Origin: a virus
Strand: one strand, 5' to 3'
IMG/VR virus record: IMGVR_UViG_3300011116_000719
Span: 1 to 27,285 of that record
Length of the DNA: 27,285 nucleotides
The notes under the pieces are model-generated. The model was not told where the DNA came from. It saw nothing but the letters and a program-made list of their open reading frames with translations, and did no database searches. Positions 1-27,285 of the stretch are shown piece after piece (position 1 is the stretch's first letter; each line of letters starts with the position of its first letter). The position numbers and the translations under genes are program-made.

Positions 1-1
1 G

Positions 2-157
2 TTTGAGCATTGCAAGTGTGACTTCATGAAAAAGTTCCGTACACCGGAGAGGCTTCAGAAAATGAAGCAGCAGCAGGCATTGGACAGCATGGCTGATATT
101 GACAACGCATTGGGATTCTTTGGACCCAATGACAACAATGAAATGGACGGGATCTAA
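2..157 (+). CDS. C-terminal fragment of an unknown protein
   Basis: An open frame runs in from the left edge for 51 codons and stops at 155-157. Its stop shares a base with the next ATG (TAATG), which implies translational coupling. The visible tail is rich in Lys, Gln and Asp, starts with a His-Cys-Lys-Cys stretch that might belong to a metal site, and ends acidic. The start and most of the protein lie outside the window, so I do not assign a function. Confidence 0.6.
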   Translation, partial: FEHCKCDFMKKFRTPERLQKMKQQQALDSMADIDNALGFFGPNDNNEMDGI

Positions 158-594
158 TGAGCGTATCTTTGATTTACGGACAGGGCAATTTTTTCTCAAC
201 CTCCATCAACGAAGGTTCGATGTATGTTGAAGTGTCCTACACCAAGCCTCTGACCTTTGACAACACGCTCACCATCACGGAGCCGATTGGTGAAGCAATC
301 GTGCAGCCAACGGTTTCCAACTACCCACAGGTTCCTCATAATTTCTTCATGGGTTCCTTTGATGGCTTTTGGGTTCACAAGATCTACCGTGAAGGCAATC
401 TTGTAATGACCGTGCAGGGCGTGAATCAGGATATGTTCATTCCTGTTTCATACGACCGCATTGAGAGCGTCTGCATGGATCTTGTGCCCGAAGAACTCAC
501 GGACGATCCCCAGTATCATCCTCATGTTCCTGCTCCCGGAATGGGATTGCTTGTGGCGATGGCAACGTTGGTTGCTCTTAAGCGACAGCGATAA
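157..594 (+). CDS. Unknown 145-aa protein with a PEP-CTERM-like tail
   Basis: The gene overlaps the preceding stop codon by one base, so it probably belongs to the same operon. The first 120 residues look like a soluble beta-rich domain with many aromatic and Val/Thr residues. I see no signal peptide. The last 22 residues have the layout of a PEP-CTERM-type sorting tail: V-P-A-P-G at about 124-128, a hydrophobic segment of about 13 residues, then K-R-Q-R at the very end. Exosortase substrates normally have an N-terminal signal peptide as well, so the resemblance may mean only a C-terminal membrane anchor. The family is not recognised. Confidence 0.75.
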   Translation: MSVSLIYGQGNFFSTSINEGSMYVEVSYTKPLTFDNTLTITEPIGEAIVQPTVSNYPQVPHNFFMGSFDGFWVHKIYREGNLVMTVQGVNQDMFIPVSYDRIESVCMDLVPEELTDDPQYHPHVPAPGMGLLVAMATLVALKRQR

Positions 595-597
595 ATA
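590..597 (+). promoter_or_regulatory. T4-type late promoter box GATAAATA
   Basis: The octamer matches the T4 late consensus TATAAATA at 7 of 8 positions and overlaps the stop codon of the preceding gene. It would drive the two small membrane-protein frames and tRNA-Glu that follow. Coincidence in AT-rich sequence is possible. Confidence 0.4.
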
Positions 598-601
598 ACA
601 G

Positions 602-721
602 GTGATTGAAACTCCTGTAAACATCTATTGGTTTGCTGGTGCTACGTTCCTACCAGTGATTGCAATGGCTATTGCAGAAATTATAATTTACATAAAGGAA
701 ACACATGAAAACCATTATTAA
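602..721 (+). CDS. Possible 39-aa membrane peptide (GTG start)
   Basis: This short frame begins with GTG, 4 nt after a late-type box, and overlaps the start of the next gene by 17 nt in another frame. It encodes one hydrophobic segment at about residues 9-31, followed by a Lys/Glu/His-rich tail. Together with the overlapping 54-aa membrane gene it could form a pair of small membrane proteins. There is no strong ribosome binding site and GTG is a weak start, so it may not be a real gene. Confidence 0.3.
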   Translation: MIETPVNIYWFAGATFLPVIAMAIAEIIIYIKETHENHY

Positions 722-869
722 TAAACTTACTATTCCTCTTACTATTCTTGCAATGATTAATCTAATTGGTATGGCCTATCATTACAACTACGAAGGCGCT
801 TTAGTTGGTAGCGTCATTGGTATGATGGTCGCTTTCCTTGCCAACGAAATTCGCGCAAAGTTTGACTAA
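705..869 (+). CDS. Small 54-aa membrane protein
   Basis: ATG is preceded by a good Shine-Dalgarno sequence (AAAGGAA, 7 nt away). The protein has two hydrophobic segments, roughly residues 4-24 and 30-48, separated by a short polar turn (YHYNYEG), and ends with basic and acidic residues (NEIRAKFD). That suggests a hairpin in the inner membrane. It lies 6 nt before tRNA-Glu, so both are probably on one transcript. Small two-helix membrane proteins are common among phage early or accessory genes, and this one could be holin-like, but nothing proves that. Confidence 0.65.
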   Translation: MKTIINKLTIPLTILAMINLIGMAYHYNYEGALVGSVIGMMVAFLANEIRAKFD

Positions 870-875
870 TACAAT

Positions 876-950
876 GGTCCTGTCGTCTAGTCTGGTCAAG
901 GACGCGGCCCTTTCAAGGCCACAACACGGGTTCGAATCCCGTCAGGATCA
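876..950 (+). tRNA. tRNA-Glu (TTC)
   Basis: A cloverleaf can be drawn: acceptor stem GGTCCTG paired with CAGGATC (one G-T pair), discriminator A950, anticodon loop CTTTCAA reading TTC, and a T-arm with GGTTCGAATC. CCA is not encoded. The top pair of the anticodon stem looks mismatched. The tRNA sits 6 nt after one gene and 8 nt before the next ATG, as part of a dense operon. Confidence 0.9.
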
Positions 951-958
951 CTAAACCT

Positions 959-1159
959 ATGAAAGACATTGAACAACGTTTGAGAGACATGGCCAACAAG
1001 TGGCATGATGCAAACCGAGAAGTATTTGAAGTTTGCAGAGATGCTGCTGAGGAAATTCGTGTACTCCGTGTGCAGCGTAACTGTGCATTGGAAACTAAAG
1101 AAGCCACCATAATTGCCTACAACCATGGAACTGGTTGGGGGAAAGGAAAAGACGAATGA
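959..1159 (+). CDS. Small charged helical protein, 66 aa
   Basis: The ATG lies 8 nt after the tRNA-Glu 3' end with no obvious Shine-Dalgarno sequence, so RNase processing of the tRNA would leave a very short leader. The protein is almost entirely charged helix (residues 1-45, with a run D-A-A-E-E-I-R-V-L-R), followed by a Gly/Lys-rich tail. The stop overlaps the next gene as ATGA (1156-1159), which shows translational coupling. Small proteins of this kind are common in phage accessory regions, but I cannot name a function. Confidence 0.7.
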   Translation: MKDIEQRLRDMANKWHDANREVFEVCRDAAEEIRVLRVQRNCALETKEATIIAYNHGTGWGKGKDE

Positions 1160-1611
1160 ACCCGAATGAACTAAAAGAATACGCAGATCCGATTGACAAA
1201 CTCATTGAGGATTATCCTTCTGTGTTCAAAAATATGGAACACACCAGCCATTATGAACTTCCAAGTGGTTGGTATCTGCTTGTAGATAAACTTTGCTCTG
1301 ATCTTTCGGTTCTTCTTGATGAAGAACATAAGAAGACCACGGAGAATCATGAAGAACCTTTGTTCATGCTTCTTCAGATCAAAGAAAAGTTTGGTGGTCT
1401 TCGTGTTTATTTTATAATGAATACAAAGAATGATGAACTGTATCATGAGGTTCAGAAGCTAATTGATATTGCTGAAGATACTTCATATACTATTTGTGAG
1501 ATTACTGGAAAGCCCGGAGAATTTTGCAAGTCTGGAAGTCATTATCATACCTTCTGCAAAGAAATTCGCATCAAGAATGGTTATGAGGTTGTGGGCAATG
1601 GAAACCCGTAA
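1156..1611 (+). CDS. Conserved phage hypothetical protein, 151 aa
   Basis: I chose the ATG at 1156 because it overlaps the upstream stop as ATGA and has AAGGAAAAG just before it; the longer frame from 1135 adds seven basic residues. The layout resembles a widespread phage family: a tyrosine- and tryptophan-containing first half (about residues 35-55), a central Q-I-K-E-K-F-G-G-L-R-V-Y-F motif (about 82-95), and a C-terminal cysteine knuckle. In many relatives that knuckle carries four cysteines and would bind zinc. Here it is degenerate (C-E-I-T-G-K-P-G-E-F-C and a later T-F-C). The biochemical role of the family is unknown to me. Confidence 0.75.
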   Translation: MNPNELKEYADPIDKLIEDYPSVFKNMEHTSHYELPSGWYLLVDKLCSDLSVLLDEEHKKTTENHEEPLFMLLQIKEKFGGLRVYFIMNTKNDELYHEVQKLIDIAEDTSYTICEITGKPGEFCKSGSHYHTFCKEIRIKNGYEVVGNGNP

Positions 1612-2155
1612 TATTATTGACCATTACCATTATTGGAACGACGATGCAATCAGGGCTGACCTTGATACTAAACGACATAACTTCAGTGTTGTGTGTTGCA
1701 ATATTGGCAATGACTTTAATATCGCCACGGTCATTAGGAATGCTAATGCGTTTCTTGCGAAAGAAGTTGTAATCTATGGACAGAAAAAATATGATCGTCG
1801 TGGTACTGTTGGTACTCACCATTATACCAATTTTCATCATGTACGAACTATTGATGATCTTGGATCTTATTTTGAATCCAAGCAAGAATCGGGAAGAGTC
1901 AGACTGATTGGAATAGACAATATTCCTGAAGCCAAGAATGTGAATGCATTTGACTTTGACCCAACTGTGCATTATATTATGATCTTTGGGCAGGAACAAA
2001 TTGGCGTTCCTGCAGATGTGCTAAGTATGTGTGATGATATCTTGTATATCCCTCAGTATGGATCTGTAAGAAGTATCAATGTCGGTTGCGCAAGTTCAAT
2101 TATTATGAATCAATATTGTTATAAAATTTCTAATTTTGATTGGAAGACATATTGA
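1598..2155 (+). CDS. SpoU/TrmH-family RNA 2'-O-methyltransferase
   Basis: The protein (185 aa) carries the three SPOUT signature motifs. Motif 1 is N-I-G-N-D-F-N-I-A-T-V-I-R-N-A at about 35-49, motif 2 is F-G-Q-E-Q-I-G-V-P at 130-138, and motif 3 is I-P-x-x-G-S-x-R-S-I-N-V at 151-162. Family members transfer a methyl group from SAM to ribose 2'-OH in tRNA or rRNA, using a trefoil-knot cofactor site. I chose ATG 1598 because it places motif 1 at the usual distance; it overlaps the upstream gene by 14 nt. The gene ends 6 nt before tRNA-Gln and lies between two phage tRNAs, so phage or host tRNA is a reasonable substrate (inference). Confidence 0.88.
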   Translation: METRNIIDHYHYWNDDAIRADLDTKRHNFSVVCCNIGNDFNIATVIRNANAFLAKEVVIYGQKKYDRRGTVGTHHYTNFHHVRTIDDLGSYFESKQESGRVRLIGIDNIPEAKNVNAFDFDPTVHYIMIFGQEQIGVPADVLSMCDDILYIPQYGSVRSINVGCASSIIMNQYCYKISNFDWKTY

Positions 2156-2161
2156 ATTCAC

Positions 2162-2232
2162 TCCTCGGTAGTGTAACGGTAGCACCAGAGACTTTGGATC
2201 TCTTTGTATAGGTTCGAATCCTATCTGAGGAA
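2162..2232 (+). tRNA. tRNA-Gln (TTG)
   Basis: Acceptor strands TCCTCGG and CTGAGGA pair over 7 bp with one G-T, and the discriminator is A2232. The anticodon arm AGAGA/TCTCT encloses the loop CTTTGGA, which reads TTG. The T-loop GGTTCGAATCC is standard and CCA is not encoded. The next ATG is only 2 nt downstream. Confidence 0.92.
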
Positions 2233-2234
2233 TT

Positions 2235-2354
2235 ATGACTGAAAAAATTATAGTATTGTCTTTATGTGTTATTGGAGCCATTGCTGGATTTTGGTTGATT
2301 GGCTATGGCATTTACTGCATGATTCGTGATTCAGAAAAAAATAATGTTTCATGA
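2235..2354 (+). CDS. 39-aa single-pass membrane protein
   Basis: The ATG starts 2 nt after the 3' end of tRNA-Gln, so there is no room for a ribosome binding site outside the tRNA itself; processing of the tRNA would release a nearly leaderless message. The protein has a short N-terminal charged patch (MTEK), one hydrophobic helix at about residues 5-29, and a polar tail. It overlaps the next gene by 11 nt. Its small size and topology resemble many phage membrane peptides of unknown role. Confidence 0.6.
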   Translation: MTEKIIVLSLCVIGAIAGFWLIGYGIYCMIRDSEKNNVS

Positions 2355-2538
2355 ATTCAAAAACCCAATCCCAGTAGTAACACCTTTGGGTGATGGATAT
2401 GCAATTTATGTTCGTGATGGTGGAACATTTGAGAATGATATTTGGTGCGTTGCTCTTTCAGATTCATCTATTAAACATTTCAGAATAGATCAAATCAAAA
2501 TGTGGAAGAATGCAACTTTTGATATAAAGGAAAATTAA
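2344..2538 (+). CDS. Conserved phage hypothetical protein, 64 aa
   Basis: I prefer the ATG at 2344 over an in-frame one at 2326 because the product then begins MFHEFKNPIPV, the usual beginning of similar small phage proteins as I remember them. It has a compact beta-rich pattern with G-D-G-Y-A-I-Y-V and a central F-E-N-D-I-W motif at about residues 30-35. It ends one nucleotide before the GroES-like gene and is clearly in the same operon. The function is unknown. Confidence 0.75.
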   Translation: MFHEFKNPIPVVTPLGDGYAIYVRDGGTFENDIWCVALSDSSIKHFRIDQIKMWKNATFDIKEN

Positions 2539-2539
2539 T

Positions 2540-2791
2540 ATGAAGCCCGTAGGAAAATGGATTATTGCTAAGGCAATGGTTGGTGGAGAAAAGACATCCG
2601 AAGCCGGAATCATTTATCAGGAAAAGTCTAAATCAAAGATTATTCCTGCCAAGGTTTTGGCCGTTGGAAACAAACTTACCGAAGACATTCAGGTAGGAGA
2701 TGTCATCTGGTGGGATGTTAGTAAGATCAAAGATGGCTATGCTGGAAACCATGTGATCCATCAAGATTGGGTTGAGATGGTTGAACGTTAA
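2540..2791 (+). CDS. GroES-like co-chaperonin (Cpn10, gp31-type)
   Basis: The 83-residue product has the Cpn10 layout: an N-terminal K-P-V-G-K-W-I-I-A-K strand, a polar mobile-loop region at about 15-35 (E-K-T-S-E-A-G-I-I), then A-K-V-L-A-V-G-N and V-G-D-V-I-W-W-D, which correspond to the beta-barrel strands of GroES. T4 encodes gp31, a GroES substitute needed by host GroEL to fold the major capsid protein; a similar role is likely. The mobile loop is shorter than in cellular GroES, as is common in phage versions. AAAGGAAAA is a good ribosome binding site. The gene ends the plus-strand operon, abutting a convergent gene. Confidence 0.75.
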   Translation: MKPVGKWIIAKAMVGGEKTSEAGIIYQEKSKSKIIPAKVLAVGNKLTEDIQVGDVIWWDVSKIKDGYAGNHVIHQDWVEMVER

Positions 2792-3652
2792 TTAAAGACT
2801 CAGACGTTCATCTTGTTTTGTCTTGATATAATTGTTCATCTTATCAAGATAGCCAAGATTGCGTAGTTCTTTAAAGATGAGGTTTCCATGTGAAAACTCA
2901 CCATGCTTCTTTATATCAGTAGAACGCATATCTTTAAACTTGTCTTTAAGTTTTTGAAATGATTCTTCTTCTGCATTTGATGCAATAAAAGAATCAATTT
3001 TTTCAATATACTCTTGAACTTTCTTTAAAATATGTGGGTTATCAAGATTAATTTCTTGATTAACTGGCTCGGCAATCCAATTATTGTCCGTAAGACTAAA
3101 GACGCCTTGATCTTTAGTAAACCCATCGTTCATATCTTGAGCATAGATTTCTACATCATGGCCATGAATTTTAATATCATGTGTCAATGACCACAGTTGT
3201 TTCTTGTCTTTGAGATAATCATCAATGAAGTCCGGGCAGTTTGGAATTGCATCTACATCAACAAGGATGTGTAGATCTATATCTGATTGTGGTGTGTAAT
3301 TGTAGTTTGCATTACCACCAACCAAGATCATATCTTTTACTGCTTCAACAGGAATATTGGCCCACGTAACCCATGTATGGCCAATTTCAATAAGTTTGTT
3401 TCTTACATCATCCTTTAATTCAAACCCATCCCAAATAGTCGGATTCAAGTCTTGATGATATTGAAGCGTAGTTGTGATCTCTTCTCTAAGAAAATCAGAA
3501 AACTTTATTATTCTAGATTCATTTCTTTCGTGCTTTGAGATTTCAATGGCTTGCAGTTGAGCAATGGCTTTCTTTTTGGAAGAATGCTTTCCAAGGACTT
3601 TTTTGCCCGTAGAATCCAAAACATAAAATTTATTGCCTACAGCCTTAATCAT
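2792..3652 (-). CDS. Nucleotidyltransferase-fold protein with a capsid-targeting-like motif
   Basis: Of 286 residues, the first 45 form a small domain with K-V-L-G-K-H-S-S-K-K-K-A at about 18-29, similar to short modules found in phage head proteins. Residues 49-58 (I-K-F-S-D-F-L-R-E-E) resemble the T4 capsid-targeting and gp21 cleavage motif. A Pol-beta-type nucleotidyltransferase core follows: V-G-G-N-A-N at 111-116, S-D-I-D-L-H at 123-128, and a third acidic position in H-D-V-E at 165-168. The family transfers nucleotides, but the substrate is unknown. A CATAAATA late box lies 5 nt before the ATG. The protein is possibly packaged in the head and delivered to the host; that part is inference. 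Confidence 0.75.
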   Translation of the reverse strand: MIKAVGNKFYVLDSTGKKVLGKHSSKKKAIAQLQAIEISKHERNESRIIKFSDFLREEITTTLQYHQDLNPTIWDGFELKDDVRNKLIEIGHTWVTWANIPVEAVKDMILVGGNANYNYTPQSDIDLHILVDVDAIPNCPDFIDDYLKDKKQLWSLTHDIKIHGHDVEIYAQDMNDGFTKDQGVFSLTDNNWIAEPVNQEINLDNPHILKKVQEYIEKIDSFIASNAEEESFQKLKDKFKDMRSTDIKKHGEFSHGNLIFKELRNLGYLDKMNNYIKTKQDERLSL

Positions 3653-3657
3653 ACAAT

Positions 3658-3665
3658 TATTTATG
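3658..3665 (-). promoter_or_regulatory. Late promoter box CATAAATA, 5 nt before the ATG
   Basis: The box matches T4 late promoters at 7 of 8 positions. In T4 the octamer ends at about -6, so transcription would begin on the A of the ATG at 3652, with no leader. Confidence 0.7.
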
Positions 3666-3675
3666 GAAAGAAAAA

Positions 3676-3704
3676 GCCCCTTCTGCGCAGAGAATAGAAG
3701 GGGC
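3676..3704 (-). terminator. Rho-independent terminator of the 3735-4575 operon
   Basis: GCCCCTTCT pairs with AGAAGGGGC around an 11-nt loop. On the minus strand the stem is followed by TTTTTCTTT, a typical termination tract. A second small hairpin (AAAGATC/GATCTTT, 3707-3724) lies just before it. Confidence 0.85.
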
Positions 3705-3734
3705 CGAAAGATCGTAAGATCTTTACAGGTGGTT

Positions 3735-4181
3735 TTATTTCTTTTTCAATTCATGAATATTGTAATCTTGTGCAATCTGGTCTTCTACACCAAAAGCTGG
3801 GAAGTTATCTTTAAAAAATTCATGAGCAGCTTCTGCTTCTTTGAATATATCATGATCTGGGCCATATCCTTCAACTTTGCCTTTTGGATGCTTCTTTAAG
3901 TTTCCCAAATGCATCATAGCCAAATCACGAACTAACTTTGGAACTCCTCTGCGGCCATTTTCTGTTTGACCAGCCATCAATGGATGTCCACCACTTTTTA
4001 ATATTTTTTCAAACTCATCGGGGCCAACAGCACCCAAATCGTCTACAGCATCACTAGCTTTGGCTGGAATATTGTATTTTACTTCATTCAAAATTTTTGG
4101 AAATCCACCAAAAGTGAACTTTCCATCAGTTACGTTTCTACCTTCATTGATTGATACTTTATTTTGTTTAAATTTGTCCAT
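3735..4181 (-). CDS. Unknown 148-aa protein, candidate virion-internal
   Basis: The N-terminus contains S-I-N-E-G at about residues 10-14, an I-x-E-G site of the type cut by T4-like prohead proteases, within a basic amphipathic start (M-D-K-F-K-Q-N-K). The rest is a soluble mixed alpha/beta sequence with His, Gly and Lys throughout (H-P-L-M-A-G-Q, H-P-K-G-K-V-E-G). It follows the 4192-4575 gene by 10 nt, with AGGTAA near the start, so the two are cotranscribed; the terminator at 3676-3704 ends the unit. I recognise no catalytic motif. Confidence 0.7.
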   Translation of the reverse strand: MDKFKQNKVSINEGRNVTDGKFTFGGFPKILNEVKYNIPAKASDAVDDLGAVGPDEFEKILKSGGHPLMAGQTENGRRGVPKLVRDLAMMHLGNLKKHPKGKVEGYGPDHDIFKEAEAAHEFFKDNFPAFGVEDQIAQDYNIHELKKK

Positions 4182-4191
4182 TGTATTACCT

Positions 4192-4575
4192 TTATCTTTG
4201 TGGTGCCATTCCTTGTTTGGCTTTTAGTTGTTCTAATGCACGTTGTGATGCGTTCTGCTGTGCAGTGTTCAAAGTCTGCCATGAAGCATCTTGTGGTTGC
4301 TCTTGTTCCATTGTATCTGGATCATCATATTGAGTTACAATAAGATTTCTTAATGCTGCTTCTTCTTCTGGGCTATTTGTAAATCCTTGATAATTTTGAG
4401 GCTTCAAAGGATCTTGCTGGGGTTGCATTGGCATTTTCTTTCCTTTGCCTTTTGGTATTGGAGGAGCCCCGCCGGGAGGCATTCCCATTTGTGGCATTCC
4501 AGGACCACCGGGAGGGCCTACTAAAGCCAAAGCTTCATTTAAAAATTCTTTAAAGGATAAAAATTGTTTTCTCAT
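4192..4575 (-). CDS. Candidate internal head protein, Pro/Gly/Gln-rich
   Basis: The start is taken at the internal ATG 4575 because it puts F-L-S-F-K-E-F-L-N-E-A at residues 5-15, nearly identical in design to T4 capsid-targeting sequences (such as the Y-Q-E-F-I-x-E-A type), with cleavage expected after L-N-E. The remaining 110 residues are low complexity: Met-Pro-Gly-rich (residues 20-50), then Gln-rich with A-Q-Q-N-A-S-Q-R-A near the end, so probably disordered. A perfect TATAAATA lies 13 nt upstream. T4 internal proteins of similar size are packed with DNA and ejected; that is the most economical reading here. Confidence 0.7.
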   Translation of the reverse strand: MRKQFLSFKEFLNEALALVGPPGGPGMPQMGMPPGGAPPIPKGKGKKMPMQPQQDPLKPQNYQGFTNSPEEEAALRNLIVTQYDDPDTMEQEQPQDASWQTLNTAQQNASQRALEQLKAKQGMAPQR

Positions 4576-4588
4576 TGTAATCTTAAAG

Positions 4589-4596
4589 TATTTATA
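4589..4596 (-). promoter_or_regulatory. Late promoter box TATAAATA
   Basis: This is a perfect T4 late consensus on the minus strand, 13 nt before the ATG at 4575. It sits back to back with an early-type promoter on the plus strand (4601-4628). Confidence 0.75.
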
Positions 4597-4600
4597 ATAT

Positions 4601-4628
4601 TTGTTTATACGTAAAACAGAGGTATAAT
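4601..4628 (+). promoter_or_regulatory. Sigma70-type promoter TTGTTT-16-TATAAT
   Basis: The -10 element is a perfect TATAAT and the -35 is TTGTTT, with a 16-bp spacer. The predicted start is at about 4635, only 1-3 nt before the ATG at 4637, so the message would be practically leaderless. Confidence 0.65.
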
Positions 4629-4636
4629 ACCAATAC

Positions 4637-4813
4637 ATGTTTACTATATCAAATAAAGAACTTGAAAGTCTTGTATATGAATTTGGTCAAGTAATGTATA
4701 AACTTGGAAGACTTGAGACTGATGGCAAAGAAAGCCAAAAAGAATATAATCAATATACCAAAAAAAGAGAAGAACTCACCAAAAGATTTGATGAGTTCTT
4801 TCATAAAAATTAA
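4637..4813 (+). CDS. Small 58-aa coiled-coil-like protein
   Basis: This is a single plus-strand gene inserted between minus-strand genes, with its own sigma70-type promoter immediately upstream. The product is highly charged and helical throughout (E-L-E-S-L-V-Y-E-F, then K-K-R-E-E-L-T-K-R-F-D-E-F-F), without cysteines or a membrane segment, and resembles a short coiled coil. There is no ribosome binding site because the start codon is so close to the promoter. The position and promoter suggest early expression and a host-directed role, but the function is unknown. Confidence 0.6.
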   Translation: MFTISNKELESLVYEFGQVMYKLGRLETDGKESQKEYNQYTKKREELTKRFDEFFHKN

Positions 4814-4820
4814 TTTTTAA

Positions 4821-5231
4821 TTAGTGTTGAAATGGGGGAGGAATTACTCCAGAAGGCAATCTTCCTCTTAAATATGCTTCAAAAGCTCTAGGACTGGCCA
4901 TATATGGTGGGGAATTTGGACGATTCCAATAACCTGGTTCATTATAATGGGCTATCAAATAATTCCACAAAATCATAAATGCTCGACCATTTGATGAATA
5001 CCAATATGCATTAGTTGGATCATAAAGACTATTATCATATAAAGGATCATTAGTAGACTTTTGTGCTTCAACAGCCTGATTAAAATTTGGATCTCTTTGA
5101 ACAAATGGTTCTCTTATGTCATCACCAGCTTCATCTTCTTTTAAAAATGTATTGATTCTATTTTTTAAAGAATTAAGTTCTTCAGTCAAATTTTCGCATT
5201 TATTTTTATAATAATTTGTGATATGATTCAT
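4821..5231 (-). CDS. Unknown 136-aa protein, candidate virion-internal
   Basis: Residues 1-30 form a polar helix (N-L-T-E-E-L-N-S-L-K-N), and I-N-T-F-L-K-E-D-E-A at about 26-35 resembles a T4-type capsid-targeting motif. The C-terminal half is rich in Tyr, Pro, Asn and Trp (Y-W-Y-S-S-N-G-R-A-F; P-G-Y-W-N-R-P) and ends in Pro and His. A good Shine-Dalgarno sequence (AAAAGGA) lies between a perfect late box and the ATG. No known domain is recognised. Confidence 0.65.
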   Translation of the reverse strand: MNHITNYYKNKCENLTEELNSLKNRINTFLKEDEAGDDIREPFVQRDPNFNQAVEAQKSTNDPLYDNSLYDPTNAYWYSSNGRAFMILWNYLIAHYNEPGYWNRPNSPPYMASPRAFEAYLRGRLPSGVIPPPFQH

Positions 5232-5247
5232 CGTATTCCTTTTAATT

Positions 5248-5255
5248 TATTTATA
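5248..5255 (-). promoter_or_regulatory. Late promoter box TATAAATA
   Basis: A perfect consensus lies 16 nt before the ATG at 5231 and overlaps the stop codon of the gene ending at 5251. Here the leader is long enough to contain AAAAGGA. Confidence 0.75.
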
Positions 5256-5964
5256 TTTGTGGTTCGTTATTAAATTTCTTAGGCATGTATACTTGTCTGG
5301 AATATGGATCATAATGGTGTGAGTCTATTGCTGGCGACCCAGTACGATTCTGATACATCTCATCAGGAAGATAAGAATGGTATTGTTGTAAAGTTTGTTT
5401 TAAATTTTTATAAACATAATTTGCAACGGCATTATTCATCTTTTGCCATGTGATTTTATCCAATTCTTCTGGTGTGTCATCTTCTGCAATTCTTTCATCT
5501 TCAAAGGCATCGCTAACAGCACCTTGATTGCCTTTATCACCATGTTGATTAACAAATTGGTTTACATTTGGTAAAAGAGATGGATCAAGAGCAAATCCCA
5601 TTCCAAATCCAGATGAAGGAGAGGTATATGCTTCACCGGCTGGATTAGTGACAACAACAACTCCAGCACCAGTTTTATTTTTAGAATCAAGAAATGGAAG
5701 TACGTCTCCAACGTTTTCACCGGCTACAGCATTTGGATTGCTCATTTCACCTACACCAACACCACCACCAAATTTTTCAATCAAGTCACCAAAAGTTTGT
5801 TTAATAACTTGTTCTGGGTTTTGAACTTTGTTTCTTTTTAAATAATCAAATAATTGAGATTTGACAGCACTCTTTTGTTTAGCAATACCCATTTTTGATG
5901 CATTTAAATTTGCACCAAAAACATCCTGAATATCAAAGACATTTCCTTCATTTAGTTCTTGCAT
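5251..5964 (-). CDS. Unknown 237-aa protein, candidate virion-internal
   Basis: The protein begins MQELNEG, giving an L-N-E-G prohead-protease-type site at residues 4-7. It has a basic helical stretch (K-Q-K-S-A-V-K-S-Q-L-F-D-Y-L-K-R, about 29-45), a Gly/Val-rich centre and an acidic segment (E-D-E-R-I-A-E-D-D-T-P-E-E-L). The C-terminus is rich in Tyr and His. A CATAAATA box lies 5 nt before the ATG, so a leaderless late transcript is predicted. The function is unknown. Confidence 0.65.
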   Translation of the reverse strand: MQELNEGNVFDIQDVFGANLNASKMGIAKQKSAVKSQLFDYLKRNKVQNPEQVIKQTFGDLIEKFGGGVGVGEMSNPNAVAGENVGDVLPFLDSKNKTGAGVVVVTNPAGEAYTSPSSGFGMGFALDPSLLPNVNQFVNQHGDKGNQGAVSDAFEDERIAEDDTPEELDKITWQKMNNAVANYVYKNLKQTLQQYHSYLPDEMYQNRTGSPAIDSHHYDPYSRQVYMPKKFNNEPQI

Positions 5965-5986
5965 ACTAATATTTATGTATTATACT
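5959..5986 (+). promoter_or_regulatory. Sigma70-type promoter TTGCAT-16-TATACT
   Basis: This promoter lies 10 nt before tRNA-Gly. It shares the 16-bp spacer of the other three early-type promoters in the window and overlaps the divergent late box at 5970-5977. Confidence 0.6.
5970..5977 (-). promoter_or_regulatory. Late promoter box CATAAATA, 5 nt before the ATG
   Basis: The box precedes the ATG at 5964 by exactly 5 nt (TTAGT), so the T4-type start point coincides with the A of the start codon. Confidence 0.7.
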
Positions 5987-5996
5987 AGTTTAATCT

Positions 5997-6068
5997 GCGG
6001 CTGTCGTATAACGGCCATTACGCGGGTTTTCCAAACCCGTCACGAGGGTTCGATTCCCTCCAGCCGCA
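5997..6068 (+). tRNA. tRNA-Gly (TCC)
   Basis: Acceptor GCGGCTG pairs with CAGCCGC over 7 bp and the discriminator is A6068. The anticodon stem CGGGT/ACCCG encloses TTTCCAA, which reads TCC. The T-arm is GAGGG/CCCTC with loop TTCGATT. CCA is not encoded. The next ATG begins 3 nt downstream. Confidence 0.93.
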
Positions 6069-6071
6069 TTT

Positions 6072-6371
6072 ATGCCAAGACACCGTAAAACGTCTACACA
6101 GCCCAAGCGCAAATATAACAAAAAGTCGGTGGTAGTTCCTAAAAAGATCTACCCAGAATATGTTCAGAATTTTATAGATGCAGTGGAATCTAAAACTTCA
6201 TATAAAGTTGTAGCATGTCAATATAATGAAGGTTCTGGGTACCATGTAGGAGTATGTAAGGCCATTCCTCATGGAAGACATCATTGCATTTGGATGGTCA
6301 ATTATGCCAAAACGAAAGAAGAATTAGATCAATTTTGGTCCGTTAAAGATAGTCTAAATATTGTAGAATGA
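6072..6371 (+). CDS. Unknown basic 99-aa protein
   Basis: The ATG is 3 nt after tRNA-Gly, so RNase cleavage of the tRNA should leave a leaderless or nearly leaderless message. Residues 1-28 are strongly basic (P-R-H-R-K-T; K-R-K-Y-N-K-K), suggesting nucleic-acid binding. The rest is a compact fold with two cysteines and several histidines (V-C-K-A-I-P-H-G-R-H-H-C). It overlaps the next gene by 4 nt (ATGA). The family is not recognised. Confidence 0.65.
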   Translation: MPRHRKTSTQPKRKYNKKSVVVPKKIYPEYVQNFIDAVESKTSYKVVACQYNEGSGYHVGVCKAIPHGRHHCIWMVNYAKTKEELDQFWSVKDSLNIVE

Positions 6372-6835
6372 TTGAAAGCGCCTACAGAAAAGTAAGATAT
6401 TACGATCTAGCTGATTTATTAAATATTAATACCAACTATACTTTAGATGTTTCAAATTATAGATGGGCAAAGGCTTTTGCTATAAGAATTGGTAATGATG
6501 AAGATGCAATAGGAAATCCCCTGACACCCACTATATCTGCAACTTATTACACTTCCAATAGTGAAATAACTTTAACAAATCAAATTTCCACCGGCGTATC
6601 ACCACTTTCAACATTACCAAATAGTACAAAATCAATTATGGGATATGGTACCGCTCTGGCAACTGGGTTTTCTAGTATAGTAATACCAACAAATTCTGTA
6701 GTTGGACATACTTTGTGCAGAGCATCAGCAATATATGAATCTTGGTTGTGGTATCCATACAGATTAAAAAATTTAGTTCTTACTTCATCTGGAAATGGTG
6801 CGGTTGCTAATACAGCATTACTACTTCTTTTTTAA
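6368..6835 (+). CDS. Unknown beta-rich 155-aa protein, possibly structural
   Basis: Its ATG overlaps the preceding stop (ATGA), which shows coupling. After a polar start (residues 1-30), the sequence is dominated by Ser/Thr/Asn/Gly and beta-strand patterns (S-A-T-Y-Y-T-S-N-S-E-I-T-L-T), with no cysteine motif or charged catalytic cluster. It ends in a hydrophobic stretch (N-T-A-L-L-L-L-F). Such composition is typical of phage surface or decoration proteins. The following 87-aa gene has a similar style and both may be virion proteins; this is inference from composition. Confidence 0.65.
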   Translation: MIESAYRKVRYYDLADLLNINTNYTLDVSNYRWAKAFAIRIGNDEDAIGNPLTPTISATYYTSNSEITLTNQISTGVSPLSTLPNSTKSIMGYGTALATGFSSIVIPTNSVVGHTLCRASAIYESWLWYPYRLKNLVLTSSGNGAVANTALLLLF

Positions 6836-6842
6836 ATAAATA
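6835..6842 (+). promoter_or_regulatory. Late-type box AATAAATA, 5 nt before the ATG
   Basis: The box follows the stop of the preceding gene and sits exactly 5 nt before the ATG at 6848, the same spacing as several minus-strand late boxes. Confidence 0.45.
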
Positions 6843-6847
6843 ATATT

Positions 6848-7111
6848 ATGAGAACATATAGAAAAGTAAATCAATTTCCTGTCCGCACTCGTGGAAACAC
6901 TTGGATGAATAATGAAGGTGCTTTGGTTGTAAATCAAACTGCATCAGCAGTAGATTTTACATATACCGCATTAGCACCAACTGGGGCTACTGTAGACATA
7001 CCAATGAAAATTGCTGCAAATAGCAGCACTTTAATTCCTATCGTACTTTCTTCCTGGGATAGCGTGCCAAAAGGTGGCGCGGTAGGAATTACATTTTACA
7101 CCGTATATTGA
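6848..7111 (+). CDS. Unknown beta-rich 87-aa protein, possibly structural
   Basis: This small protein is almost free of charged residues after position 25 and alternates hydrophobic and small polar residues (A-V-D-F-T-Y-T-A-L; V-D-I-P-M-K-I-A-A-N-S), as in a beta-sandwich. It has no cysteines. It ends one base before the next gene. A decoration or fibre-associated role is plausible from composition and from the neighbouring 155-aa gene, but no homologous family is recognised. Confidence 0.6.
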   Translation: MRTYRKVNQFPVRTRGNTWMNNEGALVVNQTASAVDFTYTALAPTGATVDIPMKIAANSSTLIPIVLSSWDSVPKGGAVGITFYTVY

Positions 7112-7112
7112 T

Positions 7113-7319
7113 ATGGCCAAAGAAATCCGTTGTCTGATAACCAATCAGATACTACGGCCCAAGGAATGGTTCTGGTTGTCTTGGGAAATGGATGCTGCCA
7201 TCTCAGCACAAGGTATCGCAGAAATAGAAATTCGTCGTCATGATCCTGACGACGAATTTGCTAAATTATTATGGGAAGAATGGGAATGGTCCCGAGAGAT
7301 CGGGTATCCTGATCTTTAA
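7113..7319 (+). CDS. Unknown acidic 68-aa protein
   Basis: The gene follows its neighbour by one base. The product begins with a short strand containing C-L-I-T-N, then a Trp-rich segment (K-E-W-F-W-L-S-W-E), and ends with an acidic Trp-rich helix (L-L-W-E-E-W-E-W-S-R-E). It converges with the minus-strand gene ending at 7316, overlapping by 4 nt. There is no domain I can name. Confidence 0.6.
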   Translation: MAKEIRCLITNQILRPKEWFWLSWEMDAAISAQGIAEIEIRRHDPDDEFAKLLWEEWEWSREIGYPDL

Positions 7320-8155
7320 TTTTTACGGAGTTGTTTTTGCATTACTTCTAATGCATTAGAAGCCCAGCTATGAATTTCTTCACCATGTTTTTCTGGACCA
7401 TCACGAACAATTTCTAAAATTTTTCCAAGCTTTTCGCTAGGAGTTTCTGTCCCTCTGAATATTCCTCTTGGGGCATCTAAACTATTTGGACTTCTAGCAG
7501 GAATTTCAGAATCACCTCCAGTAACTATACGACCGCGAACAGGTTTTTTGCCCTCATTCATCATTGTTGAAATCTTAGAATTTATTGCTTCTTTGACAGT
7601 TTTCCAAGGAGCAGAAGAATATCCTGCAAGATGACGAGCTTCTTCATCTTCTTCATAATTGGCTTCTTCAGCTTGTTTAGCTAATTCTTCCGTTTCAGCA
7701 CGGGCCTGAGCAGCAATAGAATATGATGGCATTCTTGTTTCAGGATCAGCCACTTCTCCATCTTGAACATCGTCTTCGACAGCCTGTGCATCACCAGCAG
7801 GTTTTGCATCAATAGGACCATTTGATCTGGCCATCTGTGCCATTCTTTCAGCTCGTTTCATTCTTTGAAGATCTACATAAGCACCAACATCACCATCGGC
7901 AAGTTTAATTGTTCCCGGAGAATGAGGCCCAAGACGACTAATTGCATCCATAACATCGGCAGGATGAGCGCTTGGAGATTCTGGATTGATAACAGGGTTC
8001 TGGGGCATTTGGGCCATTAATTGAGCCTGTCTAGCAGGATCTGTAATTTTTTTGGCTGTAGTTTCATTAAGCATACGAGCGCCATTTTGTTGGGCTTGTA
8101 GACCAGCCTCATTAAGGGAGTGAATCCAGTTATATTTGCCTTTATTGTTCTTCAT
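7316..8155 (-). CDS. Unknown 279-aa protein, candidate virion-internal
   Basis: The N-terminus (Y-N-W-I-H-S-L-N-E-A-G at about 8-18) carries an L-N-E-A prohead-protease-type site in the position expected of a capsid-targeting sequence. Most of the rest is low complexity and likely helical or disordered: Gln/Met/Ala-rich (residues 20-60), acidic (about 125-180, A-E-E-A-N-Y-E-E-D-E-E), and Arg/Gly-rich (about 200-225). A second motif, S-T-M-M-N-E-G, occurs near 197-203. A CTAAATA box lies 5 nt before the ATG. Confidence 0.7.
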   Translation of the reverse strand: MKNNKGKYNWIHSLNEAGLQAQQNGARMLNETTAKKITDPARQAQLMAQMPQNPVINPESPSAHPADVMDAISRLGPHSPGTIKLADGDVGAYVDLQRMKRAERMAQMARSNGPIDAKPAGDAQAVEDDVQDGEVADPETRMPSYSIAAQARAETEELAKQAEEANYEEDEEARHLAGYSSAPWKTVKEAINSKISTMMNEGKKPVRGRIVTGGDSEIPARSPNSLDAPRGIFRGTETPSEKLGKILEIVRDGPEKHGEEIHSWASNALEVMQKQLRKN

Positions 8156-8160
8156 ATGAA

Positions 8161-8167
8161 TATTTAG
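8161..8167 (-). promoter_or_regulatory. Late promoter box CTAAATA, 5 nt before the ATG
   Basis: This is the CTAAATA form of the late box, 5 nt before the ATG at 8155. It lies back to back with the early-type promoter at 8170-8197. Confidence 0.65.
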
Positions 8168-8169
8168 AT

Positions 8170-8197
8170 TTGACTTCTGTTATATGTGGTATATACT
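8170..8197 (+). promoter_or_regulatory. Sigma70-type promoter TTGACT-16-TATACT
   Basis: The near-consensus -35 and -10 elements are separated by 16 bp. The -10 ends one base before an ATG at 8198; the expected transcription start falls on the second in-frame ATG at 8204. Confidence 0.65.
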
Positions 8198-8329
8198 ATG
8201 GATATGGATTATGGATCACATGGTGCTGGAAAAGGAAGTTCTCCCCGTCCTGTGAATATGGAACAGTACGGTAAAAATTTTGATGCAATTTTTAAGAAAA
8301 AGAAGAAATCAAAAAAGAAGACTAAATAA
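8198..8329 (+). CDS. Small conserved phage protein, 43 aa
   Basis: The product has a layout I associate with a small conserved protein of aquatic T4-like phages: Y-G-S-H-G-A-G-K-G at about 5-13, S-P-R-P-V-N at 15-20, Y-G-K-N-F-D-A-I-F at 24-32, then a Lys-rich tail. The promoter -10 box directly touches the first ATG, so translation may really start at the second ATG (8204, giving MDYGSHG...) on a leaderless message. The role is unknown; the basic tail suggests nucleic-acid binding. Confidence 0.65.
   Translation: MDMDYGSHGAGKGSSPRPVNMEQYGKNFDAIFKKKKKSKKKTK
8322..8328 (+). promoter_or_regulatory. Possible late box CTAAATA before the structured RNA
   Basis: The box overlaps the stop codon of the small gene. 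A start about 6 nt downstream would produce a transcript carrying the structured element and tRNA-Tyr. Confidence 0.4.
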
Positions 8330-8343
8330 ATAACAATCATAAA

Positions 8344-8473
8344 GCAGTGTCGGGATACCTAATACCCAGGCTGCAATTAGTGGTGGGGCGCGAACACCAT
8401 AGAAGAACGCGAAGGGCTAGTATTACACTTCCCAGACCTTGATCGGGTCTGGAAAAAGGATTCAACGCCCGAC
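8344..8473 (+). ncRNA. Unidentified structured RNA upstream of tRNA-Tyr
   Basis: No protein frame is convincing here, and the sequence is richer in G and C than its neighbours. Hand folding gives a closing helix GTCGGG (8349-8354) with CCCGAC (8468-8473); TAATACCC (8360-8367) with GGG-cta-GTATTA (8414-8425); a hairpin TGGTG/CACCA whose loop contains CGCG, able to pair with a CGCG at about 8408-8411 as a pseudoknot; and a strong hairpin TTCCCAGACC/GGTCTGGAA (about 8429-8453). It ends 4 nt before tRNA-Tyr, so tRNA processing would release it. It matches no RNA family I know. Confidence 0.5.
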
Positions 8474-8477
8474 TTTA

Positions 8478-8559
8478 GCGAGTGTACTCAAGCGGTCAAC
8501 GAGGACGCACTGTAAATGCGTTGGCATTGCCTACGGGGGTTCGAATCCCTCCGCTCGCA
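8478..8559 (+). tRNA. tRNA-Tyr (GTA)
   Basis: Acceptor GCGAGTG pairs with CGCTCGC and the discriminator is A8559. The anticodon stem ACGCA/TGCGT encloses CTGTAAA, which reads GTA. The gene is 82 nt because of a long variable arm, as expected for class II tRNA-Tyr. The T-loop is GGTTCGAATCC. A hairpin GGCAGA/TCTGCC follows at about 8563-8581. Confidence 0.92.
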
Positions 8560-8586
8560 TTCGGCAGACTATAACTCTGCCAAAAA

Positions 8587-8594
8587 TATAAATA
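8587..8594 (+). promoter_or_regulatory. Late promoter box TATAAATA, 5 nt before the ATG
   Basis: A perfect late consensus exactly 5 nt before the ATG at 8600 predicts a leaderless endonuclease message. Confidence 0.7.
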
Positions 8595-8599
8595 GTGTT

Positions 8600-9001
8600 A
8601 TGGATACTTTATTTAAAAATTGTTCTACTTTTAAAAAACAAGGTTGTTTAGGTGAAGCAAGAGCAATCTACGAATACACTAAACTTGGTTACATTGTTTC
8701 AAAACCTTTACAAGATTGTGATTATGATTTAATTATTGAAAAAAATGGATTAATAAAAAGAATTCAGGTCAAAACTACTACTCAAATTCCAAAAGGTAAA
8801 TATTTTGTTTGTAATTTAAGAATACTTGGTGGCAACCAATCGTTTAATACAGCAAAAAATAGAAATCCTGAATCTTATGATGAATTATTTGTTTTATCTG
8901 TTAATGATGATTGCTGGTCAATTCCCACCAATACATTTAAGGCATTGAGTACATTAACTTTAGATAAAAGATTTGACGATTACAAATTGACAACTAAATA
9001 G
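8600..9001 (+). CDS. PD-(D/E)XK homing-type endonuclease, 133 aa
   Basis: The start at 8600 is chosen because the late box lies 5 nt before it; a longer frame would run through tRNA-Tyr. The fold is recognisable: K-K-Q-G-C-L-G-E-A with Glu19, then L-G-Y-I-V-S-K-P, D-Y-D-L-I-I with Asp43, and R-I-Q-V-K with Gln56 and Lys58. This E...D...QxK pattern is that of the I-Ssp6803I family, encoded in a cyanobacterial tRNA intron. Here there is no intron, so it would be a free-standing homing endonuclease. It is AT-rich, sits between tRNA-Tyr and the tmRNA gene, and its target is probably a tRNA or tmRNA gene in competing phages or the host (inference). Confidence 0.8.
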   Translation: MDTLFKNCSTFKKQGCLGEARAIYEYTKLGYIVSKPLQDCDYDLIIEKNGLIKRIQVKTTTQIPKGKYFVCNLRILGGNQSFNTAKNRNPESYDELFVLSVNDDCWSIPTNTFKALSTLTLDKRFDDYKLTTK

Positions 9002-9166
9002 TTTTGTGTGTAGTTAAGCGGCTGAGGATAAACGGCTAGGCTTATATGGACCTAGGTTTCTAGAACCGAAGGTTGAGAATGGGTGCAAGTCCCTCGCTAC
9101 GCTTTGGTATTGTTGATATTGGATTGAAATGCGTACAAGACGGGGGTTCGAATCCCCCCGACTCCA

Positions 9167-9261
9167 TTAGCCTAAGTCAGAGAATCTGCAACCCTCTGAA
9201 TATGGCGAGCCAAGTCCTCGTAGCAGCGGGGCATTTCCCGAAGTCCTAGGCTTCGGGTCAC
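9167..9261 (+). other. Intervening segment removed from the permuted tmRNA precursor
   Basis: This segment joins the acceptor piece to the coding piece. It has hairpins TCAGAG/CTCTGA and CCCGAAG/CTTCGGG, plus AGCCTA able to pair with TAGGCT near its two ends. In permuted ssrA genes such a spacer is cut out to leave two RNAs held together by base pairing. Confidence 0.7.
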
Positions 9262-9356
9262 GGGGTCGAAAGGAATAGATTGGCGCAAAGTAATGAAGAA
9301 GGAGATACCCGACACGGGTAACAAGTGTCGTAAATAAACAGTTGCAAAAAATAATT

Positions 9357-9383
9357 GCTAACCAATTAGCAATGGCTGCTTGA
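9357..9383 (+). other. tmRNA tag reading frame ANQLAMAA, stop TGA
   Basis: The frame GCT AAC CAA TTA GCA ATG GCT GCT TGA begins after GCAAAAAATAATT, closely matching the upstream context of the E. coli tag (GCAAAAAATAGTC). The encoded peptide, after the tRNA-derived alanine, is A-N-Q-L-A-M-A-A. It is shorter than most bacterial tags but keeps the N-terminal A-N and C-terminal A-A. The stop lies in hairpin CTGC/GCAG, as in helix P5 of tmRNA. Confidence 0.85.
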
Positions 9384-9422
9384 AGCAGTGGGGTTTGGTC
9401 TCCCGCATCTGAATCGACCCTG

Positions 9423-9446
9423 AACCCCCCTCAAAAGGGGTTTTGT
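9423..9446 (+). terminator. Terminator at the end of the tmRNA gene
   Basis: AACCCC pairs with GGGGTT around CCTCAAAA and is followed by TTTTG. It marks the 3' end of the permuted tmRNA precursor and isolates it from the next promoter at 9450. Confidence 0.8.
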
Positions 9447-9449
9447 TAT

Positions 9450-9477
9450 TTGACAGGCCATAAATAAAGAGTATACT
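9450..9477 (+). promoter_or_regulatory. Sigma70 promoter TTGACA-16-TATACT with an embedded late box
   Basis: The -35 is a perfect TTGACA and the -10 is TATACT, separated by 16 bp. The spacer contains CATAAATA (9459-9466), a late-type box, so this may work both early and late. It drives the four-gene unit 9484-10601. Confidence 0.75.
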
Positions 9478-9483
9478 ATTCAT

Positions 9484-9657
9484 ATGCCTAATTCAAAACA
9501 ACGTGTAACTTTTCGGACGCATAGAAAGCGTAAGACCCGTCTTCGTAATAACCGTCACAAGAGCCTCATGGAGGCTAAAGTTGGTACTCTTCGTGCGCTT
9601 GACGCGATTGGCCAGCTACCTATTTCAGTCAAGCAAGTGAGATTGCCTAATGGCTAA
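9484..9657 (+). CDS. Small, very basic 57-aa protein
   Basis: This is the first gene after the strong promoter. Residues 6-28 are packed with Arg, Lys and His (R-T-H-R-K-R-K-T-R-L-R-N-N-R-H-K), followed by a short helix and a V-R-L-P-N-G tail. The charge and size suggest RNA, ribosome or DNA binding, as in small ribosomal proteins or phage host-takeover proteins. No family is recognised. Its end overlaps the next gene by 8 nt. Confidence 0.7.
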   Translation: MPNSKQRVTFRTHRKRKTRLRNNRHKSLMEAKVGTLRALDAIGQLPISVKQVRLPNG

Positions 9658-9949
9658 GACCGCCACAGAAATGACTCTTGCCGATGTACGCAAGAAGTAT
9701 GATTCTATCGATTGCTTCTTCACCTATTATGATGGTGAGAAGGCTGCATTTGATTTTTATGGCACCGATGCAACTGGTGCCGAAGTTCGTATTTCCCTTG
9801 GCGGATGTCCTGCTTGGATCAAGCACATGGCATTTGGTCCAAAGGATCCCCTAAATATCAGTGACGCAATGAGCCGTCATGTTCGATATGTCTCTGTCAC
9901 AGACAATCGGGGTAAGTTGGTTTACGAACAGATTTTTGACACTAACTAA
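9650..9949 (+). CDS. Unknown 99-aa protein
   Basis: The gene overlaps the end of the basic-protein gene, so the two are coupled. The sequence has a compact alpha/beta pattern: helix T-L-A-D-V-R-K-K-Y-D, then strands C-F-F-T-Y-Y-D-G-E-K-A-A-F-D-F-Y-G and R-I-S-L-G-G-C-P-A-W. It has two cysteines and no membrane segment. No catalytic motif is evident and no function is assigned. Confidence 0.7.
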   Translation: MAKTATEMTLADVRKKYDSIDCFFTYYDGEKAAFDFYGTDATGAEVRISLGGCPAWIKHMAFGPKDPLNISDAMSRHVRYVSVTDNRGKLVYEQIFDTN

Positions 9950-9957
9950 GGAAAGAC

Positions 9958-10389
9958 ATGAATAATTCAGATTTTAATGATTTCAAGAACTGGCAGAACG
10001 GCGATGATGATGATGCCAATAATCCAAATAACCAAGGATTTTTTTTCTATGGTAATATGGGTCCAGAGTTCCGCAAGATGTGGAATGACATCAACAGTGG
10101 CCAGGATTTTACTGAAAGCATGCGCGAGTATTTGAACATTGATGACATCATGAAGGAATGGACCAAGAATAATAATGCTAAGTCCAAGAACCCCATGAAT
10201 AATCGTCGTCCAATGAAGAAGCAACAGCCTGCAAAGACTGTTACTACGTTCTCTCGTGAGGATTATGAAAAGCTAATTGAAATTCGTGGTTATCTAAACA
10301 TCACTGAGCAACGTGCCCACGTAAAAGCTCTTGATAAGCTTCTTGCACAAATTGTAATGGTTCCTATTGACCCAAAGGAAAAGCCATGA
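9958..10389 (+). CDS. Unknown 143-aa polar protein
   Basis: AAGGAAAG precedes the ATG, a good ribosome binding site. Residues 1-30 are Asn/Asp-rich with an acidic run (G-D-D-D-D-A-N-N), the middle is polar, about 75-92 is basic (N-R-R-P-M-K-K-Q-Q-P-A-K), and the last 50 residues form a likely helical domain (F-S-R-E-D-Y-E-K-L-I-E-I-R-G-Y-L). The domain order suggests a flexible binding protein, but I do not recognise it. It overlaps the RMF-like gene by 4 nt (ATGA). Confidence 0.7.
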   Translation: MNNSDFNDFKNWQNGDDDDANNPNNQGFFFYGNMGPEFRKMWNDINSGQDFTESMREYLNIDDIMKEWTKNNNAKSKNPMNNRRPMKKQQPAKTVTTFSREDYEKLIEIRGYLNITEQRAHVKALDKLLAQIVMVPIDPKEKP

Positions 10390-10601
10390 CAGATTATATT
10401 CCAGGTTCAGCCTATAAGAAAGGCTATGATACCAGAATGGGTGGTGGTGATAAAGCTTCCAATATTTTTGAATCTAATTCAGTTTATTGGCAGGAATGGC
10501 TTGCTGGTTGGGAAGATGCCCATACCAAGATCATTAATGAAGCCAGAGCAAACTCTGGTTGCACTAAACCTAAATGCTGTAAAAACTTTATTCAGGATTG
10601 A
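10386..10601 (+). CDS. RMF-like small protein, 71 aa
   Basis: The pattern A-Y-K-K-G-Y-D near residues 9-15 and W-L-A-G-W-E-D-A near 38-45 matches the spacing of ribosome modulation factor and related RMF/CrpP-like proteins (G-Y-x-x-G ... W-L-x-G-W-x-x-A). RMF binds the 30S subunit and promotes ribosome hibernation; small phage proteins with this pattern exist, but their role is unclear. A C-terminal Cys cluster (C-T-K-P-K-C-C) is unusual and might bind metal. The start overlaps the previous stop (ATGA) and is preceded by AAAGGAAAAG. It ends directly before a terminator. Confidence 0.55.
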   Translation: MTDYIPGSAYKKGYDTRMGGGDKASNIFESNSVYWQEWLAGWEDAHTKIINEARANSGCTKPKCCKNFIQD

Positions 10602-10627
10602 AAAACCCCCCCAAAAGGGGGTTTTTT
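10601..10627. terminator. Bidirectional terminator between convergent genes
   Basis: AAAAACCCCCC and GGGGGTTTTTT pair around a short A-rich loop. With A and T runs on both sides it can stop transcription from the plus-strand unit and from the minus-strand unit that ends at 10626. Confidence 0.9.
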
Positions 10628-12239
10628 ATTTCTTTTTCTTTGTTGATCCGCCATAAAATGGTGATCTTGAAAAAGTAAGTTCTTCCAGTTCATGTGTGTG
10701 GTGTAAACCCATTTGATCCAACAATTGTTGAGAAAGTTTTCTTTGAACTGAATCTGCACCTCTGTGGTGAACTGTTGCAATTTTACCTTCATGGCCTATA
10801 ATGCTTAAATCATCTGATTTTGTTCGAACTGCCTGATATGCTGGTTGCCTAAATCTTTCTTTTACACGTTTTATTGTTCGTGGAAATAATCTTTCCAATG
10901 TTGGCCACAGACCATATCTTTTTTTTGATCCAGAAACAGTTCCACGTTTAATCAATTCTTCACCAACATCAATTTCCCCTTCATGGGTAGATATATTTGA
11001 AGAAGTAGGTTGCACACCAATTTTAGTAAAAGATCTGGGAATGGAAACTCTTGTTCCACGCGGAATTAAATATTGTTTCTGCATTTTTTTATTATATCCA
11101 GATTCAATACCTATATGATGTACTGTACCTTTTTTCTCAGGATGTTCCATGCCCACATGAATATCGGAATGTATTCCGATACCACCTTCTCCAAAAATAC
11201 CAAACTCTCCAATTCCAAGTTCTTCTTTTGATTTAATTCCAGTTTTTAATTTATATCCAGCAGCATGCAATTTTTTTGTTATTGCATCTAACAAAGCCTG
11301 TTCTCTTCTAACATTGTTACCTACTACTTTAGTATTTCCAAACAAACCAAAAGCATTTTCTGTTTCTTTTCCACCAGTTTCTTTTTTAGTTCTGGCAGTC
11401 AAAGAAACCATTGTCTTTTTTCCGGTGGATTCCAATTCTTGTGGGTCTGTCAATGTCGCTACCGATGATTCCCCAGAGCTATCATCAGCGTCATTATAAG
11501 ATTTTGTCAATCCTCCTGTTTCTTCAAATAAAAAATCCATAACATCCAGTCCATACTCTTCCATGAAATTTTTTGCAGGATATGTAATCCAATAAAGATC
11601 ATGTTCATCGGTATCTGGCTTTTTGGTTCGAATAGCCATCTTACCACTTGGATTTCTTTGTTGAAATCGTTTCAGATATTTCTTTGTAGGACTATCTGGA
11701 ATATGCTTCCATGCTTTTGCATTTTTAAAATTTTGGAATTCATTGTGATCTACGTCAAACATCTCAACTGGAGATCTTCGGAACAGTGGTAGATCCATTG
11801 GCTTGTCGTAACCCATTACAGTTCCGGTGTTTGGAACAACTTGGGCCGTACCAAGACTTCCGGGAGAGCCACCTGTTGCCATTCCAGCTCCCATATCTTC
11901 ATTCAATAATAGACCACCTTGAAGATATCCTTCTACAAAAAGTAAAAAATGTTCTTTGGGAATTCCAAGAAACTCTGCTTCTTCATTAAAAATCTGGAAC
12001 GCAGACATGTAACTATTGAGTCTAGCTTTTGTATAGTTTGTTGGCAACTCTTCAAATATTTTCTTTAGCTTTATTACAAAATACTCAAAGGGGTCTATGC
12101 TGCTTTCGGGCTTTAATAGATTTCCATTGGCATCAATTACACCAGATGCGTATGCTCCAAATGATGTATATGGAGCAGAAACGGATTGTGCAAAATTTGA
12201 TATAGAAAAAGAAGGAATATAGGCTGATGAAGATGGCAT
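10626..12239 (-). CDS. Unknown 537-aa protein, candidate virion protein
   Basis: The N-terminal 40 residues are Ser/Ala/Tyr-rich. A helical region at about 50-115 follows (P-F-E-Y-F-V-I-K-L-K-K-I-F), containing L-L-L-N-E-D-M-G, a possible prohead-protease-type site. The middle is polar, then Gly/His-rich (G-I-G-E-F-G-I-F-G-E-G-G-I-G-I-H-S-D near 345-362), and the last 110 residues are basic (R-T-I-K-R-V-K-E-R-F-R), ending in K-K-K-K. A CTAAATA box lies 7 nt before the ATG. No known fold is recognised. The gene shares promoter type and strand with the candidate internal proteins. Confidence 0.7.
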   Translation of the reverse strand: MPSSSAYIPSFSISNFAQSVSAPYTSFGAYASGVIDANGNLLKPESSIDPFEYFVIKLKKIFEELPTNYTKARLNSYMSAFQIFNEEAEFLGIPKEHFLLFVEGYLQGGLLLNEDMGAGMATGGSPGSLGTAQVVPNTGTVMGYDKPMDLPLFRRSPVEMFDVDHNEFQNFKNAKAWKHIPDSPTKKYLKRFQQRNPSGKMAIRTKKPDTDEHDLYWITYPAKNFMEEYGLDVMDFLFEETGGLTKSYNDADDSSGESSVATLTDPQELESTGKKTMVSLTARTKKETGGKETENAFGLFGNTKVVGNNVRREQALLDAITKKLHAAGYKLKTGIKSKEELGIGEFGIFGEGGIGIHSDIHVGMEHPEKKGTVHHIGIESGYNKKMQKQYLIPRGTRVSIPRSFTKIGVQPTSSNISTHEGEIDVGEELIKRGTVSGSKKRYGLWPTLERLFPRTIKRVKERFRQPAYQAVRTKSDDLSIIGHEGKIATVHHRGADSVQRKLSQQLLDQMGLHHTHELEELTFSRSPFYGGSTKKKK

Positions 12240-12246
12240 ATACTAA

Positions 12247-12253
12247 TATTTAG
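12247..12253 (-). promoter_or_regulatory. Late promoter box CTAAATA, 7 nt before the ATG
   Basis: The box overlaps the stop of the upstream gene and stands 7 nt before the ATG at 12239, leaving at most about two leader bases. Confidence 0.6.
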
Positions 12254-12648
12254 TTTTCAGCCTGCTGGAGCTTCCTATCGACTCTGGGATCACAATTAAC
12301 CTTATGATACTGTACTTCTGGAATAGATTTAATGTTAAATTCCAGAAATACAAGGAAGGATTTCAAGTATGAATGCAATCTTGGCTCCAATCTAAAAAAG
12401 AGAATGCGGGTGCAATTCTCTTCGCCAAAAACATTTCGTAAAATTATAATATGATTTATAATCAATCTTTCACGAATTGACTTCAATGTCTTGTGTTTAT
12501 GAACTTTTTGCAATAATCTCTTAACGTATTTGATACGCTTGAGATCATCCATAAACTCATTTTTTCCAGAACATTCTGAGTTAAAATAATATCTCTGACA
12601 GAATTCGAGAAAATTATCTTCTGTCAGAGGTACTATTTTTTCTTTCAT
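12250..12648 (-). CDS. Conserved T4-like phage hypothetical protein, 132 aa
   Basis: The ATG at 12648 is preferred: the longer frame starts inside the upstream gene. The sequence has a pattern I have seen in T4-like phages of aquatic bacteria: F-L-E-F-C-Q-R-Y-Y, then D-L-K-R-I-K-Y-V-K-R-L-L, I-R-E-R-L-I-I-N-H-I-I-I-L-R-N-V-F-G, and finally Y-L-K-S-F-L-V-F-L. It is a helical protein without an evident active site. It follows the 181-aa gene by 7 nt. The molecular role is unknown. Confidence 0.75.
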   Translation of the reverse strand: MKEKIVPLTEDNFLEFCQRYYFNSECSGKNEFMDDLKRIKYVKRLLQKVHKHKTLKSIRERLIINHIIILRNVFGEENCTRILFFRLEPRLHSYLKSFLVFLEFNIKSIPEVQYHKVNCDPRVDRKLQQAEN

Positions 12649-12655
12649 TATGGGA

Positions 12656-13201
12656 TTAGTGCATGCAACCACAGTCGGAACCACTATTTAAAGAAGAATC
12701 ACCAGTTGGAACAATGACTATGGATAGCTTCTTTAAATGGTTTGGTTGCTTTACAACCGTGATGGAAAGAGCTAATGAATGACCGATCTTTTCCTTGATG
12801 CCATCGCCTTGCTTGAAGCCGTTCTTGTTGACATCATCATATGGATTTTGACCATAGACGCCTAGTTGAGGACTGCCATATTGAACCAACTCAAACATAT
12901 TTGGTCCTTCTTGCAATGAGCCTTTTGCAGCAAAGTCAAAACCAAAATGATTTAACTTTTGCTTAATGATAGCTAGTAGGCCATCTGGGTCAATGTATTC
13001 TCTGGAGGATAGACCATAGAGCATTGCGTTGATTGCATCTAAGGAATGTGGAAGCTTGATGTTGTGGGTTCCCTTATCAGTCAGGGCAGATTGACCCAAC
13101 TTTCCTTGGGGATCACCAATATAAAGGCCACCACCAAAGGTATGCTCTGGGGCATTTTCATTTAATACGCTGATTTTTGATAATAGTTGTTTAAATTTCA
13201 T
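12656..13201 (-). CDS. Candidate internal virion protein, 181 aa
   Basis: The first 17 residues (M-K-F-K-Q-L-L-S-K-I-S-V-L-N-E-N-A) resemble a T4 capsid-targeting sequence, with cleavage expected after L-N-E. The rest has a Gly-rich start (F-G-G-G-L-Y-I-G-D-P-Q-G-K), a helical middle and a C-terminal part ending in C-G-C-M-H. AAAGGA lies between a CTAAATA box and the ATG. The gene forms a unit with the 132-aa gene downstream. No enzymatic motif is seen. Confidence 0.7.
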   Translation of the reverse strand: MKFKQLLSKISVLNENAPEHTFGGGLYIGDPQGKLGQSALTDKGTHNIKLPHSLDAINAMLYGLSSREYIDPDGLLAIIKQKLNHFGFDFAAKGSLQEGPNMFELVQYGSPQLGVYGQNPYDDVNKNGFKQGDGIKEKIGHSLALSITVVKQPNHLKKLSIVIVPTGDSSLNSGSDCGCMH

Positions 13202-14066
13202 GGCTATCCTTTATATTTAGATGTAAATTTGTTTTGTTGTTTACCAGCCCATACAAATTTGGATCATAAGTTTTTTCTAGCAATGAATTTAAAGTTTTAT
13301 TAGAAATTTCTTCTGTGATCGTTTTCCACTTTACATCTTTATATACTTCAGTTTCTTCCTTGAGCATTGTTGATACTGGCTTGCTGCTCCATGTCTTGCA
13401 TGCCCAGTATCTGGCTTTCCATCTTGGTCCAGGATTATCACAATTGTGTCTTGCTCTAAAATTTTTGCGTCTAGCAGGGTTGTCGCGCTTTATTTCCATG
13501 TTAGGATCACCAAAGTTTACCTTGACAACATTGCCTTTGTCGTTCTTTACATAAACTTTGTACTTTTTGACATCCCCTCGCATGATTTTGTTTAATTTAA
13601 CTTTTTTGTCTCCATCTTCGTAAATTTCAATCTTTTCATCATATTGATTGTAAGATGTGCTTTCTACGTTATCGACAAATCCCATTACAGTATCTGGAGT
13701 AAATACTTCTTTTAGTTCACAATTATTCTGATCGACAAAAGTTACAGTATAAATGCCTTCATTTTGTTCAACCAAGTCTACTTCAAACATTTCGCCCGAT
13801 TCATTTATGATGATGTCACAAGGCAATAGATTCTTGGCTTCAATTGAATCAAAGGTCATCTTGAATACTTTAGATGCACCTTCTACCAGAAACAAATTGT
13901 ATGCTTCTTTTAATTCCAATAAACCTGCTTTTACAAAAACAGGTCTGTCGCCTTTGCTTTCATTAAGTTCTTTTCTAATAATATCTCTCTTTTTTGAAGA
14001 AGAGTGACTATACTTTGAAAAAACTTTTTCAACTAAATCTTTGGCGATTTTTGATTTCATTTCCAA
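13191..14066 (-). CDS. Phage protein with an FRARHxCD-KARYWxCK domain, 291 aa
   Basis: Residues about 155-225 contain a highly conserved phage domain: R-G-D-V-K-K-Y-K-V-Y-V-K, then V-N-F-G-D-P-N-M-E-I-K-R, F-R-A-R-H-N-C-D, and W-K-A-R-Y-W-A-C-K-T-W. It occurs in many large aquatic phages, often in virion-associated proteins; its activity is unknown to me. The N-terminus has R-K-E-L-N-E-S near 31-37, another possible prohead-protease-type site. The start overlaps the upstream gene by 10 nt and the end overlaps the 181-aa gene by 11 nt, so all are coupled. Confidence 0.75.
   Translation of the reverse strand: MEMKSKIAKDLVEKVFSKYSHSSSKKRDIIRKELNESKGDRPVFVKAGLLELKEAYNLFLVEGASKVFKMTFDSIEAKNLLPCDIIINESGEMFEVDLVEQNEGIYTVTFVDQNNCELKEVFTPDTVMGFVDNVESTSYNQYDEKIEIYEDGDKKVKLNKIMRGDVKKYKVYVKNDKGNVVKVNFGDPNMEIKRDNPARRKNFRARHNCDNPGPRWKARYWACKTWSSKPVSTMLKEETEVYKDVKWKTITEEISNKTLNSLLEKTYDPNLYGLVNNKTNLHLNIKDSHEI
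13214..13220 (-). promoter_or_regulatory. Late promoter box CTAAATA
   Basis: The box lies inside the end of the upstream gene, 12 nt before the ATG at 13201, with AAAGGA in between. Confidence 0.55.
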
Positions 14067-16450
14067 TCCTTGTTTTGCTTCTCGCCTTTTTTGTGGCCAT
14101 TGTCAGATCTATTGTCAGATCTATCTCGGAGACGCAAATTATTTATACCGTTGGAACCACCGTTGCGCAGAGCCTTCTTGTGATCTATATCTTTCTTCGA
14201 TCCCTTCTTAACGACTCCTTTGCGAATCATCAAGGCTCTTGCAGCTGTTCTGGCTGCACGTTCCTTCTTCTGCTTTTTCTTGCCGTGGTAATTTCTATAT
14301 TCTTTTTTATAGTCTCTCTTGTATTCTTCATCCAGATTGGAATCAATTATCTCTTCAAACAAAGGAACTAGATAATCTGAATTCTGTTCTGTAAGAGAAT
14401 AGATCTTATTCAACATTGGAATCAGGCAACCAACTCTTAGATCTTCCTCTTCCAAAAGAAGTGGGCCATATTTCTCAATGAGATTTCTTTCACCATCGTC
14501 CAGTATCTTTACATGATTTAATCTGGACAATAGGAAGTTATTTGTCAAAGCTTCTACAAGCATTTCATTGATCACTGAATAGTTTTCACCAATCAATTGA
14601 TTTGAAAGTTTGTCACTTCTTACAACTGGAATCTTTGTTGTCTTCTTACCAATGGTGACATAGTTGTATTCAACCGCGTTGATGTCTTCTGGCTTGAAAC
14701 CCGGCAACAGACTTGCATTGATGTCAAAAGAAAGATTTTTAATAGAATTCTGTACAATCAATTCCAGTGGATTAATTGTTTTTCTATCTATAAAAAGCTT
14801 CTTGATATCTGGCTTCTTGGCTGTTTTTGGTTCGGTTTCTTCTACAACAGTACGCCATCTTTGTAAATCATTGATTGCAGCTTTTTTATAAGAAGATAGG
14901 TTTGAATGATCTATAAGATCGTCTGATTTCTTTACAGTTACAATTGCATTCTTTGAAACTTCGTCAATGTAATCATCGGTCAGCTTAAAGATTCCATTTG
15001 CAGTGATGACATGGTTTGGAGCCATCTTTGGATCTGTCATACCATCACCACGAAGTGAGGTCTTCATGATATTTGAAGCCAAATTTTTCAAGAATGTATT
15101 CTTCTTACCACCCTTGAATAACTCTTGTCCTGCTTTGTTTATGGAATTTTGATATGCAGATACAGAGATTGCTGGATTTACATTTCCATTAGCATCGATT
15201 GCAAAACCAAGGCTTTTTCCAGAAGGTGATTTAATTTCATAAGATTGAAATTGTTTTAACAATTCAGGATTAGATAAAATTGCTGCAACCGATTCATCTG
15301 GAAGCAACTGTCCAGAATAATTTTCTCCAGAAGCTTCAACGTCACTCAATAGTTTCTTTATTGTTGGATCTGAAGCTGCAATTTTGGGATCCATCAATGT
15401 TCTTGAGATGGCACCACCAATGATCCCACGAATTATTTTACCACTTTGGTTCAAGGAATTTGTATTGATTGTGAATTCACCACCAGCAGAGATCTTAAAC
15501 TTATATTCACCACATTGAAGTTCTGGTGTTCCTTCTGTATACATTCCACTTGTTCCGGCTTCGATGCTGGATACAAGATTTTGAATGCATTCGTCACCAA
15601 TCTGTGAAAGAATCTTGCTGGCTTGCAAGAAAGCGGTCTTGGTAAAGTCCATAGACCCTGTACTTGTAGCCATGAGAGTTTGTAACTCTTGTTCGCTTGC
15701 TCCAGCCTTTAGCTTTGCAACAAACAACAAAGCGTTCAATACTTGTTGGTTATAAGGTGTGCTGGACAAAGAGTTAATACCAAACTCAATGCTCAAATTT
15801 TCAAAATTTAGGATATCAAAATCCTTTGAGGCCATGGGGGCTCGGATGCTTTGAAAGTATTCTTGTTGAAGTTCTTTGGGCATTCCGGCCAATTGTTCGC
15901 CATTCATACCTTGCATGGCTTGAAGAATTTCTTGTTTAGAAAGTCTCTTGGCTTTTTGTGGTTGTGCCCCTGGTTCAGCTTCGGCTTCAGCTGATTTTGG
16001 TTTCTTTTCTTTAGTTTCTTCTTCACCGCCCTTTTTCTTTTCGGGCTCTTTCTTTTCTTTACTCTTTACATCACCAAACAATAACTTAGATGCTCTTGTC
16101 TGTTCAAAGTTTGCATCACCAGTATATTGCTTTGCTTCATCTTCGGTCAACACATCGCTCTTATTGAGCTTGGTGTGAAGATTCTTATTGAAAGAATCTT
16201 TGAAGATCAACTGGACTCTTCCAGATTGAGTCTTTACGGCAATCATCTCTCTTACAAGTTCGCCCTTGGATTTTCTATCTCTTGGGATCTGTTTGGCGCG
16301 CTCTGCGCGCTTACGTGCAGCATCCTTGGCCTTATTATCGGATGCACCTGATTTGGCTGAATCCTTACGCATGGCTTCCCCAGTAGTTCTGAAGGAATCT
16401 GCGGAAGTATTGGCGGCTTCTGTAAGTTTGATAATATCCTTGAAGTTCAT
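14057..16450 (-). CDS. Large candidate ejected virion protein with a C-terminal HNH domain, 797 aa
   Basis: The start (M-N-F-K-D-I-I-K-L-T-E-A-A) is a clear T4-type capsid-targeting sequence with L-T-E-A cleavage site. Residues 15-75 are basic, about 120-170 is a Lys/Glu-rich linker, and 190-660 looks like several helical domains. At the C-terminus (about 705-797) lies a module known from phage HNH proteins: Y-R-N-Y-H-G-K, an Arg/Ala-rich helix, D-I-D-H-K-K-A-L-R-N-G-G-S-N (from 754) and N-L-R-L. The D-H pair and the later Asn fit an HNH active site. A GATAAATA box is 7 nt upstream of the ATG. A nuclease delivered with the genome is plausible; a structural role is also possible. Confidence 0.72.
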   Translation of the reverse strand: MNFKDIIKLTEAANTSADSFRTTGEAMRKDSAKSGASDNKAKDAARKRAERAKQIPRDRKSKGELVREMIAVKTQSGRVQLIFKDSFNKNLHTKLNKSDVLTEDEAKQYTGDANFEQTRASKLLFGDVKSKEKKEPEKKKGGEEETKEKKPKSAEAEAEPGAQPQKAKRLSKQEILQAMQGMNGEQLAGMPKELQQEYFQSIRAPMASKDFDILNFENLSIEFGINSLSSTPYNQQVLNALLFVAKLKAGASEQELQTLMATSTGSMDFTKTAFLQASKILSQIGDECIQNLVSSIEAGTSGMYTEGTPELQCGEYKFKISAGGEFTINTNSLNQSGKIIRGIIGGAISRTLMDPKIAASDPTIKKLLSDVEASGENYSGQLLPDESVAAILSNPELLKQFQSYEIKSPSGKSLGFAIDANGNVNPAISVSAYQNSINKAGQELFKGGKKNTFLKNLASNIMKTSLRGDGMTDPKMAPNHVITANGIFKLTDDYIDEVSKNAIVTVKKSDDLIDHSNLSSYKKAAINDLQRWRTVVEETEPKTAKKPDIKKLFIDRKTINPLELIVQNSIKNLSFDINASLLPGFKPEDINAVEYNYVTIGKKTTKIPVVRSDKLSNQLIGENYSVINEMLVEALTNNFLLSRLNHVKILDDGERNLIEKYGPLLLEEEDLRVGCLIPMLNKIYSLTEQNSDYLVPLFEEIIDSNLDEEYKRDYKKEYRNYHGKKKQKKERAARTAARALMIRKGVVKKGSKKDIDHKKALRNGGSNGINNLRLRDRSDNRSDNGHKKGEKQNKDWK

Positions 16451-16456
16451 CTTAAA

Positions 16457-17059
16457 TTATTTATCACTCTCAGAATTCCCTATATTGTCTAAAGGGTTAT
16501 AAACTACCAAATTTTTATAACTTTTGCCTTTTCCACGGGCTATCTTATATAAGGAATTTGCATCTAAATTGTTGTCTTTAGCAAATTTGGTGACATTATC
16601 TACAACATAAAGCTGTTTAGTGATCTTATCCTGAAACACCACTTGCTTAGTTATTGCTATCTTTTCAGGGGCTTTTTTCTTCACTTTAACGTGAGATCCT
16701 TCAGTCTCCTTTACTTCTCGGAGTTCAACAGCAGTCCAGCCTTTGTAGGTTTTGCGCTTTCCATTCAACAGTTCGCAAATTTTTACAGCCGTCATTCCTT
16801 GGGACTCGGCAAACTGAGACATATTGCTGAAAAATGTCTTTTCCCCTGTATCTACACGCTTTAACCAATAACCATTCTGTTCATCCTCTGGACAAACCCA
16901 TTTCCAATAACGGCCTTCTTGTTTAAAAAATCCACCATGCGTCTGTACAAACAAATGCCTTTGCTTTGCTGCTTTTGAATTGTCATTCATCTTCAACCAA
17001 AGCTTGCTGCCTCTGGTATTGACAATTTGTTCAATCGTTTTTAATTCATGATAATGCAT
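16457..17059 (-). CDS. NUMOD-like DNA-binding protein, 200 aa
   Basis: Two similar segments, about 76-110 and 150-187, share the pattern ...F-A-x-x-x-x-(M/L)-x-(A)-x-x-(I/L)-x-x-(L/I)-x-x-G-K-x-K-(T/S)-Y-K. These look like the NUMOD-type helix-turn-helix repeats that guide homing endonucleases to DNA. No GIY-YIG, HNH or LAGLIDADG nuclease domain is visible in the first 75 residues, which instead have a Trp/Lys-rich part (Y-W-K-W-V-C-P). It overlaps the exonuclease gene by 14 nt. It may be a remnant of a homing endonuclease or a DNA-binding regulator. Confidence 0.6.
   Translation of the reverse strand: MHYHELKTIEQIVNTRGSKLWLKMNDNSKAAKQRHLFVQTHGGFFKQEGRYWKWVCPEDEQNGYWLKRVDTGEKTFFSNMSQFAESQGMTAVKICELLNGKRKTYKGWTAVELREVKETEGSHVKVKKKAPEKIAITKQVVFQDKITKQLYVVDNVTKFAKDNNLDANSLYKIARGKGKSYKNLVVYNPLDNIGNSESDK
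16458..16465 (-). promoter_or_regulatory. Late promoter box GATAAATA, 7 nt before the ATG
   Basis: The box lies within the end of the NUMOD-like gene, 7 nt before the ATG at 16450. Confidence 0.6.
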
Positions 17060-17696
17060 GTGTTTTGTACTTTGTAATGGCTTGTTTTAATTTTTTAACA
17101 TAATTAATTGGTCTATCCTGAAACACTTGCTTTATTCCATCTTCACATGAAATAAGAATGGCAAAATTGTCAACAATTATGCCTGTTCTTTCTTGGAACA
17201 TCAAGGCATATGCTGTAGCCTGTGTGAAGTAATTTTCGATGTCGGATTTTCTTTTTTCTTTGCTGCTGGCCTTGAAGTCAATGATGGACAGTTTTCCATC
17301 GTATTCTGCAATGCAGTCTGTTCTTCCGGCCAAGCCAAGAGTCTGGGACCAAAGGGGAGTCTCTATTGCAACTATGTTTTGAATCTTATCTATTTCAGGC
17401 TTTAATTGATTGAACAAAACCTTGAAATTTGGTATCATATTGTCAAAATCAATCTCTTCATTATTGAGATAATTTTCGATCAAACTATGAAATTTTGTTC
17501 CACGAGAAGTAACTCTCTTGCTTTCTTCTGGATTTCGTCTTCTCCAGTCTGCAAAAAAGTTTTGTTTATCCCAGCCAACTACGGTTGTTACGCTGGGAAA
17601 TATACCACCGGGCGTTTCATAAAAACGCTTTCCTTCGATGGTAACTTCTTTTAATTCATTTTCAATAACAATAGGTTTATGTAAAAAAGTATTCAT
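17046..17696 (-). CDS. PD-(D/E)XK exonuclease (MGME1/RecB-like), 216 aa
   Basis: The order of motifs is that of RecB-type nucleases: R-G-T-K-F-H with His70, V-A-I-E-T at 109-113, G-R-T-D with Asp127, L-S-I-I-D-F-K with Asp140 and Lys142, and Q-A-T-A-Y-A with Gln159. Relatives such as mitochondrial MGME1 and many phage exonucleases degrade single-stranded DNA ends. In this phage it probably serves DNA replication, recombination or host DNA breakdown. It has no clear late box upstream; a TATATT 8 nt before the ATG may be an early -10 element. It is coupled with the NUMOD-like gene. Confidence 0.85.
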   Translation of the reverse strand: MNTFLHKPIVIENELKEVTIEGKRFYETPGGIFPSVTTVVGWDKQNFFADWRRRNPEESKRVTSRGTKFHSLIENYLNNEEIDFDNMIPNFKVLFNQLKPEIDKIQNIVAIETPLWSQTLGLAGRTDCIAEYDGKLSIIDFKASSKEKRKSDIENYFTQATAYALMFQERTGIIVDNFAILISCEDGIKQVFQDRPINYVKKLKQAITKYKTHALS

Positions 17697-17738
17697 ATGT
17701 ACACAATATATAACCTACATCATAACACAGGTTTTTTA

Positions 17739-19841
17739 TTATTCAATTGAAATTGTTTGAGAAGAGGAGAACAAACTTCTCAATATTGCATTGATGTCGG
17801 TTCCAGCCATTTTTCTACGGCGATCATCATCAAGATCAGTACCACGGCTTTCTCCACCACCCAATTTCAAAGTTGGTAATGTTGGAGGAACTGTGGGTGG
17901 TGTTGGAGGTGGTTCTTTTGGAGGAGTAGTTGTTATTGGAACTACAGGAGGAATAACTGGGGCACCACCAACAGTATTTGCTTGACTTATTCTATTAGTA
18001 TTGGTTTGGTCAACAGTGTTAAAGTTTACCTTACCTTTAGCGGGTGCAGTAGATGTTGATGTATTTTTGTTTTCTAACTTCTTCCACCAATCATTTTGGA
18101 ATTTGTTAGAAGCTTTTGTGCTGTAATTAGTTGTTGTCGTAGTTTTATCAGAAGATCCAGTTGTAACGGGAACTTTAGATGAAGATCCTGTATCGCTTCC
18201 CTTTGCTCCTGTTTCAGCTGCTGGTGCAGTAGATGTTCTGGAAGTTGATGCTCCAGATTCAGGAGGTGCGGTTGGATTTCTCATTTCAACATTTCCCATA
18301 CTCTCTCTGGGAGCTGTTTCTGTGGAAACCATGGCTTCGGTGGGTTTAACGACATCTACGGCTGGGCTTGGCACGCCACCAGCACGAGCAGCCAATAAAG
18401 CTCCGGTTAATGCAGCCGCACCTTGTTTGGCGCGACTTACTGGTTCGGATGGGGATACATTTGAAGGTTTAACTGTGAGAGAAGATGGATCAGTCGTTGT
18501 CGATGGTCTTTCTCCTACAATATTGCCTTCAGCATCGGTTATTGTTTCATAACCTAATCCAGTATCCCATGTTCGTTCACCCGTTGGCAAATCCCAAGAT
18601 CTATTTGTAGGTGTAGTTCCGGCTCTTCCTCTAATAATTCTATAATTCCAAGGATTCATACCTTGCATGGCATCAACTGCTTCCCCGGCACCAGTTCTTA
18701 TATTTGAAGGAATATCACTCCATGGAGTATCTGCAATACCGCGAGCCACAGAACGAGCTGCGCCCGCCACTTTACCGCCAGCTGTTCCTAGAGATTCTGC
18801 AGTACCTTTAGCAACTGCTCCCACATCTCCAGCAATTGCTTTTCCTTTTGCATATGCTGCAGGTGCTGCTTTAATTGCGGCAGGAATTCCTACTCCTGTA
18901 ATATCTCTACCCAAAGCAAAAGGAGCGACACCACCAGCCAATTCACCTGCAAATCTTCCAAGTTTTCCTTCTTGGCCGGCTTGATAAGCACCATAACCTA
19001 CTGCACCAAGTCCTGCAAGATTTACAGCAGACTGTCCGACAGCTGATCCCATTTCGGCAGCATCTCTTGCTTTTCCAATAGCACCTGGAAAATATTTGGC
19101 AACAGATGGCAAGAATTTAGGAACAAACTTTGCAATTTTTGGTGCAACAACTTTACCAAGTGCTCCTGCACCCATTCCTGCTGCTTTGAATGCTGCTCCA
19201 AATGCTGCACCCTTTGCAATACCTTCTGGGGTTGTTAGACTTTCTTGAGCACCACGTAAGAAATCATAAAGTGCGGCAGACTTGTCATCTATCCCACCCC
19301 ATTTTTCCATAGACATTGGTTCTCTGGAGTATTCTTTTCCTGTAGTCTCATCCTTTACGGTTGATTGCAATTCTAATGGGTTGGTGATATCTCCGGCCAA
19401 ACTTTCGTATTCATCACGGGTCAATACTTGTGCAAGTTCTGGTTTGCTGGCAAGAGCTCTTTTTAATATTTCGATATCATTAACTTGAATAGGATCTGGA
19501 ATTCCACCAGCAATAGCTTTTTGACGATCATCAAATGCTTTTTTACGAGCAGTTACCATTTCCTTTGCCAACAATGATCTCAACTTACCATATGCTTCTG
19601 GATCTTCTTTGGCAAATGAAACTTCTGCGTGAGACATTCCTTCAACACCTGGAGTATACTTTACACTGGCATCGGCATAATCTTGCAATAATTCATCAGC
19701 CGTTTTGCCTTTTGCTTTGGCTAACTTATTCCAAGAAAATGCACCATCGCCACCATCATCAGTTCTTTCCTGAAGAAAGTTTTGTTGATATCTTTGTTCT
19801 AAAAGAACTTGTGTTAATGGGTGAAGTTTGCGTAACATCAT
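17739..19841 (-). CDS. Large candidate ejection protein, Gly/Ala-rich, 700 aa
   Basis: The start ATG overlaps the upstream stop (ATGA), which shows coupling to the 623-aa gene. Residues 1-30 (T-Q-V-L-L-E-Q-R and N-F-L-Q-E-R) could include capsid-targeting sites. Residues about 195-370 form a remarkable Ala/Gly-rich hydrophobic region (G-A-A-F-G-A-A-F-K-A-A-G-M-G-A-G; L-G-A-V-G-Y-G-A-Y), like membrane-inserting or pore-forming segments. The last 230 residues are Pro/Thr/Ser-rich and probably disordered. The composition resembles phage internal proteins that form a conduit during DNA ejection, but sequence alone does not prove this. Confidence 0.65.
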   Translation of the reverse strand: MMLRKLHPLTQVLLEQRYQQNFLQERTDDGGDGAFSWNKLAKAKGKTADELLQDYADASVKYTPGVEGMSHAEVSFAKEDPEAYGKLRSLLAKEMVTARKKAFDDRQKAIAGGIPDPIQVNDIEILKRALASKPELAQVLTRDEYESLAGDITNPLELQSTVKDETTGKEYSREPMSMEKWGGIDDKSAALYDFLRGAQESLTTPEGIAKGAAFGAAFKAAGMGAGALGKVVAPKIAKFVPKFLPSVAKYFPGAIGKARDAAEMGSAVGQSAVNLAGLGAVGYGAYQAGQEGKLGRFAGELAGGVAPFALGRDITGVGIPAAIKAAPAAYAKGKAIAGDVGAVAKGTAESLGTAGGKVAGAARSVARGIADTPWSDIPSNIRTGAGEAVDAMQGMNPWNYRIIRGRAGTTPTNRSWDLPTGERTWDTGLGYETITDAEGNIVGERPSTTTDPSSLTVKPSNVSPSEPVSRAKQGAAALTGALLAARAGGVPSPAVDVVKPTEAMVSTETAPRESMGNVEMRNPTAPPESGASTSRTSTAPAAETGAKGSDTGSSSKVPVTTGSSDKTTTTTNYSTKASNKFQNDWWKKLENKNTSTSTAPAKGKVNFNTVDQTNTNRISQANTVGGAPVIPPVVPITTTPPKEPPPTPPTVPPTLPTLKLGGGESRGTDLDDDRRRKMAGTDINAILRSLFSSSQTISIE

Positions 19842-21709
19842 TGTCCTCTATTAAGTTTCTTTAATTGGTCGTCAATATTTTCTTTGCTTCCGGGTTCAAT
19901 TGGTGTGCGACCAACTTTAGGAGCAGTAAAGCTATTTATTAGAGATACATATTCGTTTGGTGCTTTGGAAGCTCTTTGAGAATTTTCTCTTTCAGCATCT
20001 AATCTTTTTTGTGTTTCAACTTCTTTATTATAACGTTCTTTATTTCTTATGTCAGATCTGGCAGCAGCATTTGCTGCATTATCATCGCCCGTAGGGGTTG
20101 GCAAAAATGGTTTGTTATCTTCATCTTCGGGACGAGAAACAAAATCTTGAACAGACCGTTTAATGCCATAAGTGTCAGGTGCCGAAAGAAATCTAGGTGC
20201 ATCAAACTTAAAGGTATCCGCCCAAGTTTTTTCCCTAGCAATCCGTGTTGCTTCTTTTTTGTCTGCAGTTTCTGTTGCAACACGTTTGGCTTCATCAGCT
20301 GCAACTTGAGCTTGAACTTGTGGCATTAGTTTTGCTGTCTCAGCATCACGGACCTGTTTTCTGTAGTCAGAATTATTTTGGAATTTATCCAATTCAAATT
20401 GAGATTTATCCATTTGACGAGTAAGATCACCGCCTTTTTGTGCTAAATCTTTATTTTGTGCATCGTATCTGGCATTAAATGCATCAGTAGTAAGATCAAG
20501 CTGTTTAGCTGTTTCAGATCTTCCTCTGCTACCTGCACCAGCCAAGTTGCTAATCAATGAGCTGTCACGCGCATCAGTAGCATTAAATCTTCTTCCAGTC
20601 TTGGCTTCAAATTCACCATAAGTCATATTGGTGCCTTGAACTACTTTATCTTTCATGCTTTGATAACGATCTTCCTTGACTTTATCTGCAAAAGCCCTAT
20701 CTTCTTTTCTTTTGGCTTCTGCTTCACGGGACATAGCATTTTGAGTTGTTTGAGCAAGATCTTCTGTGCTTCGACCTAAAGTTGATTTCATAGCAGCATC
20801 GGGAGTTGCAAATGAATCTACGACATTTCCACCATCTGGAGTTGGTCCTTGAAGGGCTTGCTGTTTATTTGATAAAACACCATTATTATACGTACTATTT
20901 CCTAATTTTTCTCTTACTCTACCCTCTAGGCTGGGGTCTCCTTTTGAATATTGACCACCACCCATATAAATCTTCGCCATTTGAAGTTCTGCGGCTTCTT
21001 TAGCAGTAAGAGATGAAGGATCTTTACCAGATACTGTTTCTATGGTTTTGGTAATACTTGTAGCTCTTTTTTCTCTATCTTTCTCATCACGCCACGATTG
21101 AAGCTTTGCTCTATTTGCTGCAGTATCGGCTGCAATACCGGGTTTTTGAGAATCCATTTCAAGTTGTGCATCTTCACCCGCATCCTTCATTGCTTGGCCA
21201 TATTGATAAGTTTCATCTTCAGCTCTTCTGCGGCGACTATCTGTTGCAACTTGTCTTCTATTTTCTTCAGCTTCTCTTTGTTTTGCCAATCTCATTTCAA
21301 CATTTTGTTGATATTCTTCTGGATTGCGGTCTCTCCACGAAGAACCTGAGCCGGGTCTGCGAGAAGAATCAAAAGATCTACCGGGGCCACCGCTGAGACT
21401 ACCGCCACCAAATGCAGGAGCTGGGGCTTCTGTCAAATTAAACATATTTGACGTAATATTATTAGAATTATTTTTTATATGGTTTTCATTCAAAGACAGC
21501 AAAGAATTGACGCTGGAAATAATATCCTCGGTCAATGGTGCTGGAGGGATAATAGAAGGTCTATAAAGAGCATCATTTTTAATGATGGTCTTTGAGATGC
21601 ATTCTTTTAAGGATTCGGGTTTACTAACTTTTGAGGAGTTAGATTGATTATTATTTCCCAAGAAATCCTTGACTTCCCAATAAAATTGTCTATCTTGTTT
21701 ATTATCCAT
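19838..21709 (-). CDS. Candidate internal virion protein, 623 aa, charged helical
   Basis: After about 85 polar residues with L-S-L-N-E-N near 71-76, there is M-F-N-L-T-E-A-P-A-P, an L-T-E-A prohead-protease-type site, followed by a Gly/Ser/Arg-rich segment. From about 125 onward the sequence is long, charged and helical (R-L-A-K-Q-R-E-A-E-E-N-R-R-Q; A-K-R-K-E-D-R-A-F-A-D-K-V-K-E-D), as in coiled coils. No enzyme motif is visible. A CTAAATA box lies 10 nt before the ATG. The 700-aa gene follows, and the two may act as a pair in the capsid. Confidence 0.65.
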   Translation of the reverse strand: MDNKQDRQFYWEVKDFLGNNNQSNSSKVSKPESLKECISKTIIKNDALYRPSIIPPAPLTEDIISSVNSLLSLNENHIKNNSNNITSNMFNLTEAPAPAFGGGSLSGGPGRSFDSSRRPGSGSSWRDRNPEEYQQNVEMRLAKQREAEENRRQVATDSRRRRAEDETYQYGQAMKDAGEDAQLEMDSQKPGIAADTAANRAKLQSWRDEKDREKRATSITKTIETVSGKDPSSLTAKEAAELQMAKIYMGGGQYSKGDPSLEGRVREKLGNSTYNNGVLSNKQQALQGPTPDGGNVVDSFATPDAAMKSTLGRSTEDLAQTTQNAMSREAEAKRKEDRAFADKVKEDRYQSMKDKVVQGTNMTYGEFEAKTGRRFNATDARDSSLISNLAGAGSRGRSETAKQLDLTTDAFNARYDAQNKDLAQKGGDLTRQMDKSQFELDKFQNNSDYRKQVRDAETAKLMPQVQAQVAADEAKRVATETADKKEATRIAREKTWADTFKFDAPRFLSAPDTYGIKRSVQDFVSRPEDEDNKPFLPTPTGDDNAANAAARSDIRNKERYNKEVETQKRLDAERENSQRASKAPNEYVSLINSFTAPKVGRTPIEPGSKENIDDQLKKLNRGQ

Positions 21710-21719
21710 GGCTATGAAA

Positions 21720-21739
21720 TATTTAGATTTACATAAATA
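21720..21739. promoter_or_regulatory. Back-to-back late promoters, CTAAATA (minus) and CATAAATA (plus)
   Basis: The minus box (21720-21726) serves the 623-aa gene starting at 21709; the plus box (21732-21739) lies 10 nt before the HNH gene start at 21750. Only 5 nt separate them. Confidence 0.6.
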
Positions 21740-21749
21740 CTTAAAGAAT

Positions 21750-22244
21750 ATGAAGAAACAGGTACTCTTGCTAAATCAAGATAATACCCCTCTGAATATC
21801 ATTACCATTAATAAAGCCTATAAACTCATAAGCCGAGATAAAGTTTGGGGTGATGACTCAAACGATTGCTATGAAGTTAAGTCTATTTCTAGAATTGTTA
21901 AGATTCCCAAAATTTTAATTTTAAAGTATTATGTAAAACTGCCTTATAAGAAGGCATCTTGTTCCAGACAAAATATTCTGAGAAGAGATCAATTTTGCTG
22001 CCAATATTGTGGAATTGAATTAAACAATAAAGATGCCACGGTTGACCATGTTATACCCAGATCCAAAGGCGGTGCTTCATCTTGGGTCAATATGGTTGCT
22101 GCTTGCAGAGATTGCAATCTTCTTAAAGGAAACAGAACTCCCAAAGAAGCCAAAATGGAATTAAAATCAAAGCCCAAAGAACCTTCCTATGGCTTCTTGT
22201 TTGATTCCATGCTAATTACCTTTAGAAAGAAAAAAAATGCCTAA
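21750..22244 (+). CDS. HNH endonuclease, 164 aa
   Basis: I chose ATG 21750 because the product then starts M-K-K-Q-V-L-L-L-N-Q-D-N-T-P-L-N, the usual beginning of this HNH family; the earlier ATGs overlap the divergent gene and promoter. Residues 84-126 form a typical HNH with zinc knuckle: C84-x2-C87, V-D-H with His100, V-I-P-R-S-K-G-G, N114, C119-x2-C122 and L-L-K-G. The family nicks or cuts double-stranded DNA; in phages it acts in packaging, homing or host DNA attack. It overlaps the zinc-ribbon gene by 8 nt. Confidence 0.88.
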   Translation: MKKQVLLLNQDNTPLNIITINKAYKLISRDKVWGDDSNDCYEVKSISRIVKIPKILILKYYVKLPYKKASCSRQNILRRDQFCCQYCGIELNNKDATVDHVIPRSKGGASSWVNMVAACRDCNLLKGNRTPKEAKMELKSKPKEPSYGFLFDSMLITFRKKKNA

Positions 22245-22542
22245 TTATGCTTTTGTATGTGAAAGTTGTGATCATAAATTTGATAAAATTTTATCTGTAG
22301 ATGACCGTGATCTGCCAACCAAAGAACCTTGCCCAAGTTGCAAAAGTAAAAAAGTATTCAAAAATTGGCAGGCTAGCGCCCCAACCTTGACCATGGATGC
22401 AACTTTGACTCCTTCCAAGGTTGTAGGAAGTCAGTTCAAGGAAGTAATTGATAAAATTAAGAGTAGTGGTCAGGTTCCAAAGAGATTCCATGAAAAATTG
22501 GATAATAGCGCCAATTTGAATGCTGGTCGAATTGTCCGTTAA
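22237..22542 (+). CDS. Zinc-ribbon (FmdB-like) protein, 101 aa
   Basis: Two knuckles, C8-x2-C11 and C32-x2-C35, with the start M-P-N-Y-A-F-V-C-E, fit the FmdB-type zinc-ribbon family, whose members are small putative regulators. The rest (residues 45-101) is polar with a helix (S-Q-F-K-E-V-I-D-K-I-K-S). It is translated after the HNH gene through an 8-nt overlap. It is convergent with the resolvase gene and overlaps its end by 4 nt. Confidence 0.8.
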   Translation: MPNYAFVCESCDHKFDKILSVDDRDLPTKEPCPSCKSKKVFKNWQASAPTLTMDATLTPSKVVGSQFKEVIDKIKSSGQVPKRFHEKLDNSANLNAGRIVR

Positions 22543-23078
22543 TTTTTGGCCTGAATCATTGCCTTTAGAATATAATAACTGTCAATAACATCCGTAACAG
22601 GATTACTCAAAGTTTTTTGATCAAAGACCGACAAAAGATTGGTCTTTGTTTCTTTGGTGAAGGCTTCGTACATTGCCTGTTTATCTGCGTTACCTTTGCC
22701 TGTGGCGCATTTCTTGACTCGGGATGGCTCAATGATGGTCACGGGAATGGCGAGCTTATAGAGCTTATGCTTCAAGATTCCCATATTCTCGGCCAAATTG
22801 AATACTCGGCCTTTGGAACCAAATGAATACCCTTCTACGGCTATATCCGCAGCCCCAATGCAAAGATTAGAAGCCCACTGGGATATGGTATCAAATCTAT
22901 CAACATCCAGAACATATTCTTGAAAAGATTCCCCTGTAATATTTGGAGCAATCTTATCAGCATATTTTTTGGTATTGGTCAGATAATAGAAAAAACAATT
23001 ATCAAATTTAAATTCTTTGCGCTCATCATAAAGACAAAGGCAGGGGCAAGTTATAGAATAATCAATGCCGATTAACAT
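22539..23078 (-). CDS. RuvC-like Holliday-junction resolvase, 179 aa
   Basis: The sequence starts M-L-I-G-I-D-Y-S, with Asp6 in the first strand of an RNase H fold. Glu82 lies in V-E-G-Y-S-F-G, and Asp163 and Asp166 in V-T-D-V-I-D-S-Y-Y. This D...E...D pattern and the strand I-P-V-T-I-I-E-P-S-R-V-K-K fit RuvC-like resolvases, which cut branched DNA. In a T4-like phage it may resolve replication forks before packaging. ATG 23078 is preferred because a start at 23087 would leave only 3 nt from the late box. Confidence 0.8.
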   Translation of the reverse strand: MLIGIDYSITCPCLCLYDERKEFKFDNCFFYYLTNTKKYADKIAPNITGESFQEYVLDVDRFDTISQWASNLCIGAADIAVEGYSFGSKGRVFNLAENMGILKHKLYKLAIPVTIIEPSRVKKCATGKGNADKQAMYEAFTKETKTNLLSVFDQKTLSNPVTDVIDSYYILKAMIQAKN

Positions 23079-23090
23079 ATGGAACATATA

Positions 23091-23098
23091 TATTTATA
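23091..23098 (-). promoter_or_regulatory. Late promoter box TATAAATA for the resolvase gene
   Basis: This is a perfect late consensus, 12 nt before the preferred ATG at 23078. Confidence 0.7.
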
Positions 23099-23189
23099 CC
23101 TTGGTCAGAAGTGGTGGTTCCTTAGCAGTCTGATGAAATATACTTCGACCATTCCAAAAGGACTGCGTGGAATACCCACCACCTCTGCC
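23099..23189 (-). ncRNA. Candidate small structured RNA with its own late promoter
   Basis: On the minus strand a CATAAATA box (23195-23202) predicts a transcript start near 23189. The RNA can form a 12-bp terminal helix, CAGAGGTGGTGG with CCACCACTTCTG (one G-T pair), continuing through TTCC/GGAA and GCAGTC/GACTGC to a loop of about 29 nt. The loop sequence GGTCGAAG can alternatively pair with CTTCTGACC at the 3' edge, so a pseudoknot or switch is possible. No convincing frame is present. It could also be a structured leader of the resolvase gene, which however has its own late box at 23091-23098. Confidence 0.5.
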
Positions 23190-23194
23190 TAAAA

Positions 23195-23202
23195 TATTTA
23201 TG
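23195..23202 (-). promoter_or_regulatory. Late promoter box CATAAATA before the candidate small RNA
   Basis: The box sits just after the terminator at 23204-23235 and is not followed by a start codon at short distance; the predicted product is the structured RNA. Confidence 0.5.
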
Positions 23203-23203
23203 T

Positions 23204-23235
23204 AAAAATTCCACCCTTATGGGGTGGAATTTTTT
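23204..23235. terminator. Strong terminator with A and T tracts
   Basis: AAAAATTCCACCC and GGGTGGAATTTTT form a 13-bp stem around a short loop. It overlaps the stop codon of the metalloprotease gene and separates it from the downstream small RNA and resolvase gene. Confidence 0.9.
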
Positions 23236-24508
23236 ATTTTTGTCTGTCTTTCTCTCGTTGTCTTTGCACTTGCAAGAATCTTGGATCAACTTGGTATTCT
23301 TCGCCGCCGCCTCTTAAGAAAGCATCACCCATCATTTGTTCGCTATCTGAGAACATTGGATTGTACAATGAAGATTGTGCCTTTGTCATTGTTTGGGCTT
23401 TGCTGTGCACATCTCCAAGTGCTCCTGCCATGTCTGCTGCCATATTTGCTGTAGACAATGGATCTGAAAGGAATGGTGATGTCTGGAAGCCACCATATCG
23501 TGATTTGATACCTTCTACTTCTGCTTGTGTGTTTGCAACTCTTTGCTGACGTTCTCTCATTGGAGTGGTAACTGTATCAGAATATGCTAGGTGCATTTCT
23601 TGTTCAGCTGCTTTTTGATTTGCCAAAATTGCTCTACCAATATCAGATTGTATGGCTTTCTGGGTTTTTTCTAATGTTTTAATTATTTTATTTGCATCAG
23701 ATGGTTTTTGTACCATAGCTGGCGCTAATTTTTTATAATAATCTATTGAATCTTTTTCAGGTTCAAATACTTTGGGAAATATAACATCTCTTCCAAACAA
23801 GCGTGCGTCTTGGGGTACTCTATCTAATTCAGGCGGTTGAAGCGTTCCTCTAGATTTTTCAAGATTTAATTCAAAATCAGCATATTCTGGTCTATTTCTA
23901 ACAACTTGACGAGCAAGTTGATTTTGTTTTCTTTGAGCTTCTAAGCCAAACTGCACACCTCTTGCATTTACTTCTAGTGGATCAGTTTCATAAGAAAGTT
24001 GTTTAAAAAAATCTTTTGTCCAATGATCATTATCACTTTTTTGTGGAGGACTTATTTCTGGTTTCACTTTAGTATTATCAAATTTTTGTGATTTGGTTCT
24101 ACTTAATGCAAACTTTGGATTTGATTCAAATTGTCTTTCAGATTGATTGCCGTGCGTCAACTCATGTTCTAAAGTTGATCTTACTTGTGAATCGGGATCA
24201 GACATCAATTCTGGTTTGTCTGTAAATAATTTTATTAAATTAATAGGATCTGCACCTTCTTCATCTGCTGGCAACAATCTCTGTGTGCCTAATTTTACGT
24301 TATCTGGAGGTAAAGCTGCCAAATAAGTATCCAGATTGGCTCCGGGCAACCTTGATGGTGCTTCATCTTTTGTAAAAGCCATAGCTCTAATACCATCTGG
24401 AAAATCTTCTAAACTTTTTAAAGATTTTGCTACTTTTTTTGCTTGTTTGGAAACTGTATCCAGTTGGCTTTCTACAGATTCAATAATAAATTGTTTAAAT
24501 GATAGCAT
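23234..24508 (-). CDS. Putative capsid-targeted zinc metalloprotease, 424 aa
   Basis: Residues 1-11 (M-L-S-F-K-Q-F-I-I-E-S) match the T4 capsid-targeting pattern, with cleavage expected after I-I-E. Residues 111-119 (S-T-L-E-H-E-L-T-H) hold the HExxH zinc-protease motif: His115, Glu116, His119. A third ligand may be Glu179 in D-P-L-E-V-N-A-R, a segment typical of the downstream ligand helix in related phage and bacterial peptidases. The second half (about 195-424) is a charged, Gln-rich helical region. A TATAAATA box is 5 nt before the ATG. The protein may be packaged and cut host proteins after injection, or act in the head; this is inference. Confidence 0.7.
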   Translation of the reverse strand: MLSFKQFIIESVESQLDTVSKQAKKVAKSLKSLEDFPDGIRAMAFTKDEAPSRLPGANLDTYLAALPPDNVKLGTQRLLPADEEGADPINLIKLFTDKPELMSDPDSQVRSTLEHELTHGNQSERQFESNPKFALSRTKSQKFDNTKVKPEISPPQKSDNDHWTKDFFKQLSYETDPLEVNARGVQFGLEAQRKQNQLARQVVRNRPEYADFELNLEKSRGTLQPPELDRVPQDARLFGRDVIFPKVFEPEKDSIDYYKKLAPAMVQKPSDANKIIKTLEKTQKAIQSDIGRAILANQKAAEQEMHLAYSDTVTTPMRERQQRVANTQAEVEGIKSRYGGFQTSPFLSDPLSTANMAADMAGALGDVHSKAQTMTKAQSSLYNPMFSDSEQMMGDAFLRGGGEEYQVDPRFLQVQRQREKDRQK

Positions 24509-24513
24509 ACCAA

Positions 24514-24521
24514 TATTTATA
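24514..24521 (-). promoter_or_regulatory. Late promoter box TATAAATA, 5 nt before the ATG
   Basis: A perfect late box lies exactly 5 nt (TTGGT) before the ATG at 24508, touching the 3' side of the hairpin at 24521-24547. Another late-type box (CATAAATA, 24547-24554) lies on the far side of that hairpin. Confidence 0.75.
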
Positions 24522-24547
24522 ACCCCCAGGATTGCTCCTAGGGGGTT
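24521..24547. terminator. Hairpin between tRNA-Asn and the metalloprotease gene
   Basis: AACCCCC pairs with GGGGGTT, with an inner AGGA/TCCT stem. It follows tRNA-Asn on the minus strand, but no long T run follows there, so it may act mainly as a processing or 3'-protecting hairpin. Confidence 0.6.
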
Positions 24548-24554
24548 ATTTATG

Positions 24555-24626
24555 CTCCTCCGACTGGATTTGAACCAGTGACCCGAGAGTTAACAGCTCT
24601 CTGCTCTACCGCTGAGCTACAGAGGA
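24555..24626 (-). tRNA. tRNA-Asn (GTT)
   Basis: Read on the minus strand, acceptor TCCTCTG pairs with CGGAGGA and the discriminator is G. The anticodon stem GAGAG/CTCTC encloses CTGTTAA, which reads GTT. D-arm sequence GTAGCTCAGCGGTAGAGC and T-loop GGTTCAAATCC are standard. CCA is not encoded. It follows the RNR gene by 7 nt and is likely cotranscribed with it. Confidence 0.95.
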
Positions 24627-24633
24627 AAGTGAA

Positions 24634-26523
24634 TCAGACTATCTGACAACCGCCTGCACTGCAAGCATATTCTTTTGCGGATTCAGTATTGTCTTCTGCC
24701 TCGTATTTAGACAGGTCCTTAAAGTTAACTTTAACCTTGGGATGTGCTGAATAGGTTGCAGAATCAATCTGCTCAAAGGGTGCCTGAGCATAGGTGTGAC
24801 TATCACCACCGGGAAGGAATGAGATGCCGGTTGCGACATCAAAGTTTTCCCAGAGCCAGTTACCAACTTCAAGGAACTCAGAGTCTTTGTAGTTGACAGT
24901 AATAGATGGCTTGTGGTGGCAATAGTGCTCTTGATAAGTTTTCCACAGATCAAGATGATCAAGTGCGCGAAGTTCCTCGGTGGTCATGGTTCCCTTTGGG
25001 GCCTTCATCGCAAACGTAAAGACGGCAGTAGAAGTTGGGTTGATCACATCATCTTCGCACGGGACGCCTTGATCTTTCATCAAATTGTAAAGAGGATCTT
25101 TCTTGTCCAGACGAATTCTGCGGTAATAGTAATCCGCATAGCGAGGATGCAGACCCGAGGCAGAGTCCACCAAACACGATGTAGTGCCTTCAGGCTTCAC
25201 GCAAGTAATCGACTTGCTAGGTTGGATGCCCAACTTCTCTGCCCACTTGAGATTTGTCGCGGTCGCATGATCACGAAGAGTCTCAAGAAGACGAACAAGC
25301 TTTGGCTTGCCTTCAAGCCCACTGGTAAGCTTGTTGTCAAAAATACCTGTCATGGATACGCCAAGCAGTCTTTCCTCTTCGCAGTTCTTCTTCCACTCGG
25401 GACGAAGATATGGGAAATGAGTAAAGGTAGATTGGACAGTACCGATGATTGTAGCAATCTCAATCTTCTTCTTCAGTGTTGCTGCAGTATCGTCTTGACG
25501 AACTACGACTGTAGAAAGATTGCAAAATTCAAATGGCTTGAGAATGATCTCTGAGCATGGATTGGTGCCATATTCGCACTCGGGATCACGACCAGACTTT
25601 GCAGCCTGCTCTTGAAGAGCCTTGCGGTTGATCATTCCACGCTCACCACTGTGACTGTTATAGAGTGATGTCCACTCCTCAAGGAATTGTCCCATTGGAG
25701 GGCGACCACGGTAGACAGCCGAGTTATTGGCGTATGAACGGAAGCCAGCCTGTTCCCACCATGCACCGCTCTTGCAGAGTGCCATCTCACGATCAGCAAG
25801 ATCGCTCAATGAGATCATGGCAGAACGGCGAACACCACCAACAATTACTGCATTGGCAATAGCACAGCAAACATCATGGCATTCAAGTGCAGTTAGTCTA
25901 CGACCTTGCGCATTGTAGAAAACCTTTACGACAAACTTGAATAGATTATCTAGTGGAGCAGGGCCACTAGCACGACCACCAAAAGTCTTAAGTCGTGCAC
26001 CAGATGGTCTAATCTTTGACAGATCCCATTTAGGATGTCTGCCTTCATAAAGATTTGCAAAAATTGTCTTAATCGCATTTCCCCAACCTTCCTTTGAGTC
26101 TTCGACTACAATTACATTATCAAAATTCTTTTCAATCTTGTTTGCAACTGTTGGAAGCTTGTCAGTGTATTGACGTTCAACAGAATAACCAACTCCAGTT
26201 CCATTCATGAGAACTACAAAGAGTTCTGCAAATGATTCAAGTGAATCAATTGGTAGATAAGAGCAGTTATACAGACAAGTGTTGTCATGGTCAAGTGCTG
26301 GTCCTGCAGTCATGAGGCTGCGCATGGAAGGAAGAACCTCAAGATTGAGAATTGCTTCCTTGACATCAGGACGCTCCAACAATTGGGGAACCTTTCCCGT
26401 AAAATACTTCCACCATCTGTCAACGCATTCATCCCAAGTCTCACGACGATTTTGGTCGTTTAGCCAACGAGAGTAGCGAGAGATGAAAATAAACGATTGA
26501 AATGGTGATAAAATTTCGGCCAT
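24634..26523 (-). CDS. nrdJ: Class II (B12-dependent) ribonucleotide reductase, 629 aa
   Basis: This enzyme makes deoxynucleotides from ribonucleotides, using adenosylcobalamin as radical source. Signatures: G-T-G-V-G-Y-S-V-E-R near the substrate site, N-P-C-S-E-I with the radical cysteine and its glutamate, F-C-N-L-S with the partner cysteine, P-E-G-T-T-S, and a C-terminal C-S-A-G-G-C pair (Cys621 and Cys626) spaced like that of monomeric Lactobacillus-type enzymes. It is shorter than the 739-aa Lactobacillus enzyme. AAGGATT precedes the ATG and a CTAAATA box is 24 nt upstream. It stands next to ThyX, forming a nucleotide-synthesis pair. It depends on host or environmental cobalamin. Confidence 0.93.
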   Translation of the reverse strand: MAEILSPFQSFIFISRYSRWLNDQNRRETWDECVDRWWKYFTGKVPQLLERPDVKEAILNLEVLPSMRSLMTAGPALDHDNTCLYNCSYLPIDSLESFAELFVVLMNGTGVGYSVERQYTDKLPTVANKIEKNFDNVIVVEDSKEGWGNAIKTIFANLYEGRHPKWDLSKIRPSGARLKTFGGRASGPAPLDNLFKFVVKVFYNAQGRRLTALECHDVCCAIANAVIVGGVRRSAMISLSDLADREMALCKSGAWWEQAGFRSYANNSAVYRGRPPMGQFLEEWTSLYNSHSGERGMINRKALQEQAAKSGRDPECEYGTNPCSEIILKPFEFCNLSTVVVRQDDTAATLKKKIEIATIIGTVQSTFTHFPYLRPEWKKNCEEERLLGVSMTGIFDNKLTSGLEGKPKLVRLLETLRDHATATNLKWAEKLGIQPSKSITCVKPEGTTSCLVDSASGLHPRYADYYYRRIRLDKKDPLYNLMKDQGVPCEDDVINPTSTAVFTFAMKAPKGTMTTEELRALDHLDLWKTYQEHYCHHKPSITVNYKDSEFLEVGNWLWENFDVATGISFLPGGDSHTYAQAPFEQIDSATYSAHPKVKVNFKDLSKYEAEDNTESAKEYACSAGGCQIV

Positions 26524-26546
26524 AGTTAAATCCTTAAGTGGGTGTC

Positions 26547-27233
26547 TTATTTAGTTGTTAGAGTTTGCCACGAAACCGGGAAAAGTGGAGCAATTAATTT
26601 GTCAATTGCTTTTGCGTATTCCTGAATTTCCCATTGGGCATGTGCATCGATTCTCAAGTTATAAACGCGGGCAAATGCATAGAGAGAACCAGTCCACACA
26701 AATTCCGTATAAGTTCCTTGTGGTAATATTGAACGCGCCTGTTCAGGAGCAACACCATCAGCCAAAAGTTTATTGTAAAGATCCAAGCATTCCTTTGCAA
26801 CGCCATCATACTCCTGACGAAGTTTGATGCATGTATCCATATCTTCGATTGGACCACTGCTGCCTTGCTTTGCTCCATTAGTAGGAGAACTTCTCCACAG
26901 AGGAGTATAGATCTCAGGCTCATAGGTAACATACCTACGGCTGACTTCGTTCATCACAAGACCAATCTGATGCTTGCCGAGTTGGGCACGAACAAAGATA
27001 GGGCACTTGATGCGAAGACTGATCTGCGCGTGGCAGAATGGAGTGAAGTGATTATGCTTTGCAAGATAGCGAATAAGCTTTGCATCTCTGTCTAGCAGAG
27101 AACCATCTTCATTCAAATAACTTTCCTTATTAAATGAAACTCTTGCAGCATTCGCGATACTGAGATCAGAGCCCATGTATTCCACTAGATCTACGTGACC
27201 GTGATCTAGGACAAAGTACTTAGTCTGCTCCAT
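26547..27233 (-). CDS. thyX: Flavin-dependent thymidylate synthase ThyX, 228 aa
   Basis: ThyX converts dUMP to dTMP with methylene-tetrahydrofolate, FAD and NADPH. The core is visible at about 95-115: R-A-Q-L-G-K-H-Q-I-G-L-V-M-N-E-V-S-R-R-Y, with the N-E-x-S-x-R-Y part intact. The classical R-H-R triplet is replaced by K-H-Q with one extra residue before N-E. A later A-R-S-I-L-P segment fits the family's (A/R)-x-x-L-P motif. I chose ATG 27233, which overlaps the upstream stop by 14 nt; earlier in-frame ATGs up to 27269 are possible. The gene precedes RNR by 23 nt. Confidence 0.88.
   Translation of the reverse strand: MEQTKYFVLDHGHVDLVEYMGSDLSIANAARVSFNKESYLNEDGSLLDRDAKLIRYLAKHNHFTPFCHAQISLRIKCPIFVRAQLGKHQIGLVMNEVSRRYVTYEPEIYTPLWRSSPTNGAKQGSSGPIEDMDTCIKLRQEYDGVAKECLDLYNKLLADGVAPEQARSILPQGTYTEFVWTGSLYAFARVYNLRIDAHAQWEIQEYAKAIDKLIAPLFPVSWQTLTTK
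26548..26554 (-). promoter_or_regulatory. Possible late box CTAAATA before RNR
   Basis: The box overlaps the end of thyX, 24 nt before the RNR ATG. RNR is normally needed early or middle, so this box may be coincidental or supply late expression. Confidence 0.35.
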
Positions 27234-27285
27234 TTTTATTTGCGCTATCTGTGTCATCTTCATCCTCATCTACAAGTTCAACTCT
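27220..27285 (-). CDS. C-terminal fragment of an unknown acidic protein
   Basis: A frame entering from the right edge encodes 21 residues (starting R-V-E-L-V-D-E-D-E-D-D and ending N-K-N-G-A-D) before TAA at 27220-27222. It overlaps the start of thyX by 14 nt, indicating a shared operon. The acidic tail alone does not identify the protein. Confidence 0.5.
   Translation of the reverse strand, partial: RVELVDEDEDDTDSANKNGAD

Follow-up and report, generated by a model that had tools for sequence, protein, structure and literature searches.

The gene designated P0001, which lies in a 27,285-nt stretch of viral DNA (IMG/VR record IMGVR_UViG_3300011116_000719; hereafter the window), appears to encode a head-packaged zincin effector that occupies an interchangeable single-gene cassette and acts on a host protein after injection, a reading that we favor with moderate confidence. 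The protein itself is a probable zinc protease; zinc binding and proteolysis are suggested by its HExxH motif, by the conservation of that motif, and by the hotspot pattern of the locus. The original prediction described one protein, encoded at 23234-24508, with HELTH at residues 115-119, Glu179 as a plausible third zinc ligand, and a T4-style capsid-targeting start. The ORF, strand, length (424 aa), and residue numbers proved exact, Glu179 is a good candidate that is kept in both groups of homologues, and the start agrees with that of T4 IPIII at positions 4, 7, 8, and 10. The coordinates of the gene, its motifs, and the surrounding slot are collected in Table 1.

Table 1. Features of the cassette slot and of its cargo gene P0001 in the window.
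Feature	Position	Strand	Remarks
RuvC-like resolvase, conserved 3' flank	22539..23087	(-)	phrog_159, E 1.8e-28; 80 loci
Terminator-like hairpin and T run, 3' edge	23204..23229	(-)	directly past the stop codon; retained in the empty allele L020
Zincin cargo gene P0001	23234..24508	(-)	424 aa, ATG start; residues 11-424 predicted to form the mature product
Conserved C-terminal tail, residues 346-424	23237..23473	(-)	72% identical to L001 vs 20-50% in the middle
Cassette	23241..24548	(-)	24549 abuts 23240 in L020 and L022, which lack it
Glu179 within Y-E-T-D-P-L-E-V-N-A-R, proposed as the third zinc ligand	23972..23974	(-)	invariant in alignments A1 and A2; other zincin families with the leader have a matching motif
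HELTH, residues 115-119 (His115, Glu116, His119)	24152..24166	(-)	H, E, H invariant in A1 and A2
Capsid-targeting sequence MLSFKQFIIE	24479..24508	(-)	aligned with T4 IPI/IPII/IPIII starts; common to 25 families; gp21-type cut predicted after Glu10 (I-I-E/S)
T4-type late promoter -10 element TATAAATA	24514..24521	(-)	5 nt upstream of ATG
Hairpin CCCCCTAGGAGCAATCCTGGGGG	24523..24545	(-)	common to most cassettes at the slot
tRNA-Asn (GTT), 5' edge of slot	24554..24626	(-)	also in most of the other loci scanned, whether occupied or empty
nrdJ, B12-dependent ribonucleotide reductase, conserved 5' flank	24634..26523	(-)	phrog_367, E 2e-171; cultured phage relatives

As in gluzincins, P0001 contains an HExxH motif with invariant His, Glu, and His residues, and Glu179, which sits within SYETDPLEVNARG, would on its conservation be the downstream Glu that serves as the third ligand. 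The closest homologues of P0001 are proteins of 425 aa with 42% identity, which occupy the same location in three IMG/VR contigs and in which the HExxH motif, the E-V-N-A-R block, and most leader positions are invariant. Identity between P0001 and these relatives amounts to 70% in the leader, about 50% in the two zinc-site segments, and 72% in the last 79 residues, vs 20-40% elsewhere. A second group of homologues, consisting of L073 (HEMAH) and L069 (HEFAH), is 22% identical to P0001 and matches it in two blocks, HExxH and Y-S-Y-x-D-x-E-V-N-A-R. The residues kept in both groups are H115, E116, H119, S172, Y173, E179, V180, N181, A182, and R183, along with F4, F7, and E10 of the leader, the conservation of the body being drawn from one family at 42% and one at 22% identity and hence from very few independent sequences. 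Comparison of A1 with A4, the alignment of the second group, by hhalign gave a probability of 96.7% (E 3e-10), with exactly the two motif blocks aligned and the leader lying outside; a rerun with the leader trimmed and fewer sequences returned 68.6% (E 5e-5). Apart from the L073/L069 group, no zincin group was linked significantly to P0001 by profile comparison, and for this reason common ancestry of all zincin groups is not claimed.

No named peptidase family could be assigned to P0001, which had nothing above the cut-off in Pfam, PHROGs, or NCBIfam, where at most weak non-peptidase matches appeared, and no match among PDB sequences. Relatives were absent from 50,697 cultured phage records searched with tblastn, none of 84 pattern matches in bacterial genome contigs was a relative, and a deeper viral scan with A1 added no homologues. 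An AlphaFold model of P0001 from a shallow alignment gave a pLDDT of 40.4 and a pTM of 0.18; the two models that were run have pLDDT values of 40 and 43, which are low because the alignments are shallow. The gene evolves faster than its neighbors, yet it is constrained: dN/dS is 0.43 for P0001 against L001, at a dS of about 1.3 that is near saturation. Comparison with L002 gave lower values for the neighbors, 0.15 (RuvC-like gene) and 0.04 (nrdJ).

The N-terminus of P0001, MLSFKQFIIE/S, aligns without gaps to MKTYQEFIAE/A of T4 IPIII (the slash marks the gp21-type cut, which is predicted in P0001) and also resembles MKTFKEF of IPI. Mutagenesis of the T4 leader has assigned residues 4 and 7 to capsid targeting and residues 8 and 10 to processing by gp21, which cleaves after L/I-X-E (PMC9026906). 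P0001 carries suitable residues at all four positions (F4, F7, I8, and E10). Thus, the aromatic pair at 4 and 7 typical of T4-type capsid-targeted internal proteins is present, IPI-III having been translated for comparison, and the gp21 motif at positions 8-10 reads I8-I9-E10 in P0001 and L8-V9-E10 in L001-L003. Several other window proteins have L/I-x-E followed by A or N near the N-terminus (4192-4575, 7316-8155, 12656-13201, 14057-16450, and 19838-21709 (-)); examples such as FKEFLNE/A and IKLTE/A look like further candidate gp21 substrates. Another leader that recurs at N-termini, M-[ND]-[YHQ]-[LI]-T-N-x-Y-K-x..., is found at window 4821-5231 (-), at 2535-3572 in L001, and at 10823-12316 and 132467-132973 in the related contig G001; one of its bearers is a zincin, the same body of which sits behind an MLRFKQFL leader in L051. 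This second leader is possibly another head-targeting signal.

At 27 kb, the window record is a fragment in which no head genes of the phage are seen; gp21 and gp23 were found in a related contig instead. This contig, G001 (135 kb), contains the locus L012, and the RuvC-like proteins of L012 and the window are 96% identical. G001 encodes the portal gp20, the protease gp21 (Peptidase_S77), the scaffold gp22, the capsid protein gp23, and the terminase. The gp23 of this contig is about 53% identical to those of the nearest cultured T4-like phages, including cyanophages. Among the 146 ORFs of G001, seven begin with the leader, vs 0.02 expected from shuffling, and three are zincin candidates (10823-12316, 42287-44185, and 128195-129082).

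In related T4-like phages, the slot that nrdJ/tRNA-Asn and the RuvC-like gene enclose is a hotspot for cassettes. The neighboring RuvC-like gene was used to retrieve 80 loci, 68 of which also have nrdJ in order. In 22 of these 68 the gap is essentially empty, 23 contain a leader-bearing gene by the strict pattern (26 if L061, L069, and L084 are added by eye), and the remainder hold other cargo, e.g., a lipoprotein; the loci include many near-duplicates, and the counts do not represent independent events. Next to RuvC-like genes that are 96-99% identical, the cargo is wholly different: some loci have a type-2 zincin, others an ART-like protein or a lipoprotein, and some have none. The segment missing from L020 and L022 runs from just behind tRNA-Asn to the stop codon and comprises the gene together with its TATAAATA promoter and the hairpin. 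Different cassettes have in common the tRNA, the hairpin, the promoter, and the leader codons, while their bodies differ; because the shared stretch covers all of these elements, homologous recombination could swap the body and retain the leader. Tandem pairs of leader-bearing genes in one slot are seen in L017 (5105-7890) and L069 (922-3358), both genes of the latter pair being zincins from different groups.

The 5-nt gap between TATAAATA and the ATG is also seen at most leader-bearing genes; in G001, such elements lie at 8094, 15099, 44198, 133273, and 133772. In the geometry of T4 late promoters, an element 5 nt before the ATG places the transcription start at about the ATG itself. The late mRNAs of leader-bearing genes may thus be leaderless, since the element lies exactly 5 nt before the start codon. 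Elsewhere in the window, four tRNAs lie within the first 9 kb, and a permuted tmRNA is present at 9076-9474 (+) (Rfam RF04321, E 8e-13; ARAGORN tag ANQLAMAA). Permuted tmRNAs are typical of alphaproteobacteria and some cyanobacteria, which gives a hint to the host.

The slot is empty in the near-identical phages L018-L022, and such presence and absence is what an accessory effector would show, not an enzyme of maturation. It bears directly on the proposal that the zincin processes itself or other packaged proteins within the head, either during maturation or before ejection, as has been proposed for DdrB of P1. Autoprocessing was the first role put forward for the metallopeptidase domains of polyvalent proteins (PMC5512222), and a packaged enzyme would adjoin many head proteins. 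However, the absence of the gene from these near-identical phages makes it dispensable for maturation unless a copy lies elsewhere, maturation cleavage is already supplied by gp21, and P0001 has no second recognisable effector domain that could be released, whereas polyvalent proteins carry at least two. We consider processing in the head unlikely overall, and head maturation is unlikely as the main role because near-identical phages are devoid of the gene.

The promoter-leader DNA pattern was found in 34 stretches, and the leader-bearing proteins were clustered at 60% identity into 25 families. HExxH occurs in 10 of the 25, vs 0.09 expected from composition shuffles, a test that is not post hoc because this motif had been named beforehand in the original prediction. 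All 10 HExxH families contain a downstream Glu in an E-[LMVI]-[NP]-[AS] context, a pattern drawn up after the sequences were seen, and Y-x5-E-[hydrophobic]-x-A is present in nine of them. The joint motif, the second part of which was derived from these same proteins, was detected in 11 of 2040 distinct ORF ends, every one of which (11/11) is leader-bearing. The tenth HExxH family is represented by L051 (HEAGH) and its G001 relative at 10823-12316 (HEWTH, leader MDQLTNLYK...LLNE), both of which keep YLSNRE[LI]P[SA]. A second enzyme class is seen behind the leader at 6671-7216 (-) in L121, from G001, where a SAM methyltransferase is found (Methyltransf_23, E 2.7e-8). The cargo of L023, L096, and L102 starts with PFYHKT...GLSVFIDP..A..Y, which resembles the start of an ADP-ribosyltransferase and would parallel T4 Alt; this PARP/ART identity was set aside, as the resemblance is confined to the motif and searches of Pfam and PDB gave no support.

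The recurrence of the complete zincin-type motif also bears on the suggestion that the injected zincin fold is a mere scaffold, namely a non-proteolytic inhibitor that binds a host nuclease or defence protein in the manner of T4 Ip1-3 on GmrSD. The characterised T4 Ip1-3 are indeed inhibitors (PMC12373910) and not enzymes, and enzymatic action does not follow from packaging. Nevertheless, both His residues, the Glu at the catalytic position, and Glu179 are invariant in P0001 and its homologues, although the surrounding middle is only 20-40% identical, and the complete motif reappears in several unrelated-looking bodies. Binding without proteolysis is about as improbable as processing in the head.

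Two C-terminal modules recur across otherwise different bodies, one of which is also present in cyanophage proteins near baseplate genes. One of these cyanophage proteins is annotated as an M15 peptidase, and this occurrence of the hydrophobic modules of other cassettes beside baseplate genes would suit a virion-associated enzyme working on the cell envelope at entry rather than on a cytoplasmic target, which is highly unlikely for P0001, as the protein has no match to the hydrophobic C-terminal module and its leader is of the head-core rather than the tail type.

We return to the injected protease as the preferred reading. Conserved sequence signals with known roles in T4, together with the gp20-gp23 module of a relative, suggest that TATAAATA would drive late transcription, that residues 1-10 would direct P0001 into the prohead core via the scaffold, and that a gp21-type protease would cleave after Glu10, which would free residues 11-424 within the head. 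By analogy with the T4 internal proteins IPI-III and Alt (PMC3012670, PMC12373910, PMC9026906), P0001 would then enter the cell together with the DNA. There, as the motif, the conservation of the site, and the accessory, variable pattern of the hotspot suggest, HExxH and Glu179 may form a zinc site that cuts one specific host protein. This would most likely belong to an anti-phage defence that acts immediately, or be another takeover target. More tentatively, these phages might hold a swappable arsenal of zinc proteases packaged in virions behind capsid-targeting leaders, with at least three in a single genome and one of them in the tRNA-flanked slot, whose alleles would cleave different host defence proteins in the earliest stage of infection. 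If true, proteases brought in by phage heads would eliminate host proteins immediately, a protease counterpart to the arms race of the T4 internal proteins. The leader and slot would also provide a search handle, with each gene behind them a possible injected effector, and the tag of ten residues is directly testable in a laboratory T4 system.

Among known systems, T4 Alt was the comparison first offered, and it stands for the delivery logic: Alt is a head-packaged enzyme with an N-terminal propeptide cut by gp21, which is injected and modifies host proteins. However, Alt is an ADP-ribosyltransferase with a 7-residue propeptide, is not a protease, and is not known in a cassette array. The closer parallel is with IPI-III, accessory and hotspot-encoded proteins that share only the leader. 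The T4 Ip1-3 proteins, which a hotspot encodes, have only this leader in common; they are injected and act as blockers of GmrSD nucleases (PMC12373910). Analogous to P0001, IPI-III carry aromatic residues at leader positions 4 and 7, with I at 8 and E at 10 also present in IPII and IPIII; like the cassettes of the window type, they combine one leader with different bodies, a hotspot, an accessory nature, and packaging in the head, which is predicted here. Contrary to P0001, with its 414-aa probable metalloprotease body in a single-gene cassette behind tRNA-Asn, they are precursors of 95-193 aa that inhibit GmrSD.

The SprT-like and ArdC-like zincins of jumbo phages (PMC7824862) are likewise variable phage zincins that have been suggested to cut host proteins; however, no capsid-targeting leader has been described for them, and similarity to SprT was seen here only below threshold, for two other cassette families and not for P0001. 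The zincins of polyvalent proteins (Iyer et al. 2017, PMC5512222) resemble those predicted here in that an HExxH helix is followed by a Glu on the next helix and in being phage-packaged and conflict-related, features that are putative for the leader-bearing proteins. They are large, multidomain, and often linked to ArdC, whereas the leader-bearing zincins are compact, carry a T4-type targeting sequence, and have no sequence match in Pfam or PHROGs. The characterised T4 internal proteins inhibit restriction nucleases; here, at a single swappable locus, the same kind of tag fronts many bodies that resemble enzymes and are often zincins.
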